A stretch of 64,000 nt of DNA from positions 186,001-250,000 of the forward strand of contig NZ_SCNG01000006.1 of assembly GCF_005503555.1 (NCBI RefSeq), written 5' to 3'. The position numbers and the translations under genes were made by a program. Of this stretch, positions 1 through 64,000 are shown piece by piece. The notes beneath the pieces were generated by a model, which was given only the letters and a program-made list of their open reading frames with translations, was not told the DNA's origin and made no database searches. Source of the stretch: Rudaea sp. 3F27F6. GTDB taxonomy: Bacteria; Pseudomonadota; Gammaproteobacteria; Xanthomonadales; Rhodanobacteraceae. Numbering within the stretch: position 1 is the stretch's first letter; every line of letters starts with the position of its first letter.

Positions 1-2134
1 CGAGTTCGGCAATGCGGCGATGGGCAACGTAGAGCTCGCGCTGTGCGTCGTCGCGCGAGCGTTCGGCATCGGCGCGCTGCGTCTTGATGTCTTCGAGGCG
101 GCCACCGAGCGCGGCGATGCGTTCCTCGAAGACGGCGACCTGTTCCTTGAGCGCGTGGATTTCCTTCTCGCGTGCGATCACGCCCGCCTGCGCGTCGCCG
201 CGGCGGCGCACGCGCGCGAAGCCCGCGCCGAGCCATTCGCCGGCCGGGGTGATCACCGATTCGTGCGATGCAAGGCTGCCGGCGCGCGCGCGCGCGGCGT
301 CGGCCGAGTCGGCCGTGTGGATGTTCTCGAGGATGTGCAGCGCTGCCGCCGGCCCGCGCACGTGCGCGGCCAGCGTGCCCGCGCGCGCGCCGTCGCCGGG
401 CGCCGACGCGACCAGGGCGATGTCGGACTTCCTCGCCTGCGCGAGTTCGCCGAGATAGTCCAGCGGCGCGTCGACGAGGACGCCGTCGAACAGGCCCGAA
501 AGCACAGTTTCGACCGCGGTTTCCCAGCCCGAATCGACGTCAAGCGCCTCGCCGAGGCGCGGTGCCTTGTCGAGGCCGAGGCGTTCCAGCCATTCGTGCG
601 CGGGCGATTTCTCCTGGCCGAGCGCGGCGTGCTGCAGCGCTTCGAGCGAGGCCAGGCGGCCGCGCATCGACTGCAGTTGCGTGCGCGCGTCGTTCAGGCC
701 GGCAACGGCCTGGTGTTCTTCACCGGCAAGGTCTTCGTGGCGAGCTTTGCGCTCGTCGAGCAGCGCGGTGAAGGTTTCGACCTTCTCCTTGTGTTCGTCG
801 TGGTCGGCGGCGAGCTTCTCGGCCGCTTCGCTCAGCGAGGCGAAATCGGCGGCCTGTTTTTCCGCGCGCAGCGCTTCGAGGCGGCGGCCGGTTTCCATCG
901 ACTGCCGGTCGAGATAATCCAGACGCGTGCGCTCGACCTCGGCAGCCTGGCCCGAGTCGGCGCTGGCCTTGGAGTGCTCGTCCCATTGCGACTGCCATTC
1001 GGCGAGCGCGAATTCGGCGGCCTGCTGCGTCTCCGTGGTCTGCTCGGCTGCGTCGCGCAGCGCTTCGAGTTTCGGCTCGCCGTCGAGCAAGGCGGCGCGC
1101 AAGGTCTCGATCTGCTCGCGGTCGGCGGCGATGTGCTCGCCGAGTTCGGCATGCGCGGTTTCGGTTTCGACGCGCGCGCGCTCCAGCCGTTCGCCGAGTT
1201 CTTTGTTGTGCTGAATCTGCTGTTCGACGCGGGCGATATCGCCGCCGACGCGGTAGACCTCGCCCTGCACGCCGTTTAGGTGATCGGTCGCGCCCTGGTG
1301 AGTCTCGCGCAAGGTCTCCAACTGTGCTTCGACCTGACGCTGATCGGCGACCAGTTTCTCGATGCCGGTTTCGGCCTCACGCAGTGCGTCGCCATGGCCT
1401 TCGAGTTCGGTCGCGATCGCGCGGTAGTGCAGGCCGCGTAGTTCGGCTTCCTTCTTCGCCTGTTCGGTCTTCAGTTCCTGCCAGCGCGCCGCGGCCTTGG
1501 CCTGGCGGTTCAAGTGTTCGAGCTGCTTGTCGACTTCCTCACGCACGTCGTTGAGGCGGTCGAGGTTCTCGCGCGTCGCCTTGATGCGGCTTTCGGTTTC
1601 CTTGCGCCGCTCCTTGTACTTGGAAATACCCGCGGCTTCTTCGAGATGTCCGCGCAACTCGTCGGGGTGCGCGGAAATGATCTCCGAGATCATGCCCTGC
1701 TCGATGATCGAATAGCTGCGTGCACCGAGGCCGGTGCCGAGAAAAAGGTCGGTGATGTCGCGGCGGCGGCAGCGCGCGCCGTTGAGAAAATACTGCGACA
1801 CGCCGTCGCGGCTGGCCACGCGCTTGACCGAAATTTCGTTGTACTTGGCGTACTCGCCGACGACGAGGCCGTCTGAATTGTCGAAGATCAGCTCAACCTG
1901 CGCCGCGCCGACCGGCTTGCGTCCCGTCGAACCCGAGAAGATCACGTCGGTCAATGCGTCGCCGCGCAGGCGGCTGGCCGCGCTTTCGCCCATGACCCAG
2001 CGGATCGCGTCGATGATGTTCGACTTGCCGCAGCCGTTCGGACCGACGATGCCGGTCATATTGGTGGGCAGATGCAGAACGGTCGGATCGACGAAGGATT
2101 TGAAACCGGACAGCTTGATCGTAGTTAGGCGCAT
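1..2134 (-). CDS. smc: Chromosome segregation ATPase SMC (C-terminal part outside window)
   Basis: Structural maintenance of chromosomes ATPase, the core of the SMC-ScpAB condensin that compacts and segregates the nucleoid. It starts at the ATG at 2134 on the minus strand (MRLTTIKLSGFKSF) and reads without a stop to the window edge, giving about 711 residues. A Walker A P-loop GPNGCGKSN lies at residues 31-39. A long Glu/Arg/Ala-rich coiled coil follows, then a hinge-like globular segment at about residues 510-640 and the start of the second coiled coil. The second coil and the C-terminal head (signature motif, Walker B) are missing because the gene is cut by the left edge. The partners scpA and scpB lie 2.7 kb away on the other strand. 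Confidence 0.96.
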   Translation of the reverse strand, partial: MRLTTIKLSGFKSFVDPTVLHLPTNMTGIVGPNGCGKSNIIDAIRWVMGESAASRLRGDALTDVIFSGSTGRKPVGAAQVELIFDNSDGLVVGEYAKYNEISVKRVASRDGVSQYFLNGARCRRRDITDLFLGTGLGARSYSIIEQGMISEIISAHPDELRGHLEEAAGISKYKERRKETESRIKATRENLDRLNDVREEVDKQLEHLNRQAKAAARWQELKTEQAKKEAELRGLHYRAIATELEGHGDALREAETGIEKLVADQRQVEAQLETLRETHQGATDHLNGVQGEVYRVGGDIARVEQQIQHNKELGERLERARVETETAHAELGEHIAADREQIETLRAALLDGEPKLEALRDAAEQTTETQQAAEFALAEWQSQWDEHSKASADSGQAAEVERTRLDYLDRQSMETGRRLEALRAEKQAADFASLSEAAEKLAADHDEHKEKVETFTALLDERKARHEDLAGEEHQAVAGLNDARTQLQSMRGRLASLEALQHAALGQEKSPAHEWLERLGLDKAPRLGEALDVDSGWETAVETVLSGLFDGVLVDAPLDYLGELAQARKSDIALVASAPGDGARAGTLAAHVRGPAAALHILENIHTADSADAARARAGSLASHESVITPAGEWLGAGFARVRRRGDAQAGVIAREKEIHALKEQVAVFEERIAALGGRLEDIKTQRADAERSRDDAQRELYVAHRRIAEL

Positions 2135-2330
2135 CAGTTCTTCTTATTGAGAAGTGCGGCCGCGGATGGCCGCTTCTTGAATTTCGCGATCGGCGAGGAT
2201 CGCACAGATTTCCATTCCGTTCCGTTCAGATGCGCCGCGCGAAGCAGACGACCCTCGCATTGTGCAGCGGGTAGGCTTGCGCTAAGGTGCGCGCCCTCGC
2301 AACATTCAGAAATATGCAGGAGTACCGGCC

Positions 2331-2717
2331 GTGTCCACCAAGCCAAGCAAAGCGCTCGAAACGTTTCCGAACCCCCAGCCGGGTCGCGATTATACCATTC
2401 GCATGCGCGTCCCCGAATTCACCTGCCTGTGTCCGATGACCGGCCAGCCGGATTTCGCCGAAATGCGCCTGGAATACGTGGCCGACAAGACCTGCGTCGA
2501 GCTGAAATCGCTCAAGCTCTATATCTGGAGCTTCCGCGACGAAGGCCATTTCCACGAAGACGTGACCAATCGCATCCTCGACGATCTGGTCAAGGCGACC
2601 AAGCCGCGCTATATGCGCCTGACCGCCGAATTCGGCGTGCGCGGCGGCATCTACACCACGGTCGTCGCGGAACACCGCAAGAAGGGCTGGAAGGCGCTGC
2701 CGAAAGTCGAACTCTGA
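2331..2717 (+). CDS. queF: NADPH-dependent 7-cyano-7-deazaguanine reductase QueF
   Basis: Reduces preQ0 to preQ1 in queuosine biosynthesis (cytosolic, NADPH-dependent). At 128 residues it is the short unimodular QueF type. The catalytic cysteine is in [10 protein letters not shown] (Cys34), with the conserved Asp of the same motif at 41. The family signature VELKSLKLY and the substrate-binding stretch FHEDVTNRI follow. The start is the GTG at 2331, preceded by GCAGGAG at 2317-2323 with good spacing. An ATG at 2314 is in another frame and is not the start. It is divergent from smc. Confidence 0.95.
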
Positions 2718-2889
2718 CGGGCGCCGCTCATCGTTCCGGAGCGCTCTTGGCGGGGCTCTCAACGGCCGTAGAACTGGTCGTCCAGCGTCTTTGATTCATC
2801 CGGCTGGAAGGCTCTGGACTCCCGGATTGCGGGAGCCACGAGACTTTTGCCGCCGGGCGCAATGCCGAATTGCGCCCCTCGCCGACTGT

Positions 2890-3774
2890 TCAGCCTTTGC
2901 TCGCCGGCGCCGGTTGTGCCGGCGCAGCGGGCGCAGCAGCAGGCTTCGCCATCGGCAGCGCACTGCCCGGCGGGTACTCGATCTTCGCCTGCTGCTTGAG
3001 CTTGGCCAGGCGCTCCTCGCCGATCTTCTTCTGCAGGCCGCGGCGGATATCGTCCTTGACCTTGTCGAAGTCCGGCGGCGTCAGCGGATTGATCGCCTCG
3101 AGCTGGAAGACATGCCAGCCGAACTGCGTCTTCACCGGCGTGCGCGAGAAATCGCCGACCTTCATCTGCGCCAGCGCCTGGCCGAGCTGCTCGGGCAACT
3201 GGTCCGCGCTGATGTGCGAGATCGCCTTGGCCTGCGCGGCCTTGCCCTTCCATTCCTCGTAGACCTGAGCGAAAGCCTTGCCGGCGACCAGTTCACCCGC
3301 GGCTTTGAGTGCGTCGTCTTCGTTCGTGAACAGGAGGTTGCCGAAGTCGTACTCGGACTTGCCGAGGCGCGCGACCTTCGCGTCGTACTCGGCCTTGAGC
3401 GCGGCATCGGTGATCGGCGTCTGCTGCTGCAGGCGGATCATGGTCTCGTTGGCGAGCGCGGACAGGCGCGCGACCTCGATGTTCGCGGCGAAGGCGGGAT
3501 CGGCCAGCAGCTTGTCGCGCTGCGCCTGCTCGGCCAACAGCACGTAGTCGCTCAGCACGCGCAGGATCTCGGCGCGCTGGTCCGCATTGGTCATGTCGGC
3601 CTTGGGCGCCTTCACGCGCACGAAGGCGTCGACCAGTTCCTGCGGCACCGGCACGCCGTTGACGGTCTCGGCGACCGGCAGATTCGGCGCGAGCTGCACG
3701 ACGCGTTGATCGGGCGCCGTGCCCGAACAAGCGGCGAGCGCGAGGCAAACGGAGGCGGTAAGAATTTTACGCAT
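2890..3774 (-). CDS. Peptidyl-prolyl cis-trans isomerase, parvulin type, lipoprotein
   Basis: Probable periplasmic folding factor of the PpiC/SurA-like rotamase family. The start is set at the ATG at 3774, because MRKILTASVCLALAACSG is a lipoprotein signal peptide with lipobox LAAC and GGAAGG lies 8 nt upstream; a longer reading from 3831 lacks this. The protein has 294 residues. The N-terminal half is helical and SurA_N-like. The parvulin domain lies at about 150-250 with the typical end FGWHVFQLEAI. The C-terminus is a Pro/Ala-rich tail, as in EpsD-like parvulins. The exact client proteins cannot be told from sequence. Confidence 0.85.
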   Translation of the reverse strand: MRKILTASVCLALAACSGTAPDQRVVQLAPNLPVAETVNGVPVPQELVDAFVRVKAPKADMTNADQRAEILRVLSDYVLLAEQAQRDKLLADPAFAANIEVARLSALANETMIRLQQQTPITDAALKAEYDAKVARLGKSEYDFGNLLFTNEDDALKAAGELVAGKAFAQVYEEWKGKAAQAKAISHISADQLPEQLGQALAQMKVGDFSRTPVKTQFGWHVFQLEAINPLTPPDFDKVKDDIRRGLQKKIGEERLAKLKQQAKIEYPPGSALPMAKPAAAPAAPAQPAPASKG

Positions 3775-3848
3775 GGGGTTTTCCTTCCAATCGAATCCGG
3801 GATAAGGCGTCGCGAAGGCCGCGCCGCGCATTCGTAATGCGTGGGTCG

Positions 3849-4136
3849 TCAGGTCTCGTCGGGCGTCCGCGTTTCCAGCGCCAGGGCGTGGATATCGGTC
3901 TGCATCATCGTGCCGAGCGTCTCGTATACGCGCTGATGACGCCGGACCTGCGGCAGGCCGGCGAAAGCGGCGGCGACGATGCGCAGGCGGAAATGCCCGC
4001 GTCCGTCGCGCGCGCCCGCGTGGCCGGCATGCTTGTGGCTTTCGTCGACGATGTCGAGCGCGCTCGGATCGAGTCCGGCGACGAGCAGCTCGCGCATGCG
4101 CGCTATGCGCTGCGGGTTCAGCGCGGCGGCAGTCAC
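3849..4136 (-). CDS. BolA family protein
   Basis: A 95-residue BolA/IbaG-family protein. In this family small proteins work with monothiol glutaredoxins in iron-sulfur handling and stress morphology. The family core is visible: [12 protein letters not shown] (conserved His residues), HFRLRIV, then [15 protein letters not shown]. Its start overlaps the stop of the YciI-like gene by 4 nt (ATGA at 4133-4136), so the two are probably translated together. The YciI-bolA pair upstream of a SurA-like parvulin gene is a frequent arrangement in this bacterial group (recalled, not checked). Confidence 0.9.
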
Positions 4137-4438
4137 GGCAGGGTCTTGCGGAACGGCCGCACGTCGACTTCGCGGTAGACGCCCGCGGCGACGAACGGAT
4201 CGGCGTCGGCCCAGGCCTTGGCTGCGGCGAGATCGACGAACTCGGCGACGATCAGGCTGCCGCTGAAGCCGGCCGGGCCGGGGTCTTCACTGTCGATCGC
4301 CGGGAACGGGCCGGCCAGTAGCAGGCGGCCTGCGGCCTGCAATTCCTGCAGGCGCTGCAGGTGCGCGGGCCTGGCCGCAAGGCGCTTCTGCAGGCTGTCG
4401 GCATGATCCAAAGCGGTGATCGCGTACCACATCGGCAT
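4133..4438 (-). CDS. YciI-like family protein
   Basis: A 101-residue YciI-superfamily protein (ferredoxin-like fold, often a small dimer of unclear enzymatic role). The start is placed at the ATG at 4438 ([19 protein letters not shown]), because the family begins directly with M-x-Y-x-I. The 35 residues upstream in the open frame look like translated intergenic DNA. The expected [19 protein letters not shown] and the C-terminal [17 protein letters not shown] are present. It overlaps bolA by 4 nt. Biochemical function is not assignable from sequence. Confidence 0.86.
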
Positions 4439-4817
4439 AGTCTCGTCGGCCGGAAAGCGGCGAATGATAACGCAACGGGCCGGCCGCGCGGTTCGGCGCG
4501 GGCTATGGACAGGCGCGGCCAATCCTCGTAATCTGTCGCCCAAGCGCTGGCCAGCCAGGCGCGCCGCGAGCCGCGGCGCCGAACAAGACCCGCCCGCGCA
4601 GTTCTCTTGAGAATCGCCTTCCGCGCACGCCCGATGCGAATCGGCCGATGCGGTCGGGACGCAAATCCGCGCATCCGCTCTGCCCGCAGCTCCACGCGTC
4701 GCCGCAGCGGTTGGCTGGTGTGTACTTTTTCAGTTTCTATACTTTGGCGTATGCACGACGCATTGTTATTCCGGGACCGCGCGACACGCGGCCGCCACGC
4801 ATGATCGAACCCATCGC
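4439..4817. other. Intergenic region between divergent YciI-like gene and scpA
   Basis: About 380 bases without a convincing gene. It must hold the promoters of two divergent units. A TATACT hexamer at 4738-4743 could be a -10 element for scpA, but no good -35 stands at the right distance. Nothing else was recognised. Confidence 0.4.
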
Positions 4818-5666
4818 ATGAACACCGAAAGCGCCGCCGTAACGGGCGACGCCGGCAGCGCCGGTGCGTTTCCGCAGATCCCGCAGCAGCAGGAGATGCC
4901 GCTCGCGATCGTGCGCGGCGAGCCGGTCCTGCAGATGCCGCAGGACCTGTACATCCCGCCCGATGCGCTGGAAGTCATCCTCGAAGCGTTCGAAGGACCG
5001 CTCGACCTGCTGCTCTACCTGATCCGCAGACAGAATCTCGACATCCTCGATATTCCGATCGCCGAGATCACGCGCCAGTACATCGACTACATCGAGCTGA
5101 TGAAGGACCTGCGCCTCGAACTCGCGGCCGAGTACCTCGTCATGGCCGCGATCCTCGCCGAGATCAAATCGCGCCTGCTGCTGCCGCGGCCGCCGGCCGA
5201 GGAAGGCCTCGAAGACGATCCGCGCGCCGATCTGGTACGCCGTCTGCAGGAATACGAACGCTTCAAGAAAGCCGCCGAGGACATCGAGACGATGCCTCGC
5301 GCGGACCGCGACTTCTCGGTCGTGCATGCCCATGTGCCCGACAAGAGCGTGGTGCGCGTGCCGCCGCCGGTCGACATGCGCGAGCTACTGCTCGCGCTCA
5401 AGGACGTGCTGACTCGCGCCGAACTCAAGGGGCATCACGAAATCCGCCGCGAGGCTTTGTCCGTGCGCAACCGCATGAGCGACGTGCTCAATGCGCTCGG
5501 CGACGGCAGCTTCCACGGCTTCGCGAGCCTGTTCAATCCGGAAGAAGGCCGCATGGGCGTGGTCGTCACCTTCCTCGCCATGCTCGAGCTGGCCAAGGAA
5601 CATCTGATCGAAATCATGCAGAGCGAACCGCTGGCGCCGATCTACCTGAAATCGTTGGCTACGTGA
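4818..5666 (+). CDS. scpA: Segregation and condensation protein A
   Basis: Kleisin subunit of the SMC-ScpAB complex; it bridges the SMC heads. The protein has 282 residues. A variable 50-residue N-terminus precedes the family core FEGPLDLLLYLIRRQNLDILDIPIAEIT (about 56-83) and EYLVMAAILAEIKSRLLLPRP. A charged linker and the C-terminal winged-helix segment VVVTFLAMLELAKEHLIEI follow. It is the first gene of the scpA-scpB-rluB cluster. The matching smc is nearby on the opposite strand. Confidence 0.95.
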   Translation: MNTESAAVTGDAGSAGAFPQIPQQQEMPLAIVRGEPVLQMPQDLYIPPDALEVILEAFEGPLDLLLYLIRRQNLDILDIPIAEITRQYIDYIELMKDLRLELAAEYLVMAAILAEIKSRLLLPRPPAEEGLEDDPRADLVRRLQEYERFKKAAEDIETMPRADRDFSVVHAHVPDKSVVRVPPPVDMRELLLALKDVLTRAELKGHHEIRREALSVRNRMSDVLNALGDGSFHGFASLFNPEEGRMGVVVTFLAMLELAKEHLIEIMQSEPLAPIYLKSLAT

Positions 5667-5744
5667 ATTTATGCGCTCATCCTTGATCGCGTGGATCACG
5701 AAGCGGCCATCCTCGGCCGCACTTTTCAACAACCGCGCATTTCT

Positions 5745-6683
5745 ATGATGGAATTTCCACAACTAAAACGCATCGTCGAAGCCGCCCTGCTCGCTTCGTC
5801 GGCGCCGCTGTCGCTGCCGCAACTGTTCACCCTGTTCGGCGAGGACGAGCAACCGAGCCACGACGATCTCGCCCGCGCCCTCGAAGAACTGGCGCGCGAC
5901 AGCGAAGGCCGCGGCGTCGAACTCAAGGAAGTCGCCTCGGGCTTCCGCTATCAGGTTCGCGCCGAAGTGAATGGCTGGGTCTCGCGCCTGTGGACCGAGC
6001 GGCAGACGCGCTATTCGCGCGCGCAGCTCGAAACGCTGGCCCTGATCGCCTATCGCCAGCCGATCACCCGCGGCGAAATCGAAAATATCCGCGGCGTCGC
6101 CGTATCGAGCAATATCATCAAGACGCTCGAAGAGCGCGAGTGGATTCGCACCGTCGGCCACCGCGATGTACCCGGCAAGCCGGAGCTGTTCGGTACGACA
6201 CGCGTGTTCCTCGACTACTTCAATCTGAAATCGCTCGACGAACTGCCGCCACTCGCCGAGATTCGCGATCTGTCGGATTTCGATCCGCAGCTCGGCCTCG
6301 CGCCGGTCGCGATCGACGAGGCCGGTTCCGGCGAAGACGGCGACAGCGCGGCCTTCGAAGCCGCGCCGGAGGCGGCAACCGAAGCACGCGCGGAGCCGCA
6401 GGCTGAAGCCGGCGGACCCGCCGCAGATGCGCCGACCGCAACCGCGCCGGCGGACGCCGCCGACGAACTGCCATCGGAACCGGTCACACAGACCACCGAA
6501 CCGACCGAACACGAAACACACGCAACCGGCGTTTCGGACGCACAGCCCGAAACCCACGAAACCGGACCGGTCGAATCGACCGAATCCACTGAATTCCACC
6601 AAGAACACGGTCTCGCCGACGAAGGCGACGCCACGACCACGGACGCCGATACGGCGCCTGCCCCCTCGGAGCACACCCCATGA
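5745..6683 (+). CDS. scpB: Segregation and condensation protein B
   Basis: Winged-helix dimer that binds the ScpA kleisin. The start is most likely one of two adjacent ATGs at 5745/5748 (MMEFPQLKRIVEAALLASSAPLS); the frame is open back to a GTG at 5691. Conserved ScpB blocks are YSRAQLETLALIAYRQPITRGEIENIRGV and ELFGTTRVFLDYFNLKSLDELPPL. The last 110 or so residues are a low-complexity Ala/Glu/Thr/Pro acidic tail not needed for the fold, so the protein is longer than the usual ~200 residues. It overlaps rluB by 4 nt (ATGA). Confidence 0.93.
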   Translation: MMEFPQLKRIVEAALLASSAPLSLPQLFTLFGEDEQPSHDDLARALEELARDSEGRGVELKEVASGFRYQVRAEVNGWVSRLWTERQTRYSRAQLETLALIAYRQPITRGEIENIRGVAVSSNIIKTLEEREWIRTVGHRDVPGKPELFGTTRVFLDYFNLKSLDELPPLAEIRDLSDFDPQLGLAPVAIDEAGSGEDGDSAAFEAAPEAATEARAEPQAEAGGPAADAPTATAPADAADELPSEPVTQTTEPTEHETHATGVSDAQPETHETGPVESTESTEFHQEHGLADEGDATTTDADTAPAPSEHTP

Positions 6684-8185
6684 ACGCGCCCACGCAGCGC
6701 AGCCTGCTTAGCCTCAAACGCCCGCAACCGGGCGACGCGCCGGACGGCGCACCGATCTTCGAAGACCGCCTGCACAAAGTGCTCGCCAATGCCGGCCTCG
6801 GCTCGCGACGCATGCTCGAACAGCGCATCCAGAGCGGCGAGATCCACGTCAATACCAAAGTCGCCGAGATCGGCTCGAGCGTACGCGCGGGCGACCGCGT
6901 CGAAATCGACAGCAAGATCTTCGTCGTCGTCAACGACACCGCCGAGCACGCGAAAGTGCTGATCTACAACAAGCCCGAAGGCGTCGTCGCCACGCGCGAA
7001 GACCCCGAAGGCCGACCGACGATCTTCGAGCAACTGCCGCAGATCAAGGGCGCGCGCTGGATTTCCGTCGGCCGCCTCGACATCAACACGACCGGCCTGC
7101 TCCTGCTCACGACCGACGGCGCGCTCGCGCATGCGCTGATGCACCCGTCCACCGAAGTCGAGCGCGAATACGTCTGCCGCGTGCACGGCGAAGTGCCCGA
7201 CGAAGTGCTGGAGAAGCTGAAAGCCGGGGTCGAACTCGAAGACGGCGTCGCACGCTTCGACGAACTCGCAGTGATCAGCCGTGGCGACAGCCACTCCTGG
7301 TTCCGCGTCACTTTGCGTGAAGGCCGCAACCGCGAAGTGCGGCGCATGTGGGAATCGCAGGGCCTTATGGTCAGCCGGCTCAAGCGCATCCGCTACGGCA
7401 ACATCGAACTGCCGCGCGGCCTGCTGCGCGGGCAAAGCGAAACCCTCGACGCCGACTCCGTGAAGGCGCTGCGCACCCTGGTCGGCGCGGGCGATCCCGA
7501 GCCGTCGCTGACCTTGCAGCCGGTGATCAATCAGCGCCGCGCGAAGCCGTCGAACGAGTACCGGCCGACGCCGCATTCGCAACAGGCCTGGAGCGCCGGC
7601 CATGCCGACGAGGCGCGCGAGCTGCGCGCGTTCGACCGCATCCGCGACGACGGCCCGTTCCGTCCCGGCGCCAAGCGCAACAACAATAACAACAAGCGCA
7701 AGGACGGCAAAGGCAACAAGAAACCACGCGCCGGCGGCCAAAGCATGGGCCAGCCGGGCGCGCGCGACAATCAGCAACGGCGCGGCAAGAACCGTGGCGC
7801 CGGCCAGACTCAGATCGGCGTCTACCAACCGCCCGCGCGCACCTGGTTCGCCGGCGACGAGCGTCCGCAGCGCGGCAATCGTCCGCGTCCAGGCGGCGGG
7901 CAAGGCCAGAACGCCGGCCGCGGCCCACGCAACAACAATAACAACAACAGCGGCGGCGGCGCGATGCATCAGAACCGCATGCCGTTCGGGCAGAACGAGG
8001 GCGGTGCGCAGCAGCGCTTCAAGCCACGGCGCGACAACCGTCCGCGCGGAAACTTCGCCGACAATACGCAGGGGCAACCGCATCCTTTCCGCCAGGACGA
8101 AGCGCTGCCGCGCGACGACATCGGCAACCGCCTGCATCCCGAAGGCCGCCGTGGCGGCGGCGGTGGCGGCGGACGTCGCCGCTAG
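6680..8185 (+). CDS. rluB: 23S rRNA pseudouridine synthase RluB-like
   Basis: RsuA/RluB-family pseudouridine synthase, expected to modify U2605 of 23S rRNA. An S4 domain is at about residues 24-80 (LHKVLANAGLGSRRMLEQRI). The catalytic motif GRLDINTTGLLLLTTDG carries the nucleophilic Asp. REGRNREVRRMWES follows. After about residue 290 comes a 210-residue basic tail rich in Asn, Gly, Arg and Gln with runs of Asn, like the tails of RluB orthologues in related bacteria but long. A clear terminator follows at 8201. Confidence 0.93.
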   Translation: MNAPTQRSLLSLKRPQPGDAPDGAPIFEDRLHKVLANAGLGSRRMLEQRIQSGEIHVNTKVAEIGSSVRAGDRVEIDSKIFVVVNDTAEHAKVLIYNKPEGVVATREDPEGRPTIFEQLPQIKGARWISVGRLDINTTGLLLLTTDGALAHALMHPSTEVEREYVCRVHGEVPDEVLEKLKAGVELEDGVARFDELAVISRGDSHSWFRVTLREGRNREVRRMWESQGLMVSRLKRIRYGNIELPRGLLRGQSETLDADSVKALRTLVGAGDPEPSLTLQPVINQRRAKPSNEYRPTPHSQQAWSAGHADEARELRAFDRIRDDGPFRPGAKRNNNNNKRKDGKGNKKPRAGGQSMGQPGARDNQQRRGKNRGAGQTQIGVYQPPARTWFAGDERPQRGNRPRPGGGQGQNAGRGPRNNNNNNSGGGAMHQNRMPFGQNEGGAQQRFKPRRDNRPRGNFADNTQGQPHPFRQDEALPRDDIGNRLHPEGRRGGGGGGGRRR

Positions 8186-8200
8186 ACGCAACACGCAAGA

Positions 8201-8228
8201 AAAAAGCGGCCTTCGGGCCGCTTTTTTT
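8201..8228 (+). terminator. Rho-independent terminator after rluB
   Basis: The stem AAAAAGCGGCC / GGCCGCTTTTT has a TTCG tetraloop and ends in a seven-T run. The left A-run means it may also stop transcription arriving from the convergent CsgG-like gene. Confidence 0.92.
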
Positions 8229-8294
8229 GTCGGCGATCGACAAGCTATCGATCGCCAAGCCGGTATGGCCTTCCGTGGCCTCGTTCTGATCGAA

Positions 8295-9014
8295 CTAATC
8301 CAGCTTCAGGGCTTTCTTGTCGCCTTCGCGGCGGCGCTGTTCTTTGCCGCGGTATTCGGCTTGGCAGCCGTCGCGCTTGACCATCACGCAATCGAGGTAG
8401 TCGGTGATCTCAACCAGGGCCGCGCGGATCGCCTTGCCGGCCGGGGTGTTCTCTTCGTGCGCGAGCGAGCCGCCGAAGCCGCCGCGGTACACACCGACGG
8501 AGAGGCCGCCGCCCTTGCTGCGGCCTTCGACCGTGCGCGAGTACGAAACTTCGCCGGTGGTGGTGTCGACCACGCGAATGTCGACGGCGAGATAGGCTTC
8601 GGTCGACTTGCCGCCGAGGCCGATGCCGCGGAAGTTCAGGCCGCCGCCGGTGCTCGAGGTGTTTTCCTCGTACGAGGTCACCGTGCCCATGACCAGGTAT
8701 TGCGCGCCGGTCACCTTGCCGATCTTCGCGCCCGTGCCCGGCGCGATGCGGCCCGACGCCGCGAGATTCTGTTCTTCGAGCACGTTCTGCAGTTTGCTGC
8801 GCTCGACGACGCGGAAGTCGCCGCTCGACGACAGCTCGTTCGACAACATGCCCGAAAGCTCCCAACCCACCCCGCCGCGCCACCAGCCCGCGCCGGACTC
8901 GTTCTTGAACTCCGCAACGCCGACCGTCGGCCGGCCGTCACCTGCGGCGTATGCACTGCCCGCGCCGACGAGAGCCGTCAACGCCGTCGCCATGGCCAGA
9001 ACGTATTTTTTCAT
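8295..9014 (-). CDS. CsgG/HfaB-like secreted protein
   Basis: A 239-residue exported protein of the CsgG family. The start is the ATG at 9014 (MKKYVLAMATALTALVGAGSAYA), with GGGAG upstream. The CsgG-type pattern is clear: GVAEFKNESG near the N-terminus, then SGMLSNELSSSGDFRVVERSKLQNVLEEQNL, GAQYLVMGTVTSYEE, and DIRVVDTTTGEVSYSRTVEG. The signal peptide ends in Ala-x-Ala without a lipobox cysteine, unlike true CsgG, and no curli genes are nearby. It may be a periplasmic CsgG-fold protein rather than an outer-membrane pore. The C-terminus is highly charged. Confidence 0.82.
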   Translation of the reverse strand: MKKYVLAMATALTALVGAGSAYAAGDGRPTVGVAEFKNESGAGWWRGGVGWELSGMLSNELSSSGDFRVVERSKLQNVLEEQNLAASGRIAPGTGAKIGKVTGAQYLVMGTVTSYEENTSSTGGGLNFRGIGLGGKSTEAYLAVDIRVVDTTTGEVSYSRTVEGRSKGGGLSVGVYRGGFGGSLAHEENTPAGKAIRAALVEITDYLDCVMVKRDGCQAEYRGKEQRRREGDKKALKLD

Positions 9015-9112
9015 TGCAAACTCCCTGCATTTGGTGGATGGATGACGGCGCATTCTAGTGACGCCCGATTACGCATACCAGCGCACAAATCACGCGCCTC
9101 CTGCAAACCCGA

Positions 9113-10753
9113 TCACATTTCCGGGGGTTTTCGTTCAGCCCTGGCCGAGCGGTAGCGCCGGATCAAGGTATTGGTCGAAGAATCGTGGGCGAGCCCGGCA
9201 TCGTCGTCGGCCGCGATTTCCTTGCCGATGTTCTGTGCAAGCTGCTTGCCCAGTTCGACGCCCCACTGGTCGAACGAATCGATGTCCCAGATCGCGCCCT
9301 GGACGAAGGTGATGTGTTCGTACAAGGCGATCAGCGCACCGAGGCTGTGCGGAGTCAGTTGCTGCGCGAGCAAGGTATTGCTCGGCCGGTTGCCGTCGAA
9401 GACGCGGTGCGGCACCAGCCATTCGGCCGTGCCTTCGGCGCGCACCTGTTCGGCGGTCTTGCCGAAGGCGAGCGCTTCACTCTGCGCGAACAGGTTCGCC
9501 ATCAGCAGATCGTGCTGCTCGCTCAGCGGACTCAACGGTTCGGTGAAACCGACGAAATCGCAGGCGATCAGCCGCGTGCCCTGATGCACGAGCTGGTAGA
9601 ACGAATGCTGACCGTTCGTGCCCGGCTCGCCCCACCACACCGCCGAGGTGTCGTGATCGACGCGTTTGCCATCAAGCGTGACCGACTTGCCGTTGCTCTC
9701 CATCGTCAACTGCTGCAGATAAGCCGGAAAGCGCTTGAGGTAGTTCGCGTACGGCAGCACGGCCTGGGTCGCCGCGCCGAGGAAATTCGTGTTCCAGATG
9801 CCGATCAGGGCCATCAGTATCGGCATGTTCTGCGCGAGCGGCGCCGTGCGGAAATGCTCGTCCATCGCATGGAAGCCGTCGAGCATCGCGCGGAAATGAT
9901 CCGGACCGACGGCGAGCATGGTCGACAGGCCGATCGCGGAATCCATCGAGTAGCGCCCGCCGACCCAATCCCAGAAGCCGAACATGTTCGCCGTGTCGAT
10001 GCCGAACTTGGCGACTTCGCCGGCATTGGTCGAGACCGCGACGAAATGCTTCGCCACCGCCATTTCGTCTTTCAGCACGGCGAGCAACCAGGCGCGCGCG
10101 GCACGCGCGTTCGCCATCGTTTCCTGCGTGGTGAAGGTTTTCGAGGCGACGATGAACAGCGTTTCTTCGGGGGCGATATCGCGCGTGGCTTCGAAGAAGT
10201 CGGCACCGTCAACGTTGGAGACGAAGCGGCAGTCGAGGTCGCGCTGGCTGTACGCGCGCAGCGCCTCGTAGGCCATCACCGGCCCGAGGTCGGAGCCGCC
10301 GATGCCGATGTTGACAATGTGGCGGATGCGCTTGCCTGTATGCCCCACCCACTCGCCTTCGCGCACACGCGAAGCGAACGCGGCCATGCGCTCGAGCACT
10401 TCGTGCACGTCGGGCACGACGTCGCTGCCGTCGACCTCGATGCGCTGGTCTTTGGCCGCACGCAGCGCGATGTGCAGCACCGCGCGGTTTTCCGTCACGT
10501 TGATTTTGTCGCCGCGCCACATGGCGTCGCGGCGTGCAGCAACGCCGCCGTCTTCGGCGAGCTGCAGCAGCAGGCGCAGGGTTTCGTCGTCGATGCGCTG
10601 CTTGGAATAGTCGAGATACCAGCCGGCGGCTTCGAGCGCGTATTTCTCTCCACGCTTCGGGTTTGCCGCAAACAGGTTGCGCAGGTGCACGTCGCGTGCG
10701 CGCCAATTCGCGGCGAGCGCGCGCCAGACGGGTCGTTCAGTAAGTTTGGACAT
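9113..10753 (-). CDS. pgi: Glucose-6-phosphate isomerase
   Basis: Interconverts glucose-6-phosphate and fructose-6-phosphate in glycolysis and gluconeogenesis. The protein has 546 residues, the usual length. Both family signatures are present: [15 protein letters not shown] and the C-terminal [13 protein letters not shown]. The phosphate-binding block GIGGSDLGP and [19 protein letters not shown] are also seen. The start is taken as the ATG at 10753 ([17 protein letters not shown]) with GGAATCC upstream; a TTG at 10777 is the alternative. The DUF1249 gene lies 53 bp upstream on the same strand. Confidence 0.96.
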
Positions 10754-10806
10754 GTCGGATTCCGCGTAGCGAGACAATCATGAGCCCGCTCAGCGGCGAG
10801 CCGCAC

Positions 10807-11286
10807 CTATTGTCGCGTTTCTGCATCCGCGGTGAAAGGCACGAGCGTACCGCGCGAATGTCCCTGCTCGGCCAGGTATTCGAGCCAGCGGTTGAGAAAG
10901 CTCGCCATGCGCATGCGATGGGCGAACAGGGTCTTGGTCGCGGGGAACGAACCCAGCGCATGCCACATATGCTTGCCTGCGTGGTAATGCGACACTTCGG
11001 CGACGTGCGCGTCGCTGTACATGCGCAACCATGCCGCCGCCGGCGCTTCGCTTTCGGCCTCGCGCATGCGGTAGGTCAATTTCAATTCGAGCGTGTACGC
11101 GTGGCGTTCGAGCAGATCGAGCTGCACGTCGAGGCCGTCGTCGACCGAGGACAGATAACTGCCGACGTCGAGCGTCTGCGGCGCGAACACGCGCGTGAGG
11201 CGGTGATAGTTTTCCGCATACAAGCCCATCAGGTAAGCGAACCTGCTGGGCAGTACGGCTTCGGGTTTTTCGATGACTAGCGACAT
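10807..11286 (-). CDS. DUF1249 (YqiB-like) family protein
   Basis: A 159-residue protein resembling E. coli YqiB (DUF1249). The family pattern is recognisable: FAYLMGLYAENYHRLTRVFAP, then DVQLDLLERHAYTLELKLTY, RMYSDAHVAEVSHY, and a C-terminal NRWLEYLAEQGHSRGTLVPF. No signal peptide or membrane segment is visible. Function is unknown. It is placed directly upstream of pgi and is probably cotranscribed. Confidence 0.85.
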   Translation of the reverse strand: MSLVIEKPEAVLPSRFAYLMGLYAENYHRLTRVFAPQTLDVGSYLSSVDDGLDVQLDLLERHAYTLELKLTYRMREAESEAPAAAWLRMYSDAHVAEVSHYHAGKHMWHALGSFPATKTLFAHRMRMASFLNRWLEYLAEQGHSRGTLVPFTADAETRQ

Positions 11287-11438
11287 GCGCGCATCATAGG
11301 CGCCGCTACCCCGCCCCGCCAGACTTGCGCTACTACCTCGTCAGCCGGTATTTTGGTTCTCTCACGGCGCCGTTTGCCCAGGTTTTTCACTTCGCGGCGA
11401 ATGCGTATCGATTGCCCTCCCCCTGCTTGTGGACGGCC

Positions 11439-12896
11439 ATGATCAAGACATTGATTTCGGCGTTGTTGTGCGCAGCCGCTTGCGGCGTTCATGCGCAAGA
11501 TGCGCTCCCGGACAAAGACATCGCCCGTATCGAGAGCGGCCTCGTGCCGCGCATCCTGGTCGAAGGCGAGAAAGTGCAGACCTACAATCTGCATGAACGC
11601 ATGCAGCGCTTCAACGTGCCCGGAATCAGCGTCGCGGTATTCAAGAACGGCAAGGTGATCTGGGCGAAAGGCTACGGTTATGCCGATGTCGAACGGCATC
11701 TGCCGGTCGATGCGCATACACGGTTCCAGTCCGCTTCGATCAGCAAGTCGGTCACCGCGTTCGCGGTACTGAAGCTCGCACAGGCTCGGCATCTCGACCT
11801 CGACCGCAACGTCAACGACTACCTCGTCAGTTGGAAGGTGCCCGACAACGATTTCACCCGAACCGAGAAAGTGACGATTCGCCGTCTGCTCAGTCACACG
11901 GCCGGCCTCAATGTCGGCGGCTTCCCGGGCTACGAGAAGACCACAAAGATTCCGGATACGGTCGGCGTGCTCGAAGGCGCCGGCAACAGCCCCAAGGTCG
12001 AAGTCGTCGCGGTGCCAGGCTCGAAGCACTCGTACTCCGGCGGCGGCTACGTCGTCCTGCAGAAGCTCGTCGAAGAACTTACCGGCAAACCGTTCGTGCG
12101 CTACATGCAGGACGAACTGCTCACTCCGTTGAAGATGAGCGAGAGTTCGTACGATCCCTACCCTTCCAAAAATATGAGCCTGGCCTACCAGGCCAACGGC
12201 AAGGTGTACCCGGGAGGCTGGCACGTTTATCCGGAACTGGCCCCGGCCGGATTGTGGACGACGCCGTCGGACCTGGCCAAATTCTGTTTTGCCGTGCGCG
12301 ACGCCTCGCAAGGTGCGCCGGGCGCCTACTTGGCGCAGGAGTTTGCGAAGCAGATGCTGACGCCGAGCATGAAACCGGAAGGCGGCGATGGGTACGGACT
12401 CGGCCTGGAATTTCGCGGCAAGGATCTCAACGCCTCGTTCGGACACGGCGGCAGCAACGCGGGCTTCAAGAGCGAGATGTTTTACTTCTTCCGCCGCGAT
12501 CTCGGCGTCGTGCTGATGACCAATTCCGACAGCGGGCGCATTGTGCGCAACGAGCTGACGCGTTCGATCTCGAACCTTTATCAGTTGGACCTGTTCCCGG
12601 CGAAGACCGTGAAACGCCAGCCGATGAGCCGCGCGGAGTTGGACGCCTACGCAGGGCGCTACCAGTTCGACAAGGAAAAGGACTATTACCTCACCGCCAC
12701 GATCGAAGCGAACGGAGATTTGACTCTCAGGGATCTGGTCGACGGCAAGACCAACACCTTCGTCGCCGTCGCGCCCGACAAATTCGTCGACCGCTACAGC
12801 GGCGAAGAAGCCGAGTTCAAACGCGACAAGCCCGGCGGCGCGATCGTCAGCGTGCTTTACGACGGCGAAGAGACATTCCGGCACGTTGCGCAGTAA
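11439..12896 (+). CDS. Secreted serine hydrolase, class C beta-lactamase/PBP fold
   Basis: Exported hydrolase of the beta-lactamase family (Pfam Beta-lactamase type). The start is set at the ATG at 11439, because MIKTLISALLCAAACGVHAQ is a signal peptide. The frame extends upstream to 11325 without one. Active-site elements are SISK (Ser100, Lys103), the Tyr motif YSG (Tyr199) and HGG (336-338), consistent with a DD-peptidase/esterase-like serine enzyme. A C-terminal DUF3471-like beta domain begins after about 395. Substrate (peptidoglycan peptide, ester or beta-lactam) cannot be told. It is divergent from the DUF1249 gene. Confidence 0.88.
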   Translation: MIKTLISALLCAAACGVHAQDALPDKDIARIESGLVPRILVEGEKVQTYNLHERMQRFNVPGISVAVFKNGKVIWAKGYGYADVERHLPVDAHTRFQSASISKSVTAFAVLKLAQARHLDLDRNVNDYLVSWKVPDNDFTRTEKVTIRRLLSHTAGLNVGGFPGYEKTTKIPDTVGVLEGAGNSPKVEVVAVPGSKHSYSGGGYVVLQKLVEELTGKPFVRYMQDELLTPLKMSESSYDPYPSKNMSLAYQANGKVYPGGWHVYPELAPAGLWTTPSDLAKFCFAVRDASQGAPGAYLAQEFAKQMLTPSMKPEGGDGYGLGLEFRGKDLNASFGHGGSNAGFKSEMFYFFRRDLGVVLMTNSDSGRIVRNELTRSISNLYQLDLFPAKTVKRQPMSRAELDAYAGRYQFDKEKDYYLTATIEANGDLTLRDLVDGKTNTFVAVAPDKFVDRYSGEEAEFKRDKPGGAIVSVLYDGEETFRHVAQ

Positions 12897-12991
12897 GCCA
12901 AGGGTTCTTGGACTTGCCAGCCGGCGCGCAGCAGGACTAACGTGGCCCACCCCGCGCAACGGCCGGGGAAACAGCTCACGGAGACCGCTCC

Positions 12992-13393
12992 ATGACTTCG
13001 CTTACCGCTTTGCTGATGTTCACTGCGTGGACCTTGCTGCTCGTCGCCGCCGTATTTCTCTACCGCGGGATCAAGGTGCTCGGCGGCACGCCGATCAATT
13101 CCTGGGCACGCGGGCGCGAGACCGCGGCGAACTCGCCGTTCGCCGTGCGCCTCGGCGATGCGCACGCAAACTGCATCGAAAACCTGGTCGTGTTCGCCGC
13201 GATCGTGCTTGCGGCCGTCGCGCTCGGCAAGAGCACCGCGATCGATGCGTTCGCCCCGTGGGTCGTCTACGCGCGCATCGTGCAGAGCCTCGTCCATCTG
13301 CTCGGTACCACGCGGGCCTTGGTGACCGTGCGCGCAAGCTTGTGGGCGGTGCAGCTCGCGCTGTTTGCGATCATGCTGATCAAGTTGTTCTAG
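12992..13393 (+). CDS. MAPEG family membrane protein
   Basis: A 133-residue integral membrane protein of the MAPEG family (eicosanoid and glutathione metabolism in eukaryotes; role in bacteria largely unknown). Four hydrophobic segments are seen, with the conserved motif HANCIENLVVFAAIVL following RLGDA. A good GGAGA Shine-Dalgarno sequence lies 8 nt before the ATG. It follows the serine hydrolase in the same direction by 95 bp. Confidence 0.85.
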   Translation: MTSLTALLMFTAWTLLLVAAVFLYRGIKVLGGTPINSWARGRETAANSPFAVRLGDAHANCIENLVVFAAIVLAAVALGKSTAIDAFAPWVVYARIVQSLVHLLGTTRALVTVRASLWAVQLALFAIMLIKLF

Positions 13394-13454
13394 CCGCGGC
13401 GGCTGCTGGAACGATCCGCTATCCAGTTCTTGCTCGGCTTCGCGAAGTTCTGGT

Positions 13455-14270
13455 TTAGAACATGTGTTTCTCGATACCGAGCCAGGCGAGGATCTTGCTC
13501 GCGATTTCTTCGATCGACGTGTGCGTGGTGTTCTGCACCGGAATGTTCTCGCGCTTGAACAGCTTTTCCGCGAGCGCAAGTTCGTAGCGGCACTGCTCGA
13601 TCTTGGCGTAGCGGCTGCCGGGCTTGCGCGCTTCGCGCACCTGCGACAGGCGCACGGGATCGATGTCGAGACCGAACAGGCGCTGCTTGTAGGGTTTCAG
13701 GCGCGGCGGAATTTCCAGGCGTTCGAGGTCGTCCGGCGTCAGCGGATAGTTCGCCGCTTTCACGCCGTAGTGCAGCGCCATGTACAGGCAGGTCGGCGTC
13801 TTGCCGACGCGCGATACGCCGACCAGGATCACGTCGGCGTCGGCATAGTTCACGTCGATGCCGTCGTCATGGGTCAACGCGTAGTTGGTCGCGTTGATGC
13901 GCGCCTCGTACTCGTCGAAATTGGTCATGCCGTGCGCGCGGCCGACCCGGCGCGAACGCTTCATGCCGAGTTCGCTCTCCAGCGGCGCGATGAACGGCGC
14001 GAAGATGTCGAGCATCAGCGCCCCGGATGTGGCGAGCACTTCGCCGATCGCCTGATCGACGACCGAATTGATCAGGATCGGCCGCATGCCCTCGGCCGTG
14101 TAGGTGTTGCGGATACGCGCCGCGGCCGCATGCGCCTTTTCCTCGTTGTCGACGAACGGGATGCGGAAGGTATTGAATTCGACGCCTTCGAACTGCGTCA
14201 GCACAGAGTGGCCGATCGTCTCGGCGGTGATACCGGTACCATCGGAGATATAGAAGACGCTTCTGGCCAT
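13455..14270 (-). CDS. ppsR: PEP synthetase regulatory kinase/pyrophosphorylase
   Basis: DUF299-family bifunctional protein that inactivates PEP synthase by ADP-dependent phosphorylation and reactivates it by Pi-dependent dephosphorylation. The start is taken at the ATG at 14270 ([18 protein letters not shown]), the normal family N-terminus. The frame runs back to 14342. The P-loop-like motif [10 protein letters not shown] sits at 151-160, and the length of 271 matches the family. It is divergent from ppsA, its substrate, across 133 bp, which strongly supports the role. Confidence 0.95.
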
Positions 14271-14403
14271 TGCGGCGCTCGCAGTCGCGGGGACCCGCAG
14301 TGTACGCGATGCGGCGGATCGCGCCCCAGCCTTGTTTTGCACTGCACAAACCGGCGAAAATTGCGTTTCCCTGCGGCCTCCCGCGCATTCACTGGAGACA
14401 TCC

Positions 14404-16776
14404 TTGAGCGATCTGGTTCTGTGGCTCGATCAACTGCGTCTGTCCGATCTCGGCAAGGTGGGCGGCAAGAACGCCTCACTCGGCGAAATGATCGGCAACC
14501 TCGCCAAACTCGGCGTATCGGTGCCCGGCGGATTTGCGACGACGTCCGACGCGTTCAAGCAATTCATCGCCCAGAGCGGTCTCGCCAAACGCATTCAGGA
14601 CCGCCTCGCGGCGCTCAACGTCGACGATGTCGACGCGCTGACCCAGGCCGGCGGCGAGATTCGCCAGTGGGTCATCGACACGCCGCTGATTCCGGAGTTC
14701 GACGCGGCCGTGCGCGCCGCCTACGCCAAACTGTGCAAGGACGCCGGCGCGGACAACACCGCCGTCGCCGTGCGCTCGTCGGCAACGGCCGAAGATCTGC
14801 CCGATGCGTCGTTCGCCGGCCAGCAGGAAACCTTTCTCAACGTCAGCGGTGCCGACGACGTCGTGCACAAGATCAAGGAAGTCTTCGCTTCGCTCTACAA
14901 CGACCGCGCGATCGCTTATCGCGTGCATCACGGCTATGCACACGAAGACGTGTTCCTCTCCGCCGGCGTGCAACTCATGGTGCGCTCCGACGTCGGTGCG
15001 TCGGGCGTGCTGTTCACTCTCGATACCGAATCGGGCTTTCGCGACGCGGTCTTCGTCACTGCAAGCTACGGCCTCGGCGAAATGGTTGTGCAAGGCGCGG
15101 TGAATCCGGACGAATTCTACGTCTACAAGCCCACACTCAAACAGGGCAAGCCCGCGATCCTGCGCCGCCAGATCGGCGCCAAGCAGCAGCGCATGGTCTA
15201 TTCGAACAAGCCCGGCGAGCGCGTGCGCATCGAAGAAGTGCCGCACAACGACCGCATCGCCTTCTCGATCAGCGACGAGGACGTGCATGAACTTGCGCGC
15301 CAGGCGCTCATCATCGAGCAGCACTACGGCCGGCCGATGGACGTCGAGTGGGCGAAGGACGGCAACACCGGCAAGGTCTACATCGTCCAGGCACGCCCCG
15401 AAACGGTGAAGTCGCGCGCGCGCGCCACGCAGATCGAACGCTACCAGTTGCAGGAACGCGGCCCGACGCTCGCCGAAGGCCGCGCGATCGGCCAGAAGAT
15501 CGGCGCCGGCAAAGCACGCGTGATCCGCTCGATCAAGGACATGAACCGCGTCGAGCCCGGCGACGTGCTGATCGCCGACATGACCGATCCCGACTGGGAG
15601 CCGGTGATGAAGCGCGCCGCGGCGATCGTCACCAACCGCGGCGGCAGAACTTGCCATGCGGCGATCATCGCACGCGAACTCGGCGTGCCGGCGGTCGTCG
15701 GCACGGGCGACGGGCTCGACAAGATTCCCGACGGCGCCGAAGTCACCGTGTCCTGCGCCGAAGGCGACACCGGCACGATCTACAGCGGCCTGCTCAAGTT
15801 CGAGAAGGTCACGGCCGACCTCGAACGCATGCCGCCCGCCCCGCTCAAGATCATGATGAACGTGGCCAACCCGGAGCGTGCGTTCGACTTCGCCATGCTG
15901 CCGAACGCCGGCGTCGGCCTCGCCCGCCTCGAAATGATCATCGCGAGCCACATCGGCGTCCATCCGAAGGCGTTGCTCGAATACGCGTCGCAGGACGCCG
16001 AGACCAAACGCAAGATCGACGAACGCATCGCCGGCTACGGCGATCCGGTGCAGTTCTACGTCGACCGTCTCGCCGAAGGCATCGCGACGATCACAGCGGC
16101 GTTTGCGCCGAATCCGGTCATCGTGCGCCTCTCCGATTTCAAATCGAACGAGTACGCCAACCTGATCGGCGGCAAGCGTTACGAGCCGCACGAGGAAAAC
16201 CCGATGATCGGCTTCCGCGGCGCGAGCCGTTACGTCGATCAGAGCTTCAAGCCCTCGTTCGCGCTCGAATGCCGCGCGATGAAGAAAGTGCGCGAAGAGA
16301 TGGGCCTCACCAACGCGTGGGTGATGATCCCGTTCGTGCGCACGCTCGAGGAAGGACGCAAGGTGATCGACGTGCTCGCCGAGAACGGCCTCAAGCAAGG
16401 CGAGCATGGCCTCAAGATCATCATGATGTGCGAAGTGCCGTCGAACGCGCTGCTGGCCGACGAGTTCCTCGACATCTTCGACGGGTTCTCGATCGGCTCG
16501 AACGATCTCACCCAGCTCACGCTCGGCCTCGACCGCGATTCCTCGATCGTCGCCAACCTGTTCGACGAGCGCGATCCGGCGGTGAAGAAGCTGCTGGCGT
16601 TGGCCATCTCGACCGCGAAGAAAAAGGGCAAGTACGTCGGCATCTGCGGCCAGGGCCCCAGCGATCACCCCGATCTCGCGCAGTGGCTGCTCGACGAGGG
16701 CATCGAATCCGTCTCTCTGAACCCCGACACCGTGGTCGACACCTGGCTGCATCTGGCCAAGAGCCGCTCGGTGTAA
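14404..16776 (+). CDS. ppsA: Phosphoenolpyruvate synthase
   Basis: Makes PEP, AMP and Pi from pyruvate and ATP for gluconeogenesis. The start is the TTG at 14404 ([29 protein letters not shown]), seven bases after GGAGA. The open frame begins earlier at 14332 without a ribosome site. The length of 790 residues is typical. The N-terminal ATP-grasp domain, the phosphohistidine motif [15 protein letters not shown] with His418, and the C-terminal PEP-binding barrel ([17 protein letters not shown]) are all intact. Confidence 0.96.
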
Positions 16777-16795
16777 TCAAAATTGCAAAAAGGGC

Positions 16796-16825
16796 TTTGC
16801 GCGATCGGAAATTTGCAGTTACAAT
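16796..16825 (+). promoter_or_regulatory. Candidate promoter for the tRNA-Ala/tRNA-Glu unit
   Basis: TTGCGC (16796-16801) and TACAAT (16820-16825) are separated by 18 bp, about 105 bases before tRNA-Ala. The hexamers are reasonable but this is position-based inference. Confidence 0.4.
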
Positions 16826-16930
16826 TTGCGGCTCCCTGAATCGGTTTGACCGGGTCAGGGACGCCGGAAGGATTCTCGGAATCCAACCGGTCCCGCGGAA
16901 TCCCTGGCCTTTCCGCGGGCGAAATCAAGT

Positions 16931-17006
16931 GGGGCTATAGCTCAGCTGGGAGAGCGCCACAATGGCATTGTGGAGGTCATCGGTTCGATCCCGATTAGCT
17001 CCACCA
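16931..17006 (+). tRNA. tRNA-Ala (GGC)
   Basis: A 76-nt cloverleaf. Acceptor GGGGCTA pairs with TAGCTCC. The anticodon stem CCACA/TGTGG encloses loop ATGGCAT, giving anticodon GGC. The T-loop is TTCGATC, and CCA is encoded. It is followed 47 bp later by tRNA-Glu. Confidence 0.96.
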
Positions 17007-17053
17007 CTTGATTCGACATTCGGGTTTGTTTGCAAACCCACGGTTTTCTCGGC

Positions 17054-17129
17054 GTCCCCATCGTCTAGAGGCCCAGGACATCGCCCTTTCACGGCGGTAA
17101 CGGGGGTTCGAATCCCCCTGGGGACGCCA
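17054..17129 (+). tRNA. tRNA-Glu (TTC)
   Basis: A 76-nt cloverleaf nearly identical to E. coli tRNA-Glu. Acceptor GTCCCCA pairs with TGGGGAC, anticodon loop CTTTCAC gives TTC, the T-arm is GGGGGTTCGAATCCCCC, and CCA is encoded. Confidence 0.97.
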
Positions 17130-17162
17130 ATTCCAATACAGCGGCATACCGCAACATCATTC

Positions 17163-17187
17163 AAACCGCGCTACGGCGCGGTTTTTT
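17163..17187 (+). terminator. Terminator after tRNA-Glu
   Basis: The stem AAACCGCGC / GCGCGGTTT has a TACG loop and runs into six Ts. Confidence 0.9.
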
Positions 17188-17298
17188 CTTGCCCGCACGT
17201 CACGTAAGCATTCAGACATTTATCGTCAATTGGGCGGGACTCCGTTGCGCGAAGCGGTCGGATAGTATGGACAGATCGCAGCATTGCGCGAGGCGCCC

Positions 17299-18291
17299 AT
17301 GCACGGCTGGATTTCGATACCGGGAATTTGGCAGCTCGTCCTGTTGGCGCTTGCGCCTGTCGTCGGCTTCGCAGTCGGTGCCTGGAGCGCACGAAGCAAA
17401 CATCAGATAGCGCTCTGGTTCGGCTATACACTGACTTATTCGGTGCTCGTGGTGCTGCTCGCATTTCTGTACGAGTCGCATCGTTTTCGCGGCCAATACA
17501 ATCTGGCGGCGTGGAGCATGCTGGTGATTCCGATTTTCGTCTACGCGCTTCCCGCTGTCGGCTTACCGTGGCTGCTCGCGCGAAAGTTCGTGCGCTCGGG
17601 CAGCTCTCAAGAGCACGATGGCGACGCCGAAAAGCGCTCGGCACCCGGCATCGCGTTGTTCGCCATCAGCGCGGTCATGCTTGTGACGATTGCCATGGTG
17701 GCGGTGCGGAATATGCCAGTACCTGTGCCGCAATCGACCTATGTAATACCGCCGATCGACCCGACCAAAGCCCCGGAAGATTTGGCCGAGGTCACGAATG
17801 GATCGGACTGGTTGTGCACCCTGCTCCGGGAAGGCAAGCCGACGAGTTCGCTGATCGACTATCACTTCGACGCGCTCAATGCCGGCGCACACTGGCAGAG
17901 CTTCTCGCATCGCGGCGAGCTGCGGCCGTTCTTCGACCTCGATCATGCCAACGGGGCGGAACAGTTTTTCAGCGGCTCCTATTCCGTCGCCGACCGCAAA
18001 CTGCAATTGGCCAGCGACTACGCCGGGATGCCGCTTTCTTCTACACATCAGTTTACCAAGGGCGATCAGGAAGCGATGCGGGCACGCCACGACCCGCGCT
18101 TGCGTGGCGAAATCGTGGTGCAGCCGAACGGATGGAAGGGCACACTGGAGTCGGTGTCGTTCCGTTCGCTCTCATCGGCGGCGATGTCGCTCACCGTCGA
18201 ATTCAATGGCGATGTTCCGCGTACAACAGAACTTACCTGCCGCCGTATCCACGATTCAGATTTCCGCCCGATCGTGGTGCCGTCCGCATAG
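17299..18291 (+). CDS. Hypothetical membrane protein
   Basis: A 330-residue protein of unknown function. The start is set at the ATG at 17299 (MHGWISIPGIWQLVLLALAP); a TTG at 17284 is in frame. Four hydrophobic segments occupy about the first 150 residues (near 10-30, 42-60, 74-96 and 120-142). The C-terminal half is a soluble domain with WLCTLLREGKPTSSLIDYHFDALNAG and two cysteines, probably outside the cytoplasm. Not recognised as any named family. It stands alone between the tRNA terminator and a convergent gene. Confidence 0.7.
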   Translation: MHGWISIPGIWQLVLLALAPVVGFAVGAWSARSKHQIALWFGYTLTYSVLVVLLAFLYESHRFRGQYNLAAWSMLVIPIFVYALPAVGLPWLLARKFVRSGSSQEHDGDAEKRSAPGIALFAISAVMLVTIAMVAVRNMPVPVPQSTYVIPPIDPTKAPEDLAEVTNGSDWLCTLLREGKPTSSLIDYHFDALNAGAHWQSFSHRGELRPFFDLDHANGAEQFFSGSYSVADRKLQLASDYAGMPLSSTHQFTKGDQEAMRARHDPRLRGEIVVQPNGWKGTLESVSFRSLSSAAMSLTVEFNGDVPRTTELTCRRIHDSDFRPIVVPSA

Positions 18292-18405
18292 CCATTCCAA
18301 CCGTGCCGCGACGATTGCAGCGGTCCCTTCTCTCCGATCGATAGGCTCGCGGCCGCCTACGGCGACCGCGCTCGGTACACCAATGTTTTGTCTGTGCAGC
18401 CGGTT

Positions 18406-18993
18406 TTATAGTCCGGCGATATGCACTTTGTATCTCGGCTGCGAAACCGGCCCCGGTACCGTGTTCGCACGCATCTGCTTGAGTTCCGCCTTGTCGTGGA
18501 AATCGACATACGGAGTCAGGTCGAGATTGTCCGGCACCTTGCTGAGTTGCTCGTCGCCGATCACCTTGATGTATTCCTCCATGAATTCGTTGTAGGCATC
18601 CCACTTGATGCCTTCGGCGCGCACCGCGGCCTGCTCTGCATGCAGGGCGATCTGGTGCGACGTCAGGTAATGCATGCCGAGCAGTTGGATCAGCGACTTC
18701 TCGACGGCTTCGTGCACGATCAGGAAGCGATCCGTATACACGCGCCGGCTGCGATAGACGAAACTCTTCGGCATATGCCGGTCGATAAAAATCGTATGGC
18801 CGTCGAGGCTGTAGCCGGCGAGATAAGGAATGTCGTAGCTGCGCTCGAGGTGTACGCGCGCGACGATCGATTTCATCGCCTTTTCCATCATCGTCTTGCC
18901 GATCACCCACTCCGGCCAGTGCGATTTGGGATGCTTCTTCGTATCGGGCGAGAGCGCTTTGTGGAACTTCGGGTGCCGTTTGGTGCCGTGCAT
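18406..18993 (-). CDS. Conserved hypothetical protein
   Basis: A 195-residue soluble protein, no signal peptide. It resembles a conserved hypothetical family seen in rhizobia and other soil proteobacteria (recalled from the pattern YDIPYLAGYSLDGHTIFIDR). The middle contains DRFLIVHEAVEKSLIQLLGMHYLTSHQIALHAEQAAV, in which His-Glu, His, His and His-Ala-Glu are spaced along predicted helices. This could be a metal-binding or protease-like site, but that is inference. The C-terminus is basic and non-conserved in appearance. Confidence 0.7.
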   Translation of the reverse strand: MHGTKRHPKFHKALSPDTKKHPKSHWPEWVIGKTMMEKAMKSIVARVHLERSYDIPYLAGYSLDGHTIFIDRHMPKSFVYRSRRVYTDRFLIVHEAVEKSLIQLLGMHYLTSHQIALHAEQAAVRAEGIKWDAYNEFMEEYIKVIGDEQLSKVPDNLDLTPYVDFHDKAELKQMRANTVPGPVSQPRYKVHIAGL

Positions 18994-19071
18994 CGTTCCC
19001 CTCCTCCGTGTCGGTCGAGAATTTCAGCCTAGCTCAAGTTTCGTTGAATTTTCCCAATCCGCGGCGGCGCG

Positions 19072-19566
19072 TCAACCGCGGCGTTCGCGGAAGAACGCGC
19101 GCAGCATCGCGCCGGCCTCTTCGCCGAGCAGGCCGCCCGCGACGGCGACGCGGTGATTATGCAAGGGCGAGATCAGTGTGTCGAAGACGCTGCCGGCGGC
19201 GCCGGTTTTCGGGTCGGTCGCGGCGTACACGACGCGCGCCACGCGCGCGTGCACGATCGCGCCGGAGCACATGACGCAAGGCTCCAGTGTCACATACAGC
19301 GTCGATCCGGGCAGACGATAGTTGCCTTCGCCCGCGCCCGCGTCGCGCAGGGCGACGATTTCGGCATGCGCGCTCGCGTCGTTGCCGCTGATGCTGCGGT
19401 TCCAGCCCTCGCCAATGATCGCGCCGTCGCGCACGAGGATGGCGCCGACTGGCACTTCTTCATGCGCGTCGCGCGCATGCGCGGCGAGTTCGAGCGCGCG
19501 GCGCATGAAGGCGACGTCGGCGGGATCGAACGTCGCGGCTGGCGGCAATGGGTTATCGAGAGACAT
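19072..19566 (-). CDS. tadA: tRNA-specific adenosine deaminase TadA
   Basis: Deaminates A34 to inosine in tRNA-Arg(ACG), an essential decoding step. The protein has 164 residues. The zinc-dependent deaminase motifs are HAE (residues 67-69, with the catalytic Glu) and PCVMC (96-100). VPVGAILVRDG and GNDASAHAEI are typical of TadA rather than of free-nucleoside deaminases. It starts at the ATG at 19566. Confidence 0.94.
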   Translation of the reverse strand: MSLDNPLPPAATFDPADVAFMRRALELAAHARDAHEEVPVGAILVRDGAIIGEGWNRSISGNDASAHAEIVALRDAGAGEGNYRLPGSTLYVTLEPCVMCSGAIVHARVARVVYAATDPKTGAAGSVFDTLISPLHNHRVAVAGGLLGEEAGAMLRAFFRERRG

Positions 19567-19749
19567 CGCAAAATTCTATCAGTCCGGCGGTATGCCAATA
19601 CGCAGCCGCTTGCAAGCAGTTCTGCGAGCGTGAGGCGCCGTCAGGGAATCTGCGCGAACGCCCGGCGCATCTGCACGGCGGCATAAGCCCGTTGTTCGCA
19701 GGCGCGGGAATCGCGGATACTGCGGCGCCCTGCCCGTCGGATTTTGCTC

Positions 19750-20793
19750 ATGTCTGCATCGAACAAGAATTTCGCCAGCGACAACGTCGTCGGCGCCTCG
19801 CCCGAGATCCTCTCCGCGATCGCCGCGGCCAACGGCGGCGCACAGTCGTCCTACGGTGCGGACGAGTATTCTCAGCGAGTCGAGCGCAGGCTGCGCGAAA
19901 TCTTCGAGACCGATCTTGACGTGCTCTGCGTGGCGACCGGATCGGCCGCCAATGCGTTGTCGCTCGCCGCGATGACGCCGGCCTGGGGCGGCGTGCTCTG
20001 CCACGAAGAAAGCCACATCAACAACGACGAATGCGGCGCGCCGGAGTTCTACAGCGGCGGCAAGCTGCTGGCGCTGGGCGGCGCCGCGGCGAAACTCGAT
20101 CCCGCGGCTCTGCGCACGCACTCGCTGGCCAAGATCGGCGACGTGCACTGCACCCAGCCGACCTGCGTCAGCGTTTCGCAGGTGACCGAACTCGGCAGTG
20201 TGTACTCGCTCGACGCGCTCCGCGCGATCGGTTCCGTCTGCCGCGAGCGCAAGTTCCGCCTGCATATGGACGGCGCGCGCTTCGCCAATGCCCTCGCCGC
20301 ACTCGGCTGCAGCCCGGCGGAGATGACCTGGAAGGCCGGCGTCGATGTGCTTTCTTTCGGCGCAACGAAAAATGGGGCGCTCGCCGCGGAGGCGATCGTC
20401 GTGTTCGATCGCACGCTGACCGCGGAACTTGCCTATCGGCGCAAGCGCGGCGGCCATCTGCTGTCGAAGATGCGCCTGATCGCGGCGCAGATGGACGCCT
20501 ATCTCACCGACGATCTCTGGCTGCGCAATGCGCGCCATGCGAATGCGATGGCGCGGCGCCTTGCCGACGGATTGCGCGGTGTAGCGGGCGTCGTTGTCCA
20601 TGACGATTGCGATGCCAACATCCTGTTCTGCACCCTGCCCCCGGGCATGAACGAAGCGCTGCATGCCCAGGGTTTCCATTTTTACGGCGATCGCTGGGCT
20701 CCGGGAGTCGTGCGGATCGTCACTTCGTTCGCCACGGCCGAGGCCGACGTCGATGCGTTCATCGCTGCGGCGCGCAGTGTGGGCTTCGCCTGA
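19750..20793 (+). CDS. Low-specificity threonine aldolase-like PLP enzyme
   Basis: Fold-type I PLP enzyme of the beta-eliminating lyase/threonine aldolase family; expected to split threonine or allo-threonine to glycine and acetaldehyde. The start is the ATG at 19750 ([20 protein letters not shown]); TTG at 19744 is an upstream alternative. The lysine that binds PLP is in SFGATKNG (Lys207), the cofactor-binding Asp in [10 protein letters not shown] (Asp174), and the N-terminal block [13 protein letters not shown] is typical. Its 3' end overlaps the convergent MDR gene by 35 bp. Substrate preference is not provable here. Confidence 0.87.
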
Positions 20794-21853
20794 GCAGCAG
20801 CGCCGCCGGCGTCGTTGCCGGCGGCAATCCGAATCCTTCGAGCACGATCTTGCCTCGCGACTTGCCGCTCTCGAGCAGCGCGTGCGCGCGCTTGAGATTC
20901 GCCGCATTGATCGCGCCGAAGTGTTCGGCGACGGTCGAACGCACGATGCCGCGATCGACCAGCTCGGCGACGCGGCGCAGGATTTCGCCCTGACGCGCAA
21001 GCTGCGGCGTCTGGAAGGTCGAGCGCGTGAACATCGACTCCCAGTGCACCGACAACGACTTGCGCTTGAAGGCGAGCACGTCGAGCGCTTTGGGATCGTC
21101 GATCAGGGCGAACTGGCCTTCCGCTTCGAGGATGTCGACAAGCTGGGCCAGATACTCGTCGGTGTGGGTGATGCCGATCGCTGCGCTGACCTGCGCGATT
21201 CCCGCGGCCTTCAATCCTTCGGCCAGCGGCTTGGCATGATCGATCACATGATGCGCGCCGAGTTCGCGCACCCAGTCGCGCGTCGCTTCGCGTGAAGCCG
21301 TGCCGACGATCGTCCAGCCGGTGAGTTGCCGCGCCAGTTGCACGAGGATGGAGCCGACGCCACCGCCTGCGCCGATCACGAGCAAAGTGTTGTCGCGCGT
21401 TGGATCGGCGCTCTGCACTTTGAGCCGGTCGAACAGCAGTTCCCATGCCGTGATCGCAGTCAGCGGCAAAGCGGCTGCAGCGGCAAAATCGAGGCTGGCC
21501 GGCATCGGCCCGACGATGCGTTCGTCGACGCGATGCAGTTCGCTGTTGCTGCCCGGGCGGGTCACGTCACCGGCGTACCAAACTTTATCGCCGGGCTTGA
21601 ACCGGCTCGCCTTCGCGCCGACGGCGCGCACCACGCCCGCCGCATCCCAGCCGAGAATGCGCGGCTGCCCATCGGTCGATTCCGCGCGCTTGCGCACCTT
21701 GGTATCGACCGGATTGACCGAGATCGCCTTGACCTCGACGAGCAGATCGAAATCGCCGAGCACCGGCTCGGTAATGTCGAGGTCGAGCAGCGATTCGGGA
21801 TTGTCGATGGGCAGCGATCGATAGTAGCCAATGGCTTTCATGGGATTGTCCAT
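20759..21853 (-). CDS. Zinc-binding-type MDR alcohol dehydrogenase/quinone reductase-like
   Basis: Medium-chain dehydrogenase/reductase, 364 residues, NAD(P)-dependent. The GroES-like N-terminal domain includes [17 protein letters not shown] and [12 protein letters not shown]. The Rossmann motif is [19 protein letters not shown]. The zinc-ligand cysteines of classical alcohol dehydrogenases are absent, fitting the ZADH/quinone oxidoreductase subgroup. The start could be the ATG at 21853 or that at 21841. Its end overlaps the threonine aldolase gene on the other strand. Confidence 0.87.
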
Positions 21854-21927
21854 TCAAGGATTGCGGGAGTCGTCGCCACCTCTATGGGGGCGAGCGCAAT
21901 GTAGCGAAAGATCGCTGCGGCATGTCG

Positions 21928-22923
21928 TCATGACGCGGCAGGTGTTTCCGCGTTGTTCTGCCGCCTCGCTGCTCCCGGCGCGATGCCGATGATGCGCTTG
22001 AACGTGCGGCTGAACGCAGCCTCGGATTGATAGCCGAGTTCCTCGGCGAGCGCTGCCACGCTGACGCCGCGCTCGCGCAGCCGCGTCAGCGCATGCTGCA
22101 TCCGCCACTGCGTCAAGTACTGCATTGCCGGCATTCCGACCAGCGCGGTGAAGCGCGCGGCAAAGGCCGAGCGCGACATTGCCGCTTCGCGTGCGAGCGC
22201 GGCCAATGTCCACGCGCGCCCCGGCTCGCGATGCAGGAGGGTCACCGCGCGACCGATCTGCTTGTCGCGCAGTGCGCCGAGCCAGCCGCCTTGTGCAGCG
22301 GGATCGCGCTCGATCCACGCGCGGATCGCCTGGATCACGAGGATATCGGCGAGCCGCGTCACAACCGTCTCGCCGCCCGGGCGCAGGGCACGCACCTCAT
22401 CGGCCATAAAGCGCAGCGTCTCGGTCATCCAGTCGCGATGCGGCGAGTGCGCGGCTTCGATCCGGATCAGGCGTGGCAGCAGCGCAACGAGACGCTGCGC
22501 CGCCGGATGATCGAAGCGCACCGCGCCGCAGATCATCTGCGTAGTCGCGCCGTCGCCGCCGTGGCGCAGCACTTCGTAGCGCGCACTCAATGCCTCGCGC
22601 GGTAGATCGAACAGCCCGGCGCAATCGCCTCCGGGCGTATCGACGAGGCGGTGCCCCTGCCCGTGCGGCACGAGGATAAAGTCGCCAGGTAAAAGTCGCG
22701 TCGGCTCATGGCCGTCGAATTCGAGCCAGCCCTCGCCCGCGGTCACGACGTGGAACATCAGCATCTGCGGGAGCGCCGGCAGCGCGAGGCCCCACGGCGC
22801 TGCGAATTCTGAGCGCGTGTAGAAGATGCCGCTCATATGCAATCCATGCAGGGCCTCGCCGAGCGGGTCGACAGCGGCCCAGGGAGGCGGTGAGCTGTTC
22901 GACGCGGGAAGATTGGCGGTCAT
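21928..22923 (-). CDS. AraC family transcriptional regulator
   Basis: A 331-residue regulator with an N-terminal cupin-type sensor (GDFILVPHGQGHRLVD) of the AraC-binding/cupin_6 group and a C-terminal double helix-turn-helix (WTLAALAREAAMSRSAFAARFTALVGMPAMQYLTQWRM, then VAALAEELGYQSEAAFSRTFKRIIGIAPG). The start is taken at the ATG at 22923 (MTANLPASN). It is divergent, across 147 bp, from an NmrA-like gene. Such pairs commonly form one regulatory unit, so it probably controls that gene. Confidence 0.9.
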   Translation of the reverse strand: MTANLPASNSSPPPWAAVDPLGEALHGLHMSGIFYTRSEFAAPWGLALPALPQMLMFHVVTAGEGWLEFDGHEPTRLLPGDFILVPHGQGHRLVDTPGGDCAGLFDLPREALSARYEVLRHGGDGATTQMICGAVRFDHPAAQRLVALLPRLIRIEAAHSPHRDWMTETLRFMADEVRALRPGGETVVTRLADILVIQAIRAWIERDPAAQGGWLGALRDKQIGRAVTLLHREPGRAWTLAALAREAAMSRSAFAARFTALVGMPAMQYLTQWRMQHALTRLRERGVSVAALAEELGYQSEAAFSRTFKRIIGIAPGAARRQNNAETPAAS

Positions 22924-23070
22924 GAAGGCAGTATGCCTCAATGATCGAATCGTCCTGCCAATTTGGACGAAACAGCATGAAACTCCGACTATCAATCATT
23001 CAACGTCTTTCGATAAGGCCGGATAGTGGACGCCACGCAATCACGCGTGCACTCCGTCAGGAAACTCGCC

Positions 23071-23913
23071 ATGACATCGAAAACGCCATCTCAAGACTCC
23101 CGCCCGATTCTCGTTCTCGGCAGCTCCGGCAAGACCGGCCGCCGCATCGTCGAACGCCTGCATGCGCTGGGGCATACAGTTCGCCTCGGCTCGCGCTCCG
23201 CGACCCCGGCCTTCGATTGGGAAGACCGGTCGACCTGGGCGCCGGTGCTAGCCGGTGTTTCGGCCGTCTACATTTCGTACTACCCAGACCTGGCCGCGCC
23301 GGGCGCGCCCGAGGCAATCGCCGCATTCACAGAACAGGCCCTCGCGAGCGGCGTACACCGTCTGGTGTTGCTGTCAGGGCGCGGCGAGCACGAGGCGCAG
23401 CGCGCCGAACAGGCACTGCAGGCCTCCGGCGCCGACTGGACGATTCTGCGCTGCAGCTGGTTTATGCAGAACTTCAGCGAGAGCGTTTTCCTCGACGGCG
23501 TTCGCGCCGGCGAGCTGGCCCTGCCGGTCGGCGCCGTGCCCGAGCCGTTTATCGATGCCGACGATATCGCCGACGTCGCGGTCGCGGCGCTGACCGACGA
23601 TCGCCATATCGGCCAGCTCTACGAACTGACTGGGCCGCGTCTGCTCACGTTTGCGCAGGCGGTTGAAACGATCGCCGAGGCGACCGGTCGCGATATCAAA
23701 TTCGCTTCTATTTCGCTGGATGACTATGCCGCCGGCGCGGCAGAGTACGGCGTACCGCCCGATCTCGTCGAATTCCTGCGCTATCTCTTCAGCGAAGTGC
23801 TTGACGGCCGCAACGCGCTTCTTGCCGACGGCGTGCAGCGTGCGCTCGGACGCGCACCGCGAGACTTTGCCGAGTTTGCCAAGGGCGCGGCTCGCAGCGG
23901 TGTATGGGCGTGA
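23071..23913 (+). CDS. NmrA-like NAD(P)-binding protein
   Basis: Atypical short-chain reductase of the NmrA/ergot-alkaloid AgnA type, 280 residues. The start is the ATG at 23071 with AGGAAA upstream. The nucleotide-binding motif ILVLGSSGKTGRRIVERL lies at about 11-28. LVLLSGRGEHEAQRAEQALQASGADWTILR and FIDADDIADVAVAALTDD are classic for the family. It may act as a redox-sensing or quinone-reducing enzyme; substrate unknown. Probably regulated by the divergent AraC protein. Confidence 0.86.
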   Translation: MTSKTPSQDSRPILVLGSSGKTGRRIVERLHALGHTVRLGSRSATPAFDWEDRSTWAPVLAGVSAVYISYYPDLAAPGAPEAIAAFTEQALASGVHRLVLLSGRGEHEAQRAEQALQASGADWTILRCSWFMQNFSESVFLDGVRAGELALPVGAVPEPFIDADDIADVAVAALTDDRHIGQLYELTGPRLLTFAQAVETIAEATGRDIKFASISLDDYAAGAAEYGVPPDLVEFLRYLFSEVLDGRNALLADGVQRALGRAPRDFAEFAKGAARSGVWA

Positions 23914-24094
23914 AGCCTCGTTGGTGCCACCTGGCGCGAATTGGCGTGCCTTTCGCGCCGGCTTTCTCGTGGCCCCCAATCGAGGAATCGGGACCGTAGG
24001 AGTCGATGGCAGAAATCCAATGTGCCGACGCTCGAAGCGCAACGGCGCGACCGGCAAGAGACAGTCGGTCGCGCATACTCCAGCCTATTCGGTG

Positions 24095-24119
24095 ATATGA
24101 TTCATATATAATTCATATA
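24095..24119 (+). promoter_or_regulatory. AT-rich operator/promoter of the ParD-like/Map pair
   Basis: An AT-rich island in GC-rich surroundings. ATATGA and TCATAT form an inverted repeat around one T (24095-24107). The 9-mer ATTCATATA occurs twice, at 24100 and 24111, 11 bp apart, about one helical turn. A perfect TATAAT hexamer at 24107-24112 is buried between the repeats, so a bound protein would block the promoter. This layout suits autoregulation by the ParD-like protein. Confidence 0.6.
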
Positions 24120-24130
24120 GAGCAAACGAT

Positions 24131-24343
24131 ATGGGCATTGTGAATATCGACGACGATCTGCACGACCAAATACGCAAAGCGAGCGTGGTGTCGTGCCGAT
24201 CGATCAACGCGCAAGCGGCGTTCTGGATCAAGATCGGCATGTTGTGCGAACTCAATCCGACGCAGAGTTTCAACGAGATCGTCGCCCAGGAGCTGCGAGC
24301 CGCGGGCGTTGCGGCTAAAGCTGTGACGCAGGCTGCGGCGTGA
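24131..24343 (+). CDS. ParD-like protein (putative antitoxin-type DNA-binding protein)
   Basis: A 70-residue protein beginning MGIVNIDDDLHDQIRKASVVSCRSINAQAAFWIKIGMLCELNP, resembling the ParD_like family (Pfam PF11903, recalled). Those proteins are related to ribbon-helix-helix antitoxins. The N-terminal strand plus two helices fit a DNA-binding dimer; the C-terminus is an Ala-rich helix. Its stop overlaps the GTG start of the methionine aminopeptidase gene by 3 bases, so translation is coupled. No classical ParE toxin is present. Confidence 0.8.
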   Translation: MGIVNIDDDLHDQIRKASVVSCRSINAQAAFWIKIGMLCELNPTQSFNEIVAQELRAAGVAAKAVTQAAA

Positions 24344-25107
24344 CCAAGCGGCCCGAGGAAATCGCCTTGATGGCGGAATCCGGCAAGCTGCTCGCCGAGG
24401 TATTCAGCCATTTGGATCGGCTGAACTTGATCGGCATGTCGACCATGCAGATCAACGATCTGGTCGACGGCCTGATCGTCAACGAACTCCACGCACGCCC
24501 GGCAAGCAAAGGGCAGTACGGATACGCCTACGCGCTCAACTCTTCGCGCAACCACGTGGTTTGCCACGGCGTTCCGTCAAGCGCGGATATCCTGCAAAGC
24601 GGGGATATCGTGAATTTCGATATCACCTTGGAGAAAAACGGCTATGTCGCCGACTCCAGCAAAACCTATCTGGTCGGCGACGTGCCGCCGCCTGCAAAGC
24701 GACTCGTGCAAGTGACCTACGAAGCCATGTGGAAAGGCATCGAGGTCATTCGCCCCGGCGCCAGACTAGGCGATGTCGGCCACGCCATCGAACGCCACGC
24801 GCGGAAAAACGGCTATTCGGTCGTAAGGGAGTATTGCGGGCACGGCATCGGACGTGAAATGCACGAGCCGCCTCAAGTGCTGCATTGGGGAAAGCCGCAA
24901 ACGGGCCTGATGCTGCGGGAAGGCATGGTGTTCACCATCGAACCGATGCTCAACCAAGGCAGAGCTGACGTCTCGACCGAAGAAGACGGCTGGACCGTGG
25001 TTACGCGCGACGGCCGACTGTCCGCGCAATTCGAACACACCGTCGCCGTGACTCGGAACGGAGTACGGGTCTTGACCTTGCGCCCAGAAGAAAAGAGGCT
25101 GAACTGA
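24340..25107 (+). CDS. map: Type I methionine aminopeptidase (ParD-linked paralogue)
   Basis: Removes N-terminal methionine. The protein has 255 residues and all expected catalytic and metal residues: His76, Asp94, Asp105, His168, Glu201 and Glu232, corresponding to His79/Asp97/Asp108/His171/Glu204/Glu235 of the E. coli enzyme. It is therefore likely active. It starts at a GTG inside the stop of the ParD-like gene. The location away from rpsB/tsf suggests a second, accessory copy (inference; the rest of the genome is not visible). A link to toxin-antitoxin-like control is possible. Confidence 0.9.
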   Translation: MTKRPEEIALMAESGKLLAEVFSHLDRLNLIGMSTMQINDLVDGLIVNELHARPASKGQYGYAYALNSSRNHVVCHGVPSSADILQSGDIVNFDITLEKNGYVADSSKTYLVGDVPPPAKRLVQVTYEAMWKGIEVIRPGARLGDVGHAIERHARKNGYSVVREYCGHGIGREMHEPPQVLHWGKPQTGLMLREGMVFTIEPMLNQGRADVSTEEDGWTVVTRDGRLSAQFEHTVAVTRNGVRVLTLRPEEKRLN

Positions 25108-25229
25108 GCCGGCGAAACGTCGAGGCCCGCCTATAAGTTCCTGGCAACGCCACGCGGCAAAATGATGCGAACCTGACGCAAGAGATATTTCAAAAAATTT
25201 CTCTCCACACACTCTCACTGCAAAGCAGG

Positions 25230-25265
25230 AAAAAGTCCCTACGACGGACTTGCCGTCGTAGGGAC
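25230..25265 (-). terminator. Terminator of the small secreted-protein gene
   Basis: A perfect 13-bp stem GTCCCTACGACGG / CCGTCGTAGGGAC with a 5-nt loop. On the minus strand it is followed by TTTTT, directly after the stop at 25279. Confidence 0.9.
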
Positions 25266-25278
25266 AACGGAATCAGAG

Positions 25279-25893
25279 TCAGTGGAACGACTGGAACGGA
25301 GAGAGATACAGATTACCGTTCATCTTGCACACCCAGGTCGATCTGGAATTGGTATTAGGCAGCGTGGCCGAGGAGATGCTCAATTGAGTCGCATTGGCAC
25401 CGGTAGTCACGTCGGCGCCATTCCACCACATCGGACCGATCGTACCCGCGCAGGTCGCCGATGCGGGCGGACCGAATCCGCCGGTATCAACTTCGATCGT
25501 AATGTTATTGACGGAAATATTGCTGTAAACGGAATGGCCATTCGGACCAACGTAGAAATTGCCACTCCAAGCGGAATCCGTGCTTTGCACGACCGGAAAG
25601 CCGTAGTAGTCGAGGCAGGATACCGTGAGCGACTGCGGATTGAGGGAGAAATTCTGCCCGCCGCTCGTATTCAAATTCCCGGAGATACTGGTATCACAGG
25701 TGTAGTTTTGGACTACGGAATTGCTGCTGCTGTCATAAATCTGGTAGTGAACCGATCCCGAAAACGACACGTTTCCGCCTGGGCTGACGGTGGTCGCATT
25801 GGCCGGCGTTGCAGAAATCGCGCCGAGACTCAGAGCCAGCGCCGCCGCGGCGATTGCGAGAGAATTTTTCCGTGATGCCGTCGAAATAAACAT
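25279..25893 (-). CDS. Small secreted protein of unknown function
   Basis: A 204-residue exported protein. The start is the ATG at 25893 (MFISTASRKNSLAIAAAALALSL), six bases after GGAGAA, with a signal peptide cut near ATPANA. The mature part is rich in Ser, Asn, Gly and Thr, with six cysteines (in NYTCDTS, TVSCLDY, SATCAGT and WVCKMNG among others) that could form disulfides. It looks like an all-beta extracellular domain. It has its own terminator, and codon use is less GC-biased than its neighbours. No family recognised. Confidence 0.72.
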   Translation of the reverse strand: MFISTASRKNSLAIAAAALALSLGAISATPANATTVSPGGNVSFSGSVHYQIYDSSSNSVVQNYTCDTSISGNLNTSGGQNFSLNPQSLTVSCLDYYGFPVVQSTDSAWSGNFYVGPNGHSVYSNISVNNITIEVDTGGFGPPASATCAGTIGPMWWNGADVTTGANATQLSISSATLPNTNSRSTWVCKMNGNLYLSPFQSFH

Positions 25894-26514
25894 GAATTTC
25901 TCCAAGTTAAGAAAACATACATTCAAGGACGGTCTGAAAATCTCATCCTAGGGTTTTCAGACCTGTCAATTCGGGCGCATGTCCGACTTGACCGACGCGA
26001 ATCACGCAGGTGAATGCTTGATCCGCAGCAAATCTTCCGTGATCCGCAAATTCATCTAGCTCAAAACTCGACAAACGCATCGTCTCAGCGATGTCGTCGC
26101 CGCCATTCCGAAAGATCACCTGCCGAATTAAGCACCGTGATCAACCCGGCTTTCGCAATACTCTTCGACTTGTTCTTTCGTTTGTGTACTAGGAACAAAG
26201 AGCTAATCGATAAGGACCAAGTCACAATTCAATTTGCCAAGCCCTTAGCTTTTCTCGTGAAGATCCCTCGAAAAAGCCTGCAACAATTCAAAAAAACAAG
26301 CGACCTTTGATCGACCTGCCGGAAACGGCACGACTGCGTCGCAGCACGAAGCAAGCGCATACATTCCCGCCTTCATGGACTAAAATCACGGCTCGGGGCA
26401 GAATCCGCTCATTCATGCCGAACGTGTCGGCACCTCTTCAAAGCGCGGAAGGTTAAGTTCTACGCGGCGTTGTCGCGGAGCGGAACTCTGCGATGAAACG
26501 GAGTACCGCGAGCC
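25894..26514. other. Intergenic, lower-GC region
   Basis: About 620 bases without a supported gene, noticeably AT-richer than the surroundings. A 98-codon plus-strand frame at 26014-26310 has no ribosome site and a composition unlike a protein. The region should contain the promoters of the secreted-protein gene (minus) and the sigma-factor gene (plus); no clear hexamer pair was picked out. Confidence 0.5.
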
Positions 26515-27132
26515 ATGCATCCAGACGCGCCCATTTCCCCGCACGGGGACTCCGATGCACGCGAGTGGTCGGAGCAAGTTCAGGCCCTTATCAAAGAAAC
26601 CATCGACTCCCGCCCGACGGGATTCGCCGAACTCATTGTCGATTTGCACCATGAGTTGCGCCAGATTGCGCACGCCCGCCGGCAAGGTTCGGGAGCCGGC
26701 GACACATTGTCCACCACGGCGCTGGTCAACGAGACCTACATCAAACTCTGCAGCTCTTCCGACGCGTTGTCGGCAGTCAAGCGAGAGCATTTTCTTGCGA
26801 TTGCGGCGCAGGCAATGCGCTACATCCTGATCAATCACGCACGCGACAAGACGGCACAGAAGCGCGGCCCAGACGTACATCACGAGCCGCTCGGCGAGAG
26901 CGATCAGGTCAGCAACGATGTCAGAGAGGCTGACCGCCTGCTTGAACTCGACGGTGCCTTGCAGCAGTTGGAACGGATCCGGCCGCGGCTCGCTCAGGTT
27001 GTGCAATTACGTTATTTCGGCGGTCTCAGCGAAAGTGAAGTCGGCCAGGTACTCGATCTCGATCCCAGTTCCGTTCGGCGCGACTGGGTCAAGGCCCGGG
27101 GCTGGCTGTCGCAACACCTCACAAAAGAGTGA
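26515..27132 (+). CDS. ECF-type RNA polymerase sigma factor (kinase-linked subgroup)
   Basis: A 205-residue sigma factor of the subgroup with pattern RPTGFAELIVDLHHELRQIAHARRQ near the N-terminus (TIGR02999-like, recalled). Region 2 contains FLAIAAQAMRYILINHARDKTAQKRG. Region 4 is LAQVVQLRYFGGLSESEVGQVLDLDPSSVRRDWVKARGWL. No anti-sigma factor gene follows. Instead the next gene, 9 bp downstream, is a membrane Ser/Thr kinase. This pairing is recurrent and suggests that the kinase signals to the sigma factor. Confidence 0.88.
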   Translation: MHPDAPISPHGDSDAREWSEQVQALIKETIDSRPTGFAELIVDLHHELRQIAHARRQGSGAGDTLSTTALVNETYIKLCSSSDALSAVKREHFLAIAAQAMRYILINHARDKTAQKRGPDVHHEPLGESDQVSNDVREADRLLELDGALQQLERIRPRLAQVVQLRYFGGLSESEVGQVLDLDPSSVRRDWVKARGWLSQHLTKE

Positions 27133-27141
27133 TGAACTTTC

Positions 27142-30096
27142 ATGGAACAGAATCACAGCGATTGGCAGCGGCGTGAAGACCTGATCGATGAGTTGCTCGG
27201 GATGAGCGAGGACGGACGCGAAGCATTCATAGCCGCCCTCGCTGCAGAAGCCCCGCACGACGCCGACGCGCTACGCCGATGGCTCAAGGGGATCGAGCAG
27301 CCTCTCGCCCACCTGGACCCACCCTCACCCGCCTTGGCGATCGGCCAAGGCGATTTGATTGGTCACTGGCGTGTTCTGAGTCCGATCGGGCGCGGCGGCA
27401 TGGGTGAAGTCTGGCTCGGCGAGCGCGCCGACGGGCTATTCGAGAAGAAGGTCGCGATCAAATTCATTCGCGGCGATCGCGCAGGACTGCGCGGCAGCAT
27501 CGAGTCAGAGCGACGGCTGCTCGCCGGACTGCAGCACCCGGGGATCGTGCGCCTGCTCGACGCAGGCGTGAACGCCGATGGACATGCGTTTCTCGTGACT
27601 GAGTTCATCGAAGGCACCACGCTTGACGTTTGGCTCGAACAACGAAGACCGTCGCTCGCGCAGCGCCTCGACTTGCTGCATCAAATCTCCAATGCTGTGG
27701 CATATGCTCACGAAAGGCTGGTGATCCATCGCGACATCAAGCCGCGCAATATCATCATCGACCACAACGCCCGTGCCTATTTGCTCGATTTCGGCATTGC
27801 GCGTGCGTTGGTCGATCCGGCTGATGCGCTGCAAACGACGAATCTGATCCTAACCCCCGAATTCGCGGCCCCCGAACTGATTGTCGAAAACGTCGCCAGT
27901 GTTCGCTCGGATATCTATACGCTGGGCGGCGTGCTTTACTTTTTGCTGTGCGAAAAACCGCCGCTGTCTGTGCGCGGGCTGCCTCTCCTGGACGCCATCA
28001 AGGTCATCCGCGACGAGATGCCACCTCACACCATCACGGCCACCGGAGCTTCTTTCCCTGGGGAACCGCGACGGCTTCTGGCCGATCTCGACTCGATCGC
28101 GCTGAAAGCGCTGGCCAAATCCCCGCGGGAACGCTACGGCACCGTAGAAGCGTTTCTCGCGGACATTGGCGCGGCGCGCGCAAACCTCCCGATTCTGGCC
28201 TCGCCGCCCAGCACGTGGGATCGGTCATTGCGCTATCTGCGCCGACACAAAATTGCCATCACTATCGCAGCGATCGTCGCCCTATCGCTACTGGCGGGCA
28301 TGGCAGGCACGTTGTGGCAAGCGCATGAGGCGAAACTGCAGAGCTTACGCGCGGAAGCAGAAGCAGCTCGCGCGAAGGCATCGGCAAAAAATGCGACCGC
28401 CGTACGCGACTTCCTGGTCGAAATATTCAGTTCCGCAAGCCCGGAAAATGCTCGCGGCAAAGTACCGACAGCAATCGAACTTCTCGATACGGGCGTGCAC
28501 CGCGTCGAAGCTCAACTCGGCGACCAGCCGGAGTTGCAGGCACAGTTACTCGATACCATCGGCGCCGCCTATAACGGTCTCGCTCAGATCGACAAGGCCA
28601 CCGACGCCATGCGCCGGGCGCATGCAATCGCCGTTACTGCGACCGGCGAAGACTCGCCGCTTGCCACCAAACTCACGATCGATTTTGCTCTCGCTGTGAT
28701 CAATCGCAGCAGCAACAAACAACTCTACGAGGAACTGTCGCAACGGCTCGAAAAAATCGTGAATCGCCCCGAGGATTCACTGGACCCGGCACTGCGTATT
28801 TCCGCACTAACCGAATACGGCGCCCTGCGTGGCGCTCAAGGCAACTCCAAGGACGCCGAAAAATATCTGCGCGATGCGGTCGCCTTTGGGCATAAGGTCG
28901 CCCCGCAAGGAAGCGAAGAACTGGCCATTGCACTATTCAATCTGAGCTTCATTCTCTACGGCAAGGGGCATATTTCGGAGGCTGTCGATACAGTCAGAGA
29001 GTCATTGGTGCTTCGCGAACGGCTCTTCCCCCCGATCAGCCCGGCCGTCGCAGAAAGCCAGCGTATGCTCGCCACCTTGTCCAGCGTGATCGGCAACTTG
29101 GATGAGGCTGCTGATTTGATGGGAAAGGTCCAGGAAACCACGCGCATTCTGTACGGCGACACCAATGCCGAGTATTGCGTAGTCCTTTATGAGTTCTCCA
29201 ATATTCGCAGCCTACAAGGACGGCTGACCGAAGCCGAAGCGCTCGCCGGGCAAGCACTCGCCATCTTGAAGAAGGCTGGTCTCGAAGGCTCCATACCGGA
29301 GATGCACGCCTACAATTGGCTGGCTCTTGCCAAAGGCCGCCAACGGGATTGGGCCGACGCGATTGAAAATTTGCGCGCATCGCTGGCGATCGCGACGAAG
29401 GCATTTGGCGGCAGCGGAAATGCGGTTCTCTCAAGGCGCCAGAATCTTGCCGGATTCGAAGGCATGAACGGCGCCTATGTCTCGGCGGAACATGAATTGC
29501 GCGACGTGATCGCCATCTACCAAAAAGCCGGCTCGGACAATATCGTGTCCCCAATGCGCTGGCTAGGCAATCTGCGGCGGCTTCAGGGTGATCCCATCGA
29601 AGCACGCAGCCTGCATACCCAAGCTCTGGAGAAAGCGAAAGCGTTGTTCGGCGAAAACGGTTTTCTCGTATACGCGCTGCAATTGGAGCTTGCCCTCGAC
29701 GAGCGCAACTTACAGATGTTCGACCAAGCAAGGATCGATGCGGAAACTGCAAAACGGATGTTGCAGAAACTGCAGCACGACACCGACACGATCGATGCTC
29801 AAGACGTTCGCGGCATACTGGCCCAACTCGATGCGCTGCAGGGCCGATGCGCGGGCGCCGTCGCCGAACTCGAATCGACCTGGAAACGGCACAAGGAGTT
29901 GCAAGACACACCGGTAAATCAGTGGCAAACCGCCGAAGCGAGTCTGTTCCTGGCGCTGTGTCGGAAAGACATCGATGGTTCGAGTTCCGGCGAAGCGCAG
30001 TCGCTGCTGACCACGAGCGTTCGTACTTTACGCGCGTCTCCACTCGCCGATCCGTACATCAAGCGACTCGCTGAAACTGTGCAAGCCTCGAAATAA
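27142..30096 (+). CDS. Membrane Ser/Thr protein kinase with C-terminal TPR-like repeats
   Basis: A 984-residue Hanks-type kinase. The glycine-rich loop is GRGGMGEV (83-90), the ATP lysine is in VAIKFI (Lys107), the catalytic loop is HRDIKPRN (Asp198), DFG is at 217-219, and an APE-like FAAPE follows. A single transmembrane helix lies at about 371-392. The C-terminal 560 residues are helical repeats of TPR type (for example LLDTIGAAYNGLAQIDKATDAMRRA) and probably face the periplasm as a sensor. It forms an operon with the ECF sigma factor. A terminator follows at 30193. Confidence 0.9.
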   Translation: MEQNHSDWQRREDLIDELLGMSEDGREAFIAALAAEAPHDADALRRWLKGIEQPLAHLDPPSPALAIGQGDLIGHWRVLSPIGRGGMGEVWLGERADGLFEKKVAIKFIRGDRAGLRGSIESERRLLAGLQHPGIVRLLDAGVNADGHAFLVTEFIEGTTLDVWLEQRRPSLAQRLDLLHQISNAVAYAHERLVIHRDIKPRNIIIDHNARAYLLDFGIARALVDPADALQTTNLILTPEFAAPELIVENVASVRSDIYTLGGVLYFLLCEKPPLSVRGLPLLDAIKVIRDEMPPHTITATGASFPGEPRRLLADLDSIALKALAKSPRERYGTVEAFLADIGAARANLPILASPPSTWDRSLRYLRRHKIAITIAAIVALSLLAGMAGTLWQAHEAKLQSLRAEAEAARAKASAKNATAVRDFLVEIFSSASPENARGKVPTAIELLDTGVHRVEAQLGDQPELQAQLLDTIGAAYNGLAQIDKATDAMRRAHAIAVTATGEDSPLATKLTIDFALAVINRSSNKQLYEELSQRLEKIVNRPEDSLDPALRISALTEYGALRGAQGNSKDAEKYLRDAVAFGHKVAPQGSEELAIALFNLSFILYGKGHISEAVDTVRESLVLRERLFPPISPAVAESQRMLATLSSVIGNLDEAADLMGKVQETTRILYGDTNAEYCVVLYEFSNIRSLQGRLTEAEALAGQALAILKKAGLEGSIPEMHAYNWLALAKGRQRDWADAIENLRASLAIATKAFGGSGNAVLSRRQNLAGFEGMNGAYVSAEHELRDVIAIYQKAGSDNIVSPMRWLGNLRRLQGDPIEARSLHTQALEKAKALFGENGFLVYALQLELALDERNLQMFDQARIDAETAKRMLQKLQHDTDTIDAQDVRGILAQLDALQGRCAGAVAELESTWKRHKELQDTPVNQWQTAEASLFLALCRKDIDGSSSGEAQSLLTTSVRTLRASPLADPYIKRLAETVQASK

Positions 30097-30192
30097 GAAG
30101 TTGCATCGGAGATCGCAAGCGGTTTTCGTAATTGTTGAACGCTTTGCTATGCAAACTGCGGTGTGCAACGTTCCGTGAGAACGGAGAAATGC

Positions 30193-30228
30193 AAAACGGC
30201 TCGCCCCATAATTGGATCGAGCCGTTTT
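30193..30228. terminator. Bidirectional terminator between kinase gene and tRNA-Pro
   Basis: The stem AAAACGGCTC / GAGCCGTTTT has a 16-nt loop. T runs on both strands let it end the kinase operon (plus) and the convergent tRNA-Pro transcript (minus). Confidence 0.85.
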
Positions 30229-30256
30229 CTATAAGTCTTACAAAAATTAGCCACAT

Positions 30257-30333
30257 TGGTCGGGGCGGCGGGATTCGAACCCACGACCCCCTGCCCCCCA
30301 GGCAGATGCGCTACCAGGCTGCGCTACGCCCCG
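30257..30333 (-). tRNA. tRNA-Pro (GGG)
   Basis: A 77-nt cloverleaf on the minus strand. Acceptor CGGGGCG pairs with CGCCCCG, followed by encoded ACCA. The D-arm is GCGCAGCCTGGTAGCGC. The anticodon stem TCTGC/GCAGG encloses loop CTGGGGG, giving GGG. The T-arm is GGGTTCGAATCC-like. It sits at the end of the ihfA-merR cluster, a common place for tRNA-Pro in gammaproteobacteria. Confidence 0.95.
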
Positions 30334-30427
30334 ACCGTGACGTGAAAGTGAATTGTAGCAAAGTGTGCTGAAAAGTGCGGCTCGGATGGCCGGTTTCGAT
30401 CTTCGTAGTTGCGAAGGATCGAAAAAA

Positions 30428-30784
30428 TCAGTGCTTGAGGATGTGCAGTACTTCTTCCAGTTCCATGCGCACCTGGCGCACGATCTGGTTGGAGATGCTG
30501 GTCTCCATGCGCGCCTGCTGGCCTTCGAGACGCTGGCGTGCGCCGGTGATCGTGAAGCCCTGATCGTAAAGCAGCGCGCGAATCTGGCGAATCATCAACA
30601 CGTCGTGGCGCTGGTAGTAACGACGATTGCCACGCCGCTTGACCGGCTTCAAGTTCGAGAATTCCTGCTCCCAATAGCGCAATACGTGCGGTTTGACCGC
30701 ACACAACTCGCTGACTTCACCGATGGTGAAGTAGCGCTTGGCCGGGATGACCGGCAGTTCGTTATTGCTGCCTTGATCCAGCAT
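30428..30784 (-). CDS. MerR family transcriptional regulator
   Basis: A 118-residue regulator with an N-terminal MerR helix-turn-helix ([25 protein letters not shown]) and wing ([37 protein letters not shown]). The C-terminal part is a short coiled coil with no metal-binding cysteines. It overlaps the end of ihfA by 23 bp. This MerR protein downstream of ihfA is common in proteobacteria, and its target is unknown. Confidence 0.9.
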
Positions 30785-31067
30785 AGGACTCGACTTTCAG
30801 TTTGAGCTTCTGGCCGGGACGAAACGTTACCACGCGGCGCGCCGAAATCGGAATTTCCTCGCCGGTCTTCGGATTGCGACCGGGCCGCTGATTTTTCTTG
30901 CGCAAATCGAAATTGCCGAAGCCCGAGAGCTTCACCTGCTCGCCGCGCTCGAGCGCCTCGCGCACGACATCGAAAAAAGCATCGACGAATTCCTTCGCCT
31001 CGCGCTTATTCAAGCCGACGTCGGTGAATAACCGTTCGGCCATTTCCGCTTTGGTCAGTGCCGCCAT
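30762..31067 (-). CDS. ihfA: Integration host factor subunit alpha
   Basis: DNA-bending HU/IHF-family protein, 101 residues. It carries the signature [41 protein letters not shown], including the beta-arm with the intercalating proline (RNPKTGE). The N-terminus [14 protein letters not shown] is typical for the alpha subunit. It follows pheT with a 2-bp gap, the same order as in E. coli (pheST-ihfA). Confidence 0.96.
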
Positions 31068-31069
31068 CC

Positions 31070-33442
31070 TTACCCCCTCAATCTCGCTTGGCAGTCGCGC
31101 TCCAGTGCCGAGACCGCCAAACCGACGCTTTGATCTGCGTCGGCATCAGTAAGAGTGCGTGATTCATCCTGTAAAATCAAGCCGATGGCGACACTTTTTA
31201 GTCCTTGTGCGAGATTTGGTCCGGCATAGCGGTCAAATACGAATACTTCGCGGAGAGCCGCGCCGACTGCGTGACGTACCGCAGTTTCGATTGAGGCGTA
31301 GCTCACACTTTCAGGCAGCTCGAACGACAGGTCGCGGCGCACCGAGGGATAGCGCGACAGCGGCTGCGCACGCGGCACATGACGATCGGCGAGCACGTCG
31401 AGGTCGAGCTCGAAGGCGTACACGTCTTCGGCGAAGTCGAGCGCCTTGCCGAGACTCGGATGCAGCGCACCGATATATCCCACCACGCGCTCGCCACGCC
31501 GGATCTGCGCGCTGCGGCCCGGGTGCAGCCACGGCTGTGTCGTCGGCACGAAGGTGAATTCCGCGGCGGCGTTGGTCAGCGCGAACAGCGATTCGACGTC
31601 GCCCTTGATGTCGAAGAAATCGAGCGCACGTGCCGCTTCGCCCCATTGTTCGGCAACGGCGCTGCCGCAAGCGACACCGGCGATTCGCGCGATTTCGCGC
31701 GGGCCTTCCGCACCGGCGAAGTACGCTCGGCCGACTTCGAATAGACGCACGCGCGTCTGCTGGCGGCTGCGATTCGTCGCGAGCGCGGCGGCCAGACCGG
31801 GCAACAGGCTCGTGCGCATGACCGACAGCTCAGCGGAAAGCGGATTCGCCAAAGCGATCGCCCCCTCGGCCAGACTCCATGTTTCCAATTGCTCGCGCGC
31901 GACGAACGCGAATGTGATCGCTTCCAGATAGCCACGCGCGGCGAGTTGCTCGCGCAGCGGCGCCGCGCCGACGCGATCTTCGCGCAAGGATGGACCGGCG
32001 AGCTCGCCGCTCGGGGCACGGTCGGGAATGCGCTCGTAACCGTGAATACGCGCCACTTCTTCGATCAAATCCTCTTCGATCGAGATATCGAAGCGCGCGC
32101 TCGGCGGCGTCGCCGTCCAGCCTTCGCCGTCTGTGACAATGTTCATGCCGAGGGCGGCGAGGATGCGCTCGACTTCGGGGTCCGGCACGCGGATGCCGAG
32201 TACGCGCTCGATGCGAGCGCGGCGCAGGCGTACCGGCGGGCGCGCCGGCAAATGTTCGGTGGAGACCGCCTCAAGGATCGGACCGATTTCGCCGCCAGCG
32301 GCCTCGACGATCAATCGCGTCGCCCGTTCCAGCGCACGGCGCGGCAACTCCGGATCGACGCCGCGCTCGAAGCGATGCGCGGCATCGGTGTGCATGCCGA
32401 GCTTACGCGCACGACCGGCCAACGCCGCCGGGGCAAAATGCGCGGCTTCGAGGAACAGGTTTTTCGTCCCGGTGCCGATGCGCGTATCCCAGCCGCCCAT
32501 CAGGCCGGCCAACGCGACCGGACGGTCGGCGTCGGTGATCAATAGAAAACTATCGTCGAGGGTCACGTCACGTTCGTCGAGCAGACGCAAGCTCTCGCCC
32601 GCTTTCGCGCGGCGCACGCCGATCGGCCCCTTGAGCGTATCCGCGTCGAACGCATGCAGCGGCTGGCCAAGCTCGAGCATCACGTAATTCGTCACGTCGA
32701 CGAGCAAGCTGATCGGTCGCAGCCCACTGCGGTGCAAACGTTCGCGCATCCACGGCGGCGTCTGCGCCGCGGCGTCGATGCCGGTGATGTAGCGGCCGCA
32801 ATAGCGCGGACAATCGCCCGGCGCTTCGAGACTAATCTCGATGCGGCGATCGGACTGCGCCGGCACCGCCTCAATCGCGAGCGGCGTGTACGACACGTCG
32901 AAGGCAGCGGCGACGTCTTTGGCGACGCCTTCAAGCGAAAGGCAGTCGGCGCGATTCGGCGTCAGCCCCAAATCGAACACGGCATCGGGCAGGCCGAGAT
33001 ACGCCGCAAGCGCCGCGCCGACCGGCGCGTCGGCAGGCAGTTCGAGCAGGCCGGATGCGTCGGCGTCGATGCCGAGTTCTTTGGCGGAGCAGAGCATGCC
33101 GAACGACTCGACTCCGCGCAGCTTGGCCGGCTTGATTTTCAGTTCACCGACTTGTGCGCCGACCTTCGCCAGCGGCGCCTTGAGTCCCGCGCGTGCGTTC
33201 GGCGCGCCGCAGACGATCTGCAGCTTTTCCCCGCCAGCATCGACTTCGCAGACCTGCAGACGGTCGGCTTCCGGATGTTTCGCGCAGGACACGATCTGCG
33301 CGACGACGACGCCGTCGAGCTGGCCGCCGACCGGTTCGATGCTTTCGACTTCGTGGCCGATCATGTCGAAGCGCTCGGCCAGCGTGGCGCGGTCGGCTTG
33401 CAGCGGTACTCGTTCGCGGAGCCAGTTCTCTAAAATTTTCAT
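31070..33442 (-). CDS. pheT: Phenylalanine--tRNA ligase beta subunit
   Basis: Beta chain of the alpha2-beta2 PheRS, 790 residues. The N-terminal tRNA-binding EMAP-like domain ([25 protein letters not shown]), the B3/B4 editing region, the B5 domain and the C-terminal ferredoxin-like anticodon-binding domain ([26 protein letters not shown]) are all in order. It starts at the ATG at 33442. The alpha subunit gene ends 143 bp upstream, with a repeat-like palindrome in the gap. Confidence 0.97.
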
Positions 33443-33450
33443 GGGGTTTG

Positions 33451-33583
33451 AGTCTCTGCTTTTTTCCCGTCGTCCCGGCGGCTTTCAACAGCCGAAGGGC
33501 TGGTCAAACCGGAATCGAGTGTCTTATCCAAGCGAAAAGAAACGTCGCTCAATCCCGGCCTGCGCCGGGAAAGCGAGCGAAAG
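33451..33583. repeat. Palindromic intergenic repeats between pheS and pheT
   Basis: Two small palindromes lie in the 143-bp gap: GGCTTTCAACAGCC with flanks, at about 33479-33492, and CCCGGCCTGCGCCGGG at about 33557-33572. The second resembles the core of the intergenic CGTCATTCC-type repeats seen elsewhere in the window. Such a gap inside pheST is unusual. Confidence 0.5.
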
Positions 33584-33585
33584 AA

Positions 33586-34683
<1,098 letters not shown>

Positions 34684-34749
34684 TCAATTCCGCCACCCCG
34701 GCTTGACCGGCTCCGCTGCCGCGGAACGCTTTACCGGAATGACGAGCAA

Positions 34750-34789
34750 GAAAAACAAAAGGGGAGCTAGGCCCAGGCCCGGCTCCCCT
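34750..34789 (-). terminator. Terminator/attenuator between rplT and pheS
   Basis: On the minus strand the stem AGGGGAGC / GCTCCCCT with an internal GGCC-rich loop is followed by TTTTGTTTTT. It lies 60 bp after rplT and 80 bp before pheS. It could be a partial terminator or an attenuator; no Phe-rich leader peptide was seen. Confidence 0.7.
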
Positions 34790-34851
34790 CGCTTACCTCT
34801 TCGTTGAAGCGGACTGGCTCGATCAGATGCAACCGAATCGAGCCTTGCGCA

Positions 34852-35211
34852 TCACGCTGCGAGCGCGCCCTTGGCCTTTTCGGCGAGCGCTCCAAACGCA
34901 GCGATGTCGTGCACGGCGATGTCCGCGAGCACCTTGCGGTCGACCGTGATGTCGGCCTTCTTCAGGCCGTTCATCAGGCGGCTGTAGGACAGGCCGAACT
35001 GACGCGCAGCGGCGTTGATGCGCACGATCCACAGCGCGCGGAACTGACGCTTCTTCTGCTTGCGGCCGATATAGGCGTACTGCTGCGCCTTGATGACCGC
35101 CTGCTTGGCGACGCGGAATACCTTGCGGCGGGCGTTGTAGTAGCCCTTCGCGCGCGAAATGATCTTTTTGTGTCGACGGCGGGCGACGACACCACGTTTG
35201 ACTCGTGCCAT
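34852..35211 (-). CDS. rplT: 50S ribosomal protein L20
   Basis: A 119-residue basic protein starting [25 protein letters not shown], with the family signature [31 protein letters not shown]. It is needed for early 50S assembly and in other gammaproteobacteria represses the infC-rpmI-rplT mRNA. It lies 12 bp after rpmI. The Shine-Dalgarno sequence is GGAGA. Confidence 0.98.
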
Positions 35212-35223
35212 GGTTTCGTCTCC

Positions 35224-35421
35224 TTATGCGTAGGGAAGCATGCGCGCGATGCGACCGGAGTCTTCTTTGCGCACGATGTTGGGACCGCGAAGATTGCGCT
35301 TACGCTTGGTCGACTTCTTGGTCAGGATGTGGCTCTTGAAGGCATGGCCGGCTTTGAATTTGCCGGACGCCGTCTTGCGGAACCGCTTGGCAGCGGCCCG
35401 ATTGGTCTTGATCTTGGGCAT
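35224..35421 (-). CDS. rpmI: 50S ribosomal protein L35
   Basis: A 65-residue basic protein [37 protein letters not shown]. This is the standard L35 length and sequence, with an AAGGAG ribosome site. It lies 228 bp after infC and 12 bp before rplT. The leader between infC and rpmI holds two hairpins. Confidence 0.98.
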
Positions 35422-35569
35422 GGCCCAACTCCTTAGTTTGATTTATTTACTCGCCTGAGCGGCAGCATCGCTGCTCTTTCCGTCCTGCTCTGGCTTAGCT
35501 TGTTTAAGCTCACGCAAGGTGAGCGGGTTCCAAAATGTACCTGTGCGATCGTTCCTGATCGCGAGAATC

Positions 35570-35632
35570 AAAAGCGGCCGTCCCGGCCGCTCTTTCCAAC
35601 AAACCTTCCGCTCTTCGCGAGAGCGGAAGTTT
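35570..35632 (-). promoter_or_regulatory. Hairpins in the infC-rpmI leader
   Basis: Two stem-loops are read on the minus strand. CTTCCGCTCT/AGAGCGGAAG lies at about 35601-35632, and AGCGGCCG/CGGCCGCT at about 35572-35591, followed by TTTT. In E. coli, L20 binds RNA structures in this same leader to repress rpmI-rplT, so these are candidates for that control. The second could equally be a leaky terminator. Confidence 0.5.
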
Positions 35633-35649
35633 CATCGCGCTGCGCGCGA

Positions 35650-36168
35650 TTACTTCTTCTTCGGAGCCACCATCATCACCATCTGCCGGCCTTCGAAGCG
35701 CGGGAAGCTCTCGACCACGGCCTCCTCGGCAACGTCCGCCTGAATGCGTTTGACCATTTGCTCGCCGAGCTCCGTATGCGCCATTTCGCGGCCCTTGAAG
35801 CGGACGACGACTTTGACCTTGTCGCCTTCTTCGAGGAAGCGCTTCATGTTGCGCATCTTCACGTTGTAGTCGCCGTCTTCGGTCGAGGGCCGGAACTTCA
35901 GCTCCTTGATCTCGACCTGCTTGGTCTTGCGCTTCGCCGCATGCGCCTTCTTCTGCTGCTCGAACTTGAACTTGCCGTAATCCATGATGCGGCAAACGGG
36001 CGGATCGGCGGTCGGTTGGATTTCGACCAGATCCAGGCCCAGCTCGGCAGCCATGTTCAGCGCTTCATCGCGCGACAGGATGCCTACCTGCTCTCCTTCG
36101 GCGCCGATGACGCGCACCCGCGGAACACGGATTTCCATGTTCTTGCGGTTAGCTTTTTCAGTGGCTAT
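35650..36168 (-). CDS. infC: Translation initiation factor IF-3 (apparent AUA start)
   Basis: Prevents premature subunit joining and proofreads the start codon. An ATG at 36138 gives 162 residues, but the family N-terminus is longer. Ten in-frame codons upstream read [10 protein letters not shown], starting with ATA at 36168, eight bases after GGAG. IF-3 genes are known for rare AUU/AUC/AUA starts that allow autoregulation, because IF-3 rejects non-canonical codons. The start is therefore set at 36168 (172 residues). The core motif [31 protein letters not shown] is intact. It lies between thrS and rpmI. Confidence 0.93.
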
Positions 36169-36208
36169 AGGTGAATCTCCAGAAAGTTAATTTTTTGAAT
36201 TCAAGAAG

Positions 36209-38116
36209 TTATTGAACATTCTTGAATTCGCTTCGCAGCTTGTCGCCGAACTCGGCAATCTTCATCGATCCCAAGTCCTCGCCAGACCGCGCACGCACGG
36301 AGACGAGTCCGAGTTCCTTCTCGCGATCGCCGACCACGAGTAGGTACGGAATCTTCTGCAACGTGTGTTCGCGTATTTTATAGCCGATTTTCTCGTTGCG
36401 CAAATCCGCCTCTACGCGGAAACCTTGCCGGACAAGGGCTTGCGCCGTTTCCTCGACGAATTCGGCCTGCGCGTCGGTGATATTCATGACCACCGCCTGC
36501 ACCGGCGCAAGCCAAGCCGGGAATTGGCCGGCGTGATGCTCGATCAGGATGCCGATGAAACGCTCCATCGAACCGACGATGGCCCGGTGCAGCATGGCCG
36601 GCGTGCGCCGCTGCGAGTGTTCATCCACATATTCGGCCGCGAGGCGTTCGGGCATGAAGAAGTCCACCTGCATCGTGCCCAGCTGCCAGGAACGGCCGAT
36701 GGAATCGCGCAAGTGGTACTCGATCTTGGGTGCATAGAACGCACCCTCGCCCGGCAGCTCCTCCCATTCCACCCCCGCCGCACGTAAAGCGCGACGCAGC
36801 GTTTCCTCGGTGCGATCCCAGAATTCATCGGAACCCAGGCGCTTCTCCGGACGCAACGCGAGCTTCACCGAAATATCGGTAAAGCCGAAATCCGAGTAGA
36901 CCTTGAGTGCCTGCTTGTGGAACGCCGTCACTTCGGACTCGATCTGATCCGGCGTGCAGAAGATGTGGCCGTCGTCCTGGGTGAAGCCGCGCACGCGCAG
37001 GATGCCGTGCAGCGCGCCCGACGGCTCGTTGCGGTGGCACGCGCCGAACTCGCCGTAACGGATTGGCAGATCGCGGTAGCTGTGCAGGCCGTGATTGTAA
37101 ATCTGCACGTGACCGGGACAGTTCATCGGCTTCAAGGCATACGTGCGCTTCTCCGATTCGGTGAAGAACATGTTTTCCTTGTAGTTGTCCCAATGGCCCG
37201 ACTTCTGCCAGAGCGACACATCGAGCACCTGCGGACAGCGCACTTCGCGATAGCCGGACTCGACGTAGACGCGGCGCATGTACTGCTCGACCACCTGCCA
37301 GATCGACCAGCCTTTCGGATGCCAGAACACCAACCCCGGCCCCTCTTCCTGCACATGGAACAGGTCGAGCGCCTTGCCGATTTTACGGTGATCGCGCTTC
37401 TCAGCCTCTTCGAGCTGGGTCAGATAGGCCTTCAGATCCTTGTCGTTGAGCCAGGCCGTGCCGTAGACGCGCTGGAGCATCTCGTTGTTCGAATCGCCGC
37501 GCCAATAGGCGCCCGCGACCTTCATCAGCTTGAACGCGCGCAACTTGCTCGTGTTCGGCACGTGCGGGCCGCGGCAAAGGTCGATGAAATCGCCCTGCGA
37601 ATAGAGCGACAGCTCCTCGTTCGCCGGGATCGATTCGATGATCTGCGCCTTGTATTCCTCGTGCTTGTCGCGGAAGAACTTCACCGCCTCGTCGCGCGAC
37701 TTGACCGAGCGCGATACCGGCAGGCCCTCGGCGACGATCTTCTTCATCTCGGCCTCGATCTTTTCCAGATCTTCCGGCGTGAACGGCGTCTTGCGTGCGA
37801 AGTCGTAGTAGAAGCCGTTCTCGATCACCGGGCCGATCGTGACCTGCGTGTCAGGGAACAACCGCTGGGTCGCCTGCGCGAGCAGGTGCGCGGTGGAGTG
37901 GCGCAGGATGTCGAGCGCCTCGGGGCTTTTGTCGGTGATGATCGCGACGTTCGCGTCGTACTCGATCAGATAGCTCGTGTCGACGATGCGGCCGTCGACC
38001 TTGCCGGCCAGCGCCGCCTTGGCGAGGCCGGCGCCGATCGATGCGGCGACATCGGCAATGGAAACGGGATGTTCGAACGGACGTTGGCTGCCGTCGGGGA
38101 GAGTGATGTTGATCAT
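36209..38116 (-). CDS. thrS: Threonine--tRNA ligase
   Basis: Class II synthetase, 635 residues. The order is an N-terminal TGS domain ([22 protein letters not shown]), the editing domain with [17 protein letters not shown], then the catalytic core with zinc ligands ([35 protein letters not shown] and the later [18 protein letters not shown]). The anticodon-binding domain comes last. It is the first gene of the infC cluster. E. coli thrS is autoregulated by its leader RNA; here hairpins lie upstream as well. Confidence 0.97.
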
Positions 38117-38193
38117 GATGGCTTTTCGTAAATTGCGGCGGACGGCCGCTTCCGGATTTTCGTCGTCGCAGGCGACGGCAAAAATTGCCCAAC

Positions 38194-38217
38194 AAAAAAG
38201 GCGCCGTGGCGCCCTTT
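38194..38217 (-). terminator. Hairpin with T-run in the thrS leader
   Basis: On the minus strand, GGGCGCC and GGCGCC with a short loop are followed by TTTTTT, about 80 bp before the thrS start. It could be an attenuator for thrS or a second terminator for upstream transcription. Confidence 0.6.
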
Positions 38218-38375
38218 CTCAGCGACGTCGGCGAATGTGTTTCAGCGTGGGAAGGTTCGCGTAGACATGTCGCACACTCAGCCGCCGGTTACCCGTGCGC
38301 CACCTTTGTTCGATCGTTGCGCTACAGCCTAACGCAGAGGCCGGCACCAAACAAGAATTCAAGAAGAGAACAGGC

Positions 38376-38404
38376 AAAAAAATCCCCCGGCAGAGCCGGG
38401 GGAT
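38376..38404 (-). terminator. Terminator of the collagen-like gene
   Basis: A 10-bp stem ATCCCCCGGC / GCCGGGGGAT with loop AGA; on the minus strand it runs into seven Ts. It lies 65 bp after the stop. Confidence 0.92.
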
Positions 38405-38468
38405 CGAACGAGTCGTTCAAGAGGTTCCCGAGCGGCGACGCCGGCCGGGCTTCGACACACCACTGCAG

Positions 38469-41400
38469 TTATTGCGAGCAGATGATGTAGGTGTTGTAAG
38501 TGAAAGTGTTGCTGTTGTGGTTGGTGACGATGACGGTCCACGACGTGTTGCTGGCCGGATACGTGGCCGTGACCGTCGTGTACTGATCTCCGCCGTTGGT
38601 CTTGACTCCGCCGCTGACTACCTTTTGTCCCGCCGGGCAGTTCACCGTCGTCGTGCACGGACCGCCGCCGGTGCAGCTTATGTTGGCGCTCGGGCCCGTA
38701 TACGAGAAGTTGGCGGAAGTGCCGGTCGCACCCGTCGCACCGGCAGCACCTGCCGGACCCTGTGCACCGGTCGGACCCGCAGCACCCGCCGAACCTTGCG
38801 CCCCGACTGCACCTTGAGGGCCGGTAGCACCGGTAGGACCCGCAGGGCCTTGAGCGCCGGTAGCACCCGCTAGACCTTGAGCCCCTGCTGGACCGGTTGC
38901 GCCCGTTGTACCGGCGACACCTTGCGCACCGGTAGCGCCCGTCGCTCCAGCCGTTCCTTGCGGACCGGTCGAACCTGTGGCTCCCGTTGCGCCCGCCAGA
39001 CCTTGCGGACCCGTCACGCCTTGCGCACCCGTGCTACCGGTTGCACCGGCGAGACCTTGCGCGCCTGTTGCACCCGTTGCACCTGCCACGCCTTGCGCAC
39101 CAGCCGGACCTGTAGCTCCCGTTGCGCCCGCCAGACCTTGTGCGCCCGTCGCGCCTGCAGCACCTTGGGCACCGGTCGGGCCTGTAGCTCCCGTTGCACC
39201 GGCCAGACCCTGTGCGCCCGTCGCGCCTGCCACACCTTGGGCACCGGCCGGGCCTGTAGCTCCCGTTGCACCGGCCAGACCCTGTGGACCCGTTACGCCT
39301 TGCGCACCCGTGCTGCCGGTTGCACCGGCGAGGCCTTGAGCGCCAGTGGCGCCCGTCGTGCCTTGCGCGCCGGCGGGGCCTGCCGCGCCCGTTACGCCTT
39401 GCGCACCGGCGGGGCCTGTAGCACCCGTTGCACCAGCCAGCCCTTGCGGGCCCGTCGCGCCTTGCGCACCGGTGCTACCGGTTGCACCGGCCAGACCTTG
39501 AGCGCCTGTGGCACCCGTCGCACCAGTCACACCTTGCGCACCAACGGGACCCGTTGCACCAGCCAGCCCTTGCGGACCCGTTACGCCTTGCGCACCGACG
39601 GGACCTGTAGCTCCCGTTGCACCCGCCAGGCCCTGCGGACCCGTTACGCCTTGCGCACCGGTGCTGCCGGTTGCACCAGCGAGACCCTGAGCGCCTGTGG
39701 CACCGGTCGCGCCTTGCGCACCGACGGGACCTGTAGCTCCCGTTGCACCCGCCAGACCCTGCGGACCCGTTACGCCTTGCGCACCGGTGCTGCCGGCTGC
39801 GCCGGTCGCACCCTGCGGACCCACCGGACCGGTAGCGCCTGCGAGACCTTGAGCACCCGTAGCACCTGCCAAACCTTGCGCACCCGTCACACCTTGCGCA
39901 CCCGTGCTACCGGTTGCTCCAGCGAGACCCGTAGCGCCCGTTGCGCCTGTTACACCTTGCGGACCGACAGGCCCGATGGCTCCCGTAGCCCCCGCCAGAC
40001 CTTGCGGACCCGTCACGCCTTGCGCCCCGGTGCTACCGGTTGCACCCGCGAGACCTTGCGCGCCCGTGGCACCAGTCACACCTTGCGCACCGACGGGACC
40101 TGTAGCTCCCGTTGCGCCCGCCAGACCCTGCGGGCCGGTCACGCCTTGCGCACCCGTGCTGCCGGTTGCACCGGCGAGACCTTGAGCGCCGGTAGCGCCT
40201 GTCGCACCTTGCGCCCCCGTACCGCCCGTGGCTCCTGCCGGACCCTGCGGCCCAGTGGCGCCGACGGCGCCCGCCGCGCCAACTGCACCGGTCGCTCCAG
40301 CCTGAGCCATCAATCCCCAGTTCGTGGTATCCGTTGCGGGACTACCCACATTTTGGCCAGTTAGATTCACATAAGTGGAACCGCCTTGCGTAACGACGTC
40401 GTAGGCCGAATAACTGACCCCGGTTCCACCGTAAGGACCGATGTACTTGTAGCCCGAACCGGTCGCACCCGCGACGCCCGTTGCGCCAGTCGCACCCGTA
40501 GCGCCCGCAGCACCGGTAGGACCTTGCTGGCCCGAAGGCCCCTGGACGCCCTGCGGTCCCGTTGCGCCGGCATCACCCTGCGCGCCCGTTGCACCGGTAG
40601 GCCCAGCGGCGCCGGTTACGCCGGCAGCACCGGTTGCTCCAGTCGCGCCGGTCGGGCCGGTCGGGCCAGTAGGTCCGGTCGGCCCGGTCGGCCCCGTCGC
40701 ACCAGCAGTCAGCCCGGTCGGGGTGGTGAAATAGCCGAATGCGTCGACGATCACTTGAGTCGGCGTCTGCGAGAAAATCGCAAACTGACCATTGGTCGAA
40801 TTGATCGTCGCAATACCTTCGTTGGCCACGGTCTGGCCGCCGACAAAGTTCAGCCAGCTCGTTCCGAGCGATCCACCTTGCGGGTAGACGGACAAGAAAC
40901 CGTACTGTGTCGGCGATCCCAGACCATAGGCCTGAACCGTCACGTTGAGCGTCATCGCGGCCGGAATGGTCGTACCGGGATAGCCCGAGCAAGCGCCGCC
41001 ACCTTGAGACGGACCGCCAGTGCCACTGTAGACGCGCGTTTCGAGCGCACCGAACGCACCGCCGACAATGCGCGTATCGACGATGCGGCACGGCGTGATC
41101 GGGACATACACCAGATCGCTCGGGCTGCTGATGACGGAATTGACCTGCGACGAATCGGCGCTGGTCTCATGCCCGTTTGCCGTGGTCGTGGTGTTCGCGC
41201 TGCGGACGGCGGAGCTCTTGGCCGCGCTGAGTGCCGCGGACAGCGTCGGCGCGTTTGCCGCCTCGACGAAACCGCGCGTATCGCCCTGCATCAGATTGTT
41301 GATCAGCTCGACGCGGGTCGGATCGATCGTGCCGTCCGATCCATTCTTATATTGAGCGGAATACAGATCGGCGATCTGCACGGCATATGCGTAGCGTTGC

Positions 41401-41570
41401 TTAGCCCGGGACAACGAGTCCGGATTCAGTGCCGCGGGATTGCCGCTGCGCGGTGAGAGTTGGATATTGCTGCGAACATCGGTGAAATCGACGGCTGACG
41501 CGGCCAACGCCTGGGAAATGGCGAAAGCCAACGTCGTCATCGCAATCGCTTTGCGCTTGACGGATAGCAT
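38469..41570 (-). CDS. Secreted collagen-like (Gly-X-Y repeat) protein
   Basis: A 1,033-residue exported protein. The start is the ATG at 41570 ([26 protein letters not shown], a signal peptide) with AGGGGG upstream; the frame extends to 41768. Residues of about 30-285 form an N-terminal region ending in a beta-rich domain with [24 protein letters not shown] and VIVDAFGYF, a module known from other bacterial surface proteins. From about 290 to 950 come more than 200 Gly-X-Y triplets, mostly GATGAQGLA and GVTGPQGLA types, interrupted once by a short [17 protein letters not shown]-type segment. An 80-residue C-terminal domain with four cysteines could nucleate trimers. Role: probably cell-surface or exopolymer structure. 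Confidence 0.9.
38730..40720 (-). repeat. Imperfect tandem coding repeats (collagen triplets)
   Basis: Nine-base Gly-X-Y periodicity, with longer modules of about 36-54 codons repeated many times at near identity. This makes the gene prone to slippage and length change. It is a protein-coding repeat, not a CRISPR array. Confidence 0.85.
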
Positions 41571-42007
41571 GAACGTAACCCCCTGTAGGTTAGTTTTCTG
41601 ATTTGAACCGGCTTCCTCGATCCGCTCGACACACGCGCAACCGGCGATGCGTCCGCGCAAACGCAGACGCATCCGTTGCGATCCGGATGTAGGCCGTTTT
41701 TTTGTGAAGAATCGATGCTTGCCGGCACCTTGCACAACACCGGAGCGCAGACGCACGCCCGGCTGCAACGACGCTCACGCGCCGCCGCTGCACCCTCTTG
41801 CTCATCGCAAGAGATGCAAATTGCCGTTTTGAGTTTCCTTTCACACCCTGACGGGCGTGCCCCTGTAACACGCGCAGATTAGTGTGATTCGTCGCACTAA
41901 TCAATTATCAATAGTGTGTCGGAAGTCGCAAATTAAGAAAGCGCGTCATCCTCGTGAAATGAAGATGCACACGACCGCGGCTCGCGCGGTTTGCGCAATG
42001 GGAATTT
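41571..42007. other. Intergenic region between iolG and the collagen-like gene
   Basis: About 440 bases. An 11-bp stem with a TTCG loop (GATTAGTGTGA / TCGCACTAATC) lies at 41878-41903. The AT-rich stretch at 41875-41940 probably carries promoter or termination signals for the flanking minus-strand genes. No gene is supported. Confidence 0.45.
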
Positions 42008-43006
42008 TCAGATCGCGCAGCTCAACACGCGCCCTTCGCGCCAGGATCGCGTTGCGAGTTCGGCCAGTTCGAGCGCCCTGATGCCGTCGTTCAAGCTCGG
42101 CGTAGGCTGTGATCTGCCGGCCAGCACCTCGGCGAAATGCGCCATCTCGATCGCATAGGCGCGGCGATAGCGTTCGAGAAAGAACGGCTCCGGCACGTCG
42201 GCGCGGACCGCATCGGCGAGCGACGCCGTCACCTCGGTCGGACGATGATTGCCCGCCTGCAGCATGCCGGCGCTGCCGAGCACCTCGATGCGCTGGTCGT
42301 AACCGTAGGCCGCATGCCGCGACGTGTTGATCGTGCAGAGCCGGCCGCTGCGCGAGCGCAACGTCACCGCGGCGGTGTCGAGATCGCCCGCCGCACGCGC
42401 GCCGTCGCTCAGGCAGGCGCCGGTGGCGTAAATCTCGACGATTTCGTCGGCGACGAGCCAACGGCAGACGTCGAAGTCGTGGATCAGCATGTCCTTGAAC
42501 ACGCCACCCGACTGCTTGAGATAGTCGAGCGGCGGCGGTCCTGGATCGCGGCTCGTCAAGACCACGACTTCGGGCGCGCCGATCTCGCCCACGTCGAGGC
42601 GGCGTTTCAGCGCGGCAAAGGTCGGATCGAAGCGCCGCTGGAAACCGATCATGCACGGCACGCCCGCGCTGGCCACGGCTTCGGCACAAGCCTGCGCGCC
42701 GTCGAGATCCGAAGCCACCGGCTTCTCGCAAAAGATCGCTTTGCCCGCGCGCGCCGCGCGCGAAATCAGCTCGGCGTGCGTCGCCGTGCTCGCCGCGATC
42801 ACCACCGCGGCAACGGTCGGATCGGCCAAAGCCTGCTCGACGTCCGCGGCACCGGCGCCGTGCGCCGCGGCCAATTCGGCAGCCGCGGCTGGATTCACAT
42901 CGACGACATAACGCAGCCGCAGCCCGGCCTGCGCCGAAAGATTGCCCGCATGAATGCGGCCGATTCGGCCCGCGCCGAACAAGGCGATTTCAGTCATGAC
43001 CTTCAC
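42008..43006 (-). CDS. iolG: Inositol 2-dehydrogenase (Gfo/Idh/MocA family)
   Basis: NAD-dependent oxidation of myo-inositol to scyllo-inosose, the first step of inositol catabolism. The protein has 332 residues. The Rossmann motif IALFGAGRIGRIHAGNL is typical of IolG. The family EKP motif is FCEKPVASDL, and the catalytic Lys/His region is GGVFKDMLIHDFDVCRWL (Asp and His). It starts at GTG 43006, overlapping the stop of the RpiR-type regulator (GTGA); the ATG at 42997 is the alternative. Family members also act on other sugars, but the iolC-D-B neighbourhood supports inositol. Confidence 0.9.
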   Translation of the reverse strand: MKVMTEIALFGAGRIGRIHAGNLSAQAGLRLRYVVDVNPAAAAELAAAHGAGAADVEQALADPTVAAVVIAASTATHAELISRAARAGKAIFCEKPVASDLDGAQACAEAVASAGVPCMIGFQRRFDPTFAALKRRLDVGEIGAPEVVVLTSRDPGPPPLDYLKQSGGVFKDMLIHDFDVCRWLVADEIVEIYATGACLSDGARAAGDLDTAAVTLRSRSGRLCTINTSRHAAYGYDQRIEVLGSAGMLQAGNHRPTEVTASLADAVRADVPEPFFLERYRRAYAIEMAHFAEVLAGRSQPTPSLNDGIRALELAELATRSWREGRVLSCAI

Positions 43007-43869
43007 GCATCAAAATCACCGCTGTGGGCCGCCTCGTTCGGCTTCAATTCGAGGCGATACGCCAGCGCCACGAACAAGGCCTGACACAGACAGATCGTGC
43101 TGGTCAGCGCGCGGAACGCGAACACGCTGCCCTCGTCGACCTTGAGCAATACATTGGCATGCGCGGCGAGCGGTCCCAGATCGGACTCGCTGATCGCAAT
43201 CACCTTGGCCTTGCGCTGGCGCGCGAGACGCGTGCAGAACAGCGTCTCCTTGCCGTAAGGCGGGAAACTGATCGCGATCAGCGCATCGCCCTTGCCGATG
43301 CTGTGAATCTGCTCGCGGTGCATGCCGCCGAGTCCGTCGACCAGGTGCACACGTTTCTGCGTATGGCCGAGCGCATAGGCGATGTAGCTCGCGATCGCGA
43401 ACGAGCGCCGCACCGCGACGATATAGATGTGCTCGGCCGACGCGAGCACATCGACCGCGGCGTGGAAACGCGCTGGATCGAAACGCTCCACCAGTTCGTC
43501 GAGGCCGACGCGGCAGGCGTCGATGAAACTGCGTGCGATCTGAGTCTCGTCGAGTTTTTCCGGCCGCTCGGCGATGACGCGGCGGATACGGTGTTGATAA
43601 CTGCCGGACGGTTCGGTGCGCTCGCGAAACGCGTCGCGGAACACGGCCTGCATCTCGCTGAAGCCGGTGTAGCCGAAACGCTGGGCGAAACGTACGACGG
43701 CCGAAGGATGCACGTTGGAACCTTCGGCGATGTCATTGACCTTCTGCAGCATGATGCTCGACCGATGCTGCTCCAGATAGCGCGCGACCCCTTGCAGTTG
43801 GCGCGGCAGCGACTCGAACTCGTCGGCGACGCGCTGCATGAACTGATCCACGGCATTGCTGACGGCCAA
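43003..43869 (-). CDS. iolR: RpiR/MurR family regulator of the inositol genes (IolR-like)
   Basis: A 288-residue regulator with an N-terminal HTH_6 domain (VARYLEQHRSSIMLQKVNDIAEGSNVHPSAVVRFAQRFGYTGFSEMQ) and a C-terminal SIS domain (about 124-264) that should bind a phosphorylated inositol intermediate. The start is a TTG at 43869, seven bases after GAGGAG. It is cotranscribed with iolG and divergent from iolC. RpiR-type IolR of rhizobia binds GGAA-N6-TTCC (recalled), and that motif occurs 88 bp upstream of this start. It is the likely repressor of all three operators described below. Confidence 0.88.
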   Translation of the reverse strand: MAVSNAVDQFMQRVADEFESLPRQLQGVARYLEQHRSSIMLQKVNDIAEGSNVHPSAVVRFAQRFGYTGFSEMQAVFRDAFRERTEPSGSYQHRIRRVIAERPEKLDETQIARSFIDACRVGLDELVERFDPARFHAAVDVLASAEHIYIVAVRRSFAIASYIAYALGHTQKRVHLVDGLGGMHREQIHSIGKGDALIAISFPPYGKETLFCTRLARQRKAKVIAISESDLGPLAAHANVLLKVDEGSVFAFRALTSTICLCQALFVALAYRLELKPNEAAHSGDFDA

Positions 43870-43946
43870 AGGCAGGCTCCTCGGTTGGGCGCGTTGTCCG
43901 ATGTTATTCGGCGTATCGTTAAATGCGGCTTGGCGCAGTCTGCAAC

Positions 43947-43994
43947 ATATGGAATAAAAATTCCATATTTCTATTTAATGCAATACGAATTGCA
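43947..43994 (+). promoter_or_regulatory. Twin operator in the iolR/iolC intergenic region
   Basis: Site 1 has arms ATATGGAAT and ATTCCATAT around AAAA (43947-43968, centre 43957.5). Site 2 has arms TGCAAT and ATTGCA around ACGA (43979-43994, centre 43986.5). The centres are 29 bp apart. Site 1 fits GGAA-N6-TTCC, recalled as the binding motif of rhizobial RpiR-type IolR. The same pair, with the same spacing, precedes the ABC-transporter operon and the TonB receptor. Confidence 0.85.
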
Positions 43995-44018
43995 AAGACT
44001 GCGAACAGGCCCTATTCT
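43990..44018 (+). promoter_or_regulatory. Candidate iolC promoter
   Basis: TTGCAA (43990-43995, inside operator site 2) and TATTCT (44013-44018) are separated by 17 bp. A repressor on site 2 would cover the -35 element. Confidence 0.65.
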
Positions 44019-44059
44019 CCTTCATCTGACGCGCACCTCCGCAAGCCTACGATACGCGC

Positions 44060-46108
44060 ATGACAGATCGTATCTCCGCCGCCGTCGCGCGGCCCCTCGA
44101 CGCCATCTTCCTCGGGCGCGTCGCCGTTGACCTCTATGCGCAGCAGATCGGTGCTCGCCTCGAAGACGCGACGAGCTTCGCCCGCTATCTCGGCGGCTCC
44201 TCGGGCAATGCCGCATTCGGCAGCGCACGCCTCGGCCTCAAATCGTCGATGCTGAGCCGCGTCGGCAACGACCAGATGGGTCGTTTCCTCGTCGAAACGC
44301 TCGCGCGCGAAGGCTGCGATACATCGCAGTTGCACGTCGATCCCGATCGCCTGACCGCCTTCGTCCTGCTCGGTATCAAGGATCGCGACACGTTCCCGTT
44401 GCTGTTCCACCGCGAGAACTGCGCCGATATGGCGTTGTCGACCGACGACATCGTCGAGGCGCACATCGCCTCGGCGCGTGCGCTCGCGATCACCGGCACG
44501 CATCTGTCCACACCGGGCACGCTCGCCGCCTGCCTCAAGGCGCTGGATCTCGCGCGCAAGCACGGTCTGCGTCGCGTCCTCGACATCGACTACCGCCCGG
44601 TGCTCTGGGGCCTCGCGCCGCGCAGCGACGGCGCGACGCGCTTCGTCGCCAATGCGGCCGTGACCGACCATCTGCGCGACGTGCTGGCCCGGTTCGACCT
44701 GATCGTCGGCACCGAGGAAGAGTTCCGCATTGCCGGCGGCGCCGACGATTTGATCGACGCGCTGCGCAACGTCCGCGCCGCGAGCGACGCACTGCTCGTC
44801 ATCAAACGCGGCGCGCTCGGCTGCAATGCAATCGATGCGGAGATCCCGGCGCGGATCGAAGAGGCACCGCTCGTCGCCGCGCCGAAAGTCGACGTACTCA
44901 ACGTGCTCGGTGCCGGCGACGCCTTTATGGCCGGCTTTCTTTACGGCTGGCTGCGCGACCAGCCGATCGAAACCTGCTGCGCCTATGCGAACGCCTGCGG
45001 CGCGATCGTCGTTTCCCGCCACGGCTGCGCGCCGGCGATGCCGAGCCGAGCCGAACTCGAATATTTTCTGCGCCAAACCGGAAAGATCGAAGGCGATGCG
45101 CGTGAACTTCGTTTCACGCCGAATGCGCAAAAAGCGCGCGCCTATGACATCGCCACCGATGCCGAACTCGCGCATCTGCATCGCGTCAGCGTGGCGCGCC
45201 CGCACTGGGAGGATTTGCACGTATTCGCCTTCGACCATCGCAGCGCATTGGAGGAAACCGCGCGGCGCCACGGCGCCGACGCCGCGGCCCGCCTGCCCGT
45301 GCTGAAAAACCTGCTGCTGCGCGCCACCGAGCAGACCGAGGCGGCCTTGGACCTCGCCGGCCATATCGGCGTGCTGATCGACGACCGCCACGGCCAGGAC
45401 GCGCTCAACGCCGCAAGCGGGCGCCGCTGGTGGATCGGCCGTCCAGCCGAACTGCCCGACACGACGCCGCTCGCCTTCGAGCACGGCGCCTCGATCGGCA
45501 CGCAGCTCGTCACCTGGCCGCAGGAACATACGATCAAATGTCTTATCGTCTTCGATCCGGACGACGCGACTCTGCGCGCCGAGCAAGAACGGCAGTTGCG
45601 CACGCTCTACGCCGCCGCTTGCGCGAGCGGCCATGAACTTCTCATCGAAGTCATCGCACCGGCGCATGCTCCGGCGGCGCAGCGCGGCGATCTGGTCCTG
45701 CGCGCGATCGAACGCATCTACGCGGCCGGCATCAAACCCGAATGGTGGAAGCTCGCGCCACTCGCCGCCGCCGACTGGCCGGCACTCGACGCTCTCATTA
45801 CACATAGCGATCCGTGGTGCCGCGGCGTGCTCCTGCTCGGCGCCGACGCACCCTACCCCGAACTCGCCGCCGGCTTTGCCGCCGCGGCCGGCAGCGCGAC
45901 CTGCCGCGGCTTCGCCGTGGGCCGCAGCGTGTTCGCCGAACCGGCGCGCGCATGGTTCGCCGGCGAGATCGACGACGACGCACTCGTCGCGCGCGTGCAC
46001 GCGAACCAGTGCGAACTCGCTGCGCTTTGGCGCGCGGCGCGAGACAATGTCGCGGGTCCTGCACCGGTGGAAACAAAAAGAAATTTTGGCCACGGATTAC
46101 ACGGATGA
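44060..46108 (+). CDS. iolC: IolC 5-dehydro-2-deoxygluconokinase fused to DUF2090 aldolase-like domain
   Basis: A 682-residue two-domain protein. Residues of about 12-335 are a PfkB kinase that phosphorylates 5-dehydro-2-deoxygluconate; they show the GGSSGNAA substrate motif and GAGD with catalytic Asp287. After a short linker, about 360-665 is a DUF2090 domain (FAFDHRSALEETARRHG, IKCLIVFDPDD, IKPEWWKL), reported as the aldolase that splits the phosphorylated product, replacing IolJ. The last residues and the stop codon come from an inserted hairpin repeat. It is the first gene of iolC-D-B, behind the twin operator. Confidence 0.92.
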   Translation: MTDRISAAVARPLDAIFLGRVAVDLYAQQIGARLEDATSFARYLGGSSGNAAFGSARLGLKSSMLSRVGNDQMGRFLVETLAREGCDTSQLHVDPDRLTAFVLLGIKDRDTFPLLFHRENCADMALSTDDIVEAHIASARALAITGTHLSTPGTLAACLKALDLARKHGLRRVLDIDYRPVLWGLAPRSDGATRFVANAAVTDHLRDVLARFDLIVGTEEEFRIAGGADDLIDALRNVRAASDALLVIKRGALGCNAIDAEIPARIEEAPLVAAPKVDVLNVLGAGDAFMAGFLYGWLRDQPIETCCAYANACGAIVVSRHGCAPAMPSRAELEYFLRQTGKIEGDARELRFTPNAQKARAYDIATDAELAHLHRVSVARPHWEDLHVFAFDHRSALEETARRHGADAAARLPVLKNLLLRATEQTEAALDLAGHIGVLIDDRHGQDALNAASGRRWWIGRPAELPDTTPLAFEHGASIGTQLVTWPQEHTIKCLIVFDPDDATLRAEQERQLRTLYAAACASGHELLIEVIAPAHAPAAQRGDLVLRAIERIYAAGIKPEWWKLAPLAAADWPALDALITHSDPWCRGVLLLGADAPYPELAAGFAAAAGSATCRGFAVGRSVFAEPARAWFAGEIDDDALVARVHANQCELAALWRAARDNVAGPAPVETKRNFGHGLHG

Positions 46109-46183
46109 ACACGGATCAAGCAAAAAAAAATTTGATCGAGCTTTGCTCCTGCTCTATCCGTGTTCATCCGCGCAATCCGTGGC
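46089..46183. repeat. Hairpin repeat element between iolC and iolD
   Basis: Two 28-bp arms beginning GCCACGGATTACACGGATGA (46089-46116) and ending CAATCCGTGGC (46156-46183) are inverted and match at 26 of 28 positions, with an A-rich 39-bp centre. The type resembles a CCACGGAT..ATCCGTGG hairpin repeat seen in many GC-rich genomes (recalled). The iolC stop lies in the left arm. Confidence 0.9.
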
Positions 46184-46208
46184 AAACGCTCTTCTTCTCT
46201 GGATCGAA

Positions 46209-48089
46209 ATGAACAGACCGACGATCCGACTGACAATGGCGCAGGCGCTCGTGCGCTATCTCGCCGCACAGCAAGTGCGCATCGATGGCGAGATCGTGCC
46301 GCTGTTCGTCGGTGCCTTCGCGATTTTCGGCCACGGCAACGTCGCCGCGCTCGGCGAAGCACTGTACGAGCACCGTGACGCGCTGCCGACCTATCGCGCG
46401 CACAACGAACAGGCGATGGCGCACACCGCAATCGCCTACGCGAAAGCGCAGATGCGCAAGCGCATGATGGCGGTGACCACTTCGATCGGCCCTGGCGCGA
46501 CTAACCTCGTCACGGCCGCCGCGCTCGCCCACGTCAATCGCCTGCCCGTGTTGTTCCTGCCCGGCGACGTGTTCGTCTCGCGCGCGCCCGATCCGGTGCT
46601 GCAGCAAATGGAAGACTTCGCCGACGGCACGGTCAGCGTCAACGATTGCTTCAAACCGGTCTCGCGCTATTTCGATCGCATCGTCGCGCCGTCGCAATTG
46701 TTGACCGCACTTCCGCGCGCGATACGCGTGCTGACCGATCCCGCGCAGTGCGGGCCGGTCACATTCGCGCTACCACAGGACGTGCAAGCGCAAGCGTTCG
46801 ACTTCCCCACAGCGTTCTTCGAACCACGCATCATCTCCGCGCCGGCAACGGTGCCGTCGCCCGAGCAGATTGCCATCGCCGCCGATGCGCTGTCGCTGGC
46901 GCAGCGCCCGCTTATCGTTGCCGGCGGCGGCGTGCTCTACGGTGAAGCGGCGAGCACGTTGCGTGGCTTCGCCGAGCGCCATGGAATCCCCGTCGCCGAA
47001 ACCCAGGCCGGCAAGGGCAGCTTGCCGTTCGATCATCCCTTGCAGCTCGGCCCGGTCGGCGTTTGCGGCAGCACCGCGGCGAACGCGCTTTTTGCCGAAG
47101 CCGATCTCGTGCTCGCCGTCGGCACGCGTCTCGCCGATTTCACCACGGGATCGAACGCGCTGTTCGCACAAGCGCGACTCGTCACCCTCAACGTCAACGC
47201 CTACGATGCAGAGAAAAACTCCGCCCTAGCAATCGCGGCCGATGCGACGGCCGGGCTCGAAGCGCTGGCCTTCGCCTTGTCGGGCTGGCGCGCTGCGGCG
47301 GAATGGCGCAATCGCGCCGCTTCGCTCGGCGATGAATGGCGCGCCACCGTCGAACGCCTCACTTCGGCGCGCGACTTTGCGCCGGGCGAACTGCCCTACG
47401 AAGCCGACGTGATCGGCACCGTGCAGCGTTCCTCGCCCGATTCCGCAGACCACGACATCGTCGTCTGCGCAGCCGGCGGACTGCCCGGCGAACTGATCAA
47501 GCTCTGGCGCACGCGCACACCGGGCGGCTATCACGTCGAATACGGCTACTCGTGCATGGGCTACGAAATTGCCGGCGGCTTGGGCGTAAAGATGGCCAAA
47601 CCGGAGCGCGAGGTCATCGTCATGGTCGGCGACGGCAGCTATCTGATGCTCAATTCCGAAATCGCGACCTCGGTCATGCTCGGCCGTAAGCTGATCGTCG
47701 TCGTGCTCGACAATCGCGGCTTCGGCTGCATCGGCCGCCTGCAGCGCGCCTGCGGCAGCGCGCCGTTCAACAATCTCGTCGACGAAGATTGCGCGACCGT
47801 CGCCGCCGGCGCGCCGGCGATCGATTTCGCCGCGCATGCGCGCGCGCTCGGCGCCGCGGCCGAACATGTCGACGATATCGCCGGGCTCGAACAAGCGATG
47901 ACGCGCGCACGCGCGGCAAAGAGCACTTACGTGATCTCGCTCCGCACCGATCCGCATCGCAGTACGCGCGAAGGCGGGAGCTGGTGGGACGTGGCCGTGC
48001 CCGAGGTCTCGTCGCGCGCGTCCGTGCGTGACGCGCGCGACGCCTATGCAGCCGCACTGCGCAAACGCGACGGAGGCGAAAATCCATGA
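46209..48089 (+). CDS. iolD: 3D-(3,5/4)-trihydroxycyclohexane-1,2-dione hydrolase
   Basis: ThDP-dependent ring-opening enzyme of inositol catabolism, giving 5-deoxy-glucuronate. The start is the ATG at 46209 (MNRPTIRLTMAQALVRYLAAQQ); the open frame continues upstream through the hairpin and iolC but is not coding there. It has 626 residues in the ThDP-enzyme layout: an N-terminal PYR domain with the catalytic Glu in YRAHNEQAMAHTA, a middle domain, and a C-terminal PP domain with GDGSYLMLNSEIATS and VLDNRGFG. It overlaps iolB by 4 nt. Confidence 0.94.
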   Translation: MNRPTIRLTMAQALVRYLAAQQVRIDGEIVPLFVGAFAIFGHGNVAALGEALYEHRDALPTYRAHNEQAMAHTAIAYAKAQMRKRMMAVTTSIGPGATNLVTAAALAHVNRLPVLFLPGDVFVSRAPDPVLQQMEDFADGTVSVNDCFKPVSRYFDRIVAPSQLLTALPRAIRVLTDPAQCGPVTFALPQDVQAQAFDFPTAFFEPRIISAPATVPSPEQIAIAADALSLAQRPLIVAGGGVLYGEAASTLRGFAERHGIPVAETQAGKGSLPFDHPLQLGPVGVCGSTAANALFAEADLVLAVGTRLADFTTGSNALFAQARLVTLNVNAYDAEKNSALAIAADATAGLEALAFALSGWRAAAEWRNRAASLGDEWRATVERLTSARDFAPGELPYEADVIGTVQRSSPDSADHDIVVCAAGGLPGELIKLWRTRTPGGYHVEYGYSCMGYEIAGGLGVKMAKPEREVIVMVGDGSYLMLNSEIATSVMLGRKLIVVVLDNRGFGCIGRLQRACGSAPFNNLVDEDCATVAAGAPAIDFAAHARALGAAAEHVDDIAGLEQAMTRARAAKSTYVISLRTDPHRSTREGGSWWDVAVPEVSSRASVRDARDAYAAALRKRDGGENP

Positions 48090-48883
48090 GTCTTCTCGTC
48101 AAAGCGCAACGCGACGCCTCCCATCTCGTCCGTATCACGCCGCAATCGGCCGGCTGGCGCCATGTCGGCTTCGACGCCTGGCACCTCGCTGCCGGCGAAG
48201 AGCTTCAGATCGACGTCGCCGAGGACCGCGAAACCTGTCTTGCCGTCCTGCGCGGCGCAATCGATTTCGACACCGGAGCGCTACGCCGCGAACGCTTCGG
48301 CGGCCGCGCCAGCGTATTCGATGCGCAGCCGCCGCATGCTTTGTATCTGCCGCCACGTAGCTCGGTTCGCCTGCGCGCCTGCGATGCAGTGGAGCTCGCC
48401 CTCGCGAGCGCGCCGGCCACGGGCCGATACCCGGCGCGCATCATCGAGCCTGCGGCGATGCCGCGTTCGACACGCGGCACGGGCAGCAACGAACGCTACA
48501 TCTGCGATGTGCTGCCGCAGAGCGAAGACGCCGAGTCCCTGCTCGTCGTCGAAGTCCGCACGCCGGCGGCGCATTCGTCGAGCTACCCGCCGCACAAGCA
48601 CGATGCCGACGATCCGCCGCGCGAAACGCAGCTGGAAGAAATCTACTACCACCGCATCGACCCGCCGCAGGGTTTCGCCTTTCAGCGCGTCTACACCGAT
48701 GCGGGCGATCTCGACGAGACGATGGCGCCGCACGACCACGACGTCGTCCTCGTGCCGCGCGGCTACCACCCGGTGGTGATGCCGCACGGCTACCGCGGCT
48801 ATTACCTCAACGTTATGGCCGGACCGCGGCGCGAATGGCGCATGCGCAACGATCCGGCGCACGAGTGGATGCTGAAGCTATAG
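48086..48883 (+). CDS. iolB: 5-deoxy-glucuronate isomerase
   Basis: Converts 5-deoxy-glucuronate to 5-dehydro-2-deoxygluconate, the IolC substrate. A 265-residue bicupin with SSYPPHKHDADDPPRETQLEEIYYHRIDPPQGFAFQRVYT, whose His, His and Glu residues form the metal site, and DHDVVLVPRGYHPVVMPHGYRGYYLNVMAGPRREW, the strongly conserved IolB C-terminal block. It is the last gene of iolC-D-B and is followed by palindromic repeats. Confidence 0.94.
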   Translation: MSLLVKAQRDASHLVRITPQSAGWRHVGFDAWHLAAGEELQIDVAEDRETCLAVLRGAIDFDTGALRRERFGGRASVFDAQPPHALYLPPRSSVRLRACDAVELALASAPATGRYPARIIEPAAMPRSTRGTGSNERYICDVLPQSEDAESLLVVEVRTPAAHSSSYPPHKHDADDPPRETQLEEIYYHRIDPPQGFAFQRVYTDAGDLDETMAPHDHDVVLVPRGYHPVVMPHGYRGYYLNVMAGPRREWRMRNDPAHEWMLKL

Positions 48884-49024
48884 CTTCCCTTCTCCCACCG
48901 GGAGAAGGTGGCGCGGCAGCGCCGGATGAGGGAATAGCTTCACAAACTTGAAACGCCATTTCAGTTTGCAACGCCTTCCCCTCATCCGCCCTTCGGGCAC
49001 CTTCTCCCGCGGGGGAGAAGGGAA
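48884..49024. repeat. Inverted pair of REP-like elements
   Basis: Two copies of a CCCTTCTCCC..GGGAGAAGG..GGATGAGGG element lie head-to-head (48884-48934 and 48976-49024) between the convergent iolB and Gfo/Idh genes. Each copy is itself palindromic and the pair can form a long hairpin. They probably act as a shared transcript end and as substrate for REP-type spread. Confidence 0.88.
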
Positions 49025-49031
49025 GAAGAAC

Positions 49032-50111
49032 CTATGAAGCGGATCGAGCTTCCTCGGCGAACAACTTCCCGATCTGCGCAAACAGCTTGAGATCGTCGAG
49101 CGAATCTTCGAGCGTCGTCTTCACCGGGGCACCGTTGAACACCGCATCATGGAACGCATCGAGCTCGCCGCGGAACGGGTCTTCGTGGAACGGTCCGATC
49201 GTTTCGGTCGTCGTCTCGTGGTCTCCCGAGCGCGTGATCTCCAATCGCGTCGGCAGATGGCGGACATACGGCGTGTCGTAATTGATGCGAAACATGGCGC
49301 GATCGCAGAGCACGTCGATACCCGAGTCGAAGCGCGCGATATGGTTCGTCACCGCTTCGTACACCGCAGTGAAGTGGCCGTAGTCGAACAACACCGCGAT
49401 CGCTTCGCCGCCGTTGCGCTGACGCGCGGCGAACACGCGCGGTGTGCCGAGCAGCTCGCGCATTGCCGAAAAGCTGTGTGAAGACAACCCGGTCAGCACT
49501 TGGTAACCACGCACGACCGCCGCGGGCGCATCGGCGCCGACGACAGCGCGCAGCATTGTCTGCGTGCGCGCCCTGCCCGCGTCGATCACGGCCTGCGGCA
49601 CGTCGTTCGGCTTGAACACCGGGCGCGTCTGCGCGACGAAGAACGGCGCCTCGCAGATCAAATCGCGCACACGCACATGCTGGACTTCACTCCGCGCCGG
49701 CATGCGTTTTTTGAGTTCGAGGAACGGCCGCGCGTAGCGGCGCATATAGCCGACGAAGATCGTCTTTTTGTAGTCGCTCGCCCGCGGCAGCAGTGGCAAC
49801 AACTGCTCGACATTGAGGCACACCGGCTTTTCGATGAACACGTGCTTGTCCGCGTCGAGCGAGCGCGCAAGCAGATCAGCATGGAGATGATCGGGCGTCA
49901 GAATGAAAACCGCATCGACCTCCTTGTCGCTCAACAACGCGTCCGCATCGGCATGCGCGCGCGCGCCGTAACGCTGCGCGACGTGCGCCGTGAGGCTCGG
50001 CGATACGTCGTTGACCGCGACGATGCGATAGCGCGCATCGTCCGCGAGCAGCGGCAGGTGCATAAGCTGGGCGACTTCGCCGAGGCCGATCAGTCCGACT
50101 CGGATGGTCAT
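49032..50111 (-). CDS. Gfo/Idh/MocA family oxidoreductase
   Basis: A 359-residue NAD(P)-dependent sugar or inositol dehydrogenase. The start is the ATG at 50111, overlapping the previous stop by 4 nt (ATGA). The Rossmann motif is VGLIGLGEVAQLMHLPLL and the EKP motif is VFIEKPVCLN. Sequence is not close to IolG, so a different inositol isomer or a glycosyl-inositol derivative is a plausible substrate, as for IolX/IolW-type enzymes. It is the last gene of the ABC-transporter/IolE-like operon. Confidence 0.85.
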   Translation of the reverse strand: MTIRVGLIGLGEVAQLMHLPLLADDARYRIVAVNDVSPSLTAHVAQRYGARAHADADALLSDKEVDAVFILTPDHLHADLLARSLDADKHVFIEKPVCLNVEQLLPLLPRASDYKKTIFVGYMRRYARPFLELKKRMPARSEVQHVRVRDLICEAPFFVAQTRPVFKPNDVPQAVIDAGRARTQTMLRAVVGADAPAAVVRGYQVLTGLSSHSFSAMRELLGTPRVFAARQRNGGEAIAVLFDYGHFTAVYEAVTNHIARFDSGIDVLCDRAMFRINYDTPYVRHLPTRLEITRSGDHETTTETIGPFHEDPFRGELDAFHDAVFNGAPVKTTLEDSLDDLKLFAQIGKLFAEEARSAS

Positions 50112-50974
50112 TGCGCACCTCCGCTCAAGGACTGGAGGTACTCGAGGTTCTTGCGCGCGAGCACCACCGGCTCTTCCGTCTGCGTCGGACTCCAATCCTG
50201 TTCGATGATGCACGGTCCGGCATAGGCCTTCTCGGCGAGTAGGCCCATGACTTCGGCCATGTTCACCGCACCGTCGGTCAGCGGCGCGAAGATGCCAGCT
50301 GCCGACGCCTGCGCGGTGTCGATTTCGCCGCGCAGCAAACGCGCACGCACGCCGGCGTCGATGCTCTTGAAATGCACGTAACCGATGCGCGGCCAGACCT
50401 TGCGCATGTAGGCCGCCGGGTCCTGCCCCCAGGCGGCATGATGGCCCGTATCGAAGCAGAGATTGACTTCGGTGTCCTGGAGCAAACGGTCGATCTGCGC
50501 TTCGCGCTCGACGCAGGTGCCGAGATGCGGATGAAACGTCATCGCGATGCCGTACTCACCGGCAAGACACTGCTGCGCGTCGCGCACCATGCCGACCACG
50601 GTTTTCCAACCGGCCTCGTCGACCACGCCGCGGCGGCCGGACGGATACCAGTTGCCCTCGTCCATGATGACGACGTGCTTCGAACCGGCGTCGCTGACCA
50701 GCTTGCCGAGCTGCTCGACGGTGGCGAGCAGCGCGTCGTGCGTGGACGGATCGGCGAGTGTGTGCACATGCGTTGCGCCCGTGAGTTTGAGCGCGCGCGA
50801 GTCGAGCGCGTTCTTGAGCTGCGTCGCGTCGGTCGGCAGAAAGCCGAGAGGACCGAGCTCGGTCGTCGCGTAGCCCGCCGCGCGTACCTGATCGAGATAC
50901 TGCTCGGGCGTGTAGCGGTTGTCTTTGGGATAGTAGATACCCCAGGAACAAGGGGCGTTGCCGATCGATAACAT
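50108..50974 (-). CDS. Sugar phosphate isomerase/epimerase, IolE-like inosose dehydratase candidate
   Basis: A 288-residue TIM-barrel (AP endonuclease-2 family) protein. The start is the ATG at 50974 (MLSIGNAPCSWGIYYP), which matches the start of IolE-type proteins (NAPCSWG). Metal-site candidates are Glu in IMDEGN, CFDTGHHAAWG, His in VHFKS and Glu in IIEQDW. The segment MTFHPHLGTCVEREAQIDRLL is like the FHPH/HHHMGT region of inosose dehydratases. As no other iolE is present in the island, it probably supplies the dehydration of scyllo-inosose. Confidence 0.8.
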   Translation of the reverse strand: MLSIGNAPCSWGIYYPKDNRYTPEQYLDQVRAAGYATTELGPLGFLPTDATQLKNALDSRALKLTGATHVHTLADPSTHDALLATVEQLGKLVSDAGSKHVVIMDEGNWYPSGRRGVVDEAGWKTVVGMVRDAQQCLAGEYGIAMTFHPHLGTCVEREAQIDRLLQDTEVNLCFDTGHHAAWGQDPAAYMRKVWPRIGYVHFKSIDAGVRARLLRGEIDTAQASAAGIFAPLTDGAVNMAEVMGLLAEKAYAGPCIIEQDWSPTQTEEPVVLARKNLEYLQSLSGGAQ

Positions 50975-51010
50975 GGTCGTGTTGCCTTGGTTGTTGAATA
51001 GGTCTTTGTT

Positions 51011-51090
51011 CGTCATCCCAGCGAAAGCTGGGATCCAGCTCTGCCGTCAATCTGGGGAAGAGCTGGATTCCAGCGTTCGCTGGAATGACG
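51011..51090. repeat. Inverted pair of CGTCATCCC-type intergenic repeats
   Basis: The 32-bp arms begin CGTCATCCCAGCGAAAGCTG (51011-51042) and end GCTGGAATGACG (51059-51090), matching at 29 of 32 positions as inverted copies. They form a long hairpin between the ABC ATPase gene and the IolE-like gene, where it could lower downstream expression. Confidence 0.88.
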
Positions 51091-51095
51091 GTGCT

Positions 51096-52193
51096 CTAGT
51101 TTTGGCCGTCGATTCTGTTTCCTTGTGCATCGAACAGCGTGACTCGCGCCGCATCGAATGCGAACACCGCGTCGCCGTCGATGCGTACCGGCGCATCGCC
51201 GAACACGCGCGCAGTGATGCGCACGCCATCGTCAAGGCAAAGCGTGACGAGGCTTTCCGGCCCCATCGCCTCGTTGGCGAACAACTTGCCGCGCAGGCGA
51301 TTGCCGTCGCCCGCAGCGATGCGCAGATGTTCGGGGCGCACCCCGACGGTGATGCGGTCACCGCGTTCAAGTGCGAGATCGAGCGCCGGCCAGCTCGCGA
51401 TCGGCGCCATCTCCAGTCCGCCGGCGCGCAACGCGATGCCAGCTTGCGTGCGCGTCGCCTGCGCGGCGATCAGGTTCATCGGCGGATCGCCGACGAAACC
51501 GGCGACGAAGGTCGTTGCCGGTCGGCGATAAATCTCCAGCGGCGGCGCGTACTGCACGATATCGCCCGCGCACATCACTGCGATACGCGTGGACAAGGCC
51601 ATCGCTTCGGCCTGGTCGTGGGTCACGTAAACCGCGGTCATGCCGCGGCTGCGCTGCAGGTGATAGAGGAATGCCCTCGCCTCCACGCGCATGCGCGCGT
51701 CGAGATTCGACAGCGGCTCGTCGAACAAAAACGCATCGGCCGGATGGACCAGCGCGCGCGCAAGCGAAGTCCGCTGCTGCTGGCCGCCCGAAATCTGCGC
51801 CGGCAGGCGGTCGAGCAGATCGGCGATATGCAGCACGTCGGCGACCTCGCGCGCCTGCGCGCGGCGTGCGTCCGCCGCCACGCCGCGCACCTTGAGCGGA
51901 TAGGCGATGTTGTCGGCAATCGTCATGTGCGGATACAGGGCATAGTCCTGGAACACCATGCCGATATTGCGATCCTTCGGCTGCGCATGAGTCACGTCGC
52001 GGCCGCCGATGCGGATGCCGCCGCGCGTCGGCTGTTCGAGCCCGGCGATCATGCGCAAGGTCGTCGTCTTGCCGCAGCCGGAAGGGCCGAGCAGGCAGAC
52101 GAATTCACCATCGCCGATGGCAAGATCGATCTCGCGGATCGTGTCGATCGCCCCGTAGCTCTTGCCGATCTTGTCGAGTTGGATCGAAGCCAT
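51096..52193 (-). CDS. Sugar ABC transporter ATP-binding protein (UgpC/MalK type)
   Basis: A 365-residue ATPase. The start is the ATG at 52193 (MASIQLDKIGKSYGAID); the frame stays open into the permease gene but is not coding there. Walker A is GPSGCGKT (36-43), the ABC signature is ISGGQQQR (134-141) and Walker B is AFLFDEP (154-160). A C-terminal TOBE/MalK regulatory domain of about 110 residues carries VGVRPEHLRIA. It energises the two permeases encoded just upstream. The substrate is most likely myo-inositol or a derivative, from context. Confidence 0.93.
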   Translation of the reverse strand: MASIQLDKIGKSYGAIDTIREIDLAIGDGEFVCLLGPSGCGKTTTLRMIAGLEQPTRGGIRIGGRDVTHAQPKDRNIGMVFQDYALYPHMTIADNIAYPLKVRGVAADARRAQAREVADVLHIADLLDRLPAQISGGQQQRTSLARALVHPADAFLFDEPLSNLDARMRVEARAFLYHLQRSRGMTAVYVTHDQAEAMALSTRIAVMCAGDIVQYAPPLEIYRRPATTFVAGFVGDPPMNLIAAQATRTQAGIALRAGGLEMAPIASWPALDLALERGDRITVGVRPEHLRIAAGDGNRLRGKLFANEAMGPESLVTLCLDDGVRITARVFGDAPVRIDGDAVFAFDAARVTLFDAQGNRIDGQN

Positions 52194-52201
52194 GAATGCC
52201 C

Positions 52202-53026
52202 TTAGGACTTGATCCCGCCGAAGAAGCGGAATCCGTATTTGCGGTTGACGTACCAGTACAGCGCGATCACCGGCAGCGAATACAGTACCGAGTACGCCGC
52301 GAGCAGCGGCACGATCGGCGTGCCTGCCTGCGAGTAGAACGAATAGATTTCGACCGACGCGGGCATGCGCTGCTCGCTGCGCAGGAGCACGAACGGAATC
52401 AGAAATCCGCCCCAGACCTGGACGAAGGCCCAGACCGCCGCAATGGTGACGCCCGGACGCAGCACCGGCACGACCACATCGACAAAAGCGCGCCATGGCG
52501 AGGCGCCGGCGACGAGCGCCGATTCCTCGTAGCCGCGCGGAATGCTCGCGATGAAATCGCGCAGGATGAACATCGCCGTCGGCAACAAGCCACCGGTGAA
52601 GACGAGGATCACCGCGACTTGGGTGTCGATCAGGCCGAGCGCATTGACGATCAGGAAGATCGGCACCATCGCCGCCGAGCCGGAAACGACCGAGGAAAAC
52701 AGCAGCAGCACGTATTCGATCACGCGCTTGCCGCGCAATGCGGTGCGCGCGAGCGCATAGGCCGCGAGTGTCGCCGTCGTCGCCACGAGCAACACCGTGC
52801 CGAACGCCTGCAGTAACGAATTCAGCAGTGCGCCGACCGCGGCGCGGTTGGCGAACACGCGCGCGAAGTTCGTCAGCGTCGGCGGCTTCGGCATGGCAAG
52901 GTCGAGATCGGCCTGCGCATTGAACGGCGCGAACACGAACCAGATCAGTGGCAGCGCGAACGCAGCGCCAAGCAGTGCGGCGCCGACACTGAAAGCCATG
53001 CGCGAAAACAGGGTGCGGCGATTCAT
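52202..53026 (-). CDS. Sugar ABC transporter permease (MalG type)
   Basis: A 274-residue inner-membrane permease with six hydrophobic segments and the EAA loop EESALVAGASPWRAFVDVVVPVLRPG that contacts the ATPase. It overlaps the end of the MalF-type gene by 4 nt (ATGT around 53023-53026) and lies 8 bp before the ATPase gene. Confidence 0.93.
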   Translation of the reverse strand: MNRRTLFSRMAFSVGAALLGAAFALPLIWFVFAPFNAQADLDLAMPKPPTLTNFARVFANRAAVGALLNSLLQAFGTVLLVATTATLAAYALARTALRGKRVIEYVLLLFSSVVSGSAAMVPIFLIVNALGLIDTQVAVILVFTGGLLPTAMFILRDFIASIPRGYEESALVAGASPWRAFVDVVVPVLRPGVTIAAVWAFVQVWGGFLIPFVLLRSEQRMPASVEIYSFYSQAGTPIVPLLAAYSVLYSLPVIALYWYVNRKYGFRFFGGIKS

Positions 53027-53946
53027 GTGCCCTTCCCCTTAGCACGCAGACCGCGCTGGGCGAGGCGCAGATAGAACAGCGAAAACGCGAGGTTGATCAG
53101 CATGACGATCACGCCGATCGCCGCGCCATTGCCGAACTCGAAGCTCTTGAACGCGATGCGATACGTGTAGATCGGCAGAATGTCGGTCTCGAACGACGGC
53201 CCGCCTGCGGTCAACAGGAATGGCGTAAACACGTTGAACGTCCACATCGTGATCAGGATCAGATCGGTGACGATATGGCCGCGGATCAGCGGCAGCACGA
53301 TGTCGCGGAATTTCTGCCACGAACTCGCGCCCGCGACATCGGCGGTTTCGAGGTAGCTCGGCGGAATCGATTGCAGCGCGGCATCGAACAGCATCATTGA
53401 GAACGCCGCGCCGCGCCAGGCGTTGAACAGGCAGATGGTCAGAAACGGGTGCTCGATCAGGAAATCGGCGGCCGGAAAATTCAGGCCGTGCAGCAACTGA
53501 TTGAGCGTGCCTGCATCGCGGTCGAGATAGGCGAACCAGGCGAAGCCGACGACCACGTCGGGCAGTATCCACGCCAGCATCACGATGCCCTGCAGCAGCG
53601 ATTTCGCCCGCGGCGACAGCTCGCGCGAAATCCACGCAAGGACGAGGCCGAGCAGCACTTGGCCGAGTAAAGCCGAGAACACGACGAACTGGATCGTCAA
53701 CCACAGCGAGGGACCGAAGCCACCCTGACTCCAAAACGTCGCCGGATCGAACAGGTCGAGATAATTCTTCAGACCGACGAACTGCGGATGCAGCGCGTTC
53801 ACGCCGAGCAGGCTGCGATTGGTGAAGCTGACCGCGATGATCCAGAAGAACGGGAAGACGACAAACAGGCCGATCAGCAGGCCCGCCGGAGTCATAAAGG
53901 CAATGCCGGTGCGCGAGGACACATTAGCGCCGCGCTGAGAAATCAC
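53023..53946 (-). CDS. Sugar ABC transporter permease (MalF type)
   Basis: A 307-residue inner-membrane permease with six hydrophobic segments and the EAA loop ETADVAGASSWQKFRDIVLPLIRG. The start is set at the GTG at 53946, because AAGGGG lies eight bases upstream; the ATG at 53979 has no ribosome site. It pairs with the MalG-type permease next to it. A GC-rich hairpin separates it from the binding-protein gene. Confidence 0.9.
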   Translation of the reverse strand: MISQRGANVSSRTGIAFMTPAGLLIGLFVVFPFFWIIAVSFTNRSLLGVNALHPQFVGLKNYLDLFDPATFWSQGGFGPSLWLTIQFVVFSALLGQVLLGLVLAWISRELSPRAKSLLQGIVMLAWILPDVVVGFAWFAYLDRDAGTLNQLLHGLNFPAADFLIEHPFLTICLFNAWRGAAFSMMLFDAALQSIPPSYLETADVAGASSWQKFRDIVLPLIRGHIVTDLILITMWTFNVFTPFLLTAGGPSFETDILPIYTYRIAFKSFEFGNGAAIGVIVMLINLAFSLFYLRLAQRGLRAKGKGT

Positions 53947-53984
53947 GACTCGCCCCTTGCACGTTCGGCGCTCGACCATAAAAA

Positions 53985-54110
53985 GCCGTTCGAGCCGAGC
54001 GTAGCGCCGCAGGCGCGAAGCCTGCCCCGGACTTCGATCCGGGGGAGAAGCCGACTACGCCACTTCGACTTCGCCGCTTCGCGGCTATGCACGGTGCGAA
54101 CGGCCTTGCG
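53985..54110. repeat. Hairpin-rich spacer between binding-protein and permease genes
   Basis: A palindrome CCCCGGA / TCCGGGG lies at about 54026-54044, flanked by longer-range complementary GCCGTTCG / CGAACGGC copies. Similar hairpins after malE-like genes protect the upstream mRNA and lower permease expression; the same role is inferred here. Confidence 0.5.
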
Positions 54111-54118
54111 CCCATTGG

Positions 54119-55546
54119 TCACGGTGCCGCACCTCGCAAATCGAACGCGATCGTGCGATCGGTACCGACGATCTGCTTCACCGCGGCCGCGTACTCGCCC
54201 ATCGCCGCGCGTGGCGTGAGTTTCCCGGCAATCACGCTTTCGGTCATGCGTTGAATCTCGGCCGAGACCTTTTCATAGTCGGCGTCGATCGGCCGTATCG
54301 TCGTCAACGGCAGCAGTTCGCGTCCGCTGTCGCGCAGGAACTGCGAGCGCGGCGGCAGCACGTCGTCGCGCACGCAGAGATGCTCGTTGTATTCCTGATA
54401 ATTGCGCAGCGCCGGCGCCGAGTTCATGAAGGCGAGCAAGGACCACGCCTCGCGCGGATGCTTTGAATGCGGATTGAGCACGAAGCTGTTGCCGCCCGAC
54501 ACGCTGACGAAATCCTGCGCGCGCACGCCGCCGCCCGGCGCACGCGCCGGCATCTTCGCCCAACCGACCACGGCGTCTCGATCGGCGATCGGGAAATCGC
54601 CTTGCGGATCGATCGCGGTGTAATAGAACCAATTGCTCTCGATCAGGATCGCGCTCTTGCCGCGCTGGAAGTCGGTGAAGCTGCGGTTGCGCCCGCTGAC
54701 CAGGCGCTGCGTGCGCGCTTCGCCGAGTTGCTCGTCGCGATAGACCGTTTTGTAGAAATCGAGTACGCCGAGAATGTTCGCACTGCTCACGATCCAGCGC
54801 CCGGTGTCGTCACGCAGTTCCTCGCCGGTGCCGGCCAGCAGCATCAGATAGCCCTGCATCGTCGTCGCCTCGCCCATCGCAACGCCGGCATTGATCTGCA
54901 GCGGGAAACTCTTCGGATCGAGCGCTTTCAGTTTGCGTGCCGCATCGAGCAGATCGCCCCACGAGCGCGGCTGCCAATGGTCGGCGTCGAGCCCGGCGCG
55001 ACGGAACAGATCGCGCCGATAGAAGATCATGCGCACGTCGGTCTGCTCGGGCACGCCGTAGCGCTTGCCGCGAAAGCGCACGAGTGCCTGCGCGCTGTCC
55101 GGGATATGCGACCAGCCTTCCCACGCATCGGCTTCGGGCCCGGCGGTTTCGGCGAGCGGCTTGAGCAGGCCGGCATCGACGAAACCCGGAATCTGGAAGC
55201 CGTCGAACTCGGCGAGATCGGCGCCCTGCGCGGTGGCGAAGTCGAGCGCGAGCTGCTGCGACATCTGTTCCGCGCTGCCAGCGAATTCGCGCAGGCGCAC
55301 CGCGACGTCACGGCCCTGCGCCCTGGCTGCGGCGACGTATTCGGGAATCACATACTGCTTGAGCCAGCGCGCCTCGGCGCCGTTCACGCCACCCTCGACG
55401 CAGCGGCAGGCGATCGACAGTTCGACCTGGGCCGCCGACGCGTTCGCCGCCAAGGCGATACCGAAGCACCATGCCGCGAGCGCGCACAGACAGCGGCGCA
55501 CTGTCGAGGCGCGCTGCAAGCTGCGGGTGTGATGCGTCGCCGGCAT
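54119..55546 (-). CDS. Sugar ABC transporter substrate-binding protein
   Basis: A 475-residue periplasmic binding protein (family 1 extracellular solute-binding). The start is placed at the ATG at 55546, giving a Sec signal peptide (RRCLCALAAWCFGIALAANASA). The longer frame from 55627 would begin upstream of the candidate promoter. Typical sugar-binding features are GADLAEFDGFQIPGF, the Tyr/Trp-rich ligand cleft ESNWFYYT, and SGGNSFVLNPHSKHPREAW. It is the first gene of the operon binding protein-permease-permease-ATPase-IolE-Gfo, behind the second twin operator. Ligand inferred as an inositol. Confidence 0.9.
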   Translation of the reverse strand: MPATHHTRSLQRASTVRRCLCALAAWCFGIALAANASAAQVELSIACRCVEGGVNGAEARWLKQYVIPEYVAAARAQGRDVAVRLREFAGSAEQMSQQLALDFATAQGADLAEFDGFQIPGFVDAGLLKPLAETAGPEADAWEGWSHIPDSAQALVRFRGKRYGVPEQTDVRMIFYRRDLFRRAGLDADHWQPRSWGDLLDAARKLKALDPKSFPLQINAGVAMGEATTMQGYLMLLAGTGEELRDDTGRWIVSSANILGVLDFYKTVYRDEQLGEARTQRLVSGRNRSFTDFQRGKSAILIESNWFYYTAIDPQGDFPIADRDAVVGWAKMPARAPGGGVRAQDFVSVSGGNSFVLNPHSKHPREAWSLLAFMNSAPALRNYQEYNEHLCVRDDVLPPRSQFLRDSGRELLPLTTIRPIDADYEKVSAEIQRMTESVIAGKLTPRAAMGEYAAAVKQIVGTDRTIAFDLRGAAP

Positions 55547-55586
55547 TGCTATTCTTGGCTGAGGCGAAAACGAGATTCGGAAGCCG

Positions 55587-55615
55587 AGCTTAAGCATGCC
55601 CGAAGGTTTTCGCAA
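55587..55615 (-). promoter_or_regulatory. Candidate promoter of the ABC-transporter operon
   Basis: On the minus strand, TTGCGA (55615-55610) and TAAGCT (55592-55587) are separated by 17 bp. The -35 overlaps the downstream operator palindrome exactly as at iolC. The -10 hexamer is weak. Confidence 0.55.
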
Positions 55616-55657
55616 TTTGCATTGCAAAATTGAATTTTTTGGAATACAAATTCCAAA
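55612..55657 (-). promoter_or_regulatory. Twin operator upstream of the ABC-transporter operon
   Basis: Arms GCAAT and ATTGC around TTGC lie at 55612-55625 (centre 55618.5). Arms TTTGGAAT and ATTCCAAA around ACAA lie at 55638-55657 (centre 55647.5). The spacing is 29 bp. Relative to the binding-protein start, the GCAAT site is about 72 bp upstream, nearly the same as at iolC (73 bp). Confidence 0.85.
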
Positions 55658-55850
55658 TCAATAAATCCTAGACACGCTTTCGCGGTGCGCATTTTTCCGC
55701 TGCAAGGAATGCTGCCCGGGGAGCCGGCGGGAAAAAACTCTACGCATCGCTGCCAACGCTACTCTACCCAGCGCCACGACGCGACTTCGGCTGCGGACCG
55801 ACTTCGCCGCAGCTTCTGCGCAAGCGCAAGAGGCGACACGACAGGCCACC

Positions 55851-57797
55851 ATGAAATCCACCATTCACCTCGTCTTCAAAACGCATCTCGATATCGGCTT
55901 CACCCAGCTTGCCGAACGCGTGCGACAGCAGTATCACAACGTCTTTATCCCCGCCGCGCTCGATACGGGCGAGCATTTCCTGCATGAAGACGCGGCGCAG
56001 CGCCTATTCGTCTGGACCACGGGCGCCTGGTTGATCTGGGATCATCTAGAAACGCAGCCGCCCGAACGCGTGCGCCGCCTCGAACGCGCGATCGACCGCG
56101 GCATCATTCGCTGGCATGCGCTGCCGTTCACCACCCACACCGAATTGATGTCGCCCGCGCTGTTTCGCGCCGGGCTCTCCTATGCGCAGGATCTCGATCG
56201 CCGCTTCGACGTGAAGACCGTCGCTGCGAAGATGACCGACGTACCGGGCCACACACTCGGTATCGTGCCGCTGCTGGCGCGCGCCGGAATCAAATTCCTG
56301 CACATCGGCGTGAACTCCGCGTCGACGCCGCCCGACGTGCCCGACCTGTTCCGCTGGCGCGCGCCGGGCGGCGAAGAAATCCTCGTCACCTATCAGAAAA
56401 GCTACGGCTCGACGCATTTCGTCGACGGCAGCGACGTGGCCCTGAGCTTCGCCCATACCAACGACAACGTCGGCCCGCAGAGCGTCGGCCAGGCGATCGA
56501 CTGCCACCGCGACCTGCGCGACGAATTTCCCGATGCCGAGATCCGTGCTTCGACGCTCGACGCCTTCGCCGAAAGCCTGTGGCCGCTGCGCGAGCGCTTT
56601 CCGTTGATCGAAAAAGAGATCGGCGATTCGTGGATCCACGGCGTCGGTACCGATCCGGTCAAAGTTTCTCGCTTCCTTGCCCTGCAACGGCTCTACGATC
56701 GCTTCGACGAAGAAGGCCTGAGCGCGCAGCGCAGCGCGTTCGGCCGCCGCCTCTGCCTCGTGCCCGAACATACCTGGGGCGTCGACATCAAGACCTTCCT
56801 GCGCGACGAAACGCATTGGGATCGTGCCGATTTCGAGCGCGCTCGGCACGACGATCCACGCTTCGCATTTTGCGAGTCGTCGTGGAACGAGCAGCGCGCC
56901 TATCTCGATACGGCAGTCGAAGCGCTCGATGCCGACGACCGCGCGCTGGCACAGGCAGCACTCACTGAAGCTGCCGAACACAACGACGAAACACCTTCAC
57001 CGGCACCGGTTGAAATAGCGGGAGAAATGGAGCTCGGCGGCTGGCGTGTCGCAATCGAGCCAATATCGGGCGCCGTGATGAGTCTCACCTCATCAAACGG
57101 CCTCCGCGTCGAGGGCGACGATCTGATCCGCTACGTCTACGAAAGCTACGACGCGAACGACGTCGCCGAGCATATGCGCACCTACCTCACCGATCGCGTG
57201 CGCTGGGCCCTGCTCGATCACGGCAAGCCCGGACTCGAACGCGCGCAGACCGCGCAGTCGGCGCGACGCGGTACGTGCCTGCTCGGCGTCGAATCAAACT
57301 CGCAACGTGCTGTGCTGCACCTGCAGACTCCATCCGCCGCGTGCGAAACGCTCGGTGCACCGAAACGCGTCACACTCACGTTGCGTCCGATCGACGCGAC
57401 GCGCCTGCGTCTCGAACTCGTGCTGCACGAGAAGCCGTCCAACCGCATGCCTGAGGCGAGCTTTCTCACGTTTATGCCGAGCGGCGCCCGCGACTGGCAT
57501 CTGCATAAACTTGGCCTATGGCTGCCGGCTGGCGATGTCGTGAGTAACGGCGGCGGTGCTCTGCATGCCGCTGCCGGCATACGTGCGCGCCTCGACTCCG
57601 GCGCAACGTTGCAGATCACGCCTCTCGATTCACCGCTGTTCGCGCCGGCCGATGCCGCCTTTATGTCGTTCGCGCCTGTTGCGCCCGATTTTTCTTCGGG
57701 CATCCGCTGCAATCTGCACAACAACAAGTGGGGCACCAACTTTCCGATGTGGTGTGAGGGGACGTTGCGCTTTCGGTTTGATCTCGCGCTGTCTTGA
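55851..57797 (+). CDS. DUF5054 (GH38-like) domain protein
   Basis: A 648-residue protein starting MKSTIHLVFKTHLDIGFTQLAERVRQQY. The KTHLDIGFT motif is the DUF5054 equivalent of the His-x-Asp metal site in GH38 alpha-mannosidases. Further blocks are HALPFTTHTELMSPALFRAGLSYA, KMTDVPGHTLGIVPLLARAGIKFLHIGVN and EHTWGVDIKTFL. No signal peptide is seen, so it is cytoplasmic. By position between inositol transport and phosphoinositide lysis genes it may remove a sugar from imported glycosyl-inositols; this is inference. It is transcribed divergently from the ABC operon. Confidence 0.82.
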   Translation: MKSTIHLVFKTHLDIGFTQLAERVRQQYHNVFIPAALDTGEHFLHEDAAQRLFVWTTGAWLIWDHLETQPPERVRRLERAIDRGIIRWHALPFTTHTELMSPALFRAGLSYAQDLDRRFDVKTVAAKMTDVPGHTLGIVPLLARAGIKFLHIGVNSASTPPDVPDLFRWRAPGGEEILVTYQKSYGSTHFVDGSDVALSFAHTNDNVGPQSVGQAIDCHRDLRDEFPDAEIRASTLDAFAESLWPLRERFPLIEKEIGDSWIHGVGTDPVKVSRFLALQRLYDRFDEEGLSAQRSAFGRRLCLVPEHTWGVDIKTFLRDETHWDRADFERARHDDPRFAFCESSWNEQRAYLDTAVEALDADDRALAQAALTEAAEHNDETPSPAPVEIAGEMELGGWRVAIEPISGAVMSLTSSNGLRVEGDDLIRYVYESYDANDVAEHMRTYLTDRVRWALLDHGKPGLERAQTAQSARRGTCLLGVESNSQRAVLHLQTPSAACETLGAPKRVTLTLRPIDATRLRLELVLHEKPSNRMPEASFLTFMPSGARDWHLHKLGLWLPAGDVVSNGGGALHAAAGIRARLDSGATLQITPLDSPLFAPADAAFMSFAPVAPDFSSGIRCNLHNNKWGTNFPMWCEGTLRFRFDLALS

Positions 57798-57821
57798 TGT
57801 TGCTTCCGCTTAAGGGCTAGA

Positions 57822-58431
57822 GCTTCCACTCGTCCTGCGGACGAGCGGGTAACTTTCTTTGCTTGTGCAAAGAAAGTCACCAAAGAAACACCCCCCAGAA
57901 CATTGCGCCCTACGCGCATCCTGCGCTCCGGGTTCGCGTCAGCGGCCGGGTTCCGCTAATTGCACATCCGTGTGCAATAGCGGAATCGGCGCGATCCATC
58001 GCGCCGACCCTCACAGGCCTTTTCGTCCGCTGCCGCCGCAATGTAATGGGGACCCGGAGAAGCCACAGCAGCGCGCATCGTACGCGCCAAAGCAGAGCAA
58101 GAGCTAGGCACCCCGCGCTTGGCTCTTGCTCTTTTTGCTCTTTTTGCTCTTTTTGCTCTTTTTGCTCTTTTTGCTCTTTTTGCTCTTTTTGCTCTTTTTG
58201 CTCTTGATCTCGGGTCCCTGTCAGCCGCGGCGAGGGCATGACGGATTCGCCCGTTAGGGTCGCGCGCAGGATGCGCGCGAGTTCGCGAATGGACAGGATG
58301 TCCATCGAGCGAACCCCGGCATGACCTCGCGGACCGCCGTAGGCGGCGCGGCTCCCGGGGTGCATTTCTTTGGTTACTTTCTTTGGGCAAGCAAAGAAAG
58401 TAACCCGCTCGTCCGCAGGACGAGTGGAAGC
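57822..58431. repeat. MITE-like element with ~66-bp terminal inverted repeats
   Basis: The left end begins GCTTCCACTCGTCCTGCGGA and runs to about 57889. The right end, 58365-58431, is its near-perfect reverse complement and finishes GACGAGTGGAAGC. Each end also contains an internal palindrome around AACTTTCTTTGC / GCAAAGAAAGT. No transposase is encoded. Similar AAAGAAAGT-type repeats are common in Xanthomonadales genomes (recalled). The centre holds a 9-bp tandem array. Confidence 0.82.
58132..58203. repeat. 9-bp tandem repeat array
   Basis: Eight perfect copies of TTTTTGCTC in a row (58132-58203), with a degenerate copy at the left edge. Nine is a multiple of three, so any frame across it stays open, which explains the spurious long ORF here. 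Confidence 0.95.
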
Positions 58432-58784
58432 CTTGGCTCTTAAACCAACAAAAACAAAAGCTAAAGTCACTGGATTCCCGCTAAGAGCACGCGGGAATGA
58501 CGAACAAAGAGCAATGCGGGCAAAGAAGAGCTGGATGACCAGCCCTACGGCTGTTGAAAGCCCTGCTTCCGCAGGAATGACGAGCAAAAAGAGCAAAGCC
58601 GCGCGCGAGGGATCACGCCACACTACTGACCACACGAAGAACGGCCACCGCGCAACGAACGCACGTGGAACAACCGCAAAAAACAACACGCAACCTGACA
58701 TTCCCACGACATAAAACCCAGCTAGATTCCCGCCCAGCGCAACGCTGCCGAGCGGCAGCGTTGGGGTGGAGTCACGCGCGCGAA

Positions 58785-58830
58785 TAGAATTTTTGTTCTA
58801 CTTGAAACATTGTTGCAATGCAAATTGCAA
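58785..58830 (+). promoter_or_regulatory. Twin operator upstream of the TonB-dependent receptor
   Basis: Site 1 has arms TAGAAT and GTTCTA around TTTT (58785-58800, centre 58792.5), a degenerate GGAAT-type site. Site 2 has arms TTGCAAT and ATTGCAA around GCAA (58813-58830, centre 58821.5). The spacing is again exactly 29 bp, with the GCAAT site nearer the gene. Confidence 0.8.
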
Positions 58831-58853
58831 TAGAGTTTCAGGGTACCTATGCT
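58825..58853 (+). promoter_or_regulatory. Candidate promoter of the TonB-receptor/PI-PLC/PHP operon
   Basis: TTGCAA (58825-58830, inside operator site 2) and TATGCT (58848-58853) are separated by 17 bp. An in-frame ATG at 58849 lies within this -10, so translation must begin downstream, at 58933. Confidence 0.65.
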
Positions 58854-58932
58854 CGTCCAGCGTCACGGACGCGCACCACACGCTCATCTCCTCCCCTCGT
58901 TGCGAAGCCTATCCATCTGCGGAGAGTCGTCT

Positions 58933-61512
58933 ATGTGCCAATACCGAATCCTGACCTTGTCCAGCGTGCTTGCGCTGTCGTGCTTTCTCGGCGCGGCCGG
59001 CCACGCCGCTGAAACCGCGGCCGCGCCGGCCGATCCGAATCCCGCGGCGGCGGACGCGCAGGCTGCGCCGTCCGATGCACCGGCCATCACCACGGCCGAT
59101 GCGAAGAAGACGCAGAGCATGGAAGCGGTCGTCGTCACCGGGCGTGCCGGCGTGGACGCGCGCACCAAGGAGCAGACCAGCTATTCGATCACGACGATCA
59201 GCGAGGAGCGTCTGCGCCTGCAGGCCCCGACCAGCGTGACCGAGTCGCTCAAGTCAGTGCCGGGATTCTGGGTTGAGGCGACCGGCGGCGAAGCGAGCGG
59301 CAACGTGCGTGCGCGCGGCATTCCGGTCGACGGTTTCGGCTCGATCAACCTGCTCGAAGACGGCCTGCCGATCCAGCATGATCCGTCGCTCGGCTATCTC
59401 AACGGTGACCAGGCGTTCCGTCTCGACGAAACGATCGACGGCATTGAAGTCGTGCGCGGCGGTCCGTCGTCGCTGTTCTACTCGAACGCGCCGGCCGGCG
59501 CGGTCAACTACATTCCACGCCAGGTCGGCAACGAGGCGTCGGGCCTGTTCAAGTACACGGTCGGCGACTACGGCCTCAACCGCGGCGATTTCTGGTACGG
59601 CACGCCGTTCGGCGACGGCTGGAAATTCTCGATCGGTGGTTTCTATCGCAAGGACGACGGCATCCGCGATCCGGGCTACACCGCGGACCGCGGCGGCCAA
59701 TTGCGCGCGACGATCTCGAAAGAGTGGGATACCGGCAAGTTCAGCTTCGATCTGAAACGCTTGGTCGATACGGTGTACTTCGACCTCGGCATCCCGATGC
59801 GCACGTATCCCGACGGCAAGATTAAAGCGGTGCCGGGCTTCGACGGCAACTACGGCACCGTCGCCGGCCCCGAGACGAACCACATTACGCTGACCGGCCC
59901 GAACGGCAAGCCCTACTCCTATACCAACGACACCGGCACCCAGGTGCATCGCACTCAGGCGACGTGGAAGTTCGAGCAGGAATTCGGCGACAACTGGAAA
60001 TTCAGCGACAGCCTGCGCATGAGCGATACCAACACCGTGCGCAACGGCATGTTCCCGAACCAGCTCAACTCGGGCCAGGGCATCATCAACACCGCGCTCG
60101 CTGCCAAACCGAGCCCGCTATCGCTGTTCCCCGGTGCTTCGGGACTGCGCCTGCGCTACGTCGATTCGCCGTCGACCTATTTCGACCTCGCCAACCAGAA
60201 CGGCAACGGCCTCGCGATCATCGGCGGCCTGCGCAGCGTGACGTCGCCGACCGACGAGATCCTCAACGACGCGCGCGTCTCGACCAAGTTCGACTTCGGC
60301 GGCCAGCACGACTTCACCCTCGGCTACTACCTCGCCCACGTCAATTTGAAGTTCGACCGCTATTCCTCGACCGTGCTGCTCGACGTGCAGAACAACGCGC
60401 GCCTGCTCGACCTGGTTGCGGTCGACGCGAACGGCAACGTGCTCGGCAGCGTCACCCAGAACGGCATCTATCAGAACGGCTACGAGTGGGCCAACGCCGG
60501 CGGCAGCCAGACCACGAACGCGGTGTACTTCAGCGATGAGTGGCAAGTCAGCGACCGCCTGCGCATCGACGGCGGCGCGCGCTACGAGCGCGTCGAGTTC
60601 AACGGATCGAACGAGGTCAAGCAGAAGGTCAACTACGGTGGCGGCTTCCCGAATTCGCAGGTGCTCACCGGCACCGGCCAGTTCCTGCGCTTCGATCGCG
60701 ACTTCAACAAGGTCGGCTGGACGCTCGGTGCGAACTATCAGTTCGACGAGCGTTCCGGCGCGTTCGCGCGCTGGACCAAGGCCTTCCGTCTGCCGAACGT
60801 GAGTTCGTACATCGACAATCCGTTCGCCACGCCGATCATCCAGACCATGGACCTCGGCGAAATCGGCTACAAGTTCGCCAATCGCTGGCTCGAGTTGTAC
60901 GCGACGGGCTTCTACACCAAGTACAACAACGTCGGCTTCTCCACGGTGGTGTTCGACCCGAACAATCCGAACGTGCCGGGACCGAACCAGACCATCTACG
61001 CCAACACCAAGACCTACGGCCTCGAACTCGAAGGCGGCATCTATCCGGTCGACTGGTTCGACATCACCTTCAACGCGACGATCGAAGATCCGAAGTACAA
61101 AAACTTCCTCGGGTACAACAACGTCAACGGCAAGCCGGTCGCGTTCAACTACAGCGACAATCAATTGATCCGCGTACCGAAGAACAGCATCCGCATCGTG
61201 CCGGGCCTGAACCTGCTCGACGGCAAGCTGCGCCTGCAGGTCAGCGCCGAGTACGAAGGCGCGCGCTACGTCGATGCGGCCAATACGGTGCGCCTGCCCT
61301 CGTACAAGACCTACAACGGCAGCGCGAGCTACCAGGTCGACGACCGCTGGACCGTGTTCGGCTACGTCGACAATATCAACAACTCGCAGGGCCTCACCGA
61401 AGGCAATCCGCGCGCGGGCGAACTCGCCAACAACAATCCGCTGGCGAATACCTTCCTCGCACGTCCGCTGCTCGGCCGCACTTATCGCGTGTCGGTGATG
61501 TACAAGTTCTGA
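58933..61512 (+). CDS. TonB-dependent receptor of the inositol island
   Basis: An 859-residue outer-membrane active transporter. The start is the ATG at 58933, seven bases after GGAGAG, with a signal peptide (LTLSSVLALSCFLGAAGHAAE). A Pro/Ala-rich linker precedes a TonB-box-like MEAVVVTG. The plug domain (SVTESLKSVPGFWVEATGGEASGNVRARGIPVDGFGSINLLEDGLPI) follows, then a 22-strand-type barrel ending in the aromatic C-terminus YRVSVMYKF. Operon position ahead of PI-PLC- and PHP-type genes and the shared operator suggest that it imports an inositol phosphate or glycosyl-inositol. Confidence 0.93.
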   Translation: MCQYRILTLSSVLALSCFLGAAGHAAETAAAPADPNPAAADAQAAPSDAPAITTADAKKTQSMEAVVVTGRAGVDARTKEQTSYSITTISEERLRLQAPTSVTESLKSVPGFWVEATGGEASGNVRARGIPVDGFGSINLLEDGLPIQHDPSLGYLNGDQAFRLDETIDGIEVVRGGPSSLFYSNAPAGAVNYIPRQVGNEASGLFKYTVGDYGLNRGDFWYGTPFGDGWKFSIGGFYRKDDGIRDPGYTADRGGQLRATISKEWDTGKFSFDLKRLVDTVYFDLGIPMRTYPDGKIKAVPGFDGNYGTVAGPETNHITLTGPNGKPYSYTNDTGTQVHRTQATWKFEQEFGDNWKFSDSLRMSDTNTVRNGMFPNQLNSGQGIINTALAAKPSPLSLFPGASGLRLRYVDSPSTYFDLANQNGNGLAIIGGLRSVTSPTDEILNDARVSTKFDFGGQHDFTLGYYLAHVNLKFDRYSSTVLLDVQNNARLLDLVAVDANGNVLGSVTQNGIYQNGYEWANAGGSQTTNAVYFSDEWQVSDRLRIDGGARYERVEFNGSNEVKQKVNYGGGFPNSQVLTGTGQFLRFDRDFNKVGWTLGANYQFDERSGAFARWTKAFRLPNVSSYIDNPFATPIIQTMDLGEIGYKFANRWLELYATGFYTKYNNVGFSTVVFDPNNPNVPGPNQTIYANTKTYGLELEGGIYPVDWFDITFNATIEDPKYKNFLGYNNVNGKPVAFNYSDNQLIRVPKNSIRIVPGLNLLDGKLRLQVSAEYEGARYVDAANTVRLPSYKTYNGSASYQVDDRWTVFGYVDNINNSQGLTEGNPRAGELANNNPLANTFLARPLLGRTYRVSVMYKF

Positions 61513-61520
61513 TCAACTAA

Positions 61521-61588
61521 GACGCCGGCCGCCGCTGCGGCGGCCCGGCGTTCCGAAACGATGCTGCCCCCGGCACGGACGGCCGGGG
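61521..61588 (+). other. Stem-loops between TonB-receptor and PI-PLC genes
   Basis: ACGCCGG..CCGGCGT with an inner CGCCGC/GCGGCG stem (61522-61552) and CCCCGGC / GCCGGGG (61567-61588). No T-run follows. They may stabilise the receptor mRNA or partly terminate transcription, lowering expression of the enzymes downstream. Confidence 0.6.
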
Positions 61589-61619
61589 TCGAAATCGCAG
61601 GGATGCGCTGGATGTCCCC

Positions 61620-62912
61620 GTGATCGACTGTTCTCTCGCTTCTCACGATACCCGGACCGGCAGCCCGGTTCTTCCGGCGATCAGCCATCGCAGCTCATCC
61701 TCGCGTCTGCGCTCAAGGCTACCTGTTCTCTCCGTCGCCAACGCTGTCCTCGCCGTGCTCTGCTTGAGCGCTGCGTTGTTCTCACACTCGGCTTGCGCCG
61801 CCGACAACGGCTGCGATCTCTCCGCAGCCAACGCGGCCAAGGCCGGCGGCGAAGCCTGCACACGCGCGTGGATGGACCACAATCTGCGCCTCAACGATGT
61901 CCAGGTGATCGGCACCCACAATAGCTATAAGCTGCATATGCCGCCCGAGGAATTCGCCGCGCACAAGGCGCATGACGCGCACGGTGCCGACGGTCTCGAC
62001 TACGGCCATCGTCCGCTCCGCGAACAGCTCGATCTTGGCATCCGTCAGCTCGAACTCGACGTTTGGGACGATCCCGAAGGCGGCCGCTGGCTGCATCCGC
62101 CCGGCGCGCTGCGCCAGGGCTACGCGACGCCGCCGTGGCCGCCCGCGCAGGCCGCGCTGATGGCCAAGCCCGGCTTCAAGGTCATGCACCTCGCCGATAT
62201 CGATTTCCGCTCGAACTGCGTCACTTTCGTCGCCTGCCTGAGCGCGATCCGCACCTGGTCGGCTGCATATCCGCGCCATCTGCCGATCATGATTCTGATC
62301 AACGCGAAGGACGGCAAACTCGGGCCCGGCTCCGTGCCGGCACTGAAGTTCGACACGGCCGCGTTCGACCGGCTCGACGCGGAGATCCGCAGCGTGTTCA
62401 AACCGGCGCAACTGATCACGCCCGACGAGGTGCAGGGCAAGTATCCGACCTTGCGCGAAGCCGTGCACGCGAACAACTGGCCGAGCCTCGGCCGCGCACG
62501 CGGACGCGTGCTGTTCGTGCTCGACGAGAGCGACGACAAGGTCGCGCTGTATCGCGGCACGCGCGCTTCGCTCGAAGGCCGCGCGATGTTCCCGACGATC
62601 AAGGAAGATTCGCCTGCGGCCGGCTATATCACGCTCAACGATCCGCTTGCTGATACGGCACGCATCCACGCCGACGTCGCCGCGGGCCTGCTCGTACGCA
62701 CGCGCGCCGATGCCGACACCGTCGAGGCGCGCAGCGGTGACACCAAGCGCCGAGACACCGCGTTCGCGAGCGGCGCACAATACATATCGACCGACTATTT
62801 CGAGCCCGACTCGCGCTTCGGCTCTTACCGCGTGCGCTTCGACGGCGGCGCGATTGCGCGCTGCAATCCCGTGCGCGCGGCGGAGAAATGCGCGGGCATT
62901 CCGATCGAGTGA
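61620..62912 (+). CDS. Secreted Ca2+-dependent phosphoinositide phospholipase C-like protein
   Basis: A 430-residue exported protein that appears to belong to the Ca2+-dependent PI-PLC family (Pfam PF16670 type, recalled). The GTG start at 61620 gives an N-terminal segment with signal sequence (LPVLSVANAVLAVLCLSAALFSHSACA). Active-site elements are IGTHNSYK (His100 and metal-ligand Asn101), QLELDVWDDP (Glu145, Asp147) and KVMHLADIDF (His190). It should cleave phosphatidylinositol or related headgroups outside the cytoplasm, releasing inositol phosphate. It overlaps the next gene by 3-4 nt (GTGA). Confidence 0.87.
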   Translation: MIDCSLASHDTRTGSPVLPAISHRSSSSRLRSRLPVLSVANAVLAVLCLSAALFSHSACAADNGCDLSAANAAKAGGEACTRAWMDHNLRLNDVQVIGTHNSYKLHMPPEEFAAHKAHDAHGADGLDYGHRPLREQLDLGIRQLELDVWDDPEGGRWLHPPGALRQGYATPPWPPAQAALMAKPGFKVMHLADIDFRSNCVTFVACLSAIRTWSAAYPRHLPIMILINAKDGKLGPGSVPALKFDTAAFDRLDAEIRSVFKPAQLITPDEVQGKYPTLREAVHANNWPSLGRARGRVLFVLDESDDKVALYRGTRASLEGRAMFPTIKEDSPAAGYITLNDPLADTARIHADVAAGLLVRTRADADTVEARSGDTKRRDTAFASGAQYISTDYFEPDSRFGSYRVRFDGGAIARCNPVRAAEKCAGIPIE

Positions 62913-64000
62913 ACGACAAAGTGAAATTCTATACTTTCCTGCTGTTTGCCCTGTTTGCGTCCGTCGTCCACGCCGAGGGCGGCGACAAGCCCGATCTAAC
63001 CCTGACCGGCAAGCTCAGCGGCAAGGACAACCAGACCTACAAACTCGTGCCGTTCGACGTGCCGGCCGGCGTCGATCGCATCACGGTCGATTTCGCCTAT
63101 ACCGGCCGCGAGGAAAAAACCACGATCGATCTCGGCCTGCTCGGCCCCGGCGGTTTCAAGAACAACGCGTTCCGCGGCTGGAGCGGCGGCAACAAGAGCC
63201 GCTACACCGTGTCCGCAACCGACGCAACGCCATCCTACGTGCCCGGCCCGATCACGCCGGGCCGTTGGAACCTGCTGCTTGGCATTCCGAACATCCGCGA
63301 AAACGCGCATGCCGAATTCACCGCGAAAGTCTACTTTTCCAGAAACGGAAAAATTCCCGACCTGCTCGATGCACCGCTGCGCGCCGAATCGGGCTGGTAC
63401 CGCGGCGATCTGCACATGCACGGCGCGCACAGCGACGGCTCGTGCACGCCGCAGAGCGGCAAGGGCAAGGTCCCCTGCCCGCTGTTCCTCAGCGCGCAGA
63501 CTGCCGCTGAACGCGGCCTCGACTTCATTGCGTTGTCCGACCACAACACGGTGACGCAGGCGAATGCGGTGCGCGAGCTGCAGCCGTATTTCGATCGCCT
63601 GTTGCTGCTTCCGGGCCGCGAGCTGACCACGTTCACCGGACACGCCAATCTGCTAGGCACCTGGGTGCCGCTCGATTTTCGCGTCGGCAGCGCCGAGGTG
63701 CCCGACTGGAACGCCCTGCTGCGCAATGCGGCAAAGCTCGGCGGTTTCGTTTCGATCAACCACCCGATCCGTCTCTCGGGCGAAGTCTGCATGGGCTGCG
63801 GCTGGACCGCGGAACCCGAAGTCGACATGCGCCTCGTCCAGGGCATCGAAGTCGTCAACGGCAACGACGCCGACACGCTGATCTCAGGTATTCCGTTCTG
63901 GCAGGCACGTCTCGACAAAGGCTTCCGCCTCACCGCGGTCGGCGGCAGCGACGATCACAACGCCAAACAATGGGGCGAAAGCCGCGGCCATGTCGGCATC
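62909..64000 (+). CDS. Secreted PHP-domain metallohydrolase, CehA/McbA-like (right end cut)
   Basis: The frame is open from the GTG at 62909 to the window edge (364 residues seen). A signal peptide (VKFYTFLLFALFASVVHA) is followed by a beta-rich N-terminal domain (about 25-145) and a PHP domain starting GDLHMHGAHSDGS (His169, His171), ALSDHNT (Asp211, His212), GRELTTFTGHANLLG (Glu238, His245) and INHPIR. These are metal ligands of phosphoesterases. Overlap with the PI-PLC stop shows coupled translation. It may remove phosphate from the PI-PLC product before uptake; this is inference. Confidence 0.85.
   Translation, partial: MNDKVKFYTFLLFALFASVVHAEGGDKPDLTLTGKLSGKDNQTYKLVPFDVPAGVDRITVDFAYTGREEKTTIDLGLLGPGGFKNNAFRGWSGGNKSRYTVSATDATPSYVPGPITPGRWNLLLGIPNIRENAHAEFTAKVYFSRNGKIPDLLDAPLRAESGWYRGDLHMHGAHSDGSCTPQSGKGKVPCPLFLSAQTAAERGLDFIALSDHNTVTQANAVRELQPYFDRLLLLPGRELTTFTGHANLLGTWVPLDFRVGSAEVPDWNALLRNAAKLGGFVSINHPIRLSGEVCMGCGWTAEPEVDMRLVQGIEVVNGNDADTLISGIPFWQARLDKGFRLTAVGGSDDHNAKQWGESRGHVGI

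Follow-up and report, generated by a model that had tools for sequence, protein, structure and literature searches.

A predicted TonB-dependent receptor gene near the right end of the window (the whole stretch of DNA analyzed here, 64,000 nucleotides) is preceded by a pair of palindromes that also occurs in front of inositol catabolic genes. This raises the question of whether the receptor and the phosphoinositide-lysis genes that follow it belong to an inositol regulon, and of how a paired operator of this kind would be read and by what.

Architecture of the proposed twin operator

Three such twins, each composed of two 18-bp palindromes, are located at 43.96, 55.63, and 58.81 kb (twins A, B, and C). 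The sites and the promoters predicted to overlap them are as follows.

43949..43966, plus strand: site A1, ATGGAATAAAAATTCCAT, centre 43957.5
43978..43995, plus strand: site A2, ATGCAATACGAATTGCAA, centre 43986.5
43990-44018, plus strand: promoter A, TTGCAA-17-TATTCT, predicted to drive the iolC operon
55639..55656, minus strand: site B1, TTGGAAT-N4-ATTCCAA, centre 55647.5
55610..55627, minus strand: site B2, TTGCAATGCAAATTGCGA, centre 55618.5
55615 down to 55587, minus strand: promoter B, TTGCGA-17-TAAGCT, predicted to drive the ABC-transporter operon
58784..58801, plus strand: site C1, AT-AGAAT-TTTT-GTTCT-AC, a degenerate GGAAT-N4-ATTCC palindrome, centre 58792.5
58813..58830, plus strand: site C2, TTGCAATGCAAATTGCAA, centre 58821.5, identical in the related genomes G001, G003, and G005
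58825..58853, plus strand: predicted sigma-70 promoter C, TTGCAA-17-TATGCT, with the inner half of site C2 as its -35, conserved

The general form of the element is WWGGAAT-N4-ATTCCWW for site 1 (degenerate at C) and TTGCAAT-N4-ATTGCAA for site 2, with a centre-to-centre spacing of exactly 29 bp in all three twins and a constant order in which site 2 is gene-proximal. The GGAA-N6-TTCC motif is exact at A and B and degenerate (AGAA-N6-TTCT) at C, where site 1 is the weakest of the three copies with three mismatches (AGAAT...GTTCT). At each promoter the -35 hexamer coincides with the inner half of site 2 and is followed by a 17-bp spacer to the -10. An earlier note on this DNA had placed the two centres of twin C at 58792.5 (TAGAAT/GTTCTA, degenerate) and 58821.5, 29 bp apart, which proved correct to the base. 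It had also described TTGCAA-17-TATGCT as overlapping site 2 in the manner of the other two promoters; this was confirmed, with TTGCGA as the variant at B.

Rarity of the twin and of site 2

The twin pattern comprises 22 fixed bases, of which the strict search allows at most three mismatches. Over the whole genome (5,704,709 bases) it matched only at A, B, and C, and the reversed pattern gave no match, which bears out the claim that identical geometry in three of three promoters is unlikely to have arisen by chance. When all centre distances between -60 and +60 whose absolute value is 16 or more were tried in the window, twins with at most three mismatches appeared at 29 bp only; at four mismatches, distances of 22, 34, and 46 bp also appear.

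At no more than one mismatch, every copy of site 2 in the same genome belongs to one of the three twins, apart from a single match within a predicted ORF, and on these matches a role for it as the site of a global regulator was rejected for this genome. At up to two mismatches, site 2 was present in 71 of 233 genomes of the family, partly as lone matches, and matches to the reversed control were scattered.

Genes adjoining the twins

The genes predicted next to the three twins are as follows.

42008..43006, minus strand: IolG, inositol 2-dehydrogenase (TIGR04380, 398 bits, cut-off 355)
43003..43869, minus strand: RpiR-type regulator, predicted IolR, with HTH_6 and SIS domains, divergent from iolC across twin A
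44060..46108, plus strand: IolC kinase-DUF2090 aldolase fusion (NF047869, 913 bits, cut-off 600)
50108-51016: IolE-like TIM barrel (TIGR04379, 137.4 of 290 bits), below cut-off and not assigned as the myo-inosose-2 dehydratase IolE
54119..55546, minus strand: SBP of a MalK-type ABC transporter, start estimated
53023-53979 and 52202-53026, minus strand: ABC permeases, downstream of the SBP gene
51096-52163, minus strand: ATPase of the transporter, following the permeases
58933..61512, plus strand: TonB-dependent receptor (Plug and barrel, Pfam), likely true start ATG 58933
61620..62912, plus strand: PI-PLC-C1, a predicted Ca2+-dependent phosphoinositide phospholipase C (Pfam PF16670, 401.5 bits)
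62888..64000, plus strand: CehA/McbA-family metallohydrolase (NF038032, 185 bits, cut-off 80), continuing beyond the window

The regulator gene adjoins inositol catabolic genes, of which IolG and the IolC-DUF2090 fusion score above their cut-offs; further members of the cluster are a TPP enzyme of the IolD type and a protein matching KduI/IolB. The assignment of the regulator to its type is based on Pfam (HTH_6 35.4 bits, cut-off 28.3; SIS 71.7 bits, cut-off 25); its NCBIfam matches lay far under cut-off (MurR, 55 of 408), with no IolR model among them. The IolR of Caulobacter crescentus is of the RpiR type, and that of Sinorhizobium meliloti is said, in work by Kohler from 2011, to be an RpiR-like regulator. 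No regulator other than the RpiR protein was identified among the scanned ORFs of the window's iol cluster, and no extra regulator among five additional proteins scanned from the G116 cluster.

The transporter of the regulon (49032-55546, minus strand) is of the SBP_bac_1/MalK type in this genus, as against a Peripla_BP_4-type sugar ABC transporter in G116, and it may import an inositol in glycosylated or phosphorylated form. Divergent from it across twin B is the gene of a DUF5054 protein (55851-57797), whose similarity to GH38 mannosidases is weak and below cut-off. A large protein of collagen-like Gly-X-Y repeats (38469-41768) neighbours the inositol cluster.

For the receptor gene, the ATG listed at 58849 falls within the -10 box, and the in-frame start conserved across relatives is that at 58933. 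The PF16670 match of the phospholipase is full-length (profile positions 1-329 of 329). The metallohydrolase had no Pfam match; its type is presumably the one also labelled PHP. An AraC-type regulator, a beta-helix protein, and a second TonB-dependent receptor are encoded 3' of the operon (L118:1433-7748, about 64433-70748 in window numbering).

Co-occurrence of twin and regulator

The strict twin was found in 33 of the 233 family genomes, with reversed controls all at zero, and a regulator match (E at most 1e-40) in 44, these and all later counts being non-independent as the genomes are related. Five of the 44 regulator matches, which are 34-36% identical and come without a strict twin, were set apart, leaving 39 carriers of an orthologue. 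A twin is present in all 39, in 32 by the strict search and in seven by a looser or spacing-tolerant search that was applied mainly where the strict one had failed, and hence unevenly across genomes. The latter twins have a spacing of 29 bp in G083, G089, G098, G181, and G204, of 28 bp in G183, and of 30 bp in G130.

Among the 189 genomes without the regulator, to which the spacing-tolerant search did not extend, a single strict match was obtained, in G029, and it has the appearance of a chance hit. The looser 29-bp pattern covered part of the family and gave one match among the regulator-less genomes covered, in G038, which is likewise chance-like. Run over 398 genomes of the order, the looser pattern matched in 34, mostly the same family genomes, and its reversed control in three (G169, G258, and G307). 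The matches in G450 and G460, which belong to another family, look genuine, G450 having an iol cluster and a regulator 67% identical; those in G038, G320, G344, G427, G452, and G469 look like chance.

Conservation of the third twin

Exactly three strict twins are present in each of the genomes G000, G001, G003, and G005, with the third always 5' of the genes for the TonB receptor, PI-PLC, and hydrolase. When these four regions are aligned, hardly any change is seen in site 2, in the promoter, or in the A/T core of site 1, whereas the flanks diverge. In G003 at least 69 kb separate the operon with the third twin from the iol genes, the site being at 92,177 of contig C72 (161,252 bases). In G005 this operon and the iol genes are on different contigs, with the operon less than 1 kb from the end of its own, so that linkage is not readable there.

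A second twin, with a spacing of 30 bp, is found in G204 and G221 5' of an operon for a GH92 mannosidase, TonB receptor, PI-PLC, and hydrolase, and in both genomes this operon adjoins the iol genes. With these twins found further upstream, the idea that a twin at the receptor is restricted to the genus of this strain was dropped. The geometry, whose loss in relatives keeping the same genes the earlier note had named as a refuting outcome, is retained in all four regulator-bearing genomes of the genus and, in its 30-bp form, in two other genera.

The receptor is far from confined to genomes with the twin. It was present in 69 of the 233 family genomes, and no twin was seen within the 650 bp examined at 28 other receptor loci. 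Regulator orthologue and receptor are both present in 28 genomes. When stretches of about 12 kb were compared, a twin was found at the receptor operon in six of six regulator carriers with PI-PLC there vs. none of 20 without it, a contrast that does not amount to 26 independent events because the genomes are related, and that leaves out G118 (short flanks, with neither PI-PLC nor twin in them) and G181 (whose contig ends inside the receptor). On the receptor tree, from which G119 was excluded as its receptor is in two pieces, the state of having twin plus PI-PLC changed at least two times. At five PI-PLC loci lacking a regulator orthologue (G100, G103, G104, G106, and G228), no twin was found near the receptor.

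The proposal that the inositol regulon extends to the receptor and phosphoinositide-lysis genes is supported by this conservation. It does not carry over to the receptor in general, which is widespread and has no twin in any of the 20 regulator carriers without PI-PLC. Many genomes have the receptor but neither the regulator nor a twin, so the ancestral role of the receptor would not have been specific to inositol.

A predicted Pho-box-like promoter upstream of the receptor gene

The PhoB box has the consensus CTGTCAT-N4-CTGTCAT. A comparable element lies upstream of twin C.

58695..58728, plus strand: predicted Pho-box-like promoter, CTGACAT-N4-ACGACAT-N10-TAGATT, upstream of the receptor gene

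In the form CTGACAT-N7-ACAY-N9-11-TAGATT it precedes C2 by 118 bp (G000 and G001) or 129 bp (G003 and G005). Its 11-bp direct repeat, the -10 about 10 bp downstream, and the position 5' of the receptor gene are like those of Pho regulon promoters. Unlike in the latter, the heptamers are degenerate against this consensus, with four mismatches in G000, three in G003, and five in G001, while the best match of G005 lies elsewhere. Comparable elements are located upstream of both pstS genes in the genome of this strain.

In other genera, 13 of 28 receptor promoters contain a pair of TGTCA-type repeats, spaced by 21-23 bp and followed after about 10 bp by a -10; shuffled sequences gave a mean of 0 over 200 rounds, an optimistic test as the pattern was picked after viewing the sequences. 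A simple PhoB box was rejected for these relatives, the two-repeat pattern being present in only 13 of the 28 and its spacing being 21-23 bp, not 11 bp; the pattern was retained as a lead. A palindrome of the TTTAGACGTCTAAA type was also seen 5' of the Pho-like repeats in several other genera (L092, L110, L115, L116, and others), and TTTAGACGTC, on either strand, was found in eight of the 28 receptor upstream regions. The promoter sequence suggests that the same operon may also take a phosphate input. We infer that the module would have begun as a phosphate scavenger, to which inositol control was added where PI-PLC is present.

Proposed mechanism and alternatives

On the strength of its architecture, of how rare it is in the genome, of its association with the regulator, and of its retention at the receptor operon, we consider it likely that the element combines a promoter of an inositol regulon with a two-dimer operator, with the RpiR-type regulator repressing from both sites and the three operons co-induced. 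Without inositol or a derivative of it, the predicted IolR (43003-43869) would occupy both sites as neighbouring dimers, which probably form a single tetramer. At site 2, the bound dimer would cover the -35 box and exclude RNA polymerase, and site 1, 29 bp upstream, would contribute affinity and specificity. Two points count against this model: C1 is the weakest of the site 1 copies, and a distance of 29 bp, at 10.5 bp per turn, amounts to 2.76 turns of the helix and would place the dimers on different sides of the DNA. Binding of an inositol-pathway intermediate by the SIS domain would free the operator DNA, and release would lead to joint induction of the iol enzymes, the ABC transporter, and the receptor/PI-PLC/hydrolase operon. 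Because the twin also precedes the receptor and PI-PLC genes and is kept there in some relatives, the scavenging tools are probably co-expressed with the inositol-degrading enzymes. From phosphoinositides, PI-PLC is expected to release an inositol phosphate; this would be dephosphorylated, probably with help from the CehA/McbA-type hydrolase, and the iol enzymes would then consume the inositol. The Pho-box-like promoter, 118-129 bp further upstream, would provide a second input to the receptor operon under phosphate starvation.

It is possible, if on balance unlikely, that the twin is read by two proteins, with RpiR recognizing only GGAA-N6-TTCC and a second regulator or DNA-binding factor recognizing TTGCAATGCAAATTGCAA, the two acting jointly at a fixed distance. 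Site 2 is consistently unlike site 1, its centre is conserved and not simply symmetric (TTGCAATGCAARTTGCA in most rows, TTGCACTGCGGGTTGCA in G450), and five genomes that lack the regulator (G091, G094, G142, G158, and G182) have a lone match to site 2 at one mismatch. The G/C difference between the two sites is moreover held in nearly all aligned rows, which one protein would not obviously need. A second regulator would, however, be nearly private to the regulon, as site 2 at up to one mismatch is confined to the twins and one match inside an ORF, and the RpiR gene is the only regulator gene identified among the scanned ORFs of the window's iol cluster, with none in the five G116 proteins. Site B1 of G001 also resembles site 2: on the opposite strand (TTGGAATGCAAATTCCAA) it equals site 2 save for one symmetric G/C swap. 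The near-privacy of site 2 and this resemblance favour one protein acting on both sites and repressing via the -35.

Another reading, which we regard as quite unlikely, treats the operon as essentially a phosphate-starvation module in which twin C is minor or decaying and inositol control has little effect. The Pho-like repeats in 13 of the 28 relatives (a post hoc pattern) and the related element in the four promoters of the genus are in keeping with it, as is the induction by phosphate depletion described for a TonB-linked PI-PLC system of Flavobacterium in the excerpted text of PMC8115612. It is difficult to reconcile with site C2 and its promoter, which are nearly invariant in four species whose flanks diverge, or with the presence of a twin before the PI-PLC operon in another clade.

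We find it improbable that the regulator chiefly activates, with site 1 upstream of the -35 aiding the polymerase. This has been proposed for the pneumococcal NanR, and RpiR proteins are able to activate (PMC12713135, in part); site 1 is also at an activator-like position. Site 2, however, overlaps the -35 in three of three promoters, and deletion of iolR derepresses the iol promoters in Caulobacter, as described in the available portion of PMC2597717. Finally, the degenerate C1 might speak for a chance resemblance or a non-functional promoter duplication, a reading that is extremely hard to credit with only three places in the genome matched, a control of zero, conservation at orthologous loci, and a G003 copy far from the iol genes.

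Going beyond the preferred reading of one repressing regulator, we put forward a broader scheme, speculative and as a whole rather unlikely. The mixed (heterotypic) RpiR twin might be a portable module of fixed geometry, set at least two times in evolution before receptor/PI-PLC operons with phosphate-controlled relatives. The outcome would be a stripping of mannosylated inositol lipids (GPI-type, or fungal or plant inositol-phosphoceramides) gated by phosphorus plus carbon, and a single regulon would unite inositol catabolism with PI-PLC and with mannosidases of the GH92 or GH38-like kind. Such a substrate is hinted at by the DUF5054/GH38-like protein at twin B and by the GH92 gene heading the operons of G204 and G221.

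Significance and comparison with known systems

In the proposed regulon, a single DNA code that can be read from the sequence would connect inositol catabolism with the scavenging of inositol lipids at the outer membrane, and this predicts a substrate class for a TonB receptor family previously without assignment. It would also offer a compact test case of an RpiR protein reading two different palindromes at a fixed spacing, and the Pho-like second promoter suggests one operon serving phosphorus and carbon needs.

Among the closest known systems is the IolR of C. crescentus. According to the portion of PMC2597717 available, the inositol promoters of this organism carry a GGAA-N6-TTCC motif, which matches site 1, and its iolC promoter has two copies; mutating the first raised expression, whereas no effect was measured on mutating the second, which speaks against the model proposed here. 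The two copies do not differ in type and lie 104 and 45 bp upstream of iolC, and this portion describes no TTGCAAT-N4-ATTGCAA partner at 29 bp, no receptor, and no PI-PLC. The NanR of Streptococcus pneumoniae, also of the RpiR family, recognizes a near-palindrome of 18 bp both as a dimer and, in equilibrium with it, as a tetramer able to hold one or two DNAs, as given in the accessible sections of PMC12713135. It differs in pathway, effector, and operator sequence, and is a proposed activator. In the PUSI cluster of Flavobacterium johnsoniae, TonB-linked genes for outer-membrane uptake lie beside Fjoh_4172/4173 and are co-induced with them; in the excerpted PMC8115612, the table labels for these two genes are phosphoinositide PLC and pf16670, on different rows. 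Unlike the present operon, that cluster is of the SusCD type, belongs to Bacteroidetes, and is under phosphate-depletion control, with no inositol operator mentioned in the excerpts.

No TonB receptor tied to IolR was seen in the excerpts of PMC8343143, which covers the terms TonB-dependent, myo-inositol, regulon, and RpiR. The literature searched yielded no description of the mixed twin or of an extension of the regulon to an inositol-lipid scavenging operon. The regulator type and the site 1 half of the operator are known, and the fixed partner site and the extension to receptor and PI-PLC look new.
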